64,000 bases of DNA, taken from positions 1,488,001 to 1,552,000 of the forward strand of contig NZ_CP109162.1 in assembly GCF_035920445.1 (NCBI RefSeq), read 5' to 3'. The notes under the pieces are model-generated. The model did not search any database. It was not told the origin of the DNA and saw only the letters and a list, made by a program, of their open reading frames with translations. Shown in pieces: positions 1-64,000 of the stretch (positions are counted from its first letter, which is position 1; each line of letters starts with the position of its first letter). A program made the position numbers and the translations under genes. This DNA is from Nocardia sp. NBC_01730 (GTDB lineage: Bacteria; Actinomycetota; Actinomycetes; Mycobacteriales; Mycobacteriaceae).

Positions 1-738
1 GTGATACAGCGTCGGCGGGCCGGGCAGCATAGTCACTCGCTCGCGTTCGACCAGTTCGAGCACCCGATCCACCTCGAAGACCGGTACCGGCAACATGGTC
101 GCCCCACGGAGGAACGCCGCGACCAGACCCGCCTTCAGGCCGAAGGTGTGGAAGAACGGATTGACCATCAGGTACCGATCGCCTTCGCGCAGGTCGGCAA
201 GATCGCACCACTCGGCGTACAGCCTCAAAGTCTGGGCGTGACTCATCATGACGCCCTTGGGTCTTCCAGTTGTTCCTGAGGTGAAGATTATGTCGGCGAT
301 ATCATCGCCGTGTATCTCGCGCTCGAAAGGTGTTCCGCTGGTCAGGAAATCGGACTTCAGGTCGATCACCGAGACGCCGGGTGGACCCACGTAGTCCTGA
401 CCGAGGAATCCCTGCTGAACCAGAACGAGCCGCGCGCCACTGCGTTCGATGACGTCGCACGCCTCTTCGGTCTTGAAACGGGTGTTCACCGGCACCAGTA
501 CGCCGCCCGCGGTGAGCACCCCGAATGCCGCGATGATCCATTCGATCGAGTTGGGCGCCCAGATCGCTACCCGGTCACCCTTCTGGGTCCCGGCGTTGGC
601 GAAAGCGCCTGCGGCGCAGCGGATTCTATCGGCAAGCTGGTTGAAGGAGAGCCGCTGTCGCCCGTCGACGACCGCTTCGGCATCACCGAAGCGGTCGGCC
701 GAACTCGAGACCATCTGGGGGATGGTCTCCCACGTCAT
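1..738 (-). CDS. AMP-forming acyl-CoA ligase, FadD3-like (3' end outside window)
   Basis: The first 246 residues are visible. The enzyme would adenylate a carboxylic acid and pass it to CoA. The ligase signature FTSGTTGRPKGVMMSH lies near residue 160 and a family-typical region (MVNPFFHTFGLKAG) follows it. The start is the ATG at 738, which overlaps the stop of the upstream amidohydrolase gene by four bases (ATGA), so the two are translationally coupled. It is the last visible member of a leftward operon with a second CoA ligase and an amidohydrolase. The family includes FadD3, which activates the HIP steroid-ring remnant; the substrate here cannot be read from sequence. Confidence 0.88.
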   Translation of the reverse strand, partial: MTWETIPQMVSSSADRFGDAEAVVDGRQRLSFNQLADRIRCAAGAFANAGTQKGDRVAIWAPNSIEWIIAAFGVLTAGGVLVPVNTRFKTEEACDVIERSGARLVLVQQGFLGQDYVGPPGVSVIDLKSDFLTSGTPFEREIHGDDIADIIFTSGTTGRPKGVMMSHAQTLRLYAEWCDLADLREGDRYLMVNPFFHTFGLKAGLVAAFLRGATMLPVPVFEVDRVLELVERERVTMLPGPPTLYH

Positions 739-1916
739 ACGTTCATCAACCTGGCGAGGTTGCCGCCCATAATCTTGGCCTGGTCCTTCTCGTCGAGATG
801 GTCGAGCATGTCGGCGAAGTGCGTGGGCTGCGCGAGGCCTTCCGGATGCGGGTAGTCCGATCCGAACAGCACGCGATCGACACCGATGAGCTCGATCAGG
901 TCGTTCACGCCTTCCTCGTAGAATGGGGCTACGTGGATGCTCTTCTTGATCGCTTCGACCGGATCCTGCATGCCGAAGCCCTCCGGCGCCTTCTTGTAGG
1001 CGTCGGCCAGGTTGCTCAGTAGCGGCGCCAGCCAGCTGGAGCCGTTTTCGATGACCGCGATCTTGAGCTCTGGGAACCGGAACAGCGCACCGTGGCATAC
1101 CCACGACGCCACGGTGTCCTGGACGGGACGCCATTCGTTGATCATCCGGAAGGTGTTGGTCTGGAACGGAAGCATCTCCGAGCGGCTGCCCTCCCACTCG
1201 GCGTCGTGCCGGGCGTAACCGCTGTCGGAGGAGTGCATCGCGACCAGGATGTCGTGCTCGACCACTCGCTGCCAGAACGGGTCGAACTCCGGCAACGCGA
1301 AGGAGCGGGAGCCGCCATACCCGGGCACTGGGGCAGGTCGTACCAGAATCGCCTTGGCGCCGCGCTCGACCACCCAGTCGAGTTCTTCGATCGCCTTATC
1401 CAAGATCGGCAGGCTGATCACCGGGGTGGTGAAGATGCGGTCCTCGTAGTTGAACTTCCACACGTCGTACAGCCACTCGTTGAGCGCGTGCACCACAACG
1501 TGGATCAGCTGCGGATCGTCGCGCATCCGCTCCTCGACGAGACTGGCCAGCGTCGGGAACATGAGCGAGCGCTGCACGCCCAGCTCATCGAGGAGCTTCA
1601 GCCGGGCACCCGGCTCGCGGAACGCGGGGATCGAGTCCATCGCGTCGCCGAAGATCTCCCGCTTGCTCTTCCCCTCGGGATTCCCGTTCTTGAAGTAATC
1701 CTCCATCGCGCCCGGACGCGCGACCCGTTCGAAGGTGGGATTGGGGATGTAGTCGCTGATCTGGCCGCGGACGGCGATCTTGGTGCGCCCGTTGACCTGA
1801 ACGTACTGGATCGCGTTCCGGTACTCCGCAGGCAGGAACTTGGTCAGCGATTCCTCGGTCTCGTAGAGGTGGTTGTCCGAGTCGAACAGCGGGTACGGCA
1901 ACATACGAGGTGTCAT
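735..1916 (-). CDS. Amidohydrolase family protein (COG2159-like, TIM barrel)
   Basis: A 393-aa metal-dependent hydrolase or decarboxylase of the amidohydrolase-2 type. It starts with a strand carrying DSDNHLYE in place of the usual D-x-H metal motif, has a histidine at VAMHSSDSG (about residue 230), and ends with the family motif VLFGSDYPHPEG (about 350), whose Asp is the usual catalytic residue. AAGGAG lies 7 nt before the ATG. It sits between two CoA-ligase genes in one leftward operon, which suggests C-C or amide bond hydrolysis, or decarboxylation, of a CoA-pathway intermediate. Homologues of this length are common beside mycobacterial and nocardial lipid-degradation genes. The substrate is unknown. 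Confidence 0.85.
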   Translation of the reverse strand: MTPRMLPYPLFDSDNHLYETEESLTKFLPAEYRNAIQYVQVNGRTKIAVRGQISDYIPNPTFERVARPGAMEDYFKNGNPEGKSKREIFGDAMDSIPAFREPGARLKLLDELGVQRSLMFPTLASLVEERMRDDPQLIHVVVHALNEWLYDVWKFNYEDRIFTTPVISLPILDKAIEELDWVVERGAKAILVRPAPVPGYGGSRSFALPEFDPFWQRVVEHDILVAMHSSDSGYARHDAEWEGSRSEMLPFQTNTFRMINEWRPVQDTVASWVCHGALFRFPELKIAVIENGSSWLAPLLSNLADAYKKAPEGFGMQDPVEAIKKSIHVAPFYEEGVNDLIELIGVDRVLFGSDYPHPEGLAQPTHFADMLDHLDEKDQAKIMGGNLARLMNV

Positions 1917-1938
1917 GAAATTCTCCTTGTCGGTTTAT

Positions 1939-1953
1939 GAGAATCCTATTCTC
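1939..1953. promoter_or_regulatory. Palindrome GAGAAT-CCT-ATTCTC upstream of the amidohydrolase gene
   Basis: A perfect 6-bp inverted repeat with a 3-bp spacer lies about 10 bp upstream of the ribosome binding site of the amidohydrolase gene. A related dyad (GAGAAT then ATCTCTC) occurs at 3680-3700 in front of the divergent ligase and hydratase genes. I infer a shared operator, probably for a TetR-family regulator, which is not in the window. Confidence 0.5.
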
Positions 1954-2020
1954 TTCACGGGAGTGCCGCAATGCTCCTGACTGGGCCGGGATCGAATCAG
2001 GAGTCAGCGCAGGGTCATGC

Positions 2021-3565
2021 TCACCGTGCGGCAGCGGCGGCGATGTCCTGCCGGACCTGGAATTTCTGCACTTTGCCACTGGCGGTTCGAGGGAAGTCGG
2101 CCACCTCGTGCAGTTCCTCGGGCCACTTCTGTTTGGCTAGACCCGCCTGATCGAAATGGGCGCGTGTCTCGTCGAGCGTCGGCATGACGTGGCCGGGCTT
2201 GATACGGACGACCGCGGCGGCATGCTCGCCGAGCCGCGGGTCCGGCGCGGACACCACGATCGCCTCGGCGATCGCAGGCATGGTCATCAGCACCGACTCG
2301 ACTTCGAGCGCGCTGATATTCTCGCCGCCACGGATGATGACGTCGGACTTGCGGTCGGTGATGGTGAGATAGCCGTCGGGATCGAGCGTGCCGACATCGC
2401 CGGTGTGGTACCAGCCGTCCGCGTCGAAGGACTGCGCCGTCAGCTCTGCATCGGTGTATCCGACGCACAGATCCGGCCCTCGGCTGAGGATCTCGCCGTC
2501 GGGTGCGAGCCGAATCTCCACGCCCAACATCGCGTTTCCATCGGTGAACAGCCGCTTCTCCGCCGGCGCCGTATAGCGAGAACCGGTGATGGACGGATGC
2601 TCGGTGCTGCCGTAGGAACGGAAGACCGTGATACCGAATTCCGCGAGCCGCTGGGTGACCGCTGCGGGGACCGACGACCCGCCGAGGCCGGCATATCTCA
2701 TGTACCGCAGATGGTCGGGCGTGAAATCGGGATGGTCGAGCAGGCTGGTGACGAAGTACGTCGCACCACCGCCGATGGTCAGGCGGTCGTCGCGCATCAG
2801 GGACAGCGCCTGTGCCGGATTCCAGATATCCGTGAGATGAACCGGATTGCCATCCAGGACCGGGATAAGAAAGGCGTTTACCATTCCGATGAAATGGCCT
2901 ACCGGGGCTGCGATGAGCTGACGGCGGCCGAAGCCGGGCGGGTAGAGACCAGCGAGCTGGCGAGTCTCGTGGCTGAGCGTCTGGTGACTATGGATGACTC
3001 CCTTGGGGTCGCGAGTGGTGCCGGAGGTGAAGGCGATCAGTGCCGGGCCGGCCGGGTCGGCGGCCAGGGTCTCCCACATCGGCTCGGCGTCGAGCAGATC
3101 ATCGAAATCGCGATCGACCACGCCGACGATCGGAACGTTGGCGCATAGGTCGGCGTGGAATTCGGTGCGGCCGAACCGTTCCGCGACAACGAAAACACTG
3201 GGTTGCACCGTGTCCAGGATGTAGGCGAGTTCCTTGCGGCCATAGAAGTGAACGATCGGCACCACGGCCGCTCCGAGGAACGACGCTGCCCAGAACACGG
3301 CCGCGGCTTCCATCCAGTTCGGCAGTTGAAACGCTACTGTGTCGCCAGGGCCTACGCCGCGCCTGCGCAGTCCTGCGGCGAGCCGACGGGCCACGAGCTC
3401 GACCTCGCGAAACGTTCCGGACCACGGACGGGTATCGGAATGGATGCGGAACTCGGTGTCCGGAGCCGCATTGAGGGAGCGGGTCAGCAATTCTCCGATG
3501 GTGTCTTGTGTCCACCACCCTTCCGCTTCATATCGTCGTGTCAGATCGGCAGGGATCTTTCGCAT
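2021..3565 (-). CDS. AMP-forming acyl-CoA ligase (cyclohexanecarboxylate-CoA ligase-like)
   Basis: A complete 514-aa ANL-superfamily ligase. The P-loop-like signature AFTSGTTRDPKGVIHSH is at about residue 180, the adenylate-binding segment FRSYGSTEHPSITG at about 315, the hinge GWYHTGDVG at about 385, and the C-terminal lysine motif PRTASGKVQKF near the end. GGAG precedes the ATG. It heads the leftward operon ligase-amidohydrolase-ligase and diverges from the enoyl-CoA hydratase gene. This suggests uptake and activation of an organic acid followed by beta-oxidation-type steps. It resembles short cyclic-acid ligases more than long-chain FadDs, but this is judgement from motif context only. Confidence 0.88.
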   Translation of the reverse strand: MRKIPADLTRRYEAEGWWTQDTIGELLTRSLNAAPDTEFRIHSDTRPWSGTFREVELVARRLAAGLRRRGVGPGDTVAFQLPNWMEAAAVFWAASFLGAAVVPIVHFYGRKELAYILDTVQPSVFVVAERFGRTEFHADLCANVPIVGVVDRDFDDLLDAEPMWETLAADPAGPALIAFTSGTTRDPKGVIHSHQTLSHETRQLAGLYPPGFGRRQLIAAPVGHFIGMVNAFLIPVLDGNPVHLTDIWNPAQALSLMRDDRLTIGGGATYFVTSLLDHPDFTPDHLRYMRYAGLGGSSVPAAVTQRLAEFGITVFRSYGSTEHPSITGSRYTAPAEKRLFTDGNAMLGVEIRLAPDGEILSRGPDLCVGYTDAELTAQSFDADGWYHTGDVGTLDPDGYLTITDRKSDVIIRGGENISALEVESVLMTMPAIAEAIVVSAPDPRLGEHAAAVVRIKPGHVMPTLDETRAHFDQAGLAKQKWPEELHEVADFPRTASGKVQKFQVRQDIAAAAAR

Positions 3566-3679
3566 GGTGGAGCTCCAATTCCCGATGCAGGATGCGGCCG
3601 ACCGTCGGCCGTGCGCCGCGGTTCTGTCGGGGGACGGATGGCAACAAGTCTAGGGGCGATGGATATAGTCTTCTCAGTT

Positions 3680-3700
3680 GGAGAGAATGTCAATCTCTCC
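3680..3700. promoter_or_regulatory. Inverted repeat GGAGAGA-N7-TCTCTCC between divergent lipid genes
   Basis: The two 7-bp arms are 3680-3686 and 3694-3700. They lie in the 163-bp gap between the leftward CoA-ligase gene (start 3565) and the rightward hydratase gene (start 3729), the natural place for an operator serving both. The dyad contains the same GAGAAT half-site as the palindrome at 1939-1953. Confidence 0.5.
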
Positions 3701-3728
3701 GTATGGAGGACAAGAACGGAGCCGATCC

Positions 3729-4445
3729 ATGGTTGAGTTGGAGCTAGAAGACGGGCTGGCGGTCATCACCATCAACCGCCCTGAGGCCCGCAACGCGATC
3801 GCGCCCGCCACGATGGACCAGTTGGAGAAGGCAATAGATGGCTCCGCCGGAGCGCGGGCGCTGGTCGTCACGGGAGCCGGGGACCGCGCGTTTGTCTCGG
3901 GCGGAGACCTCAAAGAACTGAGCGCGCTACGCAGCGAAGCCGATGCGGCAGCGATGGCACGGCGGATGCGGTCGATCTGTGATCAGCTCGCGGCGTTTCC
4001 GGCGCCAGTGATCGCCGCGCTGAACGGTCATGCCCTAGGCGGCGGTGCGGAGGTCGCCGTTGCCGCGGACATCCGGGTGGCAGCCGCCGACATTCTGATC
4101 GGCTTCAACCAGGTGACCTTGGCAATCATGCCGGCCTGGGGCGGCGCCGAACGTCTCGCGGCACTGGTAGGGCGCGGCCGCGCGCTGATGCTCGCGGGAT
4201 CGGGGGTCAAGCTCGACGCGGTGGCAGCCGAACGAGTTGGTCTGGTCGATCAGGTGTTGTCACGGGCCACCTTCGCGGCTGGCTGGCGATCGCTGGCCCG
4301 GTCGCTGGCGAACGCCCCGGCTACGGAAATCAAGCGCGTCGTCGCCGGCGTGAGTGCCGATGATGCGATCACGGCGTTTGCGCGGCTCTGGGTTGCAGAA
4401 GAGCACTGGGCCGCGGCAGATCGAGTGCTCAATCGAGCCAAGTAG
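3729..4445 (+). CDS. Enoyl-CoA hydratase/isomerase family protein
   Basis: A crotonase-fold protein of 238 aa when started at ATG 3729, which has GGAG 7 nt upstream; an in-frame start at 3678 lacks a good site. Family landmarks are INRPEARNAI near the start, the oxyanion-hole segment FVSGGDLKEL and the second oxyanion segment ALNGHALGGGAEVAVAADIRV. The usual Glu of hydratases is not obvious: the region reads TLAIMPAWGGAERLAALVG, where the second catalytic Glu is often missing in isomerases, decarboxylases or thioesterases of the family. It probably acts on CoA esters made by the adjacent ligases. The protein is slightly short for the family (about 250-270 aa). Confidence 0.85.
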   Translation: MVELELEDGLAVITINRPEARNAIAPATMDQLEKAIDGSAGARALVVTGAGDRAFVSGGDLKELSALRSEADAAAMARRMRSICDQLAAFPAPVIAALNGHALGGGAEVAVAADIRVAAADILIGFNQVTLAIMPAWGGAERLAALVGRGRALMLAGSGVKLDAVAAERVGLVDQVLSRATFAAGWRSLARSLANAPATEIKRVVAGVSADDAITAFARLWVAEEHWAAADRVLNRAK

Positions 4446-4530
4446 CCTTGGCAACCAAATGCCGAGTTGCCCTATATTGATCGTGAATTATGCAGAGAGC
4501 TTGACTCTGTAATGAGCACTATGTTCTCAC

Positions 4531-4842
4531 TTGCTGGACCCCGCAAGCCGATGCAAACGGAAACGTCAGCGACGGCTTGTGCCGAGCTTGATAGCAGGTG
4601 CCTTCTTCGTGCTGGCAGGGTCGCTGATCTCCGGTACCACCGCCCACGCCGAGGCGGGTCCATGTGTCCCGGCAACTGCCGGCGGGCCGATGTGGGTGAC
4701 AGCGGATTGCGGCGATCCGGACTACGGCAAACCCGTGATCGACAGAGAGCAGGACTTGACCAGCCCGGTCCCCATGCACAAGGTCACGGGTCACTTCGAG
4801 GGCACCGGCAAGAAGTTCAATTTCTTTCCGGAGGCCGCTGAT
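4531..4842 (+). pseudogene. 5' fragment of a secreted tannase/feruloyl-esterase-like hydrolase
   Basis: The fragment begins with a clear signal peptide (Arg/Lys-rich start, hydrophobic LIAGAFFVLAGSLISG, AHA-like cleavage site). It continues with a segment (CGDPDYGKPVIDREQ, HFEGTGKKFNF) like the N-terminus of actinobacterial tannase-family alpha/beta hydrolases. After about 4842 the frame runs into unrelated sequence that is the antisense of an acyltransferase fragment. The catalytic domain is absent. The start codon is uncertain (TTG 4531 is the first in frame). Confidence 0.5.
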
Positions 4843-4865
4843 GACCACAGGTGGAGCAGTGGCGC

Positions 4866-5210
4866 TTACGGTTGGGGTGGTCGCCTTGGGCGAGCGAAGC
4901 GACGCATGATCGGCAGATCCACCCAGTGGTACAGCACCGCGGCGATGGCGGTCGAGACGATCAGGCTGAGCAGTGCGAATCCAGCCCAGCCGATAATGCC
5001 GAATTGTCTACCGCCGATGAGGGTTCGGGTGATCAACACCATCACCGGAAACTGGATCAGGTAGAAGGCGAAGGAGATGTTGCCGAGCCACACCATGCAC
5101 GGATGCGCGTGGAGACCGTGAAGACCGTGCAGATCCCGCGCGGCGAGCGTGGCCACCACCGCCGTCATCGGCGCGAGCAACAGCACTGACATCTTGTAGT
5201 TGACTGGCTC
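4866..5210 (-). pseudogene. C-terminal fragment of an acyltransferase-3 (OafA-like) membrane protein
   Basis: The last roughly 110 codons of a multipass acyltransferase are visible: hydrophobic segments MSVLLLAPMTAVVATLAA, WLGNISFAFYLIQFPVMV and IIGWAGFALLSLIVSTAIAA, then the typical YHWVDLPIMRRF end. The sequence upstream (5210 onward) has no further family character, so the 5' part is lost. It abuts the truncated esterase fragment tail to tail, marking an old rearrangement junction near 4842-4866. Confidence 0.6.
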
Positions 5211-5333
5211 CAGTCGGCCACCGCGGAGCCCGAAAGCCGCATCCGAATTCGGTCCGGTGGCGGGTGCGATCGACGGAACGGCACCGACCTTGGGCGATGC
5301 GGCAAAACCGCTGGTAGAAGAGATGTCCGAAGC

Positions 5334-5374
5334 GTGCTCTAGTGTGTTAGAGCACGGGACACAGGAATCCCGTG
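5334..5374. repeat. Two overlapping hairpins beside the tRNA remnant
   Basis: Arms 5334-5340/5349-5355 (GTGCTCT/AGAGCAC) and 5353-5359/5368-5374 (CACGGGA/TCCCGTG) share three bases. Read on the minus strand they follow the tRNA-Lys 3' end by about 15 nt, where a tRNA terminator or a processing or attachment structure would lie. Confidence 0.5.
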
Positions 5375-5389
5375 TGTAGGTAGGGAAAA

Positions 5390-5426
5390 GGTGCGCCATC
5401 AGGGACTTGAACCCCGAACCCCGCTG
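5390..5426 (-). other. tRNA-Lys 3' end remnant (probable island attachment site)
   Basis: On the minus strand this stretch carries the 3' arm of an anticodon stem (CAG), variable loop, a perfect T arm (CGGGG-TTCAAGT-CCCTG), a 7-nt acceptor strand ATGGCGC, discriminator A and CC. The 5' half, D arm and anticodon are absent. The acceptor and T-arm sequence match what I know of actinobacterial tRNA-Lys. A 3' tRNA copy of this length is what integrases leave at the far end of an island inserted in a tRNA gene. The intact tRNA would then be at the other end, beyond this window. An IS3 element inserted at its inner edge. Confidence 0.65.
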
Positions 5427-5455
5427 TTTGAACCGTCCCCACTTTCCGGCCGGCT

Positions 5456-5776
5456 TCATGGTTGAGTCATCACCGGCTGGGATGGCTGTTGTTGAGCGTA
5501 ATAGGCGGTCTCGTACTCGGCGGGTGAGACGTGTCCGAGCAGGCTGTGCAACCGCCGATTGTTGTACCAGTCGACCCATTCCATCGTCGCGTACTCGACA
5601 TCGTCGAGCGACCGCAACGGCCCGGTGAGAAACGGGCTGTCGCGGGCGAGGGCTTCGGTCTTGAACAGCCCGATCGTCGATTCGGCCAGGGCGTTGTCAT
5701 AGGCATCGCCGATGCTGCCGATCGAGGCTGCGATCCCTTCGGCGACAAGGGTTTCCGCGAATCTGATCGAGGTGTA
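5456..5776 (-). pseudogene. IS3-family OrfB transposase, C-terminal piece
   Basis: It carries the third catalytic residue in the motif AYDNALAESTIGLFKTE and the usual tail (WYNNRRLHSLLGHVSPAEYE). It is cut precisely at the codon after GSQ of the middle piece, at the left end of the IS30-type insertion. Read together with 7235-7401 and 10899-11363 it restores a full rve-type D-D-E integrase. Confidence 0.85.
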
Positions 5777-5779
5777 TTG

Positions 5780-7231
5780 GGCGGATTCAACTGGTCGTCG
5801 CAACATTTCTCTGCTGGAGCGATTGTAGGTGATGCTCCACCGCTTCGACCGGAGTGCGCCATCCGAGTGCCTTCCGCGGTCGCGTATTGAGGGTGTACGC
5901 GACTGCCGCGAGATCCTTTACGGTCCAACGTGATAGGTCAGTTCCTTTCGGGACGTACTGTCGCAGAAGCCCATTCGTGTTCTCGTTGGTTCCGCGCTGC
6001 CAAGGGCTGTGCGGGTCGGCGAAGAAGACCGGGACACCGGCGCTCGATGTCAACGCCGCGTGTGCCGACATCTCTTTTCCCCGATCCCAGGTCAGGGACT
6101 TCAGCATCTGGGCCGGGAGTCTTTTCAACGCCACCGACAGAGCCTTGTTCATCGATTCCGCCCCGTACCCGCTGAGCGCAGGGCCGTTCTTGACCGGCGC
6201 CGACTTCCCCCATCCGCGCTCGCGCGGCAGGTGGACAAGCACGGTGAACCGGGTGGACCGATCGACAAGGGTGCCGATCGCGGAGCGGTCGGTGCCGATG
6301 ATGAGGTCACCTTCCCAGTGGCCCGGATTCGCGCGATCCTCGGCCTCGGCCGGGCGTTCACTGATCAGCACGTCGGGGGTGACGTGGGCCCAGGCCACAC
6401 GCTTGGCGCGGGCCCGCGGCATCCGCAGCGACCGGCCGGTCCGCAGATTCAAGATCAGTTCCCGGTCCAGGGCTCCCCGCCCTTCGATATACAGTGCCTG
6501 ATAGATGGCTTCGTGGCTGATCCGCATCGACGTGTCGTCGGGGAAGTCGATCCGCAGCCGCCGTGAGATCTGTTCTGGGCTCCACGCCTGCACCCATTGC
6601 CGGTCCGAGCGGTGCGGCTTGTTCCGGCCGGTCCATGTTCCAGTCGCCGGGCCGGCGGCGATCCTGCCGTTCGCGTCGGCGATCCGCCCCGACAGTCGAT
6701 GCTGGACGTATTCCCGAAGCTGTTGGTTATCAACGAGTTTCGCCGTTTTCGGCCGTCTGGCGAACAGTTCGGCCTTCCACTGGGCCACCGAGGCGCGGTA
6801 GTCGAGCTTGCCTCCGCGTGTCGCCGCGTTCCGCCGCAACTCCCGCGAGATGGTCGACGGGCTGCGGCTCAACGCCTGCGCGATCTGCCGCACTCCCTTG
6901 CCCTGCACCCTGAGCAGCGCGATCTCCTCCCGCTCGGCGAACGACAGGTAACGGCCGCCCGGCCGGCTCCAGGAATACGGTGACATCCCGCCAGCATCGC
7001 GGAACCATCGACTGCCCTTGACCGGCGATACCCCCACTGCGACACCGGCTTCCGCCGGCAGCAGGCCCTCGGCGATCTTGTCCCAGAACAGGCGCTCCAC
7101 TGAACGCTGCGTCCCAGGAGCGCCCGGCGACCGCATCGGCGCCCGTCCGGTGACCTCCCGCATCCAGTCCGACGGTCTTCCAATAACACCCTCCGTGACC
7201 TCGGGTGTTGCGTCCACCGGTTGAACCTGAG
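5780..7231 (-). mobile_element. IS30-family insertion sequence
   Basis: The ends read GGCGGATTCAACTGGTCG (left, plus strand) and CTCAGGTTCAACCGGTGG (right, minus strand), an imperfect terminal repeat of about 26 bp. A 3-bp duplication TTG (5777-5779 and 7232-7234) flanks the 1452-bp element. It lies inside the IS3-family orfB and in the same orientation as its transposase. Confidence 0.85.
5787..7163 (-). CDS. IS30-family transposase
   Basis: A protein of 458 aa if started at ATG 7163; the open frame runs further upstream into the IS3 remnant, but those residues are foreign. An N-terminal helix-turn-helix region (FAEREEIALLRVQGKGVRQIAQALSRSPST shown here only as a region at about residues 70-100) binds DNA. 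The catalytic core has D (WEGDLIIG), D (LTWDRGKEM) and E (WQRGTNENTNGLLR), the IS30 D-D-E set. All key residues are present, so the element may be active. The stop lies within the left terminal repeat. Confidence 0.9.
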   Translation of the reverse strand: MREVTGRAPMRSPGAPGTQRSVERLFWDKIAEGLLPAEAGVAVGVSPVKGSRWFRDAGGMSPYSWSRPGGRYLSFAEREEIALLRVQGKGVRQIAQALSRSPSTISRELRRNAATRGGKLDYRASVAQWKAELFARRPKTAKLVDNQQLREYVQHRLSGRIADANGRIAAGPATGTWTGRNKPHRSDRQWVQAWSPEQISRRLRIDFPDDTSMRISHEAIYQALYIEGRGALDRELILNLRTGRSLRMPRARAKRVAWAHVTPDVLISERPAEAEDRANPGHWEGDLIIGTDRSAIGTLVDRSTRFTVLVHLPRERGWGKSAPVKNGPALSGYGAESMNKALSVALKRLPAQMLKSLTWDRGKEMSAHAALTSSAGVPVFFADPHSPWQRGTNENTNGLLRQYVPKGTDLSRWTVKDLAAVAYTLNTRPRKALGWRTPVEAVEHHLQSLQQRNVATTS

Positions 7232-7234
7232 TTG

Positions 7235-7401
7235 CGATCCAGCGTCGCTGTGATGAATCAATCCATCCTCGACGGCGTGGCCGTCGTGGTCGCGTCGCCA
7301 CAACGCCATCTTCAGCGCGGAGATGACCATCGCGGTGTCCTTGATCGTGGCCGCCTGCCAGCCCACGATCGAACGGGAGAAACAGTCGATCACGAACGCG
7401 A
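7235..7401 (-). pseudogene. IS3-family OrfB transposase, middle piece
   Basis: It encodes AFVIDCFSRSIVGW and then IHHSDAGSQ with the second catalytic Asp. The right edge (7401) is the junction with the tyrosine-recombinase element and the left edge (7235) is the junction with the IS30 element. Confidence 0.8.
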
Positions 7402-7445
7402 TTCTGTGGAATCTGATTTGTCCTGTATGTGCCCAATTGTCCTGG

Positions 7446-9758
7446 TTAGAGGGGTGTGATCGGGAGGAGCGTTGCCGTGGGTGGGATTCCTATTTCGCGT
7501 GGCGTTTGGCCTGTCGGCGTGGTGACGTCGGCCAGTCGCTCGAGGAGCCGGTCGAGGGCGGATTGTCCGTCGTCGACCGCGGCGCGTTCGTCGTCGGTGA
7601 GCGGAATGGATGAAAGCATCCGTTGCAGGTTGTCCTTGGCTTCCAGAATCTGGGCCTTGCTGGATGCCTTCGGTGTGTAGAAATCGCAACGGGCGCAAGC
7701 CATTCGGTGTGGACATTGCTCGAAGAAGCTGTAGGTGCACCATCCGTGACCGAGGTCGTAGTACTGCCATGGTTGCCCGTTCGCGGCGGCTCCGCTGGTG
7801 ACGGCGTCGCGGTCGACGAGGACTTCGATGGTGCGGACGTTGCGGGCGAAGTATCCGGCCTCGGAGTAGGCCTTGGACAAGGTGTTCGGGGTGATCTTGG
7901 CGTAGTGCTGGGTGGTGTTCGGGGTGCGGTGCCCGAGCCATGCCTGCAGCTCGAACAAGGTCATCGGTTCCTTGGCGTTGTAGAGCTGGCTCGCGATGGT
8001 GGATCGGGCGCGGTGGCTGGTGATAGTGCCGCGGACATCGGTGGTGGGGACGCCGGCCTTGCCGCAGAGCGCGGGGATGATGGTGTGGTTGATATAGGCC
8101 TTGGCGACGGGCTGCGCGCGGACCGCGAACAACATGTCGACGCGCTCGCTGGTCTTGCGGTCCAACCGTTTCGGCTGGTCGGGCCGCAGTGTCTGCCAAG
8201 CCTGGATGGCTTGGCCGACGAGCGGGTCGACGGGTTTGGTGAACGCGGTGCCGGTCTTGTGGACGGGAACGTCGAGCAAGCAGATCGCATCTTCGGCGAG
8301 GATGTCGCGGGAGTCGCCGGGGATGGGAGCGCCGTCGTGCTGCCAGCGGATGCAGCCGACGCGCAGCCGAGTGATCTCATCGCTGCGCAGCCCGGAGAAC
8401 AGCCAGGTCACGGTGACCGCGCGGATCAGCTCCATCGGGTAGAAGGTGTCGGCGGAGTTGCCGGGCAGGTCGGCAGGTTCCAGGTTGAGCCCGGCCCACA
8501 GCAGTTTGGCCCACACGTCGTCGGCGATGACGCGGGGATTGGTGCCGATCAGCGCGGCGACGCTGCGCGGGAGCGTCAGCGCCCGGTTCGGGTCGAACCG
8601 GCGTGGGATCCACTCCCATTCCTGGCAGTCGCGGAAAAAGGTGCGGGTGGCCATCAGATTGTGGGCCTTGGTGCGAGGGGAGACAGGTTCACCGGTGCGA
8701 CTGCCGAGCATGTCACGGCGTTGGACCCAATCGCCGACGGTCATCCGGTCGACCGCGGCGACCCACTGCGCGCAGATCGCTCGTGTCCACTGCCCGGGTT
8801 CGGTGATCTCGGGGTGCTCGACGGCCAGCCAGCGACCGGCCTTGGCCATGATGGAGCGGATGATTCTGCGGACGTGGGGTGTCAGCGTCGAGGTGGCGTG
8901 CCAGCGCTCGATCCAGTCGGCCCATCCCGGGACGGTGCCAACGATGCCAGGAGAGTGGTTGTAGCCGGTGCGAACTGGCGGGTCGCAGTGCCCCAACTCG
9001 GCGACGGCCCGTTGCAGCGCATAGAGCATCGAACCCTGGTGGCCGTCGGTCGCCGGATGGGCTCGCAGCGCGTCGAACGCCGACGTGGACAGGTCGGCGA
9101 GCCCAGGACTGTGGTTGAGCAGCAAGGCCTGGCTGAACACGCCGTGCATCCGGGTTCGGGCGCCGCCGCTGATGCGATATCCCCACCGATCGAGCACCTG
9201 CTCGGCGTCACCCATCGCCTCGGCGACTGCGGGCTTGCCGAATATCAAACAGGCCAAGTGAAGTCGGTTGAACATGCCCAGACGATGGAAGCCGGTGAAC
9301 CCGCCGAGCAGATAAGCCAAGGCCACCAGGAAGGGCCGCACTGTCGACTCGGTCGGCAACGGCTGCGCGGTGGCGAACTCGCGTGCGCTGCCGCCGCAGA
9401 GCGCAGCCCACTCCCACGGAGTCCAGCCCCACCAACTTCGGCCGGTTTCGGCGCAGCGCGCCAGCACGATCGCTACCGCCTGCCTGCCGGCACGACGGAA
9501 CCGGACGTCGCCGTCATGATGCAACTCGGCCACGGTCGCGTCCAGCGGCTCAACCAGCCGCGTCAGTGCCCGCCAGTGCACCGCGGTCCGCCGCGGAATG
9601 CCCACGGCCTTGTTGCGCCGCAGCTGCTGCGGCCCGAGCGCGGCCAGCGCAGCGATCTCGGTGTCGCTCAACGAGATCCGGCGATCCCACCGCTTCGAGC
9701 CGGACGGCCACCGATCGGCGTCGGTGCCGACCCGCGCCCGATGAGGGGCTGCGTTCAT
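7446..9758 (-). CDS. Large tyrosine recombinase (TnpB-like), 770 aa
   Basis: The start is ATG 9758, overlapping the TGA of the upstream recombinase gene (ATGA); the longer open frame upstream is antisense noise. The C-terminal catalytic half has Arg in FSGLRSDEITRL (about residue 490), H-x-x-R in TSHRARSTIA, His in WLGHRTPNTT and Tyr in QHYAKI, so the active site is complete. A Cys-rich tail (GWCTYSFFEQCPHRMACARC) could bind zinc. The long N-terminal half is unlike phage integrases and typical of the second protein of paired transposon recombinases. It probably acts with the 354-aa partner in excision and insertion of the host element. Confidence 0.85.
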   Translation of the reverse strand: MNAAPHRARVGTDADRWPSGSKRWDRRISLSDTEIAALAALGPQQLRRNKAVGIPRRTAVHWRALTRLVEPLDATVAELHHDGDVRFRRAGRQAVAIVLARCAETGRSWWGWTPWEWAALCGGSAREFATAQPLPTESTVRPFLVALAYLLGGFTGFHRLGMFNRLHLACLIFGKPAVAEAMGDAEQVLDRWGYRISGGARTRMHGVFSQALLLNHSPGLADLSTSAFDALRAHPATDGHQGSMLYALQRAVAELGHCDPPVRTGYNHSPGIVGTVPGWADWIERWHATSTLTPHVRRIIRSIMAKAGRWLAVEHPEITEPGQWTRAICAQWVAAVDRMTVGDWVQRRDMLGSRTGEPVSPRTKAHNLMATRTFFRDCQEWEWIPRRFDPNRALTLPRSVAALIGTNPRVIADDVWAKLLWAGLNLEPADLPGNSADTFYPMELIRAVTVTWLFSGLRSDEITRLRVGCIRWQHDGAPIPGDSRDILAEDAICLLDVPVHKTGTAFTKPVDPLVGQAIQAWQTLRPDQPKRLDRKTSERVDMLFAVRAQPVAKAYINHTIIPALCGKAGVPTTDVRGTITSHRARSTIASQLYNAKEPMTLFELQAWLGHRTPNTTQHYAKITPNTLSKAYSEAGYFARNVRTIEVLVDRDAVTSGAAANGQPWQYYDLGHGWCTYSFFEQCPHRMACARCDFYTPKASSKAQILEAKDNLQRMLSSIPLTDDERAAVDDGQSALDRLLERLADVTTPTGQTPREIGIPPTATLLPITPL

Positions 9759-10819
9759 ACCGGCATGTCCTGTCCGCCTCCGGTGCGCCCAGCGCCGGTG
9801 AGCATTTCGAGGCGCCAGGCGTGGATCTGTGCCATGGAGGAATTCAGTTTCTCCGACAGGTCCCGGCCTGACAGGTGGATGTAGGCCAGAGTCGAGTCGG
9901 TGCTGCGATGCCCGGCGAATGTGGCGATCGTATGCAGCTCCCAGCCCATTCTCGCCAGGTCGGTCAGGCACAGGTGCCGGGTGGTATGGGTCGAGAAGTT
10001 CGGCACTCCGGCAGCTAATGCGATGCGCCGCACCACTTTCGACCATGTCCACAACGTCAGCGGCTCAGAGTGATTGCGGCGCGATTCGGACAGAAATAAC
10101 CCACCCCGAGCTCGGCTCATCGTCGCCCGATGCTGCAGATACTGCGCCAACAGCACCCCGGTGGACGCCGAATAGGGAACCACACGCTCCCGGCGGGTCT
10201 TGGTCTTCTCCGCCCGCACCCGCAACATGCGGTGCGCGGGATCGAGATCATCGCTGCGCAGCGAACACAGCTCTTCCCGGCGCAGCGCGGCGTCGTAAGC
10301 CAGCGCGAGCATCACCCGGTTCCGGATCGGCTCCTCGGCGAAGGTCTCCAGCAGACGCAGCCATTCCGCCTCGCTGGGAATCCACGGCAGCTTCACCATC
10401 CGCGGCACCAGCGCACGCCCACGACCGCCGAACCGCCCGGAAGGCGTATACCTGCCCCGCCCAACGGGATTCGACTCCCGAACCCCTTCCTCGACAAGGA
10501 AATCGAAAAACAGCCGCACCGGAACCAGACGCTGCTGCAGCGTCGCGTTGGCCAAACCCGCCCCCGAATCCAGCGCTACCACATTCGCGCCGCGCCGGCT
10601 CGGACGCGCTGTCAACTCCCGCACGAACACCGCCACGTCAGCCCGCGTCGCGGTCACCGGATCGATCCCATCCCGCTCGCACACCTGCAGAAACTCCGCC
10701 AGGCCCCGCGCATACGCATCGATGGTGCGCGGCGCACGGCCCAGATCAGCCCACACTTGTAGCCACTCGGCCGCGCGTTCGTGCCGCCGCAACACCGGCC
10801 ACCGGTCGACCACCCTCAT
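9755..10819 (-). CDS. Tyrosine recombinase (TnpA-like), 354 aa
   Basis: A SAM-like core-binding domain (RTIDAYARGLAEFLQVCE) is followed by the catalytic domain with Arg (AALRREELCSLR), Lys in the beta-hairpin (EKTKTRRERVV), H-x-x-R (HTTRHLCLTDLA), His (FAGHRSTDST) and Tyr (AYIHL). All catalytic residues are present. It is first in the two-gene leftward unit and is coupled by a 4-nt overlap to the 770-aa recombinase. The pair resembles TnpA/TnpB of Tn554-like transposons. Confidence 0.88.
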   Translation of the reverse strand: MRVVDRWPVLRRHERAAEWLQVWADLGRAPRTIDAYARGLAEFLQVCERDGIDPVTATRADVAVFVRELTARPSRRGANVVALDSGAGLANATLQQRLVPVRLFFDFLVEEGVRESNPVGRGRYTPSGRFGGRGRALVPRMVKLPWIPSEAEWLRLLETFAEEPIRNRVMLALAYDAALRREELCSLRSDDLDPAHRMLRVRAEKTKTRRERVVPYSASTGVLLAQYLQHRATMSRARGGLFLSESRRNHSEPLTLWTWSKVVRRIALAAGVPNFSTHTTRHLCLTDLARMGWELHTIATFAGHRSTDSTLAYIHLSGRDLSEKLNSSMAQIHAWRLEMLTGAGRTGGGQDMPV

Positions 10820-10898
10820 CCAGTTGCTCGATCCACCTCCCTAATTCGTGGTCACGGCCGCAGGGGATCGGGTGGCTACCGGTGAGATTCCACGTAAC

Positions 10899-11363
10899 TT
10901 ATACATACACAAACCCGGTCCAGGTAGGCACGTAAGTAAAGTCGGTGACCCACTTGCGATTTGGCTCAACCGCAGTGAAATCGCGGTCGACCAGATCCGG
11001 GGCACGGCGATGACCGGGACCTTTCCCCGCGATCGTGGTGCGATGCTTGCCGCCGCGGACCACGCCGGACAGGCCTTCGTCGCGCATCAGCCGGTCGACG
11101 GTGCCGATGCCGACCCGATAGCCCTGGCGGCGCAGATACGGAGTCATCTTGCGGCGCCCATACATTTCTTCGGGCGTGCCGGAGGTGGCTCGCAAGGCAT
11201 CGGTCAGATATGCGTCGGTCACCGTCCGCGGCGAGGGCGGGGCGGTTTTCCAGTTCCTATAGGTGCGTCCGGCGACCTGCACGCCCTGCTCGGTGAGCAC
11301 GCGACAGATCGGATCGACCCGGTAACCCTGTGCACGCATCTGATCTATGAATTGGCAGATCAC
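10899..11363 (-). pseudogene. IS3-family OrfB transposase, N-terminal piece
   Basis: It contains the HTH_21-type region (GTPEEMYGRRKMTPYLRRQG) and the first catalytic Asp (WVTDFTYVPT), ending abruptly in FVYV and a stop where the tyrosine-recombinase element inserted. It overlaps the 3' end of orfA, as IS3-family orfA/orfB do for frameshifted fusion. Confidence 0.85.
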
Positions 11364-11671
11364 CGGCGGCGCGGGTCGATCTCCCGCGCGAAGAAAATCG
11401 AGGCCGCTTTCAGAATCTCGTTGGCCTCCTCCAGATCTCGCACTTCTCGTTCGAGTTCCCTGATCCGCACCTGCTCCGCGCTCGTCACACCGGGAGCCTT
11501 ACCGGTGTCGATCTGGGCCTGCTTCACCCAGACACGCAACGACTCCGGGTGGACTCCGAGTTTCGGCGCGAGCGCTTGGCAGGCGGCATACGACGACGGA
11601 TAGCCGTCGAGTCGGTCCAGCACCATCTTCACCGCACGCTCACGCTGCTCGATCGGATAACGCTTGGGCAT
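11360..11671 (-). CDS. IS3-family OrfA (HTH DNA-binding protein)
   Basis: About 103 aa from the ATG before PKRYPIEQRERAVKMV. An N-terminal helix-turn-helix precedes a leucine-zipper-like coiled coil (EQVRIRELEREVRDLEEANEIL), the standard OrfA layout. It overlaps the first orfB piece by 4 nt. It is intact, although the orfB partner is broken, so this copy cannot transpose by itself. Confidence 0.85.
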   Translation of the reverse strand: MPKRYPIEQRERAVKMVLDRLDGYPSSYAACQALAPKLGVHPESLRVWVKQAQIDTGKAPGVTSAEQVRIRELEREVRDLEEANEILKAASIFFAREIDPRRR

Positions 11672-11918
11672 GGCCCACATCCTTCACAAAGAAGGAAGCG
11701 GCCGAAAAGTCGGGGCGGTTCAGTTATGGGTTCGGGGTTTTCCTGTGTTCACCCTTGATCACGGGCCGTCCCATGTGACTGCCCTACCGGCGATTATGTC
11801 GGAATGTACTGCATGCTTGGTCACGCAGAATCACCCCGAAAGTTTGGGGTAATTTTGGGATGGGTCAAGTCCGCGTCACTCCTGTGACGCAATCCAAACG
11901 GTTTCCGTTCCGCGCGGA

Positions 11919-12944
11919 ATGGCCGCTGTCCCGGATCTGGTGCAGCGCAGCTATATCGCCTATCCCGCCGGATTCGGGGGCGCGGTGGGCACCGGCGGCG
12001 GCCCCGACCCCTACGCGGACTCGGTCCGCGAGGGCGTCGCCGCGCTCGAGGCCACCGCCGAGCGGATCGCCGCCGCGTGCCCGGACACCGCGCTGGCCGG
12101 GATCGGGTATTCCCAAGGCGCGCAGGTGGTGTCGGAATTCGCGCGAGCTGTCGGCGCGGGCGAGGGACCGGTCGGACCCGAGAAGATCGCGGGTATCGCT
12201 CTCTATTCCGATCCTGATCGCGCCCCCGGATCGCCTGTGATCCCCGGTCGCCCCGGCCAACTCACCCCCGACCCAGCCCCCGGCACAGCGGGGGCGGCAG
12301 TGTCGGGGGTGGCGATCACCACCACACCCGCGTCCGGCAGCGGGATCGCCGCCGACGGTGTCAGCTACGGCGCGTTGACCGGCCGGGTCGCCGATATCTG
12401 TGTCGAGGGCGACTTGAGTTGCGCGGCACCCGATCACGCCGCGCTGTTGCGGGTGGCCGCGCAGGTCGCCGCCCAGGCGGACCTGCGTGATCCCCTAGCA
12501 GCGCTCGGCTCGATCCAGGCCCTGCTGTCGGGCGTGCTCGGTGACGCCTGGACTACCGTGGTGAACCGCGACTTCCGCACCGGCCCCGGCGTCGTCGACT
12601 ACGTGCCCGAGGCCAGTCTCGCCGAGCGGCTCACCACTGCCGCCGACCCCCGCACCCCACCACCGTCCCCGGAGGAGACGGCCGCCGCGACGGCCCGGTG
12701 GGGGCAGATCGCCGGGGTCGTGGCCCGGGACCCGGTCGGGCAGTTGCCGAGACTGGCCGCACAGCTCTCGGGCGCGTGGGGGCAGTTGGTCGCCGACAAC
12801 GCCGATCTGATGAATCCGGCTGTGTGGCTTCGATACTCCGACCCGGTCGGCCGCCACACCGGATACGCCGCCGCCGGGCAGCTCGCCAGCGGGATCGCGT
12901 GGATGACCGCGCTGGCCCACGACCTCGCCGGGAGGCACCCATGA
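11919..12944 (+). CDS. Cutinase-family alpha/beta hydrolase, probably 5'-truncated
   Basis: A serine esterase of the cutinase family: YPAGFGG strand, nucleophile elbow GIGYSQGAQ (about residue 62) and Cys pair (DICVEGDLSCAAPDHA), where the second segment supplies the catalytic Asp and a later His. Normal family members have a signal peptide and a beta-strand before the YPAGFGG segment; here only about 15 residues precede it and the open frame continues upstream only to a stop at 11850. The N-terminus therefore seems lost or restarted next to the IS3 element. It is followed by a lipase gene with a 4-nt overlap. Confidence 0.7.
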   Translation: MAAVPDLVQRSYIAYPAGFGGAVGTGGGPDPYADSVREGVAALEATAERIAAACPDTALAGIGYSQGAQVVSEFARAVGAGEGPVGPEKIAGIALYSDPDRAPGSPVIPGRPGQLTPDPAPGTAGAAVSGVAITTTPASGSGIAADGVSYGALTGRVADICVEGDLSCAAPDHAALLRVAAQVAAQADLRDPLAALGSIQALLSGVLGDAWTTVVNRDFRTGPGVVDYVPEASLAERLTTAADPRTPPPSPEETAAATARWGQIAGVVARDPVGQLPRLAAQLSGAWGQLVADNADLMNPAVWLRYSDPVGRHTGYAAAGQLASGIAWMTALAHDLAGRHP

Positions 12945-14173
12945 ACAGCGAGTTCTACAACGCGCCGACCCTCGACGGCAGCCGCCCCGGAGACCTGGTG
13001 CGCACCCGGCCGGTGTTCGTGCCGCAACTGACCCGGGCGGCGGGAGCGTGGCAGATCATCTACATCTCCACCAATTCCCGCACCGAACTCATCCCCGCCT
13101 CGGGGATCGTGCTGATCCCCGAGGCGATCGCCGAGCCCGGTGCCACCGCGATCCTGGTGTACTGCCCAGAGTTTCGCGGACTCGGCGGGGTGTGCGCGCC
13201 GTCGCAGCTGCTGGCGATCGGCACCGAACCCGACACCGCCGGGATCGAAGCGGCACTGGGGCGGGGGTGGGTGGTGGCGGTGCCCGACGGTGAAGGACTC
13301 GGCGTCACCGGCGCCGAACCGCACACCTTCCTTGCTGCGCGCGCCGGTGGGCGGGTCGTGCTCGACCTCGCGCGCGCGGTCTATCGAGGCGCGAATCTCG
13401 ATGTCCCGGTCGCGCCGGTGCTGGCCTGGGGATACGCCGACGGCGGGCGAGCGGTCGCCGCCGCCGGTGAACTGCATCCCTGGTACGCGCCCGAGCTGGA
13501 TCTGCGCGGCATCGCCGCCGGAGCCGTCGCCTCCGACCTCGCAGCGCTGGCGCCCGCGTTCAGCCAGGGCGAGGGCGCGGCAGTGGGGCTGGCCGGACTG
13601 ATCGGACTCTCACGAGCCTACGAGCACATCCCGCTGCGCCACGTCCTGAACGAGGACGGAGTGGCGGCTGTGGCCGAAGCCGAACACCTCACCGGAACCG
13701 AACTGCTGCAACGGTTTCCGCAACCCTTGGCGCACTGGTGCCGACGGCCCGACCCCTGGAACGATCCGTGGTGGCGGCGTGTGCTGGCGTTGGAAACCCT
13801 CGCCCACACAAAGCCTGTGATGCCGCTGCACTTGTATCACGGCAGTCTCGACGCGATCGTTCCGGTGCACGCCGGGCGCCGCACACTCATCGCCTACCGG
13901 CAACGCGGAACCGAGGTCAGCTGGCGCGAATACGAGACCGGCCACCGCGACACCGCGAGTGCGGCCACCAGCGATGTCCTCGCCAGGCTGGGCGAGGACA
14001 TCCACTCGCCGGCCGCGCAACACCGGGCGCGTGCCGCCGGACTCCGAGCACGCGGCCCACTCCTAGACCCCTCCGGGGAACCCTGCCCGCACCCCGAACC
14101 CCTCCACGCGGTGCGGGCAGGCCCGGCGAATCACACAGTCCGAGAAACGCTCTCGATGAGGCGAGGTGAATGA
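12941..14173 (+). CDS. LIP-type lipase homologue with nucleophile Ser replaced by Ala
   Basis: A protein of 410 aa starting at ATG 12941 (GGAGG 6 nt upstream, 4-nt overlap with the cutinase gene). The secretory-lipase fold is recognisable: FRGLGGVCAPSQ, AWGYADGGRAVAAAGE where the family has GYS-x-GG, the acidic loop HGSLDAIVP and the His loop YETGHRDT. The Asp and His remain but the nucleophile codon reads GCC (Ala). No signal peptide is visible. It may be a non-catalytic homologue or a single-base mutant. It is part of a four-gene coupled run ending in a truncated ATPase gene. Confidence 0.75.
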   Translation: MNSEFYNAPTLDGSRPGDLVRTRPVFVPQLTRAAGAWQIIYISTNSRTELIPASGIVLIPEAIAEPGATAILVYCPEFRGLGGVCAPSQLLAIGTEPDTAGIEAALGRGWVVAVPDGEGLGVTGAEPHTFLAARAGGRVVLDLARAVYRGANLDVPVAPVLAWGYADGGRAVAAAGELHPWYAPELDLRGIAAGAVASDLAALAPAFSQGEGAAVGLAGLIGLSRAYEHIPLRHVLNEDGVAAVAEAEHLTGTELLQRFPQPLAHWCRRPDPWNDPWWRRVLALETLAHTKPVMPLHLYHGSLDAIVPVHAGRRTLIAYRQRGTEVSWREYETGHRDTASAATSDVLARLGEDIHSPAAQHRARAAGLRARGPLLDPSGEPCPHPEPLHAVRAGPANHTVRETLSMRRGE

Positions 14174-14922
14174 TGTTCGGCAAGAAGCCGAAGCCCAGTG
14201 AGGCCGACCCGTGGGCCTGGCTCGAGCAGCCGCGAATGGCACCGGCCCTGCACCTCGTGTCCGACCCCGACCCCGACCCCGATCTCGATCTCGACCTTGA
14301 ACCCGAGACCGGGTCCGGGTCGAGTCCTGAACCACCGCCACGGGAGGGCCGATGGCTGGTGGCGCTGCCACAGACTCCTGACGCGGCCGACACGGCCGTG
14401 GCACCGGCGCGGTGGGACGGTGCCGGGCATCGGGTGCCGGGGCGGGTGTGGGCCGCGCTGGCGGCCACCGCTGCCGTGATGATCGGTGTGGTAGCCGTGT
14501 GGGGCAACGACTCCCGTGACCCCGCTGATCCGGTGCATGCCACGGCGGCGGTGGAGGGGGCGTGCACCGGGTTGTCGGGCACCGTGGTCTCCGACCGCCC
14601 CGGAGACACCACCGCCACCGTCGCCGGGGTGATCGCCTCCTTCGAGGCGGCCTACTACATCCAGCGCAGCGTCGAGGCGGCGATGGGGCTGCTGGCACCG
14701 GAGTCCGGGATCGCCGCCGAGGGGCTCGCCGCCGGGATCACTTCAATTCCGGCGGGCAGCACCCATTGTGTGGCGGTCACCCTGATCTCGGAGACCACCG
14801 CGAACGTGCACGTGGTCGAGCTGCACCCCGACCGGCAACGCATCGACTACCTCCAACTCATCAACACCCGCCCCGGCGAGGGCGGTGGCCTGCTGATCAG
14901 CAACGTCCAGGACCAGGGATGA
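14170..14922 (+). CDS. Single-pass membrane protein with extracytoplasmic domain, unknown function
   Basis: A 250-aa protein. The cytoplasmic N-terminus carries a repetitive Asp-Pro/Asp-Leu stretch (about residues 32-48); a transmembrane helix (VWAALAATAAVMIGVVAVW) spans about 98-116; the rest is an outer domain with two Cys (ACTGLSG, THCVAV) and a helical segment AYYIQRSVEAAMGLLAPESG. The layout resembles accessory proteins of actinobacterial conjugative or T7SS-like loci, but I do not recognise a named family with certainty. ATGA overlap with the upstream gene indicates coupling. Confidence 0.65.
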   Translation: MMFGKKPKPSEADPWAWLEQPRMAPALHLVSDPDPDPDLDLDLEPETGSGSSPEPPPREGRWLVALPQTPDAADTAVAPARWDGAGHRVPGRVWAALAATAAVMIGVVAVWGNDSRDPADPVHATAAVEGACTGLSGTVVSDRPGDTTATVAGVIASFEAAYYIQRSVEAAMGLLAPESGIAAEGLAAGITSIPAGSTHCVAVTLISETTANVHVVELHPDRQRIDYLQLINTRPGEGGGLLISNVQDQG

Positions 14923-15002
14923 CCACGACCACAGCACAGACCCTCATCTATCGAACCCGCCCGCCCGGTCCTGTCGCGGCGGGCACCAGCGTGCCCTCGT
15001 GA
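14919..15002 (+). CDS. 27-aa linker ORF
   Basis: ATG 14919 overlaps the previous stop (ATGA), and its TGA overlaps the GTG of the following ATPase gene (GTGA). The peptide is Thr/Pro-rich and shows no domain. It may serve only to carry ribosomes through, that is, translational coupling. Confidence 0.45.
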   Translation: MTTTTAQTLIYRTRPPGPVAAGTSVPS

Positions 15003-15334
15003 AGGCCACACCGACAGTCCCGGGCCCGCAGGCGCCGCTGTTGATCACGGTCGCGGGCCTGGGACCGCGCGCCGGGACAACCACCACGACGGTGGCTCTC
15101 GCGCAAGCCTGGCCCGGCCCCGATCCCTCGCTAGTGGTGGAGGCCGACCCCGCAGGTGGGCAACTGGCCGAATTGGTGGGCGCTGACCCGTATTTGGGAC
15201 TGGCGAGCCTGGCCCGCGTCACGGACCCGGACTCACCGATCCAGGCGCAGCGGGTGGTCGAACACGTGCAATTCCTGCCCGGTGGTCGGTCGGGCGCCGA
15301 AACGGCTTTACGCGTCGAACCGCCTTCGAAGTAA
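14999..15334 (+). pseudogene. Truncated MinD/ParA-like ATPase (N-terminal fragment)
   Basis: It begins at GTG 14999 with strand LLITVAGLG and a deviant Walker A (GPRAGTTTTTVALAQ), then VVEADPAGGQLAEL, as in MinD/ParA-like ATPases of actinobacterial conjugation or T7SS loci. Family character stops near residue 100 (GGRSGAETA); the last few residues come from unrelated sequence. The protein lacks its C-terminal two thirds, so the locus is broken here. Confidence 0.65.
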
Positions 15335-16254
15335 TATTCGGCATAGTTCGTGGCAGCTTCGCTCATCAATGCTCGCCTCATTCTTTCTCTCGATCGAAGT
15401 GCGACGAAAGATACCAAGCGGCAACGACATTCGTCGGATCGTCACGAACCACCACCGGTGGCGCCGCTCGCGCACAGTGAGTTCAGCGGCTGTCCGCCAG
15501 GGTGAAGCCGAGCCATCAAGCGACGGCGTCCGCAAACCGGTCTCCGGAGTTCGTCGCCACATGATCCGCAAGATCGAGAAGTGGGACCAGGAGTTCGTCG
15601 AATGCACCGTCTCCGGGCGAGGCTGTCAATAAAGGCAACACCGCCCTGGCCGGACGCATCGCTGTGAAGGCCCGGCGTATCGCAACGATCATCGGGGAAC
15701 TCACGGCGAAGGTCGCGGAAATCGTCACCGGCGCCGTTCGGCCTCTCGTCGAGCAGCTGAAACCTCTGCTCGAGAAGATCCGGCGCTGGGCGGACGCGGC
15801 GCGAACCAAGTTCCTTGGTCGCAGCGGACCCGCTGCCTTATATTCACGCTCCGGCGCCCTGTCGAACCGGGAAGTCCTCGAAGGCAATGTCGGACTACGC
15901 AGAACCATGGAAACGGTCGTGGACGCGAAGTCGGTGTTTGGCCGCAGACCGCGAGTGGGGGTGCGTCAGGGTCGATCCTAGGGCCGCTGTCGGCGCAAAC
16001 TTTCAGTGCTGTCGGCATTGACAAGTGCTGGGGGCTGCGCTGGCCACGACTTCTCTATTGGGTCGATTCGCGAACTCCAAGCCGTTGATCGCAGGGGTCT
16101 CTCGCAGGTCATCGGCAGCTTTCAGTGTGCCGACAGTGTGCCAAGACATGCAGATCTCGGCCGTGCGAGGCAGCATGAGCCGGACTGATCAGGCCTGTGA
16201 ATTGGACGGGGGGGACGGGATGACACCCGTTGGACAGCCTCGGCGACACTGACA
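15335..16254. other. Low-information stretch after the truncated ATPase
   Basis: I see no gene I can support. An open frame at 15664-15981 (+) begins with an amphipathic, protein-like segment (IATIIGELTAKVAEIVTGAV) but decays into Arg-rich sequence; it may be a remnant of a secreted-effector N-terminus. The 3' part (about 16150-16254) may hold the lost helix-turn-helix of the DUF5753 gene that follows. Confidence 0.4.
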
Positions 16255-16671
16255 GTGTGGTGCCGCGTCTGCGAAGCTCCGTTGGCGCTGCCCGATCTGG
16301 TCGCGGCGCTGCGCAATGTCCAAGCCCAGTGGGCAGAGTGGACGCGCGTCACCGCCGCCGGGCACGAGCGCCGACAGCGCAAGGACATGACGAGCCGAAC
16401 CCGCCTGCTGCGGACCTACACCACCGAGTTGATTCCCGGACCACTCCAGACGCGGGACTACGCCCGCGAAGTGCTGTGGACTTGTATCGGGTTCGTCGGC
16501 ACACGCAACGATCTCGACGCGGCGGTATTCGCGCGGATCGTCCGGCAGCGTGTCCCGCACGAGGGCACCTTGCATATATACGCGCTGGTCCACGAAGCAG
16601 CCTTGTGGACGACGCTCGGAAACGATGCCGTGATGGCCGCACAGCTGAGGCATCTAAAGATCTTTCGGTAA
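16255..16671 (+). pseudogene. DUF5753 (Scr1-type) regulator, interrupted by IS630
   Basis: The visible part matches the DUF5753 region that follows the helix-turn-helix in actinobacterial Scr1-type regulators: TRLLRTYTTELIPGPLQT, YAREVL, RIVRQRVPHEG, ALVHEAALWTTLG. The N-terminal helix-turn-helix is missing or frameshifted. At HL the frame enters the IS630 end; beyond that element (17837 onward) the frame resumes as IRAAGPW and soon stops. The gene is broken at both ends and in the middle. Confidence 0.7.
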
Positions 16672-17836
16672 TAGAGTGAGTTGCTGTCAAAGGAGAAGCC
16701 CGGTGTGGTCGAGGAAGTTGAAACACAGATCGTAGTTCGTGCCGACGCGTTCGAGCCCGGTTTCGGTAGCGGCGCGGGCTTCATCGATCGTGTCGGGACA
16801 CAGATTGGCCAGTTCGGTGGATTTGATGTTGCCCCAGACCATTTCGATGGGGTTGAGTTCGTAGCCGTAGGGCGGGAGTTGCTCGACGCGCAGCCACATG
16901 CGTTGGGTCGCGATCCAGGCTTTCATGGCCTTGGAGCGGTGCGAGGGCAGCCCGTCCCAGATCAGGGTGACCGCGTCACCGGCGAAGTGCCTACCCAATG
17001 CGGTGAGGAATTCGATCAGCGACTCGGTGTTGTAAGCACCCTCTTTGATCTGGAACACGAACGCCGCGCCACTGCGGTCGGACCGATAGGCCAGGACCCC
17101 GGCCATCGACAGTCGTTTCCACGAAAACCGGTGCCGCAGCGTCGGTGTGACACCTTTGGGCGCCCAGGTCGCTCTCACTGCGGGCAGCAGGGAGAATCCG
17201 CTCTCGTCTTGGAAGCAGATCCACGCACCTCGGCGCCGAGCGCTTTTTTTATGCGCGGCCACTCGGTCTTGCGCCACACCGCGATCGCCTCGTCGTTGCG
17301 CTCGACCGCGCGGCGCGCCGGACGCTGCCGACTCCATCCCATCCGCTCACGCAGGATCGTCCAGGTCTGCGTCTGTGAATACCGCACCCCGGTAACGCGC
17401 TCGATCACCTCGGCTACCCGCGCCAAGGTCCACATGTCGGTTGGAAACCCATTCACCTTGGGGCCCTTCATCAATGCGGCTTCGACCTCGCGAACGTGCT
17501 CATCGCTCAACCGTGGCCGACGACCCGCCCGGCCCACACTCGCCAAAGCGTCTCGTCCACCTTCGACCCACGCCTTGTGCCAGCGCGACGCCGTCTGCGC
17601 CGACACCTCGAGCTCCACCACCACATCGACCTGCCGCCTACCGGCCTCGAACATCTCCACCGCCCGCATACGACGCTCCCGCAACGCGTCGAAATCACGA
17701 CGCATCCGGGCGCGCTTACTCTTTCGGCCACTCTCCCGCCCACCCGATGGTGGCACCCGCTCTGACACCCTGCGATTGTCCTACGCCACAGCACAATCCG
17801 ATCGGTACGACTCACTGAATTACCGAAAGATCTTTA
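16655..17836 (-). mobile_element. IS630-family insertion sequence
   Basis: The terminal inverted repeats read AAGATCTTTCGGTAAT at the left and its complement ATTACCGAAAGATCTT at the right; TA (16655-16656 and 17835-17836) is duplicated, as in IS630/Tc1-mariner insertions. The element is about 1.18 kb and interrupts a DUF5753 gene. Confidence 0.88.
16687..17768 (-). CDS. IS630-family transposase in two frames joined by an A7 slippery site
   Basis: The first frame (17768 to about 17250) carries the N-terminal helix-turn-helix region (VVVELEVSAQTASRWHKAW) and the Arg-rich second DNA-binding region. The second frame (about 17250 to 16687) carries the DDE core: D in FQDESGFSLLP, D in IWDGLPSHRS and E in YELNPIEMVWGNIK. 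The frames overlap at an A7 run followed by G (minus strand, 17244-17250), typical of IS630-family programmed frameshifting. The core residues are intact, so this copy may be functional. Confidence 0.85.
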
Positions 17837-18118
17837 ATCCGTGCGGCCGGCCCGTGGAGGTACGACACAGCCACTCCGGCGATGTAGATAGGGTCGAGCG
17901 TCGTTGCGCCGGGGGTGGCCTGCTGTGGTGAGGTCGACTGTAGTCAGGAGAGACGAAATCCAGCGGTTGCCCCGGCTACGACGACAGCGTCTCGGCGATC
18001 AACTCGTAGTGGGCTACTCGACGCGAGTGAATACCCCTACGAGTGGTCCGGCATCCGGTAAGGGTTGTTCGAGCCGGGCCTAAGACCGTGTCTTACGTGG
18101 TTGTAGTTCGTTTGTGTT

Positions 18119-18501
18119 GTGCCGGAATCGGCTGTGCTGCATGATGTTCGACTCGTGGTCGATGAGTTGTCGAAACGTCTTGTCCCGGACGATTTGTGGG
18201 CTTTGGTCGAGCCGTTGCTTCCGGAGTTCACTGCGCGTCCGCAGGGCGGTGGCACCGCCCCGGCCGACGAGCGTGCGGTGTTCACCGCGGTGGTGTTCGT
18301 GCTGGTCAGTGGTTGTGCGTGGCGGATGCTGCCGCCGTCGTTCGGGGTGACGGTGCCCACGGCGCACCGCCGGTTCAGCGTGTGGACCGAGGCCGGGCTG
18401 TGGCGGCGTTTACACAACGCCGTCCTGGACGAGCTGGGCAGTCGAGGCTTGATCGACTGGTCGCGGGCGGTGATCGACGCGGCGAGTGTTCGGGCGAAAA
18501 A
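18119..18501 (+). pseudogene. IS5-family transposase, N-terminal half
   Basis: The DUF4096-type N-terminus (LVPDDLWALVEPLLP, SGCAWRMLPPSFG) leads to the first catalytic Asp in AVIDAASVRAKK, where the IS110 element cuts the gene. The remainder is at 19986-20455. Confidence 0.85.
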
Positions 18502-18522
18502 GACATCCCAGGGGCTTGGACG

Positions 18523-19735
18523 TCAAGCAGCAGTGGAATTTTCGGTTGGAGCCGACCAGGCGGTGGCCTCGCTGTAAGTGGTGCTGGTTTTGAGGCAGCC
18601 GTGGAGGATCCCGACGAGGCGGTTGGCAAGTTGGCGTAGTGCCGGGTGGTGGTCCAGGCCGCGGGCGCGATGTTTGTCGTAGTAGGCGCGGGCACCGGGT
18701 GAGACCGTGATGGCGCTGAAGGCTTGACGGAGGAGAGCGTCGATGAGCCGGTCGTTGTGCACGAACCGTGCGGCGACGATCTTCTTCTTCCCGGAGGCGC
18801 GGGTGATCGGGCTGGTGCCGGCGTAGTTTTTGCGGGCCTTCGCCGAGGCGTATCGGTCGCGGGCGTCTCCGAATTCGGCGAGCAAGAACCACGCCCATCC
18901 CGGGCTGGGACAGCACGATCTCAGCGTCCGGGTGCAGGTGAAAATGCGCCTCCACCTGCCCTTGCAGCGCAGCGATCTGCTCGCTCAGGGTGATCAGCAC
19001 GCTGACCAACGCCCGGGTGACGGCTGCGTAGGCGCTATCGATCACCACGTCTCGGCGCAGCTGCTCGGCCCGCAGTATCGCCTGGATTGCGGCGGCTTTC
19101 ACCTCGACATCACGGCGTCGAGCGCGACGCAGCGCGGCCCGGATCTGGTTGAGTGACAACCGAGCCGCAGCCACCGGTTCCGGTGCCTTGCCGAGCAGTT
19201 CGAGGCTGTCGGCGGCAGTCAGGTCCGCGAATGCCTCCAGTGCGGCGGGGAAGTATTCACGCAGCCCGTGCCGTAGTCGTTGCACGGTCCGAGTGCGTTC
19301 CCAGATCAAGGTCTTGTGCACGCGTGCGACCGCTTTCAACGCCTCGACCTCAGGGCTGTCGGCGGCGATGGGGCGCAGCTGGTGGGAGTCGGTGCGCACC
19401 ATGTCGGCCAGCACATGCGCATCGGCCGGGTCGCTCTTTGCCCCGGACACCACATGCCGTTCCCGATAACGAGCGGCCTGCAGCGGGTTGACCGCATACA
19501 CCGAGTAACCCGCGGCGATCAACGCCGCCACCCACGGACCACGATCGGTTTCGATCCCGATCGTCACCTCGCCGGCCTCGGTGTCCTCGCCCAGATGCTC
19601 GGCGAGCATCGCATGTAAACGCGCGATCCCGGCCACTCCTTCTGGAAGCCGTGCTCTGGCGAGTCTGCGCCCGGACGGGTCCATCAACTCGACGTCGTGG
19701 TGGTCTTCGGCCCAGTCGTCTCCGACGAACAGCAC
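18523..19735 (-). pseudogene. IS110-family transposase with a frameshift
   Basis: The N-terminal RuvC-like DEDD domain is clear (GDDWAEDHHDVELMD; IGIETDRGPW; SGAKSDPADAHVLADM), followed by the coiled coil. In the C-terminal Tnp_20 domain, SQPGMGVVLA runs out of frame; the expected continuation (LAEFGDARDRYASAKARKNY, TSPITRASGKK) is in another frame from about 18885 to 18523. Comparison with the family pattern suggests a loss of about ten bases at this joint. The conserved Ser region is thus disconnected, and the protein is probably inactive unless the change is a sequencing error. Confidence 0.75.
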
Positions 19736-19983
19736 CTCGAATTCTCCTGTCGCTCAACCGATGTTGTTGCGGCAGCGTTCGGGAGAACTCTCGGCACCCT
19801 AATGAAAAGTACTCACGCCAGCGACGGCGGGCACGACATCCCATCAGCGATCCATCCTCCCGGTCGACCAGCGGGGGCACGATCTTTTTTCAGGACTCGA
19901 ATGTCCCGGGGGCAAAGAGTGCTCACCCGCTGGCCGCTACCGGCAGCGAGTCTGCCCGATCAACCGACCCGCTAAATCTCATT
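19736..19983 (-). ncRNA. Candidate bridge RNA region of the IS110 element
   Basis: This 248-bp non-coding end lies between the element boundary and the transposase start. In IS110-group elements the 5' non-coding end encodes the bridge (seek) RNA that pairs with donor and target. I place it by position only; I have not folded it. The target here is the IS5 sequence around AAAAAG/GGGGACC. Confidence 0.4.
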
Positions 19984-19985
19984 AG

Positions 19986-20455
19986 GGGGACCTTTGACCG
20001 GTCCGAGCCCAGTCGATCGCGGCAAGCCCGGCTCGAAGATCCATGTCTTGTCCGACCGCGGGGGAATCCCTTTGTCGGTGGGTATTTCGGCGGCCAACAC
20101 CAACGACGCCCAAGCGTTGCGGCCGCTGGTCAAAGCGATCCCAGCCATCCGGTCGCGGCGCGGTCCGCGCCGACGCAAACCTGGCAAGCTGCACGCCGGC
20201 AAGGCATACGACACCGCCGAACTGCGGCAATGGGTGCGAGACCGCGGCATCGGCGTCCGCATCGCCCGCAAAGGCATTGAATCCTCGCAGCGTCTCGGCC
20301 GCCACCGGTGGGTGATCGAGCGCCCCATTTCCTGGTTGACCGGCTACCACCGCCTCAACATCCGCTACGACCACAAAGCCACCCACTTCCTCGCCTTCCT
20401 CACCCTCGCCGCAACACTGACCTGCTACAAGAAACTCGCGAAATCAACCACATGA
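19986..20455 (+). pseudogene. IS5-family transposase, C-terminal half
   Basis: It restarts with GPLTGPSPVDRGKPGSK and has the remaining DDE core: D region SAANTNDAQALRPLV and E in RWVIERPISWL, then LNIRYDHKATHFLAFL. It completes the half at 18119-18501. Confidence 0.85.
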
Positions 20456-20467
20456 GACACGGTCTAA

Positions 20468-21837
20468 TACTGCAACGACAGGTTGTGATGTAGCGCTGTT
20501 GTTTGGTAGTTGATCTTGTTGTGTTGGTGGAGATGGCGGTTGGGTGGTCGGCGGGTTTCGAGGCGTTCGTGGGGCGGTTCGCTCACCGGTTTCCCAGGGT
20601 GGAGTCGCGTCGTCAGATGCGGTCGTATGTGCGGGGGCTGCTCGGCGAGTCCGAACGCAAGAACGGATGGACCCTTGCAGAGGCTCTCGGGGATCGTGGT
20701 CCGGAACGGATGCAGCGGCTATTGAACTTCTATGCCTGGGATGTCGATGGACTGCGTGATGATGTTCGTTCCGCGGTGGTGGAGGCCCTCGGCGATGGCC
20801 GGCAGGGTGTGTTGATCGTGGACGAGACCGGTTTCGTGAAGAAGGGCATCAAGTCCGCGGGAGTGGCCCGCCAGTACTCCGGGACCGCGGGGCGGATCGA
20901 GAACTCGCAGATCGGAGTCTTTCTGGCCTATGCGTCGCCGCGTGGACGGGCGTTGATCGACCGGGAGCTGTATGTGCCCAAGCAATGGTTCTGTGATCGT
21001 GAGCGCTGCCGGGCCGCCGGCATCGGCGATGAGGTGAAGATGGCGACCAAACCAGTGCTCGCGCAACGAATGATCGCCCGCTCCGTAGAAGCCGGGGTCC
21101 CGTTCGGGTGGGTCACCGGCGACGAAGCATACGGTGTGGACACCAAGCTGCGCATGTGGCTGGAATCGCAGGACATCGCCCATGTCCTGGTGGTGGCGAA
21201 GAACTCGATGGTGGTCACGATGGGGCTGGTCAAGGCTCGTGTCGATCGGGTCATCGCCGCACTTGCCGAGGACTGCTGGACGTCGGTCAGCTGTGGGAAC
21301 GGCGCACACGGGCCGAGGATCTACGAGTGGGCGGTGGCCGATATCCGCCCACTGCGGCGCCGGGAATGGGGCCATTGGCTGCTGGCCCGCCGCAGCCTGC
21401 GCGACCCCACCGACATCGCCTACTACGTCTGCTTCGGTCCCGCCGCGACCACGATTACCGAACTCGTTCGTGTCGCCGGAACCCGGTGGGCCATCGAGGA
21501 ATCCTTCCAGACGGCCAAGAACGAGACCGGGCTCGACCACTACCAGGTCCGCAGCTACCGGGCGTGGTATCGACATATCACACTGTCCCTGGCTGCCGCG
21601 GCGTTCCTCGTGCTCACACGAGACACCGCGAAAAAAGGGGCCCTACAACCGGTAACGGCATCACGCTGATCCCACTGTCGGCCAACGAGATCCGCCGATT
21701 ATGGAACCGCATCACAACACCGGTGACCCACACGATCGCCCATATCGTGCACTGGTCGAACTGGAGACGAACCAGCCAGACCCGCGCCCGAGTCAGCCAC
21801 TAAAAAGACGAGGCCATCACAACCTGTCGTTGCAGTA
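20468..21837 (+). mobile_element. IS701-family insertion sequence
   Basis: Perfect 23-bp terminal repeats (left 20468-20490, right 21815-21837, starting TACTGCAACGACAGG) are flanked by CTAA on both sides (20464-20467 and 21838-21841). The target CTAA overlaps the last base and TAA flank of the IS5 element, so IS701 landed exactly on the IS5 end. Confidence 0.88.
20503..21803 (+). pseudogene. IS701-family transposase with a 3' frameshift
   Basis: The main frame (to 21669) holds the IS701 DDE core: D in VLIVDETGFVKKG, D in VTGDEAYGVD and E in WAIEESFQTAKNE. Near 21640, at a run AAAAAAGGGG, the frame departs from the family; a +1 frame continues TTGNGITLIPLSANEIRRLW to about 21803. One G appears to be missing. 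The DDE residues precede the shift, so partial activity is conceivable. The start could be ATG 20533 (GGTGGAG just upstream) or the GTG at 20503. Confidence 0.8.
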
Positions 21838-21959
21838 CTAAGCCGGTGGGATCGGCCAGATGACCGCGGGACACCGCGGGGAGTGGGCAGGGTCACGACA
21901 GTTCCTTCGAGAATGGTGCCCATTGCTGCTGAGATAAGCCAGGGGCAGTTGGTCCGGGG

Positions 21960-22154
21960 TCAGTCCAAGGGGTCTGTGCAGGGGCGCGGCGGCGGATCCG
22001 GAGGGATGTCGTCATCGATCGTGACAACGAACCCCGGAAAGCCTTGCGCCAGTACATCGGCCACGTTCTGCGCCAGCTCGGCGGAAGCGGTGAAATCCAG
22101 CTTTAAGGAGTTGAATTCGATATGGATGTGTCGGAGGGTACTCGGCGGCTTCAT
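21960..22154 (-). CDS. 64-aa hypothetical protein
   Basis: GAGGTG lies 7-8 nt before the ATG. The protein has a beta-type start (IHIEFNSLKLDFTAS), a short helix (AELAQNVADVLAQ) and an acidic Pro-rich tail (IDDDIPPDPPP). I recognise no family. It lies downstream of the APH-like gene and in the same direction, separated by 132 bp. Confidence 0.45.
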   Translation of the reverse strand: MKPPSTLRHIHIEFNSLKLDFTASAELAQNVADVLAQGFPGFVVTIDDDIPPDPPPRPCTDPLD

Positions 22155-22286
22155 GATTCACACCTCACTGCGGCTTGCTCTCGGCCGGCACAATCCAGCC
22201 GGCGTTGACCAGCACTTGCTGCGCTGCAACCGTCACAGCACGCTCGCCTGAGAATAGCGCATTTCCAACTCGGTACACGGCCGACG

Positions 22287-23216
22287 TCATTTATATGGCG
22301 TCCAGACAGCACATGTGTCGTTGTCTCGAAAGCTCGTGAACCGATGGTGCCATTGGTCATACAAATTCGGATTGGCGCTGAGCACAGGTAGTACACTTGT
22401 GACCAACTGAAGTTCGCGTAGTCGGCGAAGCACCGGAAAGTATGGCCACGCCATTATGTCCACACCGTACTCGCTAACTAACTGCTCATGGTAGTTGACG
22501 GGGTAGCGAAAGCGGAGGCGCCCAACTGCAAGCGGAGTGAGATCCCACTCTCTAGGCCCGAGAGCAGTTGAGTCGAAGTCACAGATAACGACTCCGTCAG
22601 GCCCAGAAATTAGGTTACCTGCGAACCCGTCGCCATGAATCGGACCATGGGGCATGAAGTACTCGACCCTCGACAGATCCTCCTCTACCTCGTCGCATAT
22701 TCGTAGCAGGTATCGATAGTCGTAGCCCGTCAAAATTTCCTGTTGGTCTATTCGCTGACGAATTCCCTTGAGCGGATTCCACACCGGCAACTCCATATCT
22801 GGCGGGTTGAGAGAATGGAACTTGCGCAGAATTCGACCGAGATCGCGACCGTCTGGCTGACAGGTCGCGTCCGGCGAGTCAACCCGATGCCAAAAGGTGA
22901 CTGCCACCTCGTTCACGTGCAATGGTTGCGGGAAATCATTTATCAAACGCACTGCAGGCATGTCATGCTCTGCGAGCCACCGAGCGACCCCGACTACCTT
23001 CCGGACGCGCTCGCGTACCACCGTGGAGCCCGCAATGCGTACTACGATCGGCGCGGTCGCGAGGGCGAAGACTGCGTTGTTGGTGAACTTGATCAGGCGG
23101 GCGCCGGTCGGATCTACATTCACTTCCTCACATGCGCATGCCAGAATTTCCGTCGCCCACTGGGAGGGGTCGACGGAACGCGAGTCGTTGCGGCGATCGA
23201 GCGAAGATTTTGTCAT
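22287..23216 (-). CDS. Aminoglycoside-phosphotransferase-fold (APH) kinase
   Basis: A 309-aa protein with the APH catalytic loop HGDGFAGNLI (about residue 190) and the metal-binding segment VICDFDSTALGPREWDL (about 207). The N-lobe is short but has the beta strands around VVRIAGS. Such kinases act on sugars, choline, aminoglycosides or nucleosides; the substrate cannot be told. It overlaps the upstream HTH-TPR regulator gene by 4 nt. Its AT content is higher than that of its neighbours, suggesting separate acquisition. It could phosphorylate and inactivate the product of the adjacent sugar cluster, as a self-protection enzyme; this is inference from location. Confidence 0.8.
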   Translation of the reverse strand: MTKSSLDRRNDSRSVDPSQWATEILACACEEVNVDPTGARLIKFTNNAVFALATAPIVVRIAGSTVVRERVRKVVGVARWLAEHDMPAVRLINDFPQPLHVNEVAVTFWHRVDSPDATCQPDGRDLGRILRKFHSLNPPDMELPVWNPLKGIRQRIDQQEILTGYDYRYLLRICDEVEEDLSRVEYFMPHGPIHGDGFAGNLISGPDGVVICDFDSTALGPREWDLTPLAVGRLRFRYPVNYHEQLVSEYGVDIMAWPYFPVLRRLRELQLVTSVLPVLSANPNLYDQWHHRFTSFRDNDTCAVWTPYK

Positions 23217-24586
23217 ACGGAAGCCTGTAGTGAGTCGATTTTGCGGACAAGATATTGTAGATCGGCGTCCTTTTTCCGCGTGATAGCGGCATTGCGGAGC
23301 GGGGATAAGCGATCGACTGTCCGGATGGAACGCACAGCGCCAGCGGTGGCGACCGCTTGCTGACCAATGTCCAGACCGATATCTCGGGAGCCCGAGCGAA
23401 GATACGCCGTAGCGAGAGCGGTTAATTCAAAGACCCTACTGCGGGTCATGTCGGGACCACGTAGTGAAATGGCTGTTTCGATGTGTTCGATACCCTCGCT
23501 GAGTTCTTTCTCGGTGGCTTCCCGGTTCCCCGTGAGCGCAACGCCAACCAATGCGTTCAAATCTGCATCTCCAAAGAACCGTACCCAAGCCTGCGCCTTG
23601 GCGGACTCGGCTCGTGCGAATTCATCTTGTGCGCGTTTCAACGAACTCCACATTTGGTTTGCATCACCAAGCATCGCGTATGCCCAACCTTCGTTCGCGC
23701 ATAACATTGCGACCGTCAGGGTACATCCGGAATCTTGTGCAGCTATCTGTCCCAACTGGAAGAATCTGAGGGCTTCCCTAGCCATCCCTCGGTGTAGGTG
23801 CAGCCTTCCGGTGCGATAGAGCACATTGGCGGCAAGTGAATGATCTCCTGCCCCATGCGCTAATTCGAGCGCCCTTCCGAAATGTTGGCGGGCGATACTG
23901 TACATTCCGACGTCGAAGGACGTCCAACCAGCCAAGTTGTGGAGATCCGCGAGAGCGGCATACAGCTTGGAGCTCATGGATGTGCTGCACTCGGCGCCGA
24001 GTAGTTGTTGAGCCCACCGGACCTGCGCTGCGACCGCGTCTCGGCAAGCTCCGCCGCCGTGTCGATAGTCGACCATTCGCATGGCCGCGGTGAGCGTACG
24101 AATATGCTCGACGTCGGAATCTCCGATTCTGGCCGGTGCTGGCGCAGTCTCGTGATCGAACGGTTGCCACCAGCGAGCGATGTCACCGACCGCTGTTCCC
24201 ATGGTGACATTCGCCGCGTGGGACAGCAGTTGCCGCACCTCGTCACGTTCATTTGGCGCAGTTGAGCACGTCGCAGTTGCGAGATCGAGTGCCATCTCGG
24301 TCGTGCGGCCATATGCTAGACCCATATATCCGCGTGGTATTCCCAATCCGTCAGCGACACGCGCCAGCACGTCATAGTTTCCTAATTGCCTGCCTTTATG
24401 GAGAACTTCATATATCTCGTTTTGCCCAAGTACGGTCGCACGTCCGATCGCGCGTTGCGAAATCCCGCATCGCTGAAGTAGCTCGAAAACTCTCTTCAGG
24501 TTCCGTGCTGCCAATGCCTTGCGCATCTCCATGCCTTCCCACACAGTCGGGTCGATCGCCCCTGACTGTGCCGGTTGGAAGTTCAT
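23213..24586 (-). CDS. HTH-XRE regulator with TPR-like C-terminal domain
   Basis: 457 aa. A helix-turn-helix at about residues 35-80 (GISQRAIGRATVLGQNEIYEV, then GNYDVLARVADGLGIPRGYM) is followed by about 350 residues of tetratricopeptide-type helices (SIARQHFGRALELAHGAGD, LRFFQLGQIAAQDSG). These actinobacterial regulators often respond to a small ligand or peptide. It overlaps the APH-like gene and diverges from the small-ORF and heptose operon, with an ACTAGT-type palindrome between them, so I infer it regulates both directions. Confidence 0.8.
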   Translation of the reverse strand: MNFQPAQSGAIDPTVWEGMEMRKALAARNLKRVFELLQRCGISQRAIGRATVLGQNEIYEVLHKGRQLGNYDVLARVADGLGIPRGYMGLAYGRTTEMALDLATATCSTAPNERDEVRQLLSHAANVTMGTAVGDIARWWQPFDHETAPAPARIGDSDVEHIRTLTAAMRMVDYRHGGGACRDAVAAQVRWAQQLLGAECSTSMSSKLYAALADLHNLAGWTSFDVGMYSIARQHFGRALELAHGAGDHSLAANVLYRTGRLHLHRGMAREALRFFQLGQIAAQDSGCTLTVAMLCANEGWAYAMLGDANQMWSSLKRAQDEFARAESAKAQAWVRFFGDADLNALVGVALTGNREATEKELSEGIEHIETAISLRGPDMTRSRVFELTALATAYLRSGSRDIGLDIGQQAVATAGAVRSIRTVDRLSPLRNAAITRKKDADLQYLVRKIDSLQASV

Positions 24587-24690
24587 AGAGACTCCATTCG
24601 TCGGCGCGTCATCCGGTCTGCCGCGGCCGGATGTTCCTCCAGGCTAGCCACGTTCGACGGTGGTTCGGGAGTCCCAATGACAAATTGACT

Positions 24691-24724
24691 AGTTCGACTA
24701 GTCGTTGAACCGACTAGTCGAACT
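24691..24724. promoter_or_regulatory. 14-bp inverted repeat with ACTAGT cores, between divergent genes
   Basis: Arms AGTTCGACTAGTCG (24691-24704) and CGACTAGTCGAACT (24711-24724) are perfect complements with a 6-nt centre TTGAAC. A third ACTAGT lies at 24688-24693. It sits 105-138 bp upstream of the leftward regulator gene and 85 bp upstream of the first rightward ORF, as expected for an operator of the adjacent HTH-TPR protein. Confidence 0.6.
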
Positions 24725-24809
24725 GACTCGTGGTGCGGCTTACTCGGCGATCCGGGACTGCTGATGCTTGTTGTCACAAGAGGTACGGCTATGCATACGG
24801 AGGTACGCC

Positions 24810-24980
24810 ATGCCAGAACCATGCAGGCCTAGCGCCGAGGCGCCGAACTTCGCGGCAGCAGAGCAGGGACCGTTTGACGCCGCCGCTGCGGCCGCGATTG
24901 TCCGCGGGGACTGCGATGTGCCCAACTCGGTGTGGGTCGCAGCAGTGGCGCTTCTGTCCGCCGACCTCAACGACGACTAG
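24810..24980 (+). CDS. 56-aa hypothetical protein, first ORF of the rightward unit
   Basis: It starts at ATG 24810 with GGAGG 6 nt upstream. It is Ala-rich in the middle (GPFDAAAAAAIVRGDCD) and ends LLSADLNDD, with two Cys (near residues 5 and 36). I recognise no family. It is the first ORF after the ACTAGT operator. Confidence 0.5.
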   Translation: MPEPCRPSAEAPNFAAAEQGPFDAAAAAAIVRGDCDVPNSVWVAAVALLSADLNDD

Positions 24981-24992
24981 CGGAGGGACATC

Positions 24993-25145
24993 GTGCATTC
25001 GGGACTAGTTCACGTCCACGCAGTGCAGCAGTTTCGGCTGTGGGCTGTGTGCCGCACGGATTGGGATCGTCGCAACACAGACGCAGTGTGCACGTGGTCA
25101 CGCCTAGCGCGGAGCATTCCTGGCAGGTTGGTGATGAAGGAATGA
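24993..25145 (+). CDS. 50-aa hypothetical protein
   Basis: GTG start with GGAGGG 5 nt upstream, twelve bases after the previous stop. The peptide is His/Trp/Arg-rich (LVHVHAVQQFRLWAVCRTDW) with two Cys. No known domain. Its stop lies 4 nt before the next start, which favours a genuine polycistronic unit. Confidence 0.45.
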   Translation: MHSGLVHVHAVQQFRLWAVCRTDWDRRNTDAVCTWSRLARSIPGRLVMKE

Positions 25146-25149
25146 CGCG

Positions 25150-26193
25150 ATGACGCCTACGTTCGGGTACCTGCAGCTGTCACTGGTCGGTGACCGCGCA
25201 GGTCAGGTTATGCGCATGTTCGAGGAGCTGGCCCGCTATTGCGGGGGTTCGGTTCAGGGGCGAGTGTTCGCCGAGTTGGAGCCACCAGCTGAAGTGTTGT
25301 GGAAGATGTTGACCCCAGGCAACCGTGAGCAGTTACGAGCGACCGCCGCCCGCCGCGAGATTGTCCTGAATCGGGTGCTGGGCAGTCCGCCACCGACAAC
25401 TGCGTTGTGGATGCTGCTGGACGCGCTGGCGGGTTGCGATGGTGAGCTGACATATCTGCTCGTTCCGTCGCCGCAGCATTTCGACGGCCTAGGTGTACCA
25501 AGAGAATTGATGTTGCGAAGGATGTCGGACGCATGTCCATCGCTGCTGGTGGTGTATGCCGATTCGCCGGCTACACAGCTGCGAGAAGGGCGAAGCCTGG
25601 CGCGGCTGGGCGAGATCAGTCTTGATGACCAGCCAGGCACCTTAGTCGATGTCACGGTCAGTGCGTTCGCTGACCCTGTTGGTGTGGTGCTGTCCCACAC
25701 GCACTGGGGGCTTTCGCGTGCGGGTCTCAGCAGCCTGGTCCAGCCGGTCGATTCGCTCATGCGTCTGATCGTTGGTGCGGCGGCGAGTCACGTGACGGCT
25801 GACGCCAACAGGCTGCAGGTCCGGGTGGTCCGTCCGCCGCTGGCCGCGACGTTGGCGGTCGAGGTCTGGGAATCACGGGACCACTCCGACGAACCGGTCA
25901 GTGGTGAGGTGATCGAGCTCGTTGACCCGGACAGCGGCGGCACCGTGAAGCGCCACCGTAGTCCGGCTGGCGGGACCCTGACCCGCTGCGAGCTGGCGTT
26001 GCCGGGATCTGAGCGGACCGATCAGGTAGGCACTGCAGAGTTGACAGCTGTGCTGCATGAGTACGTTGCTGGGATCTCGGACTGGCTGATCGGCGACCCG
26101 TTGAGTTCCACGCGGTCAGTGTGTCATCGAGCGGCCGCCTCGAAAGCAGAGGCCAGCACCGAAGGTCATCAAAACGTCAGTGCAACGCGGTGA
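25150..26193 (+). CDS. 347-aa protein of unknown function, possibly regulatory
   Basis: Start ATG 25150 with GAAGGA 8 nt upstream. The first 120 residues have alternating strands and helices (FGYLQLSLVGDRAGQVMRM, YLLVPSPQHFDGLG) reminiscent of the resolvase-like N-terminal domain of some actinobacterial regulators. The last part (ATLAVEVWESRD, then GGTLTRCELALPG) resembles a degraded HATPase-type domain. Both resemblances are weak. It shares the rightward unit with the small ORFs and precedes the heptose operon. Confidence 0.55.
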   Translation: MTPTFGYLQLSLVGDRAGQVMRMFEELARYCGGSVQGRVFAELEPPAEVLWKMLTPGNREQLRATAARREIVLNRVLGSPPPTTALWMLLDALAGCDGELTYLLVPSPQHFDGLGVPRELMLRRMSDACPSLLVVYADSPATQLREGRSLARLGEISLDDQPGTLVDVTVSAFADPVGVVLSHTHWGLSRAGLSSLVQPVDSLMRLIVGAAASHVTADANRLQVRVVRPPLAATLAVEVWESRDHSDEPVSGEVIELVDPDSGGTVKRHRSPAGGTLTRCELALPGSERTDQVGTAELTAVLHEYVAGISDWLIGDPLSSTRSVCHRAAASKAEASTEGHQNVSATR

Positions 26194-26311
26194 AGCGGCA
26201 GTTCCGGGCAGGCCAACATGCACCGATTCTGAGGTCCATGGAAAACACTGATGGCGGCGCCCGGGCCGCTGCTGGCCCAATCTGCTCGCTACGTGCGCGA
26301 GGAGTTCAGTC

Positions 26312-26515
26312 ATGACAGATATTCTGCCGCAGCGTGATCCAGGGGCGACGTTGCCGCCGTATTTCGAGCGGCTGAGTGAGGTGCGGGCGACGGTCGTGGC
26401 GTCCCGAGACGAGCCCGACGGCCAGGGGCCGCGGTCGTTCTCCCGAGATGAGGAGACGATGCGGCGCATCGCCGAGGGATTACCGCAGTGGACCGGCATA
26501 CCGCAGGCCGATTGA
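26312..26515 (+). CDS. 67-aa hypothetical protein
   Basis: Start ATG 26312 preceded by GAGGAG. It is hydrophilic, with no membrane segment, and ends WTGIPQAD. No family recognised. It lies 6 nt before the next small ORF. Confidence 0.45.
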   Translation: MTDILPQRDPGATLPPYFERLSEVRATVVASRDEPDGQGPRSFSRDEETMRRIAEGLPQWTGIPQAD

Positions 26516-26521
26516 CAGGTC

Positions 26522-26710
26522 ATGGAGTGCCGCCTGGTCGTTGACTTCGACATGCCGGGAGTGCCGATTCAGCACTACCGAGCAGAGCGGTGTGCCGCCG
26601 AGGCCTTCGCCCAGGATGCGAAGCGCCTGGGACGGCCGCGGGTGACCGTCGACGACAGGGTGACCGCAGAGATGAAACCTCTTCCGTGTCAGCAACTTTT
26701 CATCGAGTAG
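26522..26710 (+). CDS. 62-aa hypothetical protein
   Basis: It starts MECRLVVDFDMPGVPIQHY, suggesting a small alpha/beta fold, and contains AAEAFAQDAKRLGRPRVTVDD. It directly follows the 67-aa ORF and precedes a methyltransferase fragment. Unknown function. Confidence 0.4.
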   Translation: MECRLVVDFDMPGVPIQHYRAERCAAEAFAQDAKRLGRPRVTVDDRVTAEMKPLPCQQLFIE

Positions 26711-26730
26711 AAGGATGTGCCCGAGATGTC

Positions 26731-26931
26731 GACACCGCTGTGGTCGACCGCGCGGCCGAGATATACGCCGGTAAGGGAATTGAGTTCCGGCCCCGCAGTA
26801 GCAAGGAGGTCGCGGCCCTTCTATCGGGCTGCGATCCTATCGAGCCTGGGCTGGTCGCGGCGCACCGCTGGCGGCCCACCGATGACCTCGACCAGCGCCG
26901 CCCGCAGCGGCTCGGCTGGGAGCCGCCGTAG
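26731..26931 (+). pseudogene. C-terminal fragment of a SAM-dependent methyltransferase (PF04672-like)
   Basis: The segment FRPRSSKEVAALLSGCDPIEPGLVAAHRWRP is represented here by its core SKEVAALLSGCDPIEPGLV; it matches the C-terminal pattern of the large actinobacterial PF04672 methyltransferases (Arg-Ser, Glu-x-x, Glu-Pro-Gly-x-Val, Trp-Arg-Pro). The Rossmann core is absent, so this is a remnant. Confidence 0.5.
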
Positions 26932-27073
26932 GCGGCAGAAGTGCGCTATTCCGCCGCAGTCGGGCGAATGCGATGACGGGGGTCGAATCGGGCCAATGCC
27001 CACCACATTTCACATCAAATGTCTTGATTTGCAGGGAGATTCGTTGGTGAAGGATCGAGCGGGGGAGAGCCCT

Positions 27074-29062
27074 ATGAACGAATCCGGTACGGATCGCGTC
27101 GCGAAGCTTTCCGCGGCGCTGGAGGGCGCGGACCTGGAGAAGGTCAGGTCATGGGGCCAGATGCTGGCCAACCGGCTGCGGCGAGGCGGGCGGGTGCTGG
27201 CGGTCGGCAACGGTGGAAGCGCAGCGCAGGCACAGCACTTGGTGGCCGAGCTGGTGGGCCGGTTCGAGTCCGAGCGGAACCCGTTGGCAGCGTTGGCGTT
27301 GACCACCGATTCGGCGGTGGTGACCGCGATCGGCAACGACTACGGATTCGACGAGTTGTATGCACGGCAGGTACGCGCGCACGGCCGCGAAGGCGATGTG
27401 CTGGTCGCGATCTCCACCTCCGGGCGCAGCGCGAACGTGATCACGGCGGCCGCGGAGGCGAACGCACTGGGAATGCTCACCTTCGCATTGACCGGCCCCG
27501 CCGGGAGCGCGCTGGCACAGGTGTGTGACGAGGTGGTGGCCATCGAGTCCTCGGCGACATCGACAATCCAGGAATGCCATCTGCTGATCGCGCACGAACT
27601 GTGCGCGGCCGTCGATGCGGCCCTGTCCTCCGCCCCGTCGGGTTCGATGCCGATCGCCCCACAGTCCAACGGCACGGTGGCTGAGCGGGTTCGGCGCGTG
27701 GTGGTGGTCGGTGATGTGCTGGCGGACTGCGACTGGTGCGGTGAGGTCACGCGGGTGTCGCCGGAGGCGCCGGTGCCGGTGCTGAGCGCGGTGTCGCGAC
27801 AGTGGCGGCCGGGCGGCGCGGGCCTGGCCGCGATGCTCGCCGCCGCAGACGGCTGCGAGGTCACGCTGATGACCGCGATCGGCGACGACGACCCCGGGCG
27901 GCGGATACGCGCGGACCTCGCCGCGGCGGGGGTATCGGTGATCGACCTCGGCACCATGGGGCCGACGCCGGTGAAATTGCGTATGCGGGCGAGGGGCCAG
28001 ACCCTGGTGATGGTCGATGATTCTGCACCGCCGTGCCCGGTGGGCGATCCGCCGCCGGAAGTCGCGAATGCGCTCGCCGAGGCGAACGGGGTGCTGGTCG
28101 CCGACTACGGGCGCGGGGTGGCCGCGCAACCTCGGCTGCGTTCGCTGCTGTCGACCGTGGCGCGGCGTATGCCAGTGGTGTGGGATCCGCACCGGCACGG
28201 ACCGGCCCCCGTCGAGCGGGTGAGCGTTGTTGTGCCGAACCATGAGGAAGCCGCTCACCTCAGTGGAGAAGAGGCTGCTGCCGGTGATCTCGATGCCGAT
28301 GTCCGCCGGGCTCGGAACCTGCGATCCTGGTGGCGATGCGGGCATGCGGTTGTCACTCGCGGCGCCGACGGCGCGGTCCTGGTCGGCTCCGACACCGATC
28401 CCGCGCAGGTGTTCCCAGCACCGCGGCGCGAGCACGGCGACGCTTGCGGGGCGGGCGACCGGTTCGCGGTCACGCTGTTGGAAGAGCTGATCCGCGCACG
28501 GATCCCGTCGACAGCGGTACAACGCGCAGTCGTCGTGGCCGCTGACTATGTGGCCGGACACCGCCCGCCGGGCCCGCGACCGCGGGGTGATCGCGATGTT
28601 GACGGGGTCGCGATGGCAGAGCGGGTTCGCGCGGCGGGCGGTCGGGTGGTGGCTACCGGCGGCTGCTTCGATGTGCTGCACGACGGGCACCGCCAGCTGT
28701 TGGAGGCTGCGCGCGCGATGGGGGACTGCCTGATCGTGCTGCTCAACAGCGACGCCTCCCTATCCAGGTTGAAGGGCTCGAGCCGGCCTCTTGTGCCGCA
28801 GGCGCAGCGGGCGGCGATGCTGGCGGCGTTTGCGTGCGTGGATGCGGTCGTAGTGTTCGACGAGGACACCCCCGCCGAGCTGCTGGAGCAGGTGCGGCCG
28901 CACATCTGGATCAAGGGCGGCGACTACGGTGTTACCGAGCTGCCCGAGGCTGCGGTGGTGCAGCGCCATGGGGGCCAGGTCGTTTTCGGCCCGTACTTGG
29001 ATGGGGTGTCGACGAGTGAGTTGATCGAGCGTGCTGTTGCCGGGCGGATGGTGCGGTCATGA
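27074..29062 (+). CDS. Three-domain GmhA-HldE fusion: heptose-7-P isomerase, kinase and adenylyltransferase
   Basis: A 662-aa protein starting at ATG 27074 (GGGGGAGA upstream). Residues 1-200 are a SIS-fold sedoheptulose-7-phosphate isomerase (AVGNGGSAAQAQHLVAEL; ISTSGRSANV; QECHLLIAHEL). Residues 210-500 are a PfkB/RfaE-type kinase (GGAGLAAMLAAADG; VPNHEEA; GDACGAGDRFAVTLL with the catalytic Asp). Residues 520-660 are a nucleotidyltransferase (ATGGCFDVLHDGHRQLLE, the HxGH motif; IKGGDY). Together they would turn sedoheptulose-7-P into heptose-7-P, then the 1,7-bisphosphate and, after a phosphatase step, NDP-heptose. Normally GmhA and HldE are separate. It opens the coupled ten-gene run and overlaps the epimerase gene by 4 nt. 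Confidence 0.88.
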   Translation: MNESGTDRVAKLSAALEGADLEKVRSWGQMLANRLRRGGRVLAVGNGGSAAQAQHLVAELVGRFESERNPLAALALTTDSAVVTAIGNDYGFDELYARQVRAHGREGDVLVAISTSGRSANVITAAAEANALGMLTFALTGPAGSALAQVCDEVVAIESSATSTIQECHLLIAHELCAAVDAALSSAPSGSMPIAPQSNGTVAERVRRVVVVGDVLADCDWCGEVTRVSPEAPVPVLSAVSRQWRPGGAGLAAMLAAADGCEVTLMTAIGDDDPGRRIRADLAAAGVSVIDLGTMGPTPVKLRMRARGQTLVMVDDSAPPCPVGDPPPEVANALAEANGVLVADYGRGVAAQPRLRSLLSTVARRMPVVWDPHRHGPAPVERVSVVVPNHEEAAHLSGEEAAAGDLDADVRRARNLRSWWRCGHAVVTRGADGAVLVGSDTDPAQVFPAPRREHGDACGAGDRFAVTLLEELIRARIPSTAVQRAVVVAADYVAGHRPPGPRPRGDRDVDGVAMAERVRAAGGRVVATGGCFDVLHDGHRQLLEAARAMGDCLIVLLNSDASLSRLKGSSRPLVPQAQRAAMLAAFACVDAVVVFDEDTPAELLEQVRPHIWIKGGDYGVTELPEAAVVQRHGGQVVFGPYLDGVSTSELIERAVAGRMVRS

Positions 29063-30036
29063 CCCGCTCGGTGCTGGTAACGGGAGTGGCGGGGTTCATC
29101 GGCAGCCACACGGCCGCCGATCTGCATGCGGCGGGGTGGATGGTGACCGGGGTCGACCACCACCCGGCCCACGAGGGCCGGGTGTGGGAGTCGATCACCG
29201 CAGACGCCGCCGACCCGGCGCTGCTGGCGCGGGTCGCTGGAGGGGAATTCGCGGTAGTCGTCCATCAGGCGGCGATCAGCGACACTCTCGCCCCGGATGA
29301 CGAGCGGCTGCGGTGGTGCAACGCGACGATGCCGCTGCGGATTGCGCGCGCGTGCGCCGAATCCGGGACACGTCTGGTGTACGCCTCGTCGGGCAGCGTG
29401 TACGGCATTGTGCCGCAAGGTGTTTCCTCGCTGGAATCCGACGCCTACGATCGAGGGCGCTGCTCAGGCCCGCTCAACGCGTACGCGAAATCGAAGCTCG
29501 TGATGGATCGGGCGATGCGTCGCCGCGCGGCGGTATTCGGCCTGGACTTTGTTGGGCTGCGCTACACCAACGTCTTCGGCCCCGGCGAACAGTCCAAGGG
29601 GCGCATGGCGTCGATCCTGTGGCAGATCCTCACCACCGCGGCCGCCGGGCAACCGGTGCGGTTGTTCAACGATACCCTGACCGCCGCGCGGGACTACCTA
29701 CCGGTACAGCTGCTGGTCTCAACTCTGGTGCGGCTGCTCGACAACCCGCACATCCGCGGGGTCTACAACCTCGGCTCCGGGACCGCGATCCGGTTCGAGA
29801 CGTTGCTGGGCTGGTGCACCGAGTGGGCCGGCGCCCCGGTGCCGATGGTGGGAGTGCCGAACCCAGTCCGCGACCGCTACCAGTACTGGACGTGCGCGGA
29901 TATGCGGCTCCTGCGGAGGGCGATGCCCGGCCTGGAACCGGTGAGCGTGAACGAAATCCGCAGTTATGCCTGTGACCTGTTTGACCACATCCGAGCCGAA
30001 ACCGTCGGCGTGGGCGAGCTTGTGAAGTCCCTGTGA
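29059..30036 (+). CDS. NAD-dependent sugar-nucleotide epimerase/dehydratase (HldD-like)
   Basis: A 325-aa extended SDR: GVAGFIGSHTAADLHAAGW is the Rossmann glycine motif, SSGSVYG precedes the catalytic Ser, NAYAKSKLVMDR carries Y-x-x-x-K, and TNVFGPGEQSKGRMASI resembles HldD (ADP-heptose 6-epimerase) with ARDYLPV downstream. It probably epimerises the NDP-heptose made by the preceding fusion. ATGA overlap with the upstream gene. Confidence 0.82.
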   Translation: MTRSVLVTGVAGFIGSHTAADLHAAGWMVTGVDHHPAHEGRVWESITADAADPALLARVAGGEFAVVVHQAAISDTLAPDDERLRWCNATMPLRIARACAESGTRLVYASSGSVYGIVPQGVSSLESDAYDRGRCSGPLNAYAKSKLVMDRAMRRRAAVFGLDFVGLRYTNVFGPGEQSKGRMASILWQILTTAAAGQPVRLFNDTLTAARDYLPVQLLVSTLVRLLDNPHIRGVYNLGSGTAIRFETLLGWCTEWAGAPVPMVGVPNPVRDRYQYWTCADMRLLRRAMPGLEPVSVNEIRSYACDLFDHIRAETVGVGELVKSL

Positions 30037-30050
30037 TCGGAGGAAACGCG

Positions 30051-31160
30051 ATGTCTACCAGCACAACCGACGTGCTCGATGGAGAGAAGGCGCTACGCCA
30101 CCGGATCACGGTGTTGTCGCGGTCACTGCGAGAGGTGACCGCGGTCGAACACCTGCAAAAGCCGCGGTACGTCGGCTACGACACCGTCCGCGACGCCGAC
30201 GGCACCACCTACGGCCGCAAGAAGGCGATCCTGATGTCGGGCGGATGCAGCGTCCCGACCTGCACGATGTGCCCGTTCACCAACTACAACAACTTCGGCC
30301 TGCACGGCGCGAACGCTGACGGCCTGCGTGGACAAGTTGTCACCATGCTGGACCGCACCGATGACGAGCCGGACTACGACATGCTCGCCCTCTACAACGA
30401 CGGGTCGTTCTTCGCCCGCCGTGAGGTGCCGGCCGATGTGCAGGTCGATATCGCCCGCCGGGCCGCGGCCACCGGAGTTCGCCGCCTAGTCGTCGAGTCA
30501 CTGCCACAGTTCGTCACCACCGAAACCCTCGTCCCGTTCGTCGACGCTCTCGGCGATGTACAGCTTGAGGTCGGGATCGGGTTGCAGTCGGCGGACCGGC
30601 TGGTGCGCGAAACCCTCGTCAATACCCGCGTCACACGCGAATCCTTCGAGGCCGCAGTGGCGTTGATGCAGGCGCATAACGTGCTTCCCAAGGTGTATTT
30701 GATGATCGGTCCGCCGTTTCTCACCGAGGCCGAAGCGGTGACCGACGTGATCGACTCGACGGCCTACGTGGCGTCGCTTGGCGTGGCAGGGGTGACGTTG
30801 TGCCCGACCCGATTGGCGCCGAACACGGTGGCATGGTGGCTGTACCAGCGCGGCCACTATTACGCCCCGAACCTGTGGGCGGTCGTCGACGCGGTGCGCG
30901 GCGCACACACGAAAGCGGCGGTGCGGGTGGCGTGTATCAACATGCGCGGCACCGACTTCGACTCGGTGTACCCGGACTCGTGCGAACGCTGCGCGAATCC
31001 GATCGTGGACGGGCTGGTCGCCTACAGCGTCAGCGGTGCCCCCGCCGATCTGCCGACCTCGTGCGAGTGCCGCCGAACGACCACGCCGGTCGCCCTCGAC
31101 CATGAACACATCCTCGCCCGCACCGTGGCGACTCTGGATGCCTGCGAGGCGATCGCGTGA
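30051..31160 (+). CDS. Radical SAM protein (Elp3/RaSEA-like), unknown substrate
   Basis: 369 aa, start ATG 30051 with GGAGGAAA upstream. The cluster motif is GGCSVPTCTMCPF, that is C-x4-C-x2-C rather than the usual C-x3-C-x2-C. The TIM-barrel core is visible (LALYNDGSFFA, RRLVVESLPQFVT, LEVGIGLQSADRLVRE, PKVYLMIGPPFLTE). A C-terminal set of cysteines (DSCERCANP and TSCECRR) may bind zinc or a second cluster. Radical chemistry on a sugar or an acceptor carbon is likely; the reaction cannot be named. Its place between the epimerase and P450 genes argues for a tailoring step. Coupled by GTGA to the P450. Confidence 0.75.
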   Translation: MSTSTTDVLDGEKALRHRITVLSRSLREVTAVEHLQKPRYVGYDTVRDADGTTYGRKKAILMSGGCSVPTCTMCPFTNYNNFGLHGANADGLRGQVVTMLDRTDDEPDYDMLALYNDGSFFARREVPADVQVDIARRAAATGVRRLVVESLPQFVTTETLVPFVDALGDVQLEVGIGLQSADRLVRETLVNTRVTRESFEAAVALMQAHNVLPKVYLMIGPPFLTEAEAVTDVIDSTAYVASLGVAGVTLCPTRLAPNTVAWWLYQRGHYYAPNLWAVVDAVRGAHTKAAVRVACINMRGTDFDSVYPDSCERCANPIVDGLVAYSVSGAPADLPTSCECRRTTTPVALDHEHILARTVATLDACEAIA

Positions 31161-32434
31161 GGCCGCCCCCGATCCTGTCCGAATCCCCACCTCCGGATCT
31201 GCCACGGTTCCTCGCCGCCCGACATCACGGGCTCGGCGACGTGTTCGCCCTCGACACCCGGGCCGGTGCACCGACGGCGTACTGCGTCGGGTCGGCCGCG
31301 GTGCGGGAGATGTTCGCGCGGGAACGCGAGGGCGGGCTGGCGGTGCACAACACTGCGACGGTGCACACGCTGTTCCGGCGCGCGGTGTTCACCCTGCGCG
31401 GCCGTGAGCACGAGACCGTACGCACCTACCTGTCGGCCGGGTTGCGGCACGACGCGGTGGCCGCCTACCTGCCGAGTGTGGCCGAGGTCGCGCACCGCCA
31501 CGTCAGCCGGTGGGCCGAGGCGGCGGTGGTGGCGCTGTATCAGGCTGCGCGCGACTACACGATGGAGGTGTGCCTGACGGCGATCCTGGGTCTGGCCGCT
31601 GATGATCCGACCGCGCTGCGGGTGCCGGAGTTGTTCGATCGGTTCGTCGTCGGCGCCGAACTCCCGCCAACTCACAGTGAAGGTGGGGACGAGGTGTTCG
31701 CGGCGGCCCTCGACGCGGCCGTGGAGCTGCGGGAGTTGTTGCAGGCGTGCACGGTTCGCGCGGCCGACAGCGCGCGGCCGTCGGTGGTGTCTGCGCTCAT
31801 CGCCTCAGGGCGGGCCCCGGGCGGGGAGGGGGTCGATCACCTGCTGGCGCTGCTGATCGCGGCGCGGGAGACCACGGCCAGCCTGGTCACCTGGCTGCTG
31901 ATCGAATGCGCACTTGATGACCAGCTCGCCGACGCGCTCGCTACCGACGCCCGCGACCTGGTCACCGACCCGGTCCAGGCGATCGTCCGCGGTGGCGCAC
32001 CGGGGTTGCGGCGGGTGCTTGCCGAGTGCGCGCGCCTGCATACCCCCAATACGATCGCCACCCGGCAGGCGGTCACGGATGTCCAGGTCGGTGGCTATAC
32101 CATCCCGGCCGGATGGCACGTCGCCTACAGCGCCCCCGCCACCCACCTGCTTCCCGAGCTGTTCACCGACCCGGAAGCTTTTCACCCTCAACGCTTCTGC
32201 GGGCCGGATGGTGCGCGCCGCGCGGCGGGGCTGCTGGCGTTCGGGCGGGGCGCGCATGCATGTGCAGGCCGCGGGTTCGCCGAGGCGACCACCCTGTTGC
32301 TGGTCGCGGTCGTGCTCGCCGGGTACCGCATCGACCTGGACCCCAGGCAGCGGCCGAAGGTTGAGCGGTTCCAGCCGGTGCGTGCCCCAGCAGGCTCGGT
32401 CCATGCCCGCGTTCGGCAGGTGGTGCGGCGGTGA
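31157..32434 (+). CDS. Cytochrome P450
   Basis: 425 aa. Heme-binding loop LAFGRGAHACAGRGFAE with the Cys ligand (about residue 368), K-helix E-x-x-R in LAECARLHTP, I-helix AARETTASLVTW (the Glu-Thr pair is present), and the meander PELFTDPEAFHPQRF. Complete and of usual length. It would hydroxylate or otherwise oxidise the acceptor or sugar. GTG start overlaps the radical SAM stop; redox partners are not encoded nearby. Confidence 0.85.
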   Translation: MRPPPILSESPPPDLPRFLAARHHGLGDVFALDTRAGAPTAYCVGSAAVREMFAREREGGLAVHNTATVHTLFRRAVFTLRGREHETVRTYLSAGLRHDAVAAYLPSVAEVAHRHVSRWAEAAVVALYQAARDYTMEVCLTAILGLAADDPTALRVPELFDRFVVGAELPPTHSEGGDEVFAAALDAAVELRELLQACTVRAADSARPSVVSALIASGRAPGGEGVDHLLALLIAARETTASLVTWLLIECALDDQLADALATDARDLVTDPVQAIVRGGAPGLRRVLAECARLHTPNTIATRQAVTDVQVGGYTIPAGWHVAYSAPATHLLPELFTDPEAFHPQRFCGPDGARRAAGLLAFGRGAHACAGRGFAEATTLLLVAVVLAGYRIDLDPRQRPKVERFQPVRAPAGSVHARVRQVVRR

Positions 32435-33705
32435 ACCTCGCAGAGCTGGTTGAGCGGCTGGTGCGATTCGAGGTTGCCAGTTCGCGGCGGCTGCACCTGA
32501 TCGCCAGCGAGAACCAGATGCCCGCCCTCGCGCGGGTGCCGTATCTGACCGAAGCCCTTACCCGTTACTGCTTCGGTCGTGCGGGCGAGGCGAATTGGGC
32601 GTGGCCGGGCCGCGGCGAACTCACCGACCTCGAGGAGGCGGCCGGACGTGGGATCGGTGCGCTGCTCGACGCGAAGTACGTGAGCCTGAAACCGGTGTCG
32701 GGATTGTCGGCGATGACCGTGGCCGTCTCGGCGTTAACCGGATCGGCAGGCACCGTGTTCAGCCTGGCCGAAACCGACGGCGGGCACGGTTCGACCCGGT
32801 TCGTCGCCAACCGGTTCGGGTTGCACTGGCAACCCCTGCCCATGGACCCGAGCAACTGGTGCGTCGATGTGGATGCGCTGGCGCGGAGGGCGCGCGGTAT
32901 CGGCGGGCCGTTGCTGGTTTACCTCGACTCGTTCATGGCGTTGTTTCCCCATGACATCGTCGCAATCCGCGCCGCGGTCGGCGATCGGGCGAGGATTCAC
33001 TACGACGGCTCCCACACCCTCGGGCTGGTCGCTGGCGGTGCGTTCCAGAACCCTCTCGCCGAGGGCGCCGACAGCCTCGGCGGCAGCGTCCACAAGACCT
33101 TTCCTGGCCCACCCGGCAAAGGTGTCGTGGCCACCAACAATGCCGGTCTGGCTCGGCAGGTCGACGTGCACGCCGCCGGATGGGTGTCGCACCACCATCC
33201 CGCCGACGTCGCTGCGCTGGCGTTCTCGGTGGCGTGGATGACCGACCACGCCTGCGACTACGCCGCCGCAGTCGTCGCCAACGCCCGCTCCCTGGCTGCC
33301 GCCCTCACCGCCCAAGGGTTCACCGTCTGCGCGGCCGAGCTCGGCCACACCCGATCACATCAGGTGTGGGTGGACATCGACCCGATCTGTCCCGCCGAGA
33401 CCTCGGCCGGGCTGCTGTATGAGGCCGGGATCGTGGTCAATGCCATCGAGATTCCCTATCTGAGCGCGCCCGGGTTGCGGCTGGGTGTGCAGGAGTTGAC
33501 CTTCGCTGGCCTCGATGGCAAGGGCGTCGATGAACTCGCCGCGCTCATGGCCCGCGTGCTGATCCACCGCGAACCACCGGAGTCGGTCACCCTGGCGGTC
33601 GATGCCCTGCGCACCCGCTACGTGACCAGCGACGACCAACAGGCCGCCGACGAGCTCGCGCACCTGCTGCGCCGGGCGCGGCGGCAGGAAGCGAGGACCC
33701 CGTGA
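32431..33705 (+). CDS. SHMT-like PLP-dependent enzyme
   Basis: 424 aa of the serine-hydroxymethyltransferase fold: LHLIASENQMP near the start, GRGELTDLEEAAGRGIGAL, the Asp-His pair region IHYDGSHTLGLV and the PLP lysine in GSVHKTFPGPPGKG. The central tetrahydrofolate-binding features differ from housekeeping GlyA, which suggests a specialised aldolase or transaldolase, of the kind used to make beta-hydroxy amino acids. It may build an amino-acid-derived moiety of the product. Coupled to its neighbours by GTGA overlaps on both sides. Confidence 0.8.
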   Translation: MNLAELVERLVRFEVASSRRLHLIASENQMPALARVPYLTEALTRYCFGRAGEANWAWPGRGELTDLEEAAGRGIGALLDAKYVSLKPVSGLSAMTVAVSALTGSAGTVFSLAETDGGHGSTRFVANRFGLHWQPLPMDPSNWCVDVDALARRARGIGGPLLVYLDSFMALFPHDIVAIRAAVGDRARIHYDGSHTLGLVAGGAFQNPLAEGADSLGGSVHKTFPGPPGKGVVATNNAGLARQVDVHAAGWVSHHHPADVAALAFSVAWMTDHACDYAAAVVANARSLAAALTAQGFTVCAAELGHTRSHQVWVDIDPICPAETSAGLLYEAGIVVNAIEIPYLSAPGLRLGVQELTFAGLDGKGVDELAALMARVLIHREPPESVTLAVDALRTRYVTSDDQQAADELAHLLRRARRQEARTP

Positions 33706-34862
33706 CCACCACCGAGCTGACGCTGACCGCGAATGAATTCTCTTGGCATCCGGATTGCCGCCACTTCGTCGGCGGCATGCCGTGCCAGCACTGGCGGGCA
33801 TGCCCCGGCTGCACGCTGTATGCCCCGGTCACGCACCGGATTCTGATCGTGATGCTCAAGCGCATGGGCGACATGCTCATCGCGTCCCCGCTTCCGGCCC
33901 GGATCAAGGCCGAACACCCCGGCGCGCACATCACCTGGCTCATCGGCGCCGAGTCCGCGCCCATCGTGGCGATGATCCCGCATGTCGACCGGGTCCTGGT
34001 CTGGGACGCCGACACCGCAAACACGCTGCTCGCCGAGCACTACGACGCCATCTACAGCTTCGAACGCCATCCCGCTGCTGCTGGGCTCGTGCCCCGCATC
34101 AGCGCCGACCACCGCGCCGGGCTCGCCTATGGCGGCGACCACAACACCCTCTATCCGCTCGGGCAGGCCGCGCGGCACTTCTTCGCGATGAACACCTGGA
34201 ACGACTTCCGCACCCACGGAAACGAAAAGACCTGGACCGAACTATATTTCGAGGTCGCCGGATACACCTACACCGGCGAGCCGTACCAGCTGACGGTCCC
34301 GGATGAGGCGAAGGACCGTGTTGCGGCGCGGCTGGGCACCAGTGGCGGATGGGTGTGCTTGAACGTCGGCGGCTCCAAGGCCACCAAGCTGTGGCCGGTG
34401 CAGTACTGGAGCGAACTCGGGCGGCGGCTGCTCGACGACGGGAACCGGCTGGTCATCACCGGCGGCCCTGACGATGCCCATGTCTGCCGCCAACTGCTGC
34501 GCGAGCTGGACACCGGCGGCGGCCGGGTCCGCTACGACTCTATCCCCTTGGAGGAGTTCGCTGCGGTACCGGACTTCTGCGACGCGATGGTCACCGGCGA
34601 CAGCCTCGGGTTCCACCTCGCTCTCGCCCACGACCTGCCCGTGGTGGTGCTGCTCGGGCCGAGCAACGGCGCCGAAGTCATTCCCCGCCACGCCGACACC
34701 GTGACCGCACTGCGGTCGAGACTGGCGTGTTCGCCGTGCGCGCACCAGGTCACCTGCGGCGGCGTCGGCGGCTGCATGGACACCATCACCGTCGACGATG
34801 TGCACGCCGCGGTCTGCAACTCGCTGTCCCCGGCACCAGCCGGGGCCGTGCGGAAGGAGTGA
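33702..34862 (+). CDS. Glycosyltransferase family 9 (heptosyltransferase-like)
   Basis: 386 aa. GT9 landmarks: ILIVMLKRMGDMLIASPL with the Gly/Asp motif, CLNVGGSKATKLWPVQYW (NDP-sugar loop, GGS-x-x-x-K-x-W), LVITGGPDDA and TGDSLGFHLALAHDLPVVVLLGP. N-terminal Cys pairs (HPDCRHF, PCQHWRACPGC) and C-terminal Cys (ACSPCAHQVTCGG) are extras. GT9 enzymes use ADP-heptose, which the cluster can make, so it probably transfers the heptose to an acceptor. An actinobacterium lacks LPS, so the acceptor is more likely a small molecule. Confidence 0.85.
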   Translation: MTTTELTLTANEFSWHPDCRHFVGGMPCQHWRACPGCTLYAPVTHRILIVMLKRMGDMLIASPLPARIKAEHPGAHITWLIGAESAPIVAMIPHVDRVLVWDADTANTLLAEHYDAIYSFERHPAAAGLVPRISADHRAGLAYGGDHNTLYPLGQAARHFFAMNTWNDFRTHGNEKTWTELYFEVAGYTYTGEPYQLTVPDEAKDRVAARLGTSGGWVCLNVGGSKATKLWPVQYWSELGRRLLDDGNRLVITGGPDDAHVCRQLLRELDTGGGRVRYDSIPLEEFAAVPDFCDAMVTGDSLGFHLALAHDLPVVVLLGPSNGAEVIPRHADTVTALRSRLACSPCAHQVTCGGVGGCMDTITVDDVHAAVCNSLSPAPAGAVRKE

Positions 34863-34865
34863 ACG

Positions 34866-36560
34866 GTGGGATACGTTCTCGGGCTCGGTGGCCCTTACCA
34901 CCACGACGCCTCCGCCTGCCTCGTTGCCGACGGCCGGGTCGTCGCCTTCGCGGAGGAGGAGCGGTTCTCCCGGATCAAACACCACCGCGACTCCCGCTCC
35001 GCCGCGGCCTCCGCGGCGTGGTGCCTGCACCAGGCCGGAATCGGGTGGAGCGACGTCGACGAAGTCGCGGTCGCGTGGAACCCGTACTGGCCCAACGACT
35101 GTGACCATATCGCCGATAAGGACATGATCGCCGAACTGCTCGGTCCGGCGGCGCGCGACGCGGGGGGACCGCGCCGGTTGACCGTCATCGGCCATCACCT
35201 CGCCCACGCCGCCAGCGCGTTCTACCCGGCCGGTGTCACCGACGCCGCTGTCGTCGTTGTCGACGGTTCCGGAGACGGGATCTCCACCAGCATCCACCAC
35301 GGCACCCGCACGGGCCTGCACACTCTGCGCGAATTCCCTTTCACCCAGTCGCTGGGCTGGTTTTACCAATTCGCCACCGAGCACGCCGGGCTCGGCGACT
35401 GGACCAACGCAGGCAAGCTGATGGGCCTGGCCGCCTACGGCCGCCCCACCGTCGACCTGGACTTCCTGAACCCCGCCAGCTGCGGCTACCACCTCGACCT
35501 CACCGGCTACGGCCTTCCACCCGATGCCGACCACACCGCCCGCTACAGCGACTTCTCCTACTACCGCGACCTGCGCCGCGCCTACGGCAAGGCGTTCACC
35601 GACGCCGGAGTCCCCGCACTACCGACAGCCGGAGATGACACGCATCGCGGAATCGCTGCCGATCTCGCGGCCTCGGCGCAACTGCTGTTGCAACGCTGCT
35701 TGATCAGCGTCGTCGCGACCGCGCTCGACGAAACCGGTTCCACGGCGTTGTGCCTGGCCGGTGGAGTCGCACTCAACTGCACCACCAACGGAATCCTCGC
35801 CCGCACACCCGATATCGAGACCCTGTTCGTGCAGCCCGCCGCCAGCGACGCCGGATGCGCGCTCGGCGCCGCCCTCGAGTGCGCGCACCGCCGCGGCGAA
35901 TACACCGTGCCCGGCCCCCGCCAAACCCACACGCTGCTCGGCCCGGACTACGACAACCACGCGATCGAGACCGCGCTGCAGACCGCCGGAGCCGACTACA
36001 CCACCCCACCCGATATCGCGACTGCGGCCGCGCGTTTGCTGGCTGACGGCAAGGTCATCGGCTGGCACCAGGGCCGCGCCGAGGCCGGGCCCCGCGCGCT
36101 CGGTGCCCGCAGCATCCTCGCCGACCCCCACACCACAGCCTCGCGCGACCGCATCAACCGCGACATCAAACGCCGCGAACTCTGGCGACCGCTCGCGCCG
36201 AGCATGCTCGACCTGGGACCCTGGACGACCACGCCGGACGGTCCGGCAGAATGCATGATCGTCGCCCACGACGCCACACCTCGAGCACGCCAACAAATTC
36301 CGGGTGTCGTCCACGTCGACGGCACGCTGCGCCCGCAACGGGTCGATCCAGACCTGCAACCGGCCTACGCGCGCCTGCTCCACGCCTTCGCCGCCGAAAC
36401 CGGAATCGCAGTGGTGTTGAACACCAGCTTCAACGGCCCCGGCGAACCGATCGTCGGATCGCCGGCTGATGCGCTGAGCAGCGGCGCCCGCCTCGGCCTG
36501 GACGCCATCGTGATCGGCGACTACCTGATCACCCCACCACCATCGAGCAGCACCCGCTAG
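34866..36560 (+). CDS. O-carbamoyltransferase (NodU/CmcH family)
   Basis: 564 aa with both domains: an N-terminal Kae1-like ATPase domain (HHDASACLVADGRVVAFAEEE; IGHHLAHAASAFYP with metal-binding His) and a C-terminal YrdC-like domain (LGARSILADPH; RELWRPLAPSML; NTSFNGPGEPIVGSPADAL). It would transfer the carbamoyl group of carbamoyl-phosphate to a hydroxyl of the sugar. GGAAGGAG lies before its GTG start, 3 nt after the glycosyltransferase stop. Its partnership with HldE-, HldD- and GT9-like proteins recalls the sugar genes of bleomycin-type clusters. Confidence 0.88.
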   Translation: MGYVLGLGGPYHHDASACLVADGRVVAFAEEERFSRIKHHRDSRSAAASAAWCLHQAGIGWSDVDEVAVAWNPYWPNDCDHIADKDMIAELLGPAARDAGGPRRLTVIGHHLAHAASAFYPAGVTDAAVVVVDGSGDGISTSIHHGTRTGLHTLREFPFTQSLGWFYQFATEHAGLGDWTNAGKLMGLAAYGRPTVDLDFLNPASCGYHLDLTGYGLPPDADHTARYSDFSYYRDLRRAYGKAFTDAGVPALPTAGDDTHRGIAADLAASAQLLLQRCLISVVATALDETGSTALCLAGGVALNCTTNGILARTPDIETLFVQPAASDAGCALGAALECAHRRGEYTVPGPRQTHTLLGPDYDNHAIETALQTAGADYTTPPDIATAAARLLADGKVIGWHQGRAEAGPRALGARSILADPHTTASRDRINRDIKRRELWRPLAPSMLDLGPWTTTPDGPAECMIVAHDATPRARQQIPGVVHVDGTLRPQRVDPDLQPAYARLLHAFAAETGIAVVLNTSFNGPGEPIVGSPADALSSGARLGLDAIVIGDYLITPPPSSSTR

Positions 36561-36586
36561 CTTCACCCGACCACCAGGACAGGATC

Positions 36587-37954
36587 ATGACAAGCGTGAC
36601 CGACACCGACACGATCACCACCATCGACCGGATCCGCGCCCGCCACGATGACGCGGTGCACATCGGCACCGGCTGCGACATCGCCGCCGACGTCGACATC
36701 ATTATCGACACCGACGCCACCATCACCATCGGCGACCGGGTCAGCATCCGCCGCGGCACCACCCTGCAAGCCAATACCGGCGGGCACATTGTCATCGGCG
36801 ACGACGTGGCGATCGGCGAGAACGTCGTCGTGTCCGCGATGACTACCATCCGCATCGGCCGCGGCGCGGGCATCTCCAACATGGTCGACATCCACGACCA
36901 CAACCACCGGCCCCGCACCCACGAGAACCTGGCCCCTGGCGAACCGATCACCCCGTGGGCCAGCGGATTCGACGCCGCGCCTATCACGATCGAAGCCGGG
37001 GCCGTTATCGCCAACAAAGTCTCGATCACCGCCGGAGTCACGATCGGGCAGAACACCCGCGTCGGTGCCAACGCCGTCGTCTCAGCCTCACTCGCCCCCA
37101 ACGCCACCGCCGTGGGCGTGCCCGCTCGCGTCGTCACCCGCACCCCGGGCCCACTCGATCCTGAGCAGCCACGGCAACAACTGCGCATCGGCTGGTTCGG
37201 AACGTCGCTGATGGAGCACTACGAAGCCCACAATCCGCGACTGTCCACCCAAGCCGACCTGCCCGACATCGGACAACAGCTCGAGGTGACCGAGTGGCGC
37301 AACCGCGGTTACGTCCACGCGCTGATCACCGGCTGGTCTATCCACTATCCCTGGATCACGATCCTCTCCGATAACCGAGGCGAGGGAGGCGCGACCTCCC
37401 GTAACGTCCTCGCCAACCTGCGTGCCGCCGTCGACGACGGCGGCCGGTGGGACCTCGCGGTCGTCGGCGTCGGCATCAACGACGTCTGGCGCCACCACCA
37501 GGGCCGCCACGACGAAGCAGTTGGCATCGACGAGTACGACACCAACATCTGCGCCGCCCTCGACCTCCTCACCAACCACGCCCGCCGGACCCTCGTGATC
37601 GGCGAACCCCCAATGGGATGGGATCCCAGTATCGACGTCCCCGCCGCGAACCGTGACCTGGCCGACTACAACCGCCGCGCCCGCCGCGCCGCCGAAGACC
37701 ACCGAGCACTCTTCGTCGACATCTGGGACGACATCACCTACACCGCCACCTGCTTCGGCTGGTCACCCACCACACCCACTGCCCCGGCCACCGGAGCACC
37801 CAGCGTCTGGACCGACGGCGTGCACCTCTCAGAACAAGGCGACGAAGCCATCCGGCAGATGGTTGCCCGGCAAATCACCACCCACCGGATCCTCGACGGG
37901 CTGCTCACCCTCGACCGGCTCGATCGCGCCACCGCGACCCGCGAATACCGCTAG
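36587..37954 (+). CDS. Left-handed beta-helix acyltransferase fused to SGNH/GDSL hydrolase
   Basis: 455 aa. Residues about 20-180 form hexapeptide repeats (ITIGDRVSIRRGTTL, IVIGDDVAIGENVVV, ITAGVTIGQNTRVGANAVV) with a HDHNHRP segment, like NodL/maltose O-acetyltransferases. From about 195 to the end there is an SGNH fold: block I GWFGTSLMEHYEA (Ser), then VVGVGINDVW (Asn), then WTDGVHLSEQG (Asp and His). Adding and removing, or moving, an acyl group on the sugar is the likely task; the fusion of both activities is unusual. It lies 26 bp after the carbamoyltransferase gene. Confidence 0.75.
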   Translation: MTSVTDTDTITTIDRIRARHDDAVHIGTGCDIAADVDIIIDTDATITIGDRVSIRRGTTLQANTGGHIVIGDDVAIGENVVVSAMTTIRIGRGAGISNMVDIHDHNHRPRTHENLAPGEPITPWASGFDAAPITIEAGAVIANKVSITAGVTIGQNTRVGANAVVSASLAPNATAVGVPARVVTRTPGPLDPEQPRQQLRIGWFGTSLMEHYEAHNPRLSTQADLPDIGQQLEVTEWRNRGYVHALITGWSIHYPWITILSDNRGEGGATSRNVLANLRAAVDDGGRWDLAVVGVGINDVWRHHQGRHDEAVGIDEYDTNICAALDLLTNHARRTLVIGEPPMGWDPSIDVPAANRDLADYNRRARRAAEDHRALFVDIWDDITYTATCFGWSPTTPTAPATGAPSVWTDGVHLSEQGDEAIRQMVARQITTHRILDGLLTLDRLDRATATREYR

Positions 37955-38631
37955 TGACCCTCGCCCACCCGAGAATTCGCACGATCGAACAGCTGGCGCG
38001 GGACACGAACCGGCCCCGCGTCATCTTCTGCGATTGGCACGGAGTGCTGTGCCGGAAACCGTTCTGGCACAGCATCACCGACAACACCACACACCCGTTG
38101 CACACGATCCTCACCCGCGAGCTGGACCGGCTGTTCACGACGGGCAACCGCGAGGGCCGCGAATGGATGTGCGGGACACGCAGCTCCCGTGACATCCTCA
38201 CCACCCTCGCCGCCCACCACCGACACCTCGACGTCGACCAGCTCCTGACCCAACTCGCGGACGACATCGCCCGGATGCCCATCGACCAGCCACTGCTCCG
38301 GGCGCTGCGCCGTGCCCGGACCTACGCGACCGTCGTCCTGGCCACCGATAACATCGACTTGTTCGAAAGCGTCTTCCGCACCGCGGCGCTCGGCCGCAAC
38401 GAACGCCGATCAGGCATGGCGACCTTGCCGGACGCCGCAGCCGCGTTCGACGACATACTCAGCTCCAGCGACACCGGCGTACTGAAATCCGAAGACCCGC
38501 AATCCTTCTTCGGCCCATGGCTGACCAAAGCAGGACTGTCCTTCACCGACGCGCTCCTCATCGACGACCGGACCGACAACTGCACAGCATTCGAACTACA
38601 TGCCGGTGCCGCCATCGAGTGGATCTCGTAG
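37954..38631 (+). CDS. HAD-superfamily phosphatase (possible heptose-bisphosphate phosphatase)
   Basis: 225 aa. Motif I is VIFCDWHGVLC (nucleophile Asp present; the +2 acid is His), motif II VVLATDN, motif III Lys in LKSEDPQSFF and motif IV ALLIDDRTDNC. The cluster otherwise lacks the phosphatase (GmhB role) between the heptose kinase and adenylyltransferase steps, so this enzyme may supply it. The His at the +2 position departs from typical phosphatases, so another role is possible. GTG start overlaps the previous TAG; last gene of the run. Confidence 0.72.
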   Translation: MTLAHPRIRTIEQLARDTNRPRVIFCDWHGVLCRKPFWHSITDNTTHPLHTILTRELDRLFTTGNREGREWMCGTRSSRDILTTLAAHHRHLDVDQLLTQLADDIARMPIDQPLLRALRRARTYATVVLATDNIDLFESVFRTAALGRNERRSGMATLPDAAAAFDDILSSSDTGVLKSEDPQSFFGPWLTKAGLSFTDALLIDDRTDNCTAFELHAGAAIEWIS

Positions 38632-38874
38632 CTGCACTGCGCCATTAGCCAAAGACCGCAACCGGTGGATCACGACATCACCGACTCGATCACTGGAAGC
38701 CCACGGCACTGCACGGTGTTCGCTAGATGGACTCGCTGCATCCCTCAATAAGAATCCTTGAAAAAGTTTCCGCACCAATACAATTAGTTGCTCGCTCGGG
38801 TTGGGGCCGGCGGCCTTTGCGACGAGTTTATATTCCGCAATAATCGGCTCCACTTTGGAAATTCGGTCTTCGTT

Positions 38875-39477
38875 TTATCCTGGTGTCAGAATTCGGATCG
38901 TGAGATTGTGCGAGTTGATGATTCTGTTCACGTCGAAGTCTCCGTTGGCTGCGTGGAGGAATAATCGAGCGTTCGCCAGCGCGTCATCTTCGGAGTCGTG
39001 GAGGAGCCATTTGTTGACGGGCCGGTTCGGTGCACGTCGGCCGTGCAGATCGGCGAGCTCGTCTCTGGTGAGTAGGTTCAGCGCGAGAACGACTGCCTGC
39101 AACGATCCGACATGACCGGGACACAGCGATCTGGCGAGCGCTAGGCCGTCGACGAAAGGGATCGGGCGCGCACGACTTGCTTCCACGCCGATCAGTGTCG
39201 TGAGGCTTCTGATGTCGTAGCTGAATCCGAAGGCAGCAACCATCCGGTCGGCAATGAACGCATCGATATACGGCCACACCTGACCGAACGGCGGTGCCGG
39301 GTCGACGCTGGTGGCGGGCCATCGATAGTGCGGCGACCTGAACTTGACCATCCAGGTTGCCTCGACCTCGTTGCCGATGATCTCGGCTACCCCGATGTAT
39401 CCGAACGGGCTTGTTCGGCCTCCAGGTTCGACATCGATCGACACCAACGACGATGACGGGCACGGATGCTCGCTCAT
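38875..39477 (-). CDS. DnaQ-like (DEDD) exonuclease domain protein
   Basis: Start ATG 39477. Motif Exo I VSIDVEPGGR (Asp and Glu), Exo II region AAFGFSYDIRSL with Asp, and Exo III HDSEDDALANARLFL (His/Asp). About 200 aa, one domain. Such stand-alone 3'-5' exonucleases process DNA or RNA ends. It diverges from the gene at 39561 with an 83-bp gap. No neighbours reveal its pathway. Confidence 0.7.
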   Translation of the reverse strand: MSEHPCPSSSLVSIDVEPGGRTSPFGYIGVAEIIGNEVEATWMVKFRSPHYRWPATSVDPAPPFGQVWPYIDAFIADRMVAAFGFSYDIRSLTTLIGVEASRARPIPFVDGLALARSLCPGHVGSLQAVVLALNLLTRDELADLHGRRAPNRPVNKWLLHDSEDDALANARLFLHAANGDFDVNRIINSHNLTIRILTPG

Positions 39478-39560
39478 GGCCCCCATCCTGCTCGGGCACA
39501 CCGACATCCACTCACGTGGCGGACGCCGACAGTGTCGGTGGCCCCTGCCAGTATGCGGGC

Positions 39561-40688
39561 ATGCAATCAACCGAGTTGCGAGTTGCTGTCGGCGAGCTCG
39601 ACGAGGATTCGCCGCATCGGAATATCTGGCAGTGGGGTTGCCGCTGCGGGCACTGCTACCTGTCGAACATCGAGTGCGTCGATGAGTTCATCGGCAAGTT
39701 CCTCCTCGTGGTCACCGGTACTCTCTGCCGACATCGTGATCTAGACGATCCATTGATGTGCTCCGAGTGCTCGATGGCAGCGTTGTGCTGTATCGAACGC
39801 GCGGACATGACCGGCTGCCTGGCGATGTCGATGCGCGAACAAGTCGAAACCTGGGTGGCGACCGTCGCTCTGTGGTCTTGCGACCATCCAGGCGCGGCGG
39901 AGCTGTTCGATGACCTTGGGCCCTCTCTGCTGGCAGCCGAGTACGAATACGGCATCGACGCCGACGGCGAACACTGGCAAGAGATACGGGAGATGATCAT
40001 GATGGCGCTCACCACGTTCGTCATGGTCAACAGCAGCGGCCCGGACGCGGACGCACTCACGATCGCCCACTTGGTCCTCGACGCCTACCTGACCGTCGTG
40101 CAGGACTATCGGCCCGACGACATCATCCCGGTAGCCCCTCGCACCGACAACTCGACGCCGAAACGGGTGTGGCCGAAACGCGCCGAACTCGACATCGCCC
40201 GACGGCACGGCTGGGACGAGCCCGAACGGATCACCGTGGAACGATTGGTACGGACCGCCGCGATCGAGGCTCACAACGAGGCCGGGTTCATCCGGAACTG
40301 CCTCGCGGCCGGCTTGGTCCTGACCGGCCGCAAAGCCAAGGACGGCATCGGCGTGTGCGGATACGGTGCTTCCCGACCTACCGACCATGGTCCAGGCATC
40401 GGATTCGCCGGCTCCAGCCTCGCACCGGACCTCACCCTTCCGAAACTTCGCAAGGCGTGGTCGTGGTACCCGGAATCGGAGACCAGCGCGATCGCAACGT
40501 GGGCAACTCTGGTCGACCGCGACCTACTCGGACCTGGTGCAGCCTCGGAAGAGGCCGAAAGGCCCAGCCAGTCACAGCAGGTCAAGGTGGTCTATGAGGA
40601 GCACGGTGACCGTCACCGTGCCGACAAACCCGACTCCGGCGTCGCGGATCGCGCGAACCGCATGGGCCCCTTGGACCTTGGCAAGTAG
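39561..40688 (+). CDS. 375-aa protein with a mobilisation/relaxase-like C-terminal segment
   Basis: The N-terminal part has a Cys/His-rich region (WGCRCGHCYLSN; CRHRDLDDPLMCSECSMAALCC) that may bind zinc. The C-terminal 130 residues (AIEAHNEAGFIRNCLAAGLVLTGR; LAPDLTLPKLRKAW) resemble the last part of actinobacterial relaxase/mobilisation proteins. The upstream relaxase domain is lacking, so it may be a remnant fused to another ORF. Its 3' 117 bp overlap an oppositely oriented small membrane protein gene. Confidence 0.5.
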   Translation: MQSTELRVAVGELDEDSPHRNIWQWGCRCGHCYLSNIECVDEFIGKFLLVVTGTLCRHRDLDDPLMCSECSMAALCCIERADMTGCLAMSMREQVETWVATVALWSCDHPGAAELFDDLGPSLLAAEYEYGIDADGEHWQEIREMIMMALTTFVMVNSSGPDADALTIAHLVLDAYLTVVQDYRPDDIIPVAPRTDNSTPKRVWPKRAELDIARRHGWDEPERITVERLVRTAAIEAHNEAGFIRNCLAAGLVLTGRKAKDGIGVCGYGASRPTDHGPGIGFAGSSLAPDLTLPKLRKAWSWYPESETSAIATWATLVDRDLLGPGAASEEAERPSQSQQVKVVYEEHGDRHRADKPDSGVADRANRMGPLDLGK

Positions 40689-40757
40689 CGCTGTGATCAT
40701 TCCGATGATCACTCCCAGAAGTGCCGCGATGATGATCGGCAGGATCTTGATGTTCAT
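40572..40757 (-). CDS. 61-aa two-helix membrane protein
   Basis: Start ATG 40757 with GGAG 6 nt upstream. A hydrophobic helix (KILPIIIAALLGVIIGMITALLA) and a second (AGVGFVGTVTVTVLLI) are separated by a short basic stretch. Proteins of this plan occur in many actinobacteria, often in conjugative elements or phages. It runs antisense through the 3' end of the gene at 39561. Confidence 0.6.
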   Translation of the reverse strand: MNIKILPIIIAALLGVIIGMITALLAKVQGAHAVRAIRDAGVGFVGTVTVTVLLIDHLDLL

Positions 40758-40799
40758 GTGCGCTCCGCTTCTTTCAGTGGCTGGTGGCGGTGGAAGCAC

Positions 40800-41201
40800 A
40801 CCAATCCGGCTGCGGCCCGCGCTACCCGTCTGCGCTCGATGGATGCCATGTTCATGCAGGTCAAGTGGCTAATCGGACGACTACCCGTTTCCTGCGACTC
40901 GTATCGACTCGTGTTGTGTCAGGCTTTGTGGTCGCCGTGGAGCCGGTTATCGAGCTACCGGTGGCGGTCGCGGCGGCGGTGGCTGCCGGCGACGTCGAGC
41001 GTTCCCGGACCCGGCAACACGAATTCGACCGCTACACCGACGTCCGTAAACGGTGACCGATAAGCGATATCGCCTTCGCCAAAGCCGCGGTGTCGGCTCG
41101 GCTGCCCCGGTTCCCGACCCACGTCCGCCCACCGCTGACCGCAGCCTCACCCGAACGGATTCGAGAGATCCACATGGTCGTGGGATCGCTGCTGCCGCTT
41201 C
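40800..41201. other. Gene-poor stretch
   Basis: No gene I can support. One plus-strand frame reads FDRYTDVRKR, stop, and then continues in the same frame with a protein-like segment (DIAFAKAAVSARLPRFP, AASPERIREIH) to a stop at 41227. It looks like a small gene broken by a nonsense change. Confidence 0.35.
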
Positions 41202-41845
41202 TCACCGGTGCCGGCCCGGAGCGCTGACCGGGTCCGGCTCAGTTGTCGACACGAGATCACACACTGTGCGAGCGAGCTCCCGGACTCCGGAATCGAGAAC
41301 ACCGGACCGATACCCGGTCCAATCCGACAGCTTGGGCGTGTCGCGGGCCGAACCGCGCGCGATCATCCGTTGCCGGACCTGTTCGCTGGGAGAGTCGAGC
41401 CATATGGTCACGACCTGCAGGTCTGCCTCGGCTTCCGCGTGTTGCCGCAGGAAAGCGCATAATGGAAGACCTGCGGTACCCGCCGTGCGCACGGTCCACA
41501 GGAATGGGGCGTCCAGAATTATCGGGTCGCGGACGGCCACGGTCAGTCCGGTACAGATCAGACTGTTGTAGATGTCTGGCGCAACGACCTCGCGATAGGT
41601 TTCGGAATCGCGATCGCACCGGTCAGCCGCGTCATCACCGACTCCTCCAACACCGGTGCGAGTTTGTCCTTGTCCAGCACGACTGCACCCATACGCGCGG
41701 CGAGCCACCGCGCGGCCGAGGACTTGCCTGATGCGGGGAATCCGCAAAGCACCATCGCACCAGCACTACGGATCGGTACCGCCGCCTGGTCGAGCCGCTC
41801 ACGGACCATGGCGGGCAGGAACACCGAGTGCTGTTCATCCATCAC
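41202..41845 (-). pseudogene. P-loop kinase (zeta-toxin/AAA-like) with a frameshift
   Basis: The first frame (41845 to about 41620) has GAMVLCGFPASGKSSAARWLA (Walker A) and VVLDKDKLAPVLEE. The second frame continues with DRDSETYREVVAPDIYNSL, VIILDAPFLW-like DPIILDAPFLW and the lid VTIWLDSPSEQVRQRMIARGS. The two parts form one 210-aa kinase once the shift near 41600-41625 is repaired. It may be a broken gene or a sequencing error. Confidence 0.65.
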
Positions 41846-41898
41846 CTCTGCACTTCACCACACCTGTTTGGGCCAGCGATTTCTGAACCGGATGCTGG

Positions 41899-43404
41899 TC
41901 ACGTTTCGGCAGCCGGTATGCGGGCGCGGTGGGCGCGAACACGGCATTTGGGGGAGCAGTACAGCGCCGGTCTGCCACCGCGGCGTTGTTTCAGTGGCGC
42001 TGCGCACCCCGGAGCGGCGCAGATCCCTGCCCCGTTCGGAGGACCGGCCGCCGCGTCGGGCTGTTCGGTTGGCGGGGCTGGCGGTAGCGCGTGGCAGCCG
42101 TCGCGTTGTACTTGCCACTGGCCCGGGGTGCGCCACAGTTGGCGGCGGGTGCCCTGGTCGTCGACCTCGTAGGGCTGGTAGCCGAGCCGGGCCAGTTCGG
42201 CGTCGTTGAGTCCGCGTTCGCGGTGAAAGGTGTTGATGCTTGAGGCACCGAGTGCGCTGCGAATCTGGAAGCAGGGTCGTCCGGGCTGTGCGCCGCAGCG
42301 TAGACAAGGCTGGTCAATCTCGCCGTAGAATCCGCGCCAAAGTTCGCCGGTCACAGGCATGGCCATGGCGAGGGACGCGTGTGGTTCGGCTTCGTCGGGG
42401 TGAAGTGGAGTCACGCTCGCGGTGACGGGATCGACCCATTCGGCGCGAACCAGGAAAGGGAACCGTCTGCGTAGCTGCTTCCATGCCCCGGACGGCCGAA
42501 CGGCATCGGTTAGCGTTGCGCGAATGTAATCCAGCGACCGCGTGCCGGCCATGAGCTCGGCGAGCGTCCCTTCGGCCCGGGCCAGTCCGGACGGCATGAG
42601 CAGAGGGACTTCGGTGGTCGAGGTCAGCCCGTCTGTGTCTAGGTCGATCATGCAGACCGATTTCGGCGGGTCGAAATCGATGGTCCTCGGCCCGAAGTCG
42701 TAGACATAGGGCAGCGGCGAGCCCGAGTAGCGGACCGCGGGGGAGACCGCGTGCGGCCAGTGCAGGTCACCGAGCGCGACATAGTCGATTCCGGCGAACA
42801 CCTCGACCGGGACGGTGTGACGACCGCCGACCCGCAATCGTTCCGGCCCGCGTTCGGTGGGGTCGGCCACCGAGACGTGCCCCACCACCACCGCCCGCGC
42901 TCCTGGGCGGCCCGCCAGGTCCGCGCGCACCCGCGTCATCGCAGCACGCCAGCGGTCGGCGTGCGACCGGCCCACAGCACTACCGAGCTCGGATCCGGCG
43001 AACTGCAGGCACGGAACCCCGTACACCGCGACAGGCCCGTGCTCGTCCTCGAACAACACCGGGCTGCCGATGCCGGCCACGCTGGTCATCAGGTGCAGCC
43101 CACCTGCGGCAGTGAACACCGCTCCGGCCCCCAGGCGGATCGGTGAGTCATGGTTACCTGCGATTACCAACAGCTGTGCGCCCGCTGCTCGGATCGCGGC
43201 GAATGCGTCCTGGCAAACAGCGACCTCGGCCTCGGATGGATCGGTTTTGTCGTATATATCGCCGGCGACGACCACGAGATCGACTTCCCACTCCTCGACG
43301 AGTGCCGGGATCTCCCCGACGAGTATGACCTGTTGGGCGGCCAGCAATGGCGTGCCTCGCATCCGGAACCCGATATGCCAGTCGGAGGTGTGCAGGATCC
43401 GCAT
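41899..43404 (-). CDS. SbcD-like metallophosphoesterase with C-terminal zinc-binding extension
   Basis: From ATG 43404, about 501 aa. The exonuclease fold is clear: LHTSDWHIG, VVAGDIYDK, VIAGNHDSPI, VVGHVSVAD and ALGDLHWPH carry all metal ligands of Mre11/SbcD. The C-terminal 150 residues are not part of SbcD: CLRCGAQPGRPCFQIRS with a His-containing follow-up and a terminal CAAPGCAAPLKQRRGG...YCSPKC zinc finger. No sbcC gene is adjacent, so the protein may act alone or with a distant partner, for example in DNA defence or mobile-element maintenance. Confidence 0.8.
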   Translation of the reverse strand: MRILHTSDWHIGFRMRGTPLLAAQQVILVGEIPALVEEWEVDLVVVAGDIYDKTDPSEAEVAVCQDAFAAIRAAGAQLLVIAGNHDSPIRLGAGAVFTAAGGLHLMTSVAGIGSPVLFEDEHGPVAVYGVPCLQFAGSELGSAVGRSHADRWRAAMTRVRADLAGRPGARAVVVGHVSVADPTERGPERLRVGGRHTVPVEVFAGIDYVALGDLHWPHAVSPAVRYSGSPLPYVYDFGPRTIDFDPPKSVCMIDLDTDGLTSTTEVPLLMPSGLARAEGTLAELMAGTRSLDYIRATLTDAVRPSGAWKQLRRRFPFLVRAEWVDPVTASVTPLHPDEAEPHASLAMAMPVTGELWRGFYGEIDQPCLRCGAQPGRPCFQIRSALGASSINTFHRERGLNDAELARLGYQPYEVDDQGTRRQLWRTPGQWQVQRDGCHALPPAPPTEQPDAAAGPPNGAGICAAPGCAAPLKQRRGGRPALYCSPKCRVRAHRARIPAAET

Positions 43405-43434
43405 GCGCGACAGGGTATTCCGCACCACCGACAA

Positions 43435-43811
43435 CCTCGCGGACCGGTGTCACAGTGCTCAGGGCACTTTCAGGGGGCGAAAAACAGACGTAGACGAGAG
43501 ATCCATAACGTTCACGCTGGCCTGGGAAGGTGACGTCGACATGATGTACCGCTCGGGACGAACAGGTCGCGGCGTTTCTTCGATCGCTTCTCAGCTTGAG
43601 ATTTAACCTCGGGGCTGGGCGTCGTTGAGGGCGTATCGGTCTGCGAATTGCCACTCCTGGACTGCGGATTGTCGCCAATGGTACTGGTTCGGCGAAACAT
43701 GTTGCCGTTCCGCATGTCGCCGTGTTTCCCGGCGTGTCACAGCGACGCGAAAGGGCTACCGCGTCATCATCTTCGGGTTCCTGCAAGAACTTGAAGCAAG
43801 AAGCGGTAGCC
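43435..43811. other. Intergenic stretch without recognisable gene
   Basis: Lower GC than the surroundings and no open frame with protein character on either strand. It may hold the promoter of the SbcD-like gene. Confidence 0.4.
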
Positions 43812-44225
43812 GTGTCTCTGAGTGTGCCCCATGCGTCGGTGGCGGTCGAGCCGACACACCCGGTAGACGTGAATGACCTTGTGTCGTTTCGTCGTTCGTT
43901 CCGTAACTGCCTCACCGCGCGGGGCGAGGCGTTGTTCGAATTGACCGGCGCGGTGCTGTGCAAGAACGGCCCGGTCACCACCCTGGTCGGGTTGAGCCTG
44001 GTCGGTGAGCATCGACGCGGCCACGGCGCGCTCTACGACGGATTGGCCGCCGGCGGCATCGCCCCGGAACGGGTCCGCACGGCCGTGGCGGCGGCGCTGC
44101 CGCCGCCACGCGATGACCAGGGCCGGGATCAGGCTGGCCGTGGGTTCGGGCCCGGCGCAGCGCCGGAGCAGTGGTTCGTCTCGATGCCCGGCGTCGTTGA
44201 CTTGCCGGTGCCGGAGTTCTCCCGC
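43812..44225 (+). pseudogene. N-terminal fragment of a DDE transposase
   Basis: The segment VPHASVAVEPTHPVDVNDLV, SFRRSFRNCLTARGEALFEL and GEHRRGHGALYDGLAAGGI matches a widespread actinobacterial transposase family by its N-terminus (the Arg-Arg-Gly-His-Gly motif). The first catalytic Asp region is not reached before the sequence changes near 44200. Only about 135 codons remain. Confidence 0.6.
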
Positions 44226-44590
44226 ATCACAACAAGCACGCTCACTACAGCGTCTGTGGCATCAGAATGCCGTCGAGTTTCCGGACGAATCGCGGTATGT
44301 GCGGATCGGTCGCGGCAGCCCGTACGGGTCCCGATCCCACCATCGTCCGCCGTTGAACTCGACGGGATCGAGTGGGTAGTGGCGAGCGCGGTCGCCGCGG
44401 ATCACGTGCCACAGCGAGATATCGACATGGCTTCCGCTCTGGCCGACGGTGGTGGTGCAGGTGAGGAACAGCGGTTGCTCGCCCACTACGTCGAAGACTG
44501 GTTCGATGCCGAGCTCCTCACCAGTTTCGCGACGCGCGGCTGTCAGCGGGTGCTCGCCGGGCTCGACATGCCCACCCATTCTCGAGGCTC
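44225..44590 (-). pseudogene. Nudix hydrolase, 5'-truncated and frameshifted
   Basis: The Nudix box is intact (GHVEPGEHPLTAARRETGEELGI, its core GEHPLTAARRETGEELGI being G-x5-E-x7-REx2-EE). The N-terminus is missing where tyrosine-recombinase remnants begin, and the C-terminus changes frame: the expected end (DPHIPRFVRKLDGILMPQTL) is in another frame from the Nudix box. A decayed gene. Confidence 0.6.
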
Positions 44591-44644
44591 TCCGGCATTG
44601 TCGGATTGCTTTGCTGGGAGTGGCTGTTTGGCTACCTCGTCTGG

Positions 44645-45240
44645 TCATTGGTCGGTGGATTTCTACGACTTCTACAAGTCGGCCTCGGTGGTGGAAGGGG
44701 TTGCCTGGTTCGGTGACGTCCATCAGCGGGCGGCCGCGGATGGTGCGCGGCATGGAACCCCGATCTTGACGCCGCTGTCCGGCCGTCTGGGCCCACGGGT
44801 CAATCTGTTCTTCCGCACCGATTCGATGGCGGCTGCAGCACCGACCACGATGCGGCGGTACGCGTATTCGTTGGCGGTATGGCTGGAGTTCCTGGGCGTC
44901 TTCGGCCGCACATGGGACGCGGCTACGGTGCGTGATGTCGAGGCGTTCAAGGACTGGCGGCTGACCGACGTACGCAACCGAGAGATCTCTACCATCAGCC
45001 ACCTCACCGTCGATGACATCCAGATCGATAATGAGACCATCGCAATTAACATTCGTAGCAGCTCCCCTCATTCTTCCCACGCCGCTGGACGAACTGATCC
45101 GAAAACTCATGGCAACCCGCCGCAGCAAGGCCAAGATCGGAACCCCAGATGACGTCCCCTGGCTGTACCCCGGATACCCACTGGGCGACGACCGGATCGG
45201 CCTACAACTCTCGCGCGCAAAAGGCGACCAAGACAGGGGG
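44645..45240 (+). pseudogene. Tyrosine-recombinase remnants
   Basis: The N-terminal core-binding part is visible (VNLFFRTDSMAAAAPTTMRRY, YSLAVWLEFLGVFGR, DVEAFKDWRL) and fuses directly with LTVDDIQIDNETIAINI, a segment from the catalytic domain. It then continues in another frame (LPTPLDELIRKLMATRRSK, DDVPWLYPG). The middle is deleted and no catalytic tetrad remains. Confidence 0.6.
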
Positions 45241-45834
45241 AGTGCTGTGTGGGTGGTCGTGTGGGAGCCGTTCTGCCGAACAGCAGGCGCCTTGGGGTGG
45301 TCACCTGAATCAGCGCAGCCGCAACCGGAATCGCGGTCGCTGCGGGTCGCCGACGGCGTGCATCTACCGGAGCGGCGAGACGAGCTCACGCGCGCCGAAC
45401 TGGATGCTGCGATGACCGACGTCGGCTGGTTGGCGGAGTTGCTCGACCGGCGATCGCCGGACAGTGGCGCATACCAGCCGGGTCCGGCCTGAACGTCACC
45501 GGCGCTGCGTGTGTCTTGTCGAGCACATAAGTCAGGAACCGGAATCGGTATCGCCCACTTCGGCAACAATCAGCGGAGTTGGGCCGAGCTCGATCGATTG
45601 TGCACGCGGCGGCCGCTCGGTGAGGTCGGCTTCTGTGGAACCGGCCAGGCCTTCGGCGCGTCCTATAGTTCGTAGGCAATCGGTGAACGGGACTGAGAGG
45701 AGGGACGGCGTGTCCTGGGGGCTGCGGATGGACCGAGAAGCACGCAGGGCGTCGCGCGAGTCCACTGTTCGCGTTCACGATCTGTGGATTGATACGCTCA
45801 CCAAGGGATTTGCGGGTGAAGGGCTCGTATTGCC
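45241..45834. other. Stretch with weak ORFs only
   Basis: A plus-strand frame at about 45246-45492 (VWVVVWEPFCRTAGALG ... LTRAELDAAMTDVGWLAELLDRR) could be an 81-aa gene but has no family. Downstream to 45834 I see no coding signal I would defend. Confidence 0.35.
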
Positions 45835-46251
45835 GTGAGCAATGCAACCCCGGTTGTGCCAGCCGAAACGGCAGCGGACCGTTGTGCGCTATTGCGGTCG
45901 GAGATCGCAGCGTTCTATGCAGGTTTCGGGCAACCCGAAGCGCTCCGCGCGGCCTTCTCGGATGCTGTGGTCGTGGTGGCGTTGACCGGCGATGATCGGT
46001 TGCTTGTCAGTGAGTTCGGTCGTGTGGATTGGCTGTTAGCGTTCACCAGCGTCGACGAGTTCGCGCACTACATGACCGCGCGGGGAGTGGCCCCGGGCAG
46101 TGAGTACCGCTACCACACGCTGCTGGGTAGACGGATCGTGGACGAGTTCACGGCGCGGTGTGCGCGGCCGACGGGGGTGGCCATCGATATCGCGGGTGTG
46201 GCGCCGATAGCGTTCCCGCCGACCCCGCCGGGCGGGTGGGGGGTGGGGTAG
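45835..46251 (+). CDS. SseB-like N-terminal-domain protein
   Basis: 138 aa from GTG 45835. The pattern ALRAAFSDAVVVVALTGDDRLLV, GRVDWLLAFTSVDEFAHYM and AIDIAGVAPIAFPP fits the SseB N-terminal fold that is frequent beside actinobacterial T7SS effectors. It overlaps the next gene by one base (TAGTG) and so belongs to the toxin operon, perhaps as a chaperone or regulator. Confidence 0.6.
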   Translation: MSNATPVVPAETAADRCALLRSEIAAFYAGFGQPEALRAAFSDAVVVVALTGDDRLLVSEFGRVDWLLAFTSVDEFAHYMTARGVAPGSEYRYHTLLGRRIVDEFTARCARPTGVAIDIAGVAPIAFPPTPPGGWGVG

Positions 46252-46859
46252 TGGGCGATAGCGTGGATGTTGATCCGCAGGTGCTGGTGAAGGCGGCCGA
46301 GGGCATCAATGTGATCGTCGGTGAGCTGTCCGATGTGGGGGTGAAGGAAACCGGCGCAACGGGTCGCGGGTTCTCGTTGTTGGCGTTGTCGCCGTTGGAG
46401 GCTGGTCGGCAGAACGTGCAGCAGGCGATGGAGCGGTTCGCTGAACGTTGGTCGTGGGGTGTTCGGTATCTTGTGCAGGCGGGCAACGAGATCGCCGAGG
46501 TGCTGGGTTTGGCGGCGGGCCGTTATCAGATGATGGATCAGCTGGCGTCGGACACGATGAAGCAGATGTGGACGCATTTGGTGGGCAACCCGCATCTGTC
46601 GGGGGATGAGATCACGTCGCGGTCGTGGACGGACACCGTGGCCGACAACGGGATCAATCAGATCCGCAACGCCGACTACACCGGCGACTCGCTCGATGCG
46701 GCTATGGCCAAGATCGGCACGAATATGCAGGTGGTTCACGCGGTCGGGCCGCAAGCTCTGGCGAATCTCGGCAACTACGGTACCGGCCAACAGCCGGGTT
46801 GGAATACCGGTGCCGCGCAGCAGGCCGCGGCTATCACACAACCAGGGGGAGGCTCGTAG
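46251..46859 (+). CDS. ESX/WXG-type helical partner protein
   Basis: About 202 aa from GTG 46251. Mostly helical and polar, with an ESX-like N-terminal part (DVDPQVLVKAAEGINVIVGEL) and a W-x-G-like segment (ERWSWGVRYL). It ends in a Gly/Pro/Gln-rich tail. Located between the SseB-like protein and the Rhs toxin and directly contiguous with the latter (TAG then GTG), it probably helps its export through a type VII system. Confidence 0.6.
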   Translation: MGDSVDVDPQVLVKAAEGINVIVGELSDVGVKETGATGRGFSLLALSPLEAGRQNVQQAMERFAERWSWGVRYLVQAGNEIAEVLGLAAGRYQMMDQLASDTMKQMWTHLVGNPHLSGDEITSRSWTDTVADNGINQIRNADYTGDSLDAAMAKIGTNMQVVHAVGPQALANLGNYGTGQQPGWNTGAAQQAAAITQPGGGS

Positions 46860-49800
46860 GTGGGGATCGGGTTCGACAACTTCATCAACAGTGTCGGCGA
46901 CGCGGTCGAGGGCGTCGTCGAAGCCGGTATCGAGGCGGCAGGCCAAGCCGCTGACGCCGGTTTGGATGCGCTCGCTACCGGCGCGCGCGCTGTCGGTGCT
47001 GATGGCGTTGCGGAATCGCTCGATGATCTGGGGGATCGGATCGCTTCGGCGACCGGTGGCCAGGTCGATGAGCGTGAACTCGGTGAAACCCGTGATCCGA
47101 AGGAACTGATACGCGGGGAGCCCTCAGCTATCCACGACGCCGCGGAAGCGTTGCGCACGATGGGCACCAGCATTGATTCCACCGGTGATGCGTTGCGCAC
47201 GATCGACACCGCGAACTGGACCGGTTCTGCCGCGGATGGCTTCAACGCGGTCTTCGACAAGCAGCCGAAGTTGTGGTGGGACGGCGCCGACGCGATAGGT
47301 AAGGCCGCGACTGCATTGGATAGCTGGTACAGCGAAGTTGTTGCCGCGCAAGGAAAAGCCGCCGAGGCGATCGCGAAGTGGGATGAGGCCGACACCGAGG
47401 AACGCTCGAAGAAGAACGAGTGGAACGCACTGTCGGACAAGGAAAAATCCGGCCGCACACTGGCCGACACCTGGACTCCGATCCGTGACGCTGCCCGCGA
47501 TATTCTGCGTGGTGCACGTTGGCAACGCGACAACGCGGCGTCCACGGCAGCGGGCAAACTTCTCGAGGCTGCCTCGACCGCGCCCACGGAACCGCCGTTC
47601 ACCGAACGCTGGTCGGGCAATCTGAGCGATCTGGCCGACATCTATCAGCATGGTAAGGAGAGCTTCGGGTCCGGGTTGTTGACCAGCTTCACTTCTATGG
47701 TGCAGTTCGTGCGGGCGGTGAATCCCACCGACACCTACAACGTGACGCATCCGGCCGAATACCTGTCGAGCGTGTCGAGTTTGGGGACAGGTCTGGTGGT
47801 GGCCGCGGCCGATCCGGGTGCGGTCGTGTCGTCGGTGGTGTCGGACGCGCGCAGGAATCCGTTCGAGTTCGCCGGCAGCATCACCGGTGATGCGTTGTTG
47901 ACCGTGGCGACCGGCGGCGCCGGTGGCGCGAAAACAGCCGCGACCGCGGTCAACAAGGTCGAAGACGCCGTGCGGATCACCGACCGCGCCACCGAACTCG
48001 GCACCCACACACCCCGACCCACGGCGGCCGCCCGCGAGATCCCCACCCCCGGCCACGACTCACCGGCACCCAACACCCAGCCTGCCGCCCACACCACCCC
48101 CGACCCCCAACCCGACGCACCCGGACCCCACACCACCGGTGATCGCCCCACCGACACCCCGGCCGAACCTCGACAGCCGGATGCGCCATCGCAGCAACCA
48201 CATCCGGATGCAGAGACCGGACCGGACACCGACGATGCACCGCAGCGCGCCGACCAGGACTCGAATCCCGCTACGCACCCTGGCGACACCGGCTCTTCCG
48301 TGCCATATCGGGCTGAGGACTCCGCGCCTACACCGCACCCGGGCTCTGATCCCGCACCACAGCATGCCGACCCCGACACCCCGGCGCCCACCGATGCGGA
48401 TCGGCCTCCAGCAGCTCACCCGGATCCCGAGACGGGTCACCATCCTGACTCCGACGCCAGCCCTGCAGCACCGCACCATGAATCACCGGCCCCCGCCGAC
48501 CATGTGGGCGACCCAGACACCCATCCCGGCGGCCACGATCAACCACCTGCCCACCACGAACCGCACGACAGCACCCCCGCGGATCCGACACCGCAGCAGC
48601 GGGCCGACGCCGACCATGACGCCTACGATAGCGCGCAGGACTCCAGCCATGAATCCGATCGGACCCCCGAACAGAAGACCTGTACCGACGACCCGGTCGA
48701 CATCGCGACCGGCGAATTCCTGCTGCCCGAAACCGACATCGACCTACCCGGCATCCTGCCGATGGTGCTGCGGCGAACACACCGGTCGAACTACCGATTC
48801 GGTCGGTGGTTCGGCCCGTCGTGGTCATCGACCCTGGACATGCGGATCGTCGCCGAACACAAGGGTGTCACCTTCGTCGGTGAGGACGGGATCATGCTGG
48901 CCTACCCGCACGCTGAACCCGGTGTCGCGGTGGAGCCGGTCACCGGCGGACAACGCTGGACGCTGACACGCACCGACACCGGCGGCTATCGCGTCCACGA
49001 TCAGCAGCGGGAACTGATCTGGCACTTCGCCCCCGAGCCCGCCCTCGCGGGCCTGGAGTCCCGACTCGGCAACTACGCCATCTCAGCGATCACCGACCGC
49101 CACCTCAACCGTATTCGCTTCCACTACAACACCGACGCCGAACCCGTCGCAGTGTCACATTCGGGCGGCTACCAGATCGGGATCGAGACCACCAGCGGGC
49201 GTATCACCGGACTATCGGTCCACGCCACCACTTCCGGCGACTCCTCGGCGCAGGTCCGGGAGTTCGCCTACGAGGCGGGGAGTCTGGTCGCGGTGAGCAA
49301 CGGTGTCGGTGCGAGGATGCGATACGCCTACGACGACGCCCACCGCTTGAGGTCGTGGACCGATTCCAACGGCAACGAGATGGTCAACACCTACGACGAG
49401 TCCGGTCGCGTGGCCTTCCAGCGCGGCACCGGCGCGGTGTTGAACACCGATTTCGCCTACCTCGACTTCGCTGACGGCACCGGCCGACTCACCACCGTCA
49501 CCAACTCCCTCGACGCGGTCACCAGCCACGGCTTCGACCGCGACCTGCAACTACGCGACCTGATCGACCCCGAAGGTGGCCGCACCCGCATCGCCTACAA
49601 CTCTGACCGCAAACCCCTGCACGTCACCGCCGCCGACGGCGGGAAAACCAGTTACCGGTACACCGTCGACGGCGACCTCGCGCAGTTGACCCGCCCCGAC
49701 GGGCGATCCCTCACGGTCGAGTATTTGTGGCGCAACCGTCCGACCATGATCACTCGCCCGGACGGCACGGTGTGGCGGCAGGAATGGGACCGTGACGCCA

Positions 49801-52292
49801 ACCTCGCCGCCACCATCGATCCGGCCGGCAACCGCACCGAATACTCGTATCACCCCAACGGTGCGCTCGCGACGATCACACAACCCAGCGGCGCCCGAAC
49901 CATCATCGAAGTCGACACTGCCGGGCTCCCCATACGAGTCACCGATCCGCACGGCGCGCTCACCCGTATCGACCGCGACGACTTCGGACGCCCCACACAA
50001 GTAACCGACCCTCTCGAGAAAACCACGCACTACCGGTGGTCACCCGAAGGCAAGCTACTCCAACGCACCGATCCCGACAGCCATACCGAGACCTGGACCT
50101 ACGACGGCGAAGGCAACGTCCTCACCCACACCAACCGCGCCGGTGACATCACCCGGTTCGCCTACGGAGCGTTCGACCTGCTGGCGACACGGACCGAGCC
50201 CGACGGGTCCACCACCCGCTACACCTGGGACACCGAACGACGACTCACCACCGTCACCAACCCACTGGGCCACACATGGACCTACACCTACAACCCAGTA
50301 GGGCGGCTGGTCGCCGAAACCGACTACAGCGGCGCCACCACCCGATACACCCACGACAAAACCGGTCGCGTCACCACCATCACCGCCCCAACCGGTATCA
50401 CCCGCCACCAGACCCACGACCCACTCGGTCGCCTCACCGAAATCGCCTCCGACTCCGGCGACTGGGTCCGCTACACCCACGACCCCGCAGGCAGGATCCT
50501 CACCGCCGTCACCGGCACCAACGAAAACCTCATCCACACACTGGAATTCACCTACACCCCGACCGGTGCACTCGCCACCCAACGGGTCGACGACCGGCCG
50601 GTGACACGCCACGACTACGACCAGCTCGGGTACCGGGTCCGCCGCACCAGCCCGACCGGCGCGACAACCAGCTGGACGCACGATTTCACCGGCCGTGTGC
50701 GTGCCCTCACAACCGGCCATCACAATCTCGCCTTCTCCTACGATCAGCTCGGCCGTCTCACCGACTGGCGCACCAGCGAAATCGCGGTCGCGCTCGACTT
50801 CACCCCGAGCGGTCGCCTCGCCCACCAAGCGGTGACAGGATTCCCGAGCACCTCCCTGGACCTGGGTCCCGCGACAGCAACACGACCCGCCCCTCGGGTG
50901 CTGCGCCACGACGAATACAGCTACCGCCCAGACGGATACCTCACCAACCACACCCTCCACCACGCTGCAGACGCACCGCAACGCTACGACTACAGCCTCG
51001 ACCCGATGGGCCGGGTCACGACGATCACCCACGACGACGTCATCGACGAGCAGTACACCTACGATCCGCTCAGCAACATCACCAGCGCACCACGATCCCA
51101 CCCTGACAGCGCCGAACCCGGGCCGCCCGCTGTCGCGGCACCACCGCCCACCCCGCGACCTCCTGTCGACTCATCGGTGGGACGGGAGTACCGCGGCAAC
51201 CTCCTCATTCGCGATGGCCGTACCCGCTACCACTACGACGAGTCGGGTCGGCTGGTCCGCAAGACCACCACCCGGCTCTCCCGCAAACCCGATGTCTGGC
51301 ACTACTGGTACAACAGTTTCGATCAGCTCGTCGAGGTCGGAACCCCTGACCATCAACGGTGGCATTACACCTACGACGCTCTCGGGCGCCGCACCACCAA
51401 AAAACGCCTCGACACCGACGGAACCGTCGTCGACCGCACCGACTACACCTGGGACGGCACCCGACTCATCGAACAATCCACCAGCGAATCCACTATTCGT
51501 TGGGAACATCAACCCCACTCACACACCCCGATCACCCAAACCACCGACCAGGCCACGGTCGACCGCGAGTTCTACGCCATCATCACCGACCTCGTCGGTG
51601 CCCCCACCGAACTCATCGACCCCGACACCACCGACACCGTCGCCACAGCGACCACCGACCTGTGGGGTCGCACCCATTGGAGCGGGCGAGCTGACACACC
51701 ACTGCGGTACCCGGGACAGATCCACGACCCCGAAACCGGCCTGCACTACAACCTCCACCGCACCTACGACCCCGCTACCGGCCGTTTCCTCACCCCAGAC
51801 CCTCTCGGGCTCGCCGCCTCACCCAACCCCAGCACCTACCCCCACAACCCCACCACCTGGTCCGACCCTCTCGGCCTCATCCCGAACGAATGCGCAAACA
51901 CCCCGACCAGCAATCCTCAAAACCCCGCACCGGCGGACGCCGCGCCCGGGGGAGCGCCTCCGCAGAGCCTCTACCACTACACGAATCAGGACGGCCACGA
52001 CGCGATCCTGGAAAGCCAACAGTTGCGCCCGTCGCTGCGTGAACACAACCCGAAAGACGCCCGCTACGGTGACGGGCAATACCTGACCGACATCGAGCCT
52101 GGAACGCGCACACCCGCTCAACTGTCGGCGGCGTTCCTGCGCGTACCGTGGGCCGGGCAAAAGTTTTCGCACTTCCTGGAAATCGACGTCTCCGGACTGA
52201 CGGTCGTCCAGGGAAGGCCTGGTGTCTTCGTTGTCCCCAACACTGAGCCCCTCGATCTCGCAGGGCGGATCGTCCGATCGGGAAGGAACTGA
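46860..52292 (+). CDS. Rhs/YD-repeat polymorphic toxin with ART-HYD1-like tip
   Basis: 1810 aa. Residues 1-370: T7SS-type leader with helical hairpin (AIHDAAEALRTMGTSIDSTGD, DTANWTGSAADGFNAVF with W-x-G). About 375-610: Pro/Asp/His/Thr-rich linker. About 615-700: DUF6531 region (DPVDIATGEFLLPETDI, WFGPSWSSTLDMRI). About 700-1600: some twenty YD repeats (YDELGR-type, e.g. AYDDAHRLRSWTDSNGN). About 1600-1670: the conserved Rhs core (GQIHDPETGLHYNLHRTYDPATGRFLTPDPLG). The last 110 residues are the toxin: LYHYTNQDGHDAILES, DARYGDGQYLTDI and an FLEIDVSGL strand, the HYD1 ADP-ribosyltransferase pattern. The shell would hold the toxin until delivery. An immunity gene follows 2 nt later. Confidence 0.88.
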   Translation: MGIGFDNFINSVGDAVEGVVEAGIEAAGQAADAGLDALATGARAVGADGVAESLDDLGDRIASATGGQVDERELGETRDPKELIRGEPSAIHDAAEALRTMGTSIDSTGDALRTIDTANWTGSAADGFNAVFDKQPKLWWDGADAIGKAATALDSWYSEVVAAQGKAAEAIAKWDEADTEERSKKNEWNALSDKEKSGRTLADTWTPIRDAARDILRGARWQRDNAASTAAGKLLEAASTAPTEPPFTERWSGNLSDLADIYQHGKESFGSGLLTSFTSMVQFVRAVNPTDTYNVTHPAEYLSSVSSLGTGLVVAAADPGAVVSSVVSDARRNPFEFAGSITGDALLTVATGGAGGAKTAATAVNKVEDAVRITDRATELGTHTPRPTAAAREIPTPGHDSPAPNTQPAAHTTPDPQPDAPGPHTTGDRPTDTPAEPRQPDAPSQQPHPDAETGPDTDDAPQRADQDSNPATHPGDTGSSVPYRAEDSAPTPHPGSDPAPQHADPDTPAPTDADRPPAAHPDPETGHHPDSDASPAAPHHESPAPADHVGDPDTHPGGHDQPPAHHEPHDSTPADPTPQQRADADHDAYDSAQDSSHESDRTPEQKTCTDDPVDIATGEFLLPETDIDLPGILPMVLRRTHRSNYRFGRWFGPSWSSTLDMRIVAEHKGVTFVGEDGIMLAYPHAEPGVAVEPVTGGQRWTLTRTDTGGYRVHDQQRELIWHFAPEPALAGLESRLGNYAISAITDRHLNRIRFHYNTDAEPVAVSHSGGYQIGIETTSGRITGLSVHATTSGDSSAQVREFAYEAGSLVAVSNGVGARMRYAYDDAHRLRSWTDSNGNEMVNTYDESGRVAFQRGTGAVLNTDFAYLDFADGTGRLTTVTNSLDAVTSHGFDRDLQLRDLIDPEGGRTRIAYNSDRKPLHVTAADGGKTSYRYTVDGDLAQLTRPDGRSLTVEYLWRNRPTMITRPDGTVWRQEWDRDANLAATIDPAGNRTEYSYHPNGALATITQPSGARTIIEVDTAGLPIRVTDPHGALTRIDRDDFGRPTQVTDPLEKTTHYRWSPEGKLLQRTDPDSHTETWTYDGEGNVLTHTNRAGDITRFAYGAFDLLATRTEPDGSTTRYTWDTERRLTTVTNPLGHTWTYTYNPVGRLVAETDYSGATTRYTHDKTGRVTTITAPTGITRHQTHDPLGRLTEIASDSGDWVRYTHDPAGRILTAVTGTNENLIHTLEFTYTPTGALATQRVDDRPVTRHDYDQLGYRVRRTSPTGATTSWTHDFTGRVRALTTGHHNLAFSYDQLGRLTDWRTSEIAVALDFTPSGRLAHQAVTGFPSTSLDLGPATATRPAPRVLRHDEYSYRPDGYLTNHTLHHAADAPQRYDYSLDPMGRVTTITHDDVIDEQYTYDPLSNITSAPRSHPDSAEPGPPAVAAPPPTPRPPVDSSVGREYRGNLLIRDGRTRYHYDESGRLVRKTTTRLSRKPDVWHYWYNSFDQLVEVGTPDHQRWHYTYDALGRRTTKKRLDTDGTVVDRTDYTWDGTRLIEQSTSESTIRWEHQPHSHTPITQTTDQATVDREFYAIITDLVGAPTELIDPDTTDTVATATTDLWGRTHWSGRADTPLRYPGQIHDPETGLHYNLHRTYDPATGRFLTPDPLGLAASPNPSTYPHNPTTWSDPLGLIPNECANTPTSNPQNPAPADAAPGGAPPQSLYHYTNQDGHDAILESQQLRPSLREHNPKDARYGDGQYLTDIEPGTRTPAQLSAAFLRVPWAGQKFSHFLEIDVSGLTVVQGRPGVFVVPNTEPLDLAGRIVRSGRN

Positions 52293-52294
52293 GT

Positions 52295-52579
52295 ATGCGG
52301 TATGTGAAAGTCACCTGGCACCACGACTTCGATGATGAGCCCGTCCACTACTTCCACGAAGTCGGCGACGACAACTATGAAACACGCCGAGTCCAAACCT
52401 ACCGCGACGGCCATGCCGAATGGGCCGACGAAACCCACGAAACAGCCACCGCCGGTGTCGCCGAGATCCCGATCGCACCCCCCGAAGAGATCGCAAGCCA
52501 ACCCGAGTTCGAAGCCGAACACATCTCCCAGGAAGAATTCGAACAGCAGTGGCTACGGGCACGAGAGACACGACCATGA
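52295..52579 (+). CDS. Probable immunity protein (DUF6881-like)
   Basis: 94 aa, ATG two bases after the toxin stop, with GGAAGGA upstream. The pattern MRYVKVTWHHDFDDEPVHYF, YETRRVQTYRDGHAEWAD, and a terminal EEFEQQW matches the small DUF6881 proteins that often follow Rhs toxins. It probably binds the ART tip and protects the producer. Very acidic. Confidence 0.72.
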   Translation: MRYVKVTWHHDFDDEPVHYFHEVGDDNYETRRVQTYRDGHAEWADETHETATAGVAEIPIAPPEEIASQPEFEAEHISQEEFEQQWLRARETRP

Positions 52580-52908
52580 GCTGCGGAGCGACTCACCCCG
52601 ATGCGAAAGCGAGCGCTCGAACGAAATACGTGACATGGCGGTCGAAGACGGGGCGTCGGAATACAAGATTGCGGCCCCCAGCTCGGGTGATGCTTCCCGC
52701 AGTGCGAGGGCAGCTCTGCTGATCGGACGAAGCCTGTGGAAGGCGCAGTTGAAGTCCGATGTGGCCGATGATGCGTCGAGCTCGAGTTCGGGGACCCGCC
52801 ATCGGTCCCAGTCCTGGCCGTCGCCCTGCCATCGGCCCCTACCGTCCAAACGGTATCCCCGCAGCAGACGTCGCCACGGATGGGACGTGAGACGGCTACG
52901 GTGGGCGT
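52580..52908. other. Gap after the immunity gene
   Basis: Open frames on both strands are short and lack protein character. I see no further immunity gene or promoter. Confidence 0.35.
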
Positions 52909-53130
52909 ATGTGCCGGCTGGACCGTATCACCATCGACCCCGCCATCTGCCACGGCAAGCGGCAATGCCGGTAGTCCGCGGATGCGGTATCCGTCGAAAC
53001 CCTGCTATGTCTACTGGCCGCCGGTGAGGCCATTCCCATGATCTTGGCTGACTACCCAGACCTCGAATGCGAAGACGTCCCGTCAGTCCTCGCAGCCCTC
53101 GAATACGCTGCCGCTGTGGTGGCTCGGCAT
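52909..53130 (+). pseudogene. DUF433 antitoxin-like remnant
   Basis: It starts MCRLDRITIDPAICHGKRQC, which matches the DUF433 N-terminus (RITIDP-x-x-CHGKP), then a stop. The family's RYP segment appears in a second frame, and VETLLCLLAAGEAIPMILADYPDLE with LAALEYAAAVV in the first frame again. Two small indels break it. No partner toxin follows. Confidence 0.6.
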
Positions 53131-53164
53131 TCGACCGTCAGACCCACACGGTCAGGATGCGACG

Positions 53165-54790
53165 TCAGGCTATCTCCGCGATCGAGGGCTGGAGCGCATG
53201 ACGAAAGTGCTCGGGGTGAGGCAGGCCAGTTTTTCGAGCAAGATCGAGGGCGCTCCTCGCCTCCGCTACCGGATGGCTTAACGCAAGATCGCAGGTGTAG
53301 TCAGCGATCACTTGCTCGTAGACGTCAACTGCTTCGCCGGGTAGACCCAAGTGCGCAAGTGCAGCGGCCTTATGGACGAGCGCCATTGCTACTTGTTTAC
53401 GCAACTCGGGGGTTGGGTTGTCGCGGTAATTGGTTATCACGTGGTCGCAGATGTCTAACTCCTCGTCGAACCGCTCCAACTGCCCGAGCGCGAAGGCTTT
53501 GTTCACCATGGCCGCAGCGACCAGACGTTGCTGAGATGGGGACCCGCGGTATTTGGCGATCATCTGCTCGCATGCCGTTATCGCGTCGTCGTATCGCTCC
53601 AATTGGCCGAGCGCGAAGGTCTTGTTTGCGAGCGCCTTTGCGACATGGTCCCACATAGAGGTTTCGCGGGCATAGCCGGTTATCACCTGTTCGCAGACGT
53701 CCAATTCCTCGCCGAACCGGCCTAGCTGCTCAAGTGTGGAGGCTTTGTTCACCATTGCTTCGGCGACCCTCTCCTGCATAGAAGGGTCGCGAAAATACCG
53801 GGTAATCACATGATCGCAGAGATTCAGCCCCTCCTCATACCAGCCGAGTTGCGAGAACGCAAAGGCTTTGTGCACCAGAGCCTCGGCAACCTGCGCCCGC
53901 ATGGACGGGTCGTGACGATAGATCGTGATTACCTGTTCGTATACATCGACCGCTTCCACGAACCGACCCGAATGCCCGAGCGCGATACCTTTACTGACCA
54001 TTGTCCAAGCGGATTGCATCCGCTGCGCCAGAGGCAGGTGACGGCTGTATTGCACGGGATTCCTGACGAGAGCAAGATCGCATGCGTTGTTTGTGCCTTT
54101 GCGTTCCGGCGCCGGCGCATTGCGTGAGCGCAGCACACGTCGGAGATGACGGTAGATTTCGTCGAGCGTGAGGAATTCCTCGGCGTCCGGTGCTCCGCGT
54201 TCCAGAAGATCGAGAAGAGCCCCAGTGAAGGCTGTATACCGATCACCGGCGGGCGCATGCGCAGGTGTGTTCGCGGAGGTAGAGGTCAATGTGTATGTTC
54301 CGCTGATCTCTACTTGCCCGGTCGCGAGCGATGCGGGGTCGTCGCCCCCCATTGCCTCATATGCCCGGCCGGAGAAACAACAGTCGAGGATCAGCACCCT
54401 GTTATGGGCGCCGGACTCGGCCATCACTTCACGAATGTGACTCATGTCCAAGGACGTCCAGTGGTAGGCCTTCTTTGCTGTCCGCGGAAGGCCCAGGTAG
54501 AGGCGGCCTCGCTGATCCAGCACCCCGTGCCCGGCGTAGTAGACGAGCAGTAGGTCCTCGGCGACATCGGCAGCCCCTTGCAGGAGCGGCCAGATCGATC
54601 CCGGATCGGCGACGTCAACGGCGGACGCGCAGTTCTTTTCGGGGAATGCTGCACCTGCGCTGCCCGTCAGGACAGTTTTCAGGTCCTCGATGTTGTGACG
54701 CACGGCTGGCAAATTGGGCAGATGGTTGTCCTCGTATTGGCTGGTGCCGATCAGGACCAATTGGGAGCGGGGCCCGTCCGGCAACCGCAT
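53165..54790 (-). CDS. Caspase-like protease with TPR array
   Basis: 541 aa. Residues 1-230 are a metacaspase p20 domain: VLIGTSQYEDNHLPNLP, catalytic His in LLVYYAGHGVLDQRG and catalytic Cys in VLILDCCFSGRAYEAMGG. Residues about 265-515 carry six TPR-like repeats (VEAVDVYEQVITIYRHDPS, EGLNLCDHVITRYFRDPS and so on), each with the same Ala-Leu-x-x-Lys-Ala pattern. GAGGAG precedes the ATG, 11 bp after the EACC1-like gene. In actinobacterial conflict systems such caspases are effectors switched on by a partner module. Intact and probably functional. Confidence 0.85.
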   Translation of the reverse strand: MRLPDGPRSQLVLIGTSQYEDNHLPNLPAVRHNIEDLKTVLTGSAGAAFPEKNCASAVDVADPGSIWPLLQGAADVAEDLLLVYYAGHGVLDQRGRLYLGLPRTAKKAYHWTSLDMSHIREVMAESGAHNRVLILDCCFSGRAYEAMGGDDPASLATGQVEISGTYTLTSTSANTPAHAPAGDRYTAFTGALLDLLERGAPDAEEFLTLDEIYRHLRRVLRSRNAPAPERKGTNNACDLALVRNPVQYSRHLPLAQRMQSAWTMVSKGIALGHSGRFVEAVDVYEQVITIYRHDPSMRAQVAEALVHKAFAFSQLGWYEEGLNLCDHVITRYFRDPSMQERVAEAMVNKASTLEQLGRFGEELDVCEQVITGYARETSMWDHVAKALANKTFALGQLERYDDAITACEQMIAKYRGSPSQQRLVAAAMVNKAFALGQLERFDEELDICDHVITNYRDNPTPELRKQVAMALVHKAAALAHLGLPGEAVDVYEQVIADYTCDLALSHPVAEARSALDLARKTGLPHPEHFRHALQPSIAEIA

Positions 54791-54801
54791 GGACTATCTC
54801 C

Positions 54802-55206
54802 TCACTCTGGCGCGCTTGGGCCGAAAACCTTGGCGATCTCGTCAGCCGCTGGCCCTTCACCGGTGACCTCGATGTTGGTGCCATCGGGTGCGGTGATACG
54901 AACGCTGATCCCGGAGCGACGTTGCTGCAGCCAAATCGAGATCGACTTGGCGAGAAGTGTCGCCGCGCCGCCACCTCCCAGCGCCACGATCAGCACATCC
55001 TCCAGTGCCCCCATATGCTCGGGCTGCACCACCGCGTCCCGGGCTTGGACGCAGCCACGGAACTCGGGCTCTTGGGCCAACCAGTCTCGCAGAGACAAGA
55101 TCTCATTGTATGGATCACGGCTTCCCAGCGCACGAAGCTCTGCGTCAATCACTGTGCCCCCTCGGTCGTCGATCGCAACATCGTGCCGCCTCAGTTTGCT
55201 CCTCAT
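54802..55206 (-). CDS. Effector-associated constant component (EACC1-like) protein
   Basis: 134 aa. The pattern SLRDWLAQEPEFRGCV, MGALEDVLIVALGGGGAATLLAKSISIWLQQR and ISVRITAPDGTNIEVTGEG fits the EACC1 domain: a helical Gly-rich membrane-like segment and a short beta-hairpin. EACC1 is described as a constant part of multi-component actinobacterial conflict systems that pairs with variable effectors such as caspases. Same operon as the caspase-TPR gene. Confidence 0.7.
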   Translation of the reverse strand: MRSKLRRHDVAIDDRGGTVIDAELRALGSRDPYNEILSLRDWLAQEPEFRGCVQARDAVVQPEHMGALEDVLIVALGGGGAATLLAKSISIWLQQRRSGISVRITAPDGTNIEVTGEGPAADEIAKVFGPSAPE

Positions 55207-55527
55207 CTAGAAGACATCGAACCTGAAGGTGGACGACGCGGATGGCCGATGCTACTCATCGCCAGGCTCTGCCAACGAATCGCGTTGTTAGACGGCCTTA
55301 AATTAACCTGTCGCGGTCGAGTTTTCCGACGCGGCCGAGTACGGTGCGCCGACGCTGGTCAAACAGCGTTTCGATCTGCTACATAGACAAGTCGACGTGG
55401 CCACCGGAGCGTGTGCAGCGGTTCCTGACCGAGATTGGTGTCCAGCCGGGTCTGCATGTGAGCCTGCTGAATTGGGATTCCGGGTTGGTTGTCGGTGCCC
55501 GGACCTGGCGGCTGTAGGGTCGGTCGT
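55207..55527. other. Stretch with gene remnants
   Basis: Plus-strand frames at about 55315-55430 (EFSDAAEYGAPTLVKQRFDLL) and 55387-55517 (STWPPERVQRFLTEIGVQPG, then LHVSLLNWDSGLVVGARTW) look protein-like in different frames, as if one small gene had been frameshifted. I do not recognise it. It may also hold the promoter of the EACC1-caspase operon. Confidence 0.4.
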
Positions 55528-56477
55528 ATGCCGCAGCGCATCATCCGGATCGCCACCCGATCCAGCCCCATGGCCCTCGCCCAAGCCGAACAGGTCGCCG
55601 CCAACCTCGAAACCCTTGGCGCCGACATCGGCACAGAGCTGGTCAAGGTCACTTCCGCCGGGGACCGGTGTCCGCCGGGGACCGGTGGATGGGCGACCTG
55701 TCCAAGCTGGGCGGCAAGGGCGCGTTCGTCAAAGAGATCGATGACGCGGTGCTGCGCGGCGACGCCGATCTTGCGGTGCACTGTCTCAAGGACATTCCCG
55801 GCGATATCCCGATCACCGGCGGCCTCGCGTTCGCAGGCTTCCCGCCGCGGGAGGATGTCCACGACGCCATCATCACCGGCACCGGCGCCCCGCTCGCCGC
55901 GATGCCCGACGGCGCGGTGGTCGGGACCAGTTCGGTCCGCCGCACCGCTCAGCTGCGGCTGCACTACCCGCACCTCGAGGTGAAGCCGTTGCGCGGCAAC
56001 GTCAACACGAGGTTGGGCCGTCTCGAAGACGGCCACGTCGACGTACTGATCGCCGCGGTATCCGGACTATATCGGGTGAACCAGCAGCACCGGATCACCG
56101 AAATCCTGCCGATCGAGGTCATGTGCCCGCCGATCGGCGCCGGGATCATCACCCTCGTCTGCCGCGTCGATGACACGCAGTTGCTCGAACTGGGCGCACG
56201 ACTCGACGACGCCGAGACTCACCGCCACGCTGATGCCGAGCGGGCGATGCTGCACGCCCTGCAAGGGCACTGCAACTCGCCGATCGCAGGGGTGTGTACC
56301 ACCGATGCGACAGGGCGATTGTCGCTGCACGGCAAGGTGTTCAGCCTCGACGGCGCCCAATGGCTGGACTCTCACCACTGGGGCGTACCCGACGTCCCGC
56401 AAGCACTGGGGTTCTTCGTCGGCTCCGACCTACTCCGCCAAGGCGCCCGCACGATCATCGACGCCATCCCTCACTGA
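55528..56477 (+). pseudogene. hemC: Porphobilinogen deaminase (hemC paralogue) broken by a 17-bp tandem duplication
   Basis: The start ATG 55528 gives IRIATRSSPMALAQAEQVAA and VKVTSAGDR, then a 17-bp repeat shifts the frame; the rest reads WMGDLSKLGGKGAFVKEID, HCLKDIPGDIP with the catalytic Asp, GTSSVRRTAQLR, LRGNVNTRLGRL and the dipyrromethane Cys region (GHCNSPIAG) to the natural end. With one repeat copy removed the protein would be about 310 aa, the usual length. Every conserved motif is otherwise intact, so the lesion is recent and might revert. A second hemC, unlinked to other haem genes, inside an island is unexpected. Confidence 0.85.
55654..55687 (+). repeat. 17-bp direct tandem duplication in hemC
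   Basis: TCCGCCGGGGACCGGTG occurs at 55654-55670 and again at 55671-55687. As 17 is not a multiple of three it frameshifts the gene. Deletion of either copy restores SAGDRWMGDL. Confidence 0.95.
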
Positions 56478-56930
56478 CCGGCACTACCGCACGGCTGGCG
56501 TCGCCCATCCGGATCGAGGTAGCGGTAAACGGTCTTACGCGACACCCTGATCATCCCGGCGATCTGCGCGACGGTGTACTTCCGGCGGACCTGATGGTCG
56601 AGTTCGCCGTAGATCTCGCGCGCGTATGTACATCTCGCAAGCTTTGACCACATACAATTCGGTCAGCTCGGTCGTCGGCCGCCGACCCGGGCACGAGCAC
56701 GAGCACGAGCACCAGCCGATTCCAGCCCCGCGAAGATTCCTTCGCTGATCAGTCGTCCAGCATCTCGTCATTGCGGCGATGATACGGAACAGGCAACGAC
56801 CGGCAAGGGTCGTGGTGGGGGTATGCCCTGCTTCAATACGATCAGGTCCACACCGCGTCATCGAGCTGCGCGGCAAGTTCGGTGCCACCAATCGAAACAA
56901 CCGAGACAGGCGGCGATCAACAGCTTTTAA
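56471..56930 (-). pseudogene. Serine recombinase (resolvase) remnant
   Basis: The C-terminal helix-turn-helix is recognisable (RRKYTVAQIAGMIRVSRKTVYRYL) and is preceded, in a different frame, by the hinge GIFAGLESAGARARAR and fragments of the catalytic domain's E-helix. At least two frame changes and an internal stop are present. Long ago a Tn3-type resolvase or invertase. Confidence 0.6.
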
Positions 56931-57016
56931 CCGACGGGCCCGAAATGTCTGGTTGCGCATTGAAATCTAAGGTGACGATCCACGCCGCCAGCAGCGCGTC
57001 GTTCAGGAGGCATATG

Positions 57017-57077
57017 GATCTAACGACGGTTAGCCATCGCCAGCGGTTCGCGGATGATGGCTAACCGTCGTTAGATC
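57017..57077. repeat. Perfect 22-bp inverted repeat with nested CTAAC/GTTAG dyads
   Basis: The arms 57017-57038 and 57056-57077 are perfect complements around a 17-bp centre. Each arm contains a smaller dyad (CTAAC-N4-GTTAG at 57020-57033 and its mirror). It lies 70 bp upstream of a tyrosine-recombinase-fold gene. It could be an operator, an iteron-like binding site, a recombination site or a hairpin in RNA; no T tract follows, so it is not a classic terminator. Confidence 0.85.
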
Positions 57078-57146
57078 GTTCGCTGCTCGCTAGATGTCGG
57101 TGTCACCTGCGATTCTGAACGGGTTGAGAATTGATGGGAGGTGATC

Positions 57147-58193
57147 ATGGCCGGCATTGCGGGCGCGCTCGAGGTCGGCGAGCTGGAGAGGTCGCGGCGT
57201 CGGCCGCGTTCGGTATGGGCTTGCGAGTTGTTGGAGCGGTTCCGTCAGTATCTGGATGGCCGGGCGGACTTTGCCAATAACACGCTGGAGACGTATTACG
57301 AGCGGATCTCGGACATGCTGGCCTGGCTGGAGAACACGCAGGATCATCCTGGAGCGCTGAACGATCCTGCGGCTCGCGACCGTGCTGTGGCCGCGTATCG
57401 GGATCATCTGCTCGAGCAGCGAAGTGCGGCGACGGCGAAATTAGCGTTGGCGGCAATCGATACGTTTTATCGCTGGCGTGGGTTGGGGCCGGCGGCGGTT
57501 GCTCGTGTGAAGGTGAGGCCGGCGAGGCCGAGAACTCTCGACAACGACGAGCAGCGTGATCTGCTTCGGGCAGCTGCCGATCACGGCCCTCGCGAGGATG
57601 CCATGGTCAGGGTGCTGCTTCACAACGGGCTGACCGTCTCGCAGGTGCACCTGCTCAATGCGGATTTCCTTCAGTTGACTGACAACGGCGGGCACCTGCA
57701 CGTGCACAGTCTCGACGGGCAGGTCAGGACTGCGGTTCTGGCTGCCAGCACACGGGAGGCGTTGCGGCGGTGGCTGGTTGAGCGGCGTGCGATCCTGCGA
57801 CGTTCGGGTCGTCGGCGCCGGGCGTTGTTTATCTCGCGCGACGGCCGTGACAGCCGGTTGATCGCGCCGTCGATCGACCGGATCATTCGCGATCTCGGCC
57901 GAGAGGCTGGGGTGACCGAACGGATCTCGCCGGGCACGCTCCGGTACACCTTCGACACCCGGATGCTCGAGTGCGGAGTAGACCCAGCGCTTGTCGCTGC
58001 GGCGATGGGCCTGACGCGACCTAACGCGACCCGGGTCCGCACGGTGCTCGATCCGCAGGACCCAGTAGCGGCCGCCGCGATAGCCGAAGCGCTGGCGTTC
58101 GTCGCCCACGGAGGCGCGGCACGGTCTCCAGTCCTGCCTGTGCGTCCTGAGCCGGTGTCGGAGCAGTTGACGTTTCCTCTGAATGGCAGGTAG
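57147..58193 (+). CDS. Tyrosine-recombinase-fold protein lacking catalytic residues
   Basis: 348 aa from ATG 57147, which has GGGAGG 5 nt upstream (an in-frame GTG lies at 57141). The architecture is that of an XerD-type recombinase: core-binding domain (LLERFRQYLDGRADFANNTLETYYER) and catalytic-type domain. The catalytic positions are changed: the first Arg (usually TGLR) reads NGLTVSQVHLL, the HxLRH motif reads GTLRYTFDTRML, the GH motif reads MGLTRPN, and the terminal Tyr is not in its place. Arg in GTLRY remains. I infer a DNA-binding paralogue, perhaps for the 22-bp repeat just upstream. Confidence 0.7.
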   Translation: MAGIAGALEVGELERSRRRPRSVWACELLERFRQYLDGRADFANNTLETYYERISDMLAWLENTQDHPGALNDPAARDRAVAAYRDHLLEQRSAATAKLALAAIDTFYRWRGLGPAAVARVKVRPARPRTLDNDEQRDLLRAAADHGPREDAMVRVLLHNGLTVSQVHLLNADFLQLTDNGGHLHVHSLDGQVRTAVLAASTREALRRWLVERRAILRRSGRRRRALFISRDGRDSRLIAPSIDRIIRDLGREAGVTERISPGTLRYTFDTRMLECGVDPALVAAAMGLTRPNATRVRTVLDPQDPVAAAAIAEALAFVAHGGAARSPVLPVRPEPVSEQLTFPLNGR

Positions 58194-58270
58194 AGCCTGT
58201 CCAGGAGGAGTTGGATTGCGGTACCCCCGTTGGCCGGGCGGCTTGTCCAGGTTCGTTTGTGCGGGATGTG

Positions 58271-58423
58271 ATGGCCCGCGCAAGCGATCACCGGCAGTGC
58301 TGCCTCTGTGGCAACCAACCCGAACGTGTTGCTTCGCAGACACATCAGCTCCGCACGTGGGGTTCGTTCGTCGTGCACTTCACCCGCAGGGTCGACTCGG
58401 GCGCGCCTGCCGCGCGCGCGTGA
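58271..58423 (+). CDS. 50-aa Cys-containing ORF
   Basis: ATG 58271 or GTG just before; RQCCLCGNQPERVASQTHQL has a C-x2-C knuckle but no second pair. No family recognised. It lies 77 bp after the recombinase-fold gene in the same direction. Confidence 0.3.
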   Translation: MARASDHRQCCLCGNQPERVASQTHQLRTWGSFVVHFTRRVDSGAPAARA

Positions 58424-58828
58424 CGTTACCCCGCGTGCGCGCAGTTCTGTAACCGAGCCGGAGTAATTCGCCTGGAAAATGACTGAATTCGAGCACGATG
58501 CTCTGCCTCGTCAACCGGATGGGACGGCCTGCCAACACGAGCAGGAGTGCCTGCACGCCGGCAAGCGCCACGACAACCAAAATGGTGGACCGACTCGATG
58601 TATGTGGAGCCGACATGGAAACACGAAACGATGTGCTGGCAGTGAAGGGGCTTGGGCTCAATCCCCGTCGAACAGGCGTGCAATCCGCCGTCATCCGTCA
58701 GCAGACCATGACAGATGATCGACCGGGCATTGCTGCTGTAGTCAGTGCCCACAGCCGCCGGGATCGGACCGCGCGGTGGGGCTTGATGGCGCCCGGATAG
58801 GGCGGCCATCGCCGATAGTGGTGTGGGT
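58424..58828. other. Stretch without confident genes
   Basis: Short plus-strand frames (for example one ending YVEPTWKHETMCWQ near 58650) show no family character. This is the tail region of the leftward replication module, and I see no T-rich hairpin that would end it. Confidence 0.35.
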
Positions 58829-60973
58829 TTACTGCTGATGAAACTCGGCTGAGCGATCTGAGCGCGCTCCCGGGCTCGTCGGGTCACCATTGGGGCCTGT
58901 TGGCGCGCGCAGCCCGGTCGCTGCGGGCGCAGTACACTCAGATCGGGTCGGCGGCCGAGTGGTCGGGTTTGAGGGCGGTCTGTCTGGGGGGCCTGCGGCA
59001 AGCACGGAGACGAGGTAGTCCTCGGTGTCGCGGCGGTGCCATGGTTCGGCGGGGACGCGGTGATCGTCTGTCGGCCTGGTGGGGTGGGGTGCACCGAATC
59101 GGGTTGCCAGCCAGGTGGTCCAGGCGGCGCGTTCGTGGCGGTGGCGCGCGATGCGCTCGGTGTGCGCCTGCTGGAGTCCGTGGGCGCGCGCGATGTCGTC
59201 GAGGCTGACCGGGCCACGCTCGACGAGTCCGCGGGTGTGGCTGATGAGTCCGGTGGTGGAGAGTGCGGCGAGGGCGCAGTAGCCTGCGCTGCGGCTCATT
59301 CGGGCGGCGGAGAGCGCGTCGGCGGGCGTGGTGAGGCCGTGGTGGACGATCACTTCATAGAGGCGTCGGCGGTGGATGCCGAGCACGCTCCATGCCTGGT
59401 GGACCGGTTCCACCTGTGCTTGATTGCTCTGTACGGGGTCCGGGCGGCGGCTGAGTCGGGGGGTGACCAGGGCGTAGCGGTCGGCGAGTAGGCCTGTGCC
59501 GCGGCGGACGCGGAGCAGGGGAGCGCCGGGCAGGTCACGGATGTCCCGAAGTACTTGCCAGAGGGTGGTTTCGGGCATGCATCCTGCCATGATCGACAGT
59601 GATCGACCGCCGAGTTCGACCACCGGTACTCCTTTGACGACGTGGCCGCCGACGACCGAGGCGTAGGCGAGGGCTTGGAGGACGGCGAGGGCGTTGGATC
59701 GTCGGGGAGAGTGGGGCCATTGGGCATCGATCCAGTGGGTTGCGGTGGCGAGCCAACGGGTTTGAGTTTTCGCGTGAAAGCGGTGTTCCCCCCTGCACCC
59801 CCCTGTGTGCTCTTGTTTCTTGTGCCCGAGTGGCAGGAATTCGGGGGCGTTGGTGGAGGCCCATCTGCAGGCGTGGTCCCAGTCTCGGCGTAACGCGGTA
59901 TCGGCACCGTGCCCGTAACGGGTGTAGGCCTGAGCTAGTCCCGCCCAGGAACCGCCGGCGGAGGGGAGTTGTGCCTGGATGTCGGTGAACGACATTCCCT
60001 GCATGGCAGCGGCGGCGAGCACTGCTTGGCGCGCGGCGGAGCGGTCGAGTCGACCGTCTCGCGCGCGCCACCGCTGGTCGTCGGGCGTGAGGCCGTGGAC
60101 AGCGAAGGTGGTCACCGTCGCGGGCATCGGTGTCCGGCGGCGGTATTCGGTGCGCAGTCGGGCACGATCGCCGCTGCCTTCCCACAGATGCGTGCGGTCT
60201 GGCGTGCTCGCGCATGGTGCGCTCGTTCGGGTCACGCGCGACGCGCGCGCACCGGGTGTGGTGCGCGCGGTGGTGGGTGTGATGTGTGCTGCGCCGAGGA
60301 GTTCAACCAGGCGGGCCACGAAGCCGGGGGTGGAGCGGGCGATGAGGGTGTTGGCGGCGGCGTCGAGGCTGCCGTCGAGTTGTCGGTATCCGCCCTCTTT
60401 GCAGCGTGAGCCGGGCGGGGTGAGGGATCCGGTGACATCGTTGAACATCGGGGTGATGTCGAGGGTGGCCAAGCGCTCGGCGAGCAGCCGCATGATCGGC
60501 TCCACTTCACTTTTGGTGAGGGCGGTGCCGATCGGGAGTGGGACGAGGATGTGTCGGCCGCCGCTGGTGCTGCGGTCGGTGATCGCGCGGCCGCCGCATT
60601 CCCGGATCCAAGCCAGGCATTGGTGCACGTCGCGCTCGACCTTGTCCGCGCTGTGGTGTTTGGCGTCGAAGTCCAAGCCCAGCAGTCTGGTTCGACGTCG
60701 CACATAGAGGGGCAGCGCCGCCGGTTGGGGCGGTAGTCGTTTGGTCAGTTGTTGGGCGTGTTCGCTGTAGCGGCCCAGTTCGGGGCGCCATAGCCGCATG
60801 GAACGCCGCGCTGCCAGCGATGGTGCAAGTCGTGTGAACGTCGCCTGCGCAACCATGTCGGGTGAGCTGAGGGGGGCGGTGGGAGCGGATGGTTCGGGTA
60901 TCGGGGATAGCTGGTGCGGGGTTGCGCTGGAACCGCTGCTGTCGTTTCTGGCAGCAGTTGATGGCGCGCCCAT
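58829..60973 (-). CDS. Plasmid/ICE replication protein with prim-pol-type domain
   Basis: About 714 aa from ATG 60973 (a TTG 30 nt upstream is also in frame). The N-terminal third carries LGLDFDAKHHSADKVERDV with D-x-D and STSGGRHILVPLPIG with the S-x-H-like motif, the metal and nucleotide motifs of archaeo-eukaryotic primase-polymerases in actinobacterial plasmids. The C-terminal half has helix-turn-helix-type segments (RMSRSAGYCALAALSTTGLI) but no Walker motif. It probably initiates replication of the element. It is the last gene of a leftward module with integrase and membrane protein; the plus-strand terminator at 61027-61058 lies just upstream. Confidence 0.75.
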   Translation of the reverse strand: MGAPSTAARNDSSGSSATPHQLSPIPEPSAPTAPLSSPDMVAQATFTRLAPSLAARRSMRLWRPELGRYSEHAQQLTKRLPPQPAALPLYVRRRTRLLGLDFDAKHHSADKVERDVHQCLAWIRECGGRAITDRSTSGGRHILVPLPIGTALTKSEVEPIMRLLAERLATLDITPMFNDVTGSLTPPGSRCKEGGYRQLDGSLDAAANTLIARSTPGFVARLVELLGAAHITPTTARTTPGARASRVTRTSAPCASTPDRTHLWEGSGDRARLRTEYRRRTPMPATVTTFAVHGLTPDDQRWRARDGRLDRSAARQAVLAAAAMQGMSFTDIQAQLPSAGGSWAGLAQAYTRYGHGADTALRRDWDHACRWASTNAPEFLPLGHKKQEHTGGCRGEHRFHAKTQTRWLATATHWIDAQWPHSPRRSNALAVLQALAYASVVGGHVVKGVPVVELGGRSLSIMAGCMPETTLWQVLRDIRDLPGAPLLRVRRGTGLLADRYALVTPRLSRRPDPVQSNQAQVEPVHQAWSVLGIHRRRLYEVIVHHGLTTPADALSAARMSRSAGYCALAALSTTGLISHTRGLVERGPVSLDDIARAHGLQQAHTERIARHRHERAAWTTWLATRFGAPHPTRPTDDHRVPAEPWHRRDTEDYLVSVLAAGPPDRPPSNPTTRPPTRSECTAPAATGLRAPTGPNGDPTSPGARSDRSAEFHQQ

Positions 60974-61026
60974 GCGTGAGCTACCCTGAAGCCTGCGTGT
61001 CAATGCGTCAGCCTTCGGGTTGTTCG

Positions 61027-61058
61027 GCCCTCAGTTCGCAGCTGGGGGCTTTTGTTTT
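61027..61058 (+). terminator. Rho-independent terminator on the plus strand, facing away from rep
   Basis: Stem GCCCTCAG (61027-61034) and CTGGGGGC (61042-61049) with a 7-nt loop, followed by TTTTGTTTT. It works for rightward transcription, although the neighbouring genes all run leftward. A rightward RNA ending here would be antisense to the leader of the replication gene. Confidence 0.6.
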
Positions 61059-61158
61059 GTTGTGTGTCTGTCGTGGATGCCTCGATGCGGTCGAGGCACC
61101 CACGACGCGGGGATTGCCCCGGCGTTTCAGGGTTTTCGAGTGCGGCTCGGCGGCGTGT

Positions 61159-62586
61159 TTACGCCGTTCGCCCGGTGAGGCGTGCCTCCTGTTCGTGGGG
61201 GGTGGTGCGGAATCCGATGATGTCGGCGCATTTGATGATTCGATCGACCGTTGAGCGGGTCCAGTCGGTGTGGGTGTCGCGGCTCATCTGAGTTGCCACG
61301 GCGTTGGCGTTGAGTCCTCCGTCGGCCAGCCGCAGGATTCCGACGATGTGGGCAACGGACTTCTGGGACGCCCTTGTCCGTACCATCTCCATGGCCACCG
61401 CGGTGTAGCGGTCATGCGGCTCGGCGTCGACAGCGGTCGTGGCGTATGGGCCTTGGTCTACCGAACCGCCAACGGGTGTTGGTGCCAGCGCGGCAACCGA
61501 TTCGGTGGTTGTGGTGGCCTCGGACCGCGTCGCAACGGGTGCGAGGTGACGAACTATCGCCGCCGCCTCCGGCTGGCCCGTGTGCACAGACTGGAATTCC
61601 GTTGCGCTGCTTGCGGAGGGATGCGAGTACCCCGATCCGACGACATGCTCGCGACGATCGGCACCTGTGTTGCCGGTCTGGTCGCTGCTGGTGTGGCTGC
61701 TGTCGTGTGGGGTGGTGACCTCGGCGATCAGGGTGGCGTAGCGGGCGGAAAGCCAGGCGTGGAGCCACATCAGCACGACCACCATGATCGGTGCGACCGA
61801 GTATTCCGCGGCGCGCCCGAAGTTCCCCGTGGCCACGTGCGGTCCGCAGTTGAGGCTGACCGTGGCTATCAACAGTGTCGCTTCGAAAGCGATGATCTTG
61901 GTGCGTTCCACTCGGTGCCCGAGCCGGGCGGCGGTGGCGGCTTGAGACATGATCTCCAAGACCGGTACCGAGATCATGGCCTCGATGCCGAAGGACAGGA
62001 TCCACAGCAGCCACCATGTGGGCCCGGTCGGGCCGTCGGCGGGGGCAAGATTGCGTCCGACATTGATCGCTGACCACACCAGCCCCACGGCCATGACCAC
62101 ACGCAGCCGCAGCGAGGACCACGTCGCCTTGCGATGCAGCGTGGCCTCCTGAGCGTCGGCGCTGGTGAAGCGCCGTCGACTGGCTCGTGCCCGTGTATGC
62201 CACCGGCGCTGACGGTCGTCGTGGCGGCGGATCCGCTCGGTCTCGCGGCGGTCGCGGTTCTCGGCGGCGAGGTCGGCGACGAACACACGTTTGCGTTGAC
62301 GGCGCGCTTTACGACGCAAGCCCTTCCGCAACCGTCGCTCGGCGTCGATTTCACTGTCGTCCATCGCCTCATAGAGCTCGACGCTGTGCTGCAACGGGAT
62401 TCGAGCGCAGGCCTGGTCGACACGCTCGGCCAGGTCGGCTCGGATGTGCGGTGTTCGCTGCGACCACGGCCAGCGCAGTCTGCGCCGACGGTAGGCAGGG
62501 ATCATGTCGATCTCGTTCGCCACGCCTCGCCCATTGAGGTCGGAATCGGTTGTGGCGGTGGGCTGGTCAGTGATGGTTGTGGTCAC
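61159..62586 (-). CDS. Four-helix membrane protein (SpdB/DUF2637-like) with C-terminal HTH
   Basis: 475 aa. The first 130 residues are Arg-rich and cytoplasmic. Four hydrophobic segments lie at about 150-270 (VVMAVGLVWSAINV; WWLLWILSFGIEAMISVPVL; FEATLLIATVSLNC; SVAPIMVVVLMWLHAWLSARYA). The C-terminal 80 residues form a small helix-turn-helix (GLNANAVATQMSRDTHTDWT). This layout matches the spread/transfer accessory proteins of actinobacterial conjugative plasmids and AICEs. It is followed by the rep gene. Confidence 0.7.
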   Translation of the reverse strand: MTTTITDQPTATTDSDLNGRGVANEIDMIPAYRRRRLRWPWSQRTPHIRADLAERVDQACARIPLQHSVELYEAMDDSEIDAERRLRKGLRRKARRQRKRVFVADLAAENRDRRETERIRRHDDRQRRWHTRARASRRRFTSADAQEATLHRKATWSSLRLRVVMAVGLVWSAINVGRNLAPADGPTGPTWWLLWILSFGIEAMISVPVLEIMSQAATAARLGHRVERTKIIAFEATLLIATVSLNCGPHVATGNFGRAAEYSVAPIMVVVLMWLHAWLSARYATLIAEVTTPHDSSHTSSDQTGNTGADRREHVVGSGYSHPSASSATEFQSVHTGQPEAAAIVRHLAPVATRSEATTTTESVAALAPTPVGGSVDQGPYATTAVDAEPHDRYTAVAMEMVRTRASQKSVAHIVGILRLADGGLNANAVATQMSRDTHTDWTRSTVDRIIKCADIIGFRTTPHEQEARLTGRTA

Positions 62587-62744
62587 AGCGCAGCTCCCTG
62601 GGCGAGAGACGGAGTTACGTCGAACGCTGCCGATGGTCGTCTGTGTGTCCGTCGGCGTGGTGTCGTACTCGCGTCAGGGCATGCCACCGTGGGGTCGATG
62701 TCTGTTCGCGTTGCCCGCTCGCGCATGTCGGTGTGTGTTGTCAT
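62583..62744 (-). CDS. 53-aa basic protein between integrase and membrane protein genes
   Basis: ATG 62744 overlaps the integrase TGA (ATGA), and its own TGA abuts or overlaps the start of the membrane protein gene. The peptide is Arg/Thr-rich (PRRRTHRRPSAAFDV), possibly an excisionase-like or DNA-binding factor, but no fold is recognisable. Confidence 0.45.
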   Translation of the reverse strand: MTTHTDMRERATRTDIDPTVACPDASTTPRRRTHRRPSAAFDVTPSLAQGAAL

Positions 62745-63832
62745 GACGAGATTTCCTTTGTCCGTATCGTGGCCGGATCGAGCTGCATCCATGCGGCGCC
62801 GTCACTGGATGCGAGGGGGTGTGGTTCGCCGGTGAGCAGTGCGACCGCGGCGGCGACTTCCTCGACCGTGGCGCGGATGTAGGTGGTGGTGGCGCCTTCG
62901 CTGTGGTTGTCGGTGTGTCCGGCGAATTCTCGGGCGACCGCGTAGCTGAAGGTCCGTTCAACCCATGTCAGGGTGGTGTGACGTAGCCAGTGGATGCTGA
63001 TGCCGTGGGTGAGCACCCACGGCAGGTGTCGGCCGAGCCGGTTGAACAGGTGGTCGTAGCGGCGGCGGGTGATGGGATGGCCGTTGCGGTATCGCAGTAA
63101 CTGCTCGTTCGCGGCGCCACCGCGGTCCTCGCTGTGGCGGCACAGCGCACGCATGAGGGTCGGTGACACCGGTTGCCAGCGCTGCGTGTCGCCCTTCTCG
63201 CGCAGCAAGATCAGACACTGCAGCGGATCGAGATCCCGCGGACGCAACACGAGCGCCCCAGCGCGGCGGCACGCCGTCTCGGTATGCAGCCGCAGCAATA
63301 ATGTGTCGAGTTCGGGGTCATTGCCGGTGGTAGCAGCTACCCGGCCGATCTCGGCCAGCAGCGCCGCTGGTAAGGCGCGCCGCGTCGAGGGCAGGGTTCG
63401 GGGTTTGTCCAGTTTGGTGGTCGGATTGTCGGCGGGATCGATGAGCTCGTCGTGTTCTGCCCGGCGGTACAGGTAGCGCAGTGCGTCGATGACGTGCTGG
63501 ACGACCTTGCGCCCGTCGCGCCCGTTGCGGCGTCGCACGCGCGAGGCCTTGATCTTCTCGGCGAGTTGTTCGAGCTGGGCGAGGGTCACCTCATCGATCC
63601 GGTGCTCGGGCCACCCGTTTTGCTGGAGGAGCTTGTCCCAGTAGGTCTTGTAGTGATCGCGGGTCCGTCCGGCGGGCATTGCGTCGTGGACGGCTGGGAT
63701 GAATTCGGCGAAGGTAGGTGCGGGCGGGCGTGGTGGCGGTGTGGTGTGCAGGTCGGCGAGGTTCAGGCCGAGCCCGTCCAAGACCCGCAGCGCCGCCGCG
63801 ATGTCGGCCGCGCGGGCCGCGCCGGCGCTCAC
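62741..63832 (-). CDS. Tyrosine integrase
   Basis: 363 aa, GTG start overlapping the upstream stop (GTGA). Core-binding domain (RDHYKTYWDKLLQQNGW), then the catalytic domain: Arg in TETACRRAGALVLR, the H-x-x-R pair in HWLRHTTLTWVE, H in FAGHTDNHSEG and Tyr in TTYIRATVEE. All expected residues are present. It is the integration enzyme of the element, upstream of the membrane and rep genes in a leftward run; its target could be a tRNA gene such as the one that left the remnant at 5390. Confidence 0.85.
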   Translation of the reverse strand: MSAGAARAADIAAALRVLDGLGLNLADLHTTPPPRPPAPTFAEFIPAVHDAMPAGRTRDHYKTYWDKLLQQNGWPEHRIDEVTLAQLEQLAEKIKASRVRRRNGRDGRKVVQHVIDALRYLYRRAEHDELIDPADNPTTKLDKPRTLPSTRRALPAALLAEIGRVAATTGNDPELDTLLLRLHTETACRRAGALVLRPRDLDPLQCLILLREKGDTQRWQPVSPTLMRALCRHSEDRGGAANEQLLRYRNGHPITRRRYDHLFNRLGRHLPWVLTHGISIHWLRHTTLTWVERTFSYAVAREFAGHTDNHSEGATTTYIRATVEEVAAAVALLTGEPHPLASSDGAAWMQLDPATIRTKEISS

Positions 63833-64000
63833 GGCAGGTCTCCGTCGTCGGCACCGGCGAAGCGGCAGGCGGCCATCTCGGCGAGGGCCTCGGGTGGGTA
63901 GACGACGAGGATGCCGTGGGTCGGGTCGGCGGCCAGCAGCACCCGGGCGCCGATGACCAGGCCCACCGCGTGGCGGGATTCCGCGGGCAGCCGCAGATGG
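63829..64000 (-). CDS. AbrB/MazE-like small DNA-binding protein (5' end outside window)
   Basis: The visible C-terminal 56 residues read LRLPAESRHAVGLVIGARVLL and GILVVYPPEALAEM, the swapped-hairpin pattern of AbrB/SpoVT-type regulators (L-P-x-x-x-R, then G-x-x-V-x-L). It overlaps the integrase start by 4 nt and probably controls integration. Confidence 0.6.
   Translation of the reverse strand, partial: HLRLPAESRHAVGLVIGARVLLAADPTHGILVVYPPEALAEMAACRFAGADDGDLP

Follow-up and report, generated by a model that had tools for sequence, protein, structure and literature searches.

We found that a run of nine genes in Nocardia sp. NBC_01730 probably (we put it at roughly 0.6) encodes a self-contained cluster, free of non-ribosomal peptide synthetase (NRPS) and polyketide synthase (PKS) genes, for a small metabolite bearing a carbamoylated, possibly acylated manno-heptose. 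The run lies at positions 27074–38631 of the window, the 64,000-nt stretch of DNA that we analysed (GCF_035920445.1, NZ_CP109162.1 1,488,001–1,552,000, forward strand). All nine open reading frames are on the + strand, none has an internal stop (0/9), and their GC3 is 0.82–0.88. Five of the eight junctions are 4-nt overlaps and one is a 1-nt overlap, with gaps of 3 and 26 nt at the remaining two, bearing out the tight coupling by mostly 4-nt overlaps reported in the preliminary description. Its count of nine to ten genes holds for nine and fails for ten: the upstream genes at 22287–24586 and 25150–26193 were not found beside other clusters among the neighbours listed, the exception being weak (about 28–30%) relatives of parts of 22287–24586. 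Profile matches agree with the functions that had been proposed for the run, namely an activated-heptose set, a GT9 protein, carbamoylation, acyl handling, a P450, a radical SAM protein and an SHMT-like enzyme.

In a gene-neighbourhood comparison, eight of the nine genes (all except that for the HAD-like protein) recurred as one conserved unit in 11 distinct clusters from Nocardia and Streptomyces, including that of the window. Ten of these clusters are whole and one is cut by a contig end, and the presence of the eight genes together in all of them rules out a chance grouping. Gene order differs between Nocardia and Streptomyces and the gene set is constant; the heptose module lies at the 3′ end in the four Streptomyces clusters. 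Of 150 Nocardia genomes, 12 had the cluster GT9 gene and exactly these 12 had its radical SAM gene, a patchy distribution that argues against a housekeeping envelope locus and departs from the conservation in all relatives that the preliminary description had set against its own proposal. As an indirect sign of linkage, 38 of the 91 SHMT-like matches with at least 44% identity were accompanied by a radical SAM match with an equally long longest contig, as against 0 of the 22 below 44% (7 of the 120 matches listed were left out of this count). Among the 78 best GT9 rows, 50 shared their longest-contig size with a radical SAM or SHMT match, and 0 of the 19 lowest-scoring did so. Wider scans, which give lower bounds with at most 4–5 candidates scored per genome, gave matches in at least 1 of 345 genomes of the class, at least 1 of 396 of the phylum and at least 2 of 392 of Streptomyces. 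Single-protein matches extended to further Streptomyces and to Kitasatospora, Frankia, Parafrankia, Dactylosporangium, Amycolatopsis, Sphaerimonospora and Catenulispora.

The core is present on two linear plasmids, pFRL3 and pFRL5, and one version is part of a 95.5-kb element that also carries genes for an integrase and for conjugation-type (T4SS-type) functions. Two Nocardia genomes share this element in near-identical form and five more do so over 13–46 kb, and it appears to have been transferred between Nocardia species. The stretches around the set on the plasmids (41 kb of pFRL3 and 33 kb of pFRL5) have no annotated NRPS or PKS gene, and none was among the recurrent neighbours listed, so that the cluster still appears NRPS- and PKS-free, as first proposed. 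Nor did a transporter or resistance gene recur with the core among the neighbours listed. Two candidates for self-resistance were rejected: for the glycyl-tRNA synthetase gene of the element, the neighbours listed included relatives from fewer than two other regions, and a peptide deformylase gene accompanied just two Streptomyces clusters.

The first gene (27074..29062, +) encodes a 662-aa GmhA–HldE tridomain NDP-heptose synthetase with SIS_2 (97.5 bits), PfkB (76 bits) and CTP_transf_like (66.9 bits) domains; it also scored 180.6 bits against rfaE_dom_II (cut-off 181.5) and 164 bits against gmhA (cut-off 209.45). The isomerase, kinase and nucleotidyltransferase domains of the route from sedoheptulose-7-phosphate (S7P) to NDP-heptose are all in this one protein, which is predicted to act as S7P isomerase, heptose-7-phosphate kinase and heptose-1-phosphate nucleotidyltransferase. 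Such a tridomain protein is one of three known heptose enzyme types (PMC11573728). The cluster copy was the sole heptose synthetase match in its own genome (52/52 candidates scored). Across the genus, synthetase matches were found in 65 of 150 genomes, many at another locus, and the earlier statement that a Gram-positive has no obvious use for ADP-heptose was too strong. The second gene (29059..30036, +) encodes a 325-aa HldD-like short-chain dehydrogenase/reductase resembling ADP-heptose 6-epimerase, which scored 185.7 bits against TIGR02197, under the cut-off of 274.6. Its SSxxVYG and YAxSK motifs are kept in 11/11 clusters.

The ninth gene (37954..38631, +), which encodes a 225-aa HAD-like protein, is an optional member: it was found in 4 of the 11 regions that we compared, and the copy in the N. 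vaccinii cluster looks degenerate. It matched no family at 1e-3 (best model TIGR02247, 15.8 bits), and the HAD-like residues D27, T131, K178 and D204/D205 are invariant in 4/4 sequences. A nucleophile motif of DWHG replaces DxD, and this, together with the lack of a match to a GmhB model, removes the role of heptose-pathway phosphatase (GmhB) originally assigned to the protein. A search of the same genome with TIGR00213 found no GmhB, and a second GmhB model, NF006506, gave two weak partial HAD matches of 32.6 and 27.3 bits (cut-off 178); GmhB matches in this genome thus do not appear to account for the heptose bisphosphate phosphatase step. A GmhB homologue lies 3′ of the epimerase gene in three Streptomyces clusters, so that the route from S7P to ADP-heptose would be complete there.

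Three genes are predicted to act in transfer and decoration of the sugar. The 386-aa GT9 heptosyltransferase-family protein (33702..34862, +) matched PF01075 at 64.5 bits and has Cys-rich motifs at its N and C termini. The next protein (34866..36560, +; 564 aa) is, judged by the presence of both characteristic domains, an O-carbamoyltransferase of the NodU/TobZ family (PF16861, Carbam_trans_C, 187.5 bits; PF02543, Carbam_trans_N, 145 bits). The third (36587..37954, +; 455 aa) joins a hexapeptide acyltransferase of the left-handed β-helix type (Hexapep, 37.6 bits) to an SGNH/GDSL hydrolase (Lipase_GDSL_2, 53 bits), and its motifs GTS, GxND and DGVH are kept in 10/10 sequences.

The radical SAM protein (30033..31160, +; 375 aa) is distantly similar to the archaeosine synthase subunit RaSEA, itself a radical SAM protein. 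TIGR01210 (RaSEA) was its only NCBIfam match, over residues 60–349, at 152.4 bits, which does not reach the equivalog cut-off of 212.15; unlike RaSEA, the protein is bacterial and encoded in a biosynthetic cluster. Some of its relatives carry the RaSEA name in their source annotation. A CX4CX2C cluster motif (C72/C77/C80) and four C-terminal cysteines (C317, C320, C344 and C346) are invariant in 25/25 aligned sequences of a chosen subset. An AlphaFold model (pLDDT 89.3) has a radical SAM barrel; motif and modelled fold both fit, and the protein is on these grounds a member of the radical SAM superfamily. Foldseek ranked Elp3 first, VIA-align placed BioB, queuine lyase, HydE, RlmN and Elp3 within 1 Z unit, and no RaSEA-named structure was among the fold matches listed; comparison of the modelled fold singles out no reaction. 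The cytochrome P450 (31157..32434, +; 425 aa; PF00067, 115.8 bits) has identical ETT, ExxR and Cys-ligand motif residues in 11/11 clusters. It is the least conserved member (37–41% between the window and Streptomyces), and the gene has an in-frame stop in one cluster copy (G144), so its role may vary.

The PLP enzyme (32431..33705, +; 424 aa) was described at first as SHMT-like. Its place in the SHMT superfamily stands, and the name SHMT is probably a misnomer for what looks like a transaldolase-like enzyme, since it carries a tryptophan typical of L-threonine transaldolases. TIGR04506 (199.9 bits) outscored the SHMT model PRK00011 (177.1 bits), with both under their cut-offs; the best PDB match was the SHMT of M. 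jannaschii (176 bits), as against 127.8 for the threonine aldolase 7k34. When the enzyme was aligned to chain 7k34 and archaeal SHMT, Lys222 lay opposite K246 of 7k34, which we take to be ObiH K234, the PLP lysine. W56 aligns with ObiH W68 and W58 stands where ObiH has F70; the counterpart of ObiH F58 was not resolved. Both tryptophans of the resulting WxWPG motif are present in 11/11 clusters, and the first is present in 20 of 22 closer rows (missing in P0037 and P0093). H310/Q311, corresponding to the ObiH H324–Q325 pair, is found in 28/28 aligned rows and does not discriminate, because SHMT-like rows keep it too. With the L-threonine transaldolases FTase, LipK, ObiH/ObaG and AbmH the enzyme shares the PLP lysine, and one tryptophan of the mobile loop and a His–Gln pair are present; it differs from them in the Trp at ObiH F70 and in a score far below the TIGR04506 cut-off of 650, and its transaldolase activity is predicted. 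The residue marks compared here come from PMC8072733. A search of its own genome with the PLP enzyme returned the cluster gene alone, missing even the housekeeping SHMT, and was not counted as evidence. Apparent SHMT–HldE fusions in S. olivaceoviridis (P0097/P0098), in which SHMT is followed by the beginning of GT9 and next by HldE, were considered as a functional link; we take them for chimeras that arose by deletion or in assembly and did not use them.

From the known reactions of these families we propose a pathway with two arms. In the sugar arm, the tridomain enzyme would isomerize, phosphorylate and nucleotidylate S7P, a single phosphatase step (its enzyme being uncertain in this genome) would also be needed, and the epimerase would then yield ADP-L-glycero-D-manno-heptose. 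In the aglycone arm, the P450 and the radical SAM enzyme may oxidize or cut a precursor from primary metabolism, and the PLP enzyme would couple an aldehyde to the glycyl portion of an amino acid, for which L-threonine is the likeliest candidate; the result would be a β-hydroxy-α-amino acid or a nucleoside-type analogue of one. GT9 would attach the heptose to a hydroxyl of the aglycone, the carbamoyltransferase would act most likely on the heptose, as is presumed for WapO in Pseudomonas lipopolysaccharide (LPS), and the bidomain protein may add or trim an acyl group.

Septacidin and hygromycin B are actinomycete natural products with heptose pathways that start from S7P. Heptose is used in natural products such as septacidin, and the tridomain form of the enzyme is known (PMC11573728); as proposed here, heptose-route enzymes serve a secondary metabolite in those pathways. 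Judged by their descriptions, those systems are set apart from the present cluster, in which the heptose arm is accompanied by carbamoyltransferase, P450, radical SAM and transaldolase-like enzymes. In the Pseudomonas LPS core, heptose II is 7-O-carbamoylated and WapO is the putative carbamoyltransferase (PMC8005017). The carbamoyl group on a manno-heptose would be common to both; by description, the LPS modification is conserved across Pseudomonas, whereas the present genes are patchy, mobile, Gram-positive and accompanied by aglycone enzymes. Saskemycin, a carbamoyl-altrose glycolipid, was rejected as the product because the main text describing it contains neither 'heptose' nor 'radical SAM' (PMC12637814). 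Among the open-licence papers listed, no title or abstract beginning assigned the gene set to a product, consistent with its initial portrayal as undescribed-looking.

A more tentative extension, which may well not hold, is that the product represents a new structural class: the eight genes alone would make a carbamoyl-heptoside whose aglycone is an unusual amino acid (or an amino-acid-extended nucleoside) through a bacterial RaSEA-like radical SAM branch with an undescribed reaction and a new transaldolase family, in many actinomycete genera, on mobile elements and without NRPS or PKS.

We consider it unlikely that the cluster makes a nucleoside-type antibiotic, in which a nucleoside or 7-deazapurine aglycone would be oxidized by the P450 to a 5′-aldehyde, extended by the transaldolase as in albomycin or the lipopeptidyl nucleosides, acted on by the RaSEA-like enzyme at the base or an amino-acid conjugate, and given a heptose as in septacidin. 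RaSEA acts on a 7-deazaguanine–lysine conjugate, and its family is the only NCBIfam model that the radical SAM enzyme matched, although under the cut-off. The transaldolases LipK and AbmH offer a precedent in acting on nucleoside aldehydes, and the AbmH pathway has a radical SAM epimerase (PMC8072733). Nucleoside-hydrolase-like and Methyltransf_19 genes also lie upstream in four Nocardia clusters. However, we did not find the nucleoside hydrolase in the window or in any of the four Streptomyces clusters, nor was it found in the second N. puris cluster or on the N. farcinica contig, and no other nucleoside-pathway gene recurred among the neighbours listed.

Improbable in our view is an operon for decoration of a cell-surface glycan or glycolipid, in which ADP-heptose, GT9 and carbamoyl and O-acyl transfer would modify an envelope polymer. 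GT9, HldE, hexapeptide O-acetyltransferase and carbamoyltransferase genes are typical of envelope loci, WapO presumably acts on such a heptose, and the one other Nocardia heptose locus that we examined has three GT9 genes and a UDP-sugar dehydrogenase gene. The present set, by contrast, has a single glycosyltransferase and no flippase or polymerase, is confined to 12 of 150 Nocardia genomes and lies on mobile DNA, and its P450, radical SAM and transaldolase-like genes would have no obvious place in envelope chemistry. It is very improbable that the set supplies the sugar and tailoring steps for a glycopeptide of the bleomycin type with NRPS/PKS genes elsewhere in the genome: its HldE-like synthase, epimerase, GT9 and carbamoyltransferase recall, by description, the function mix of the bleomycin and tallysomycin sugar genes, but no NRPS or PKS is annotated in the stretches around it on the two plasmids or was seen among the recurrent neighbours listed, and a compact set crossing genera as one unit would disfavour a split pathway.

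Many natural products have been found through NRPS, PKS, RiPP or terpene genes; the carbamoyl-heptose cluster proposed here is compact, apparently transferred and without NRPS or PKS, and named Streptomyces are among its carriers. With eight genes recurring across relatives and one form on an element that appears to have passed between species, it offers a promising start towards a new kind of natural product. ADP-heptose is sensed by vertebrate cells through ALPK1 (PMC11573728). If the proposal is true, a bacterial RaSEA-like radical SAM branch and a separate transaldolase-like family would each gain a function, and a use of ADP-heptose in some Gram-positives would become apparent.

The cluster at window positions 27074–38631, in a source genome that is a single 8.68-Mb contig, comprises nine genes on one strand with no internal stops. 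Their order is tridomain GmhA–HldE, HldD-like epimerase, radical SAM enzyme, P450, SHMT-like PLP enzyme, GT9, NodU/TobZ-type carbamoyltransferase, hexapeptide acyltransferase with an SGNH domain, and HAD-like protein. Neighbouring genes overlap by 4 nt at five of the eight junctions and by 1 nt at one, and are separated by gaps of 3 and 26 nt at the other two, which bears out the tightly coupled operon of the preliminary description.

That description also suggested comparing gene neighbourhoods, and we found that a core of eight genes (all but HAD) recurs in 11 distinct clusters including the window. All nine loci retrieved with the radical SAM gene belong to Nocardia, and the gene set is present in eight of them, the exception being N. 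brevicatena; at the N. asiatica locus the contig end falls inside gmhA–hldE, and at that of N. vaccinii the HAD gene looks degenerate. The Streptomyces plasmids pFRL3 and pFRL5 carry the same eight genes in the order radical SAM, P450, PLP enzyme, GT9, carbamoyltransferase, acyltransferase/SGNH, GmhA–HldE, epimerase, and two further Streptomyces and three further Nocardia clusters were retrieved. We counted as distinct the clusters of the window, N. vaccinii, the Nocardia mobile element described below (ICE type), N. abscessus, N. puris (a second one), alder85J, N. farcinica, S. filamentosus, genome G952, pFRL3 and pFRL5. All eight core genes are present in 10 of the 11; the N. farcinica contig stops inside the PLP gene, and its GT9 gene sits at the start of a separate contig. 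The proposal that activated-heptose, carbamoylation and tailoring genes form one unit thus holds for the core, which recurs together in ten whole clusters. Between the window and the four Streptomyces clusters, identity is 59–60% for GT9, 56–58% for the radical SAM enzyme, 54–55% for both the PLP enzyme and the carbamoyltransferase, 49% for GmhA–HldE, 47–49% for the epimerase, 45–48% for the acyltransferase/SGNH protein and 37–41% for the P450. Motifs of GT9, the P450 and the acyltransferase/SGNH protein are preserved across the aligned clusters. N. brevicatena (L007, 21 kb fetched) keeps the radical SAM gene (80%), and the nearby core otherwise amounts to a 31% carbamoyltransferase; the neighbours are two P450 genes and an acyl-CoA-dehydrogenase-like gene, a 37% relative of which lies near the alder85J cluster (L033).

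The wider protein sets also show linkage consistent with a conserved unit. Among the best 120 of 147 SHMT-like and the best 120 of 184 radical SAM matches, 38 of 91 SHMT-like matches with at least 44% identity pair with a radical SAM match on a longest contig of the same size, as do 0 of 22 below 44%; same-sized contigs are an indirect sign of linkage, and short contigs are unable to show it. This count leaves out 7 of the 120 rows: P0006 and P0094–P0096 (partial), P0011 (no contig), and P0097 and P0098 (chimeras). For GT9, a contig of the same size as that of a radical SAM or SHMT-like match, from the same best 120 of each, was found in 50 of the 78 best rows and in none of the 19 lowest-scoring ones (18 at ≤45% identity and one 51% fragment). 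Among the matches listed, named single-protein matches include Frankia, Parafrankia, Kitasatospora, Dactylosporangium, Sphaerimonospora, Amycolatopsis and Catenulispora.

One version of the cluster lies on DNA that appears to have moved between species. In records L003, L004, L005, L009 and L010 the cluster is 99.96–99.995% identical over the entire 21 kb fetched, and L006 is 100% identical to L003 over 13.3 kb of L006; the six records are named N. arizonensis, N. puris, N. carnea, N. speluncae, N. wallacei and N. asiatica. The complete genome G144 matches G016 (N. arizonensis) at 99.997% identity across 95,542 bases (G144 C1:1776192–1871732; records L058, L040–L042, L035 and L036). Beyond this block the flanks differ, with only scattered stretches of 76–90% identity, and in G122 (N. 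speluncae, 46 kb compared) identity stops at the same place. The 95.5-kb element is also near-identical in a further five named species records, across the 13–46 kb that were compared. One of its ends carries a large serine recombinase, and it also encodes two T4SS-type ATPases; by these signs it would be an integrative conjugative element, and its distribution suggests that it has spread between species very recently. In the G144 copy the P450 gene is interrupted by an in-frame stop, which is absent from the six named records. Upstream of the cluster, the element also carries an adjoining pair of genes (L035:3955–8390) for a radical SAM protein and a fused GlyQS-type glycyl-tRNA synthetase (1015 aa), possibly a small system in its own right that brings its own copy of the target.

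The window cluster is ~79% identical in DNA to the ICE-type cluster. Outside it, the window and the portion of the element that was compared match over only ~0.6 kb on the upstream side and one stretch of 2.5 kb downstream. That stretch contains an SbcD-like metallophosphoesterase gene (41899–43434; 87% protein identity to the ICE cluster neighbour). Around the window cluster lie transposase genes of the IS110 and DDE types and two genes of the phage-integrase family (18410–21669, 57141–58193 and 62741–63832). At 22287–24586, an APH-family phosphotransferase gene adjoins a TPR protein gene, with GC3 below that of the operon; weak APH relatives (28–29%) lie in the neighbourhood of the radical SAM gene in N. 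brevicatena and of the cluster in G952. A predicted polymorphic-toxin-like protein of 1810 aa (46860–52292) combines RHS repeats with a T7SS-type signal domain and, at its C terminus, an ADP-ribosyltransferase domain of the HYD1 type. Nucleoside-hydrolase-like and Methyltransf_19 genes lie upstream of four Nocardia clusters (L002:4855–6931, L003:4913–6931, L008:2184–4271 and L033:14506–17303), a pair not found in the window, and two Streptomyces clusters have a peptide deformylase gene on their upstream side (L024:15133–15636 and L031:5637–6212).

The cluster is not a core envelope locus. The preliminary description had considered an envelope glycan locus conserved in all relatives; we found the radical SAM gene in 12 of 150 Nocardia genomes and the cluster GT9 in the same 12, with two more genomes giving a GT9 match at only 27–28%. 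A heptose synthetase query matched 65 of the 150 genomes, and many of these matches are another locus, in which the HldE (36–50%) and GmhA (mostly 45–62%) parts are matched separately. One such locus (L095:5328–18284) encodes GmhA, HldE, three GT9 proteins (one with fused HAD domains) and a UDP-sugar dehydrogenase, and resembles an envelope glycan locus. Because such separate loci exist, heptose is used elsewhere in Nocardia, and the initial view that a Gram-positive bacterium has no obvious use for ADP-heptose beyond a special glycan or small molecule was too strong. In the source genome, the present copy is the only heptose synthetase (52 of 52 candidates scored).

The tridomain architecture is one of three known NDP-heptose enzyme types described in PMC11573728, which names LPS, protein glycosylation and natural products as destinations of ADP-heptose and gives (F/L)XXGRSTT as the promiscuity motif. 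The window enzyme reads YLDGVSTS at this position, and because the arginine is absent, ADP-heptose is the likelier predicted product. The phosphatase is the weak point of the sugar arm. In three Streptomyces clusters (pFRL5, S. filamentosus and G952) a HAD gene lies 3′ of the epimerase gene; the pFRL5 protein is a GmhB homologue at 146.6 bits (cut-off 178) and passed the wider histidinol-phosphatase-domain model (125 versus 84.15). On pFRL5 the genes from the radical SAM enzyme through this GmhB homologue cover L025:16010–27729. The window HAD protein matched no GmhB model, a TIGR00213 search of the source genome found no GmhB, and NF006506 gave only two partial HAD matches there (32.6 and 27.3 bits; cut-off 178). 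DxD is a motif of HAD phosphatases. The window protein keeps D27, T131, K178 and D204/D205 and has DWH in the DxD position; its initial placement as the phosphatase of the heptose route is unsupported by homology to GmhB. This type of HAD was found in 4 of the 11 cluster regions (window, ICE type, N. abscessus and second N. puris), and it may be a non-homologous replacement for GmhB.

The PLP enzyme resembles the SHMT superfamily, as first described, and looks closer to transaldolases than to SHMT proper: it scored 199.9 against a fluorothreonine transaldolase model (cut-off 650) and 177.1 against an SHMT model (cut-off 335), both below cut-off. Its top PDB sequences are 4bhd (176 bits), which we take to be M. 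jannaschii SHMT, and then the ‘threonine aldolase’ 7k34 (127.8 bits), which we treat as ObiH because its residues coincide with the published ObiH residues at an offset of 12. The transaldolase marks described for ObiH are F58, W68, F70 and H324/Q325 (PMC8072733). W56, W58 and H310/Q311 of the window enzyme align with W68, F70 and H324/Q325, giving W-x-W in place of the W-x-F of ObiH; the F58 position is not placed with certainty. WxWPG is identical in all 11 clusters. In a wider alignment, the first tryptophan is present in 20 of 22 closer rows (absent from P0037 and P0093), distant rows P0099 and P0101 have W-x-F as in ObiH, and the tryptophan is missing from all four SHMT-like rows (P0107, P0108, P0113 and P0117). 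The His–Gln pair occurs in 28 of 28 aligned rows and is therefore non-specific. According to PMC8072733, transaldolase-like genes are frequently miscategorized as SHMT, and in the case of albomycin the same nucleoside is the target of both a transaldolase and a radical SAM epimerase. Plasmid pSCL3 of S. clavuligerus (L026:9024–22015) and a plasmid of Streptomyces NBC_01244 (L027:7068–19905) have in common a cluster with a 39–41% SHMT-like gene and TauD-type dioxygenase, NRPS and HAD-IA genes, which looks like another transaldolase pathway.

For the radical SAM enzyme, the closest model is RaSEA, although its score of 152.4 bits lies under the cut-off of 212.15. In a chosen set of 25 aligned sequences, every one keeps CX4CX2C and four C-terminal cysteines, and the latter may bind a further metal. 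An AlphaFold model (pLDDT 89.3) has a radical SAM barrel; Foldseek placed Elp3 on top, and VIA-align with this model did not separate families. Carbamoylation and acylation are predicted tailoring steps whose site and order we infer. A carbamoylated manno-heptose is already known from Pseudomonas LPS, where WapO is the putative carbamoyltransferase (PMC8005017).

Judged from its genes, a conserved cluster, found on mobile DNA, for a predicted heptosylated, carbamoylated metabolite stands, and it is free of NRPS and PKS genes, as initially noted. The impression that it is undescribed also survives, as none of the open-licence papers listed by our literature searches assigned a product to this gene set. 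The individual families are already known; the novelty lies in how they are combined, in the transaldolase-like family and in a bacterial branch of RaSEA-like enzymes.
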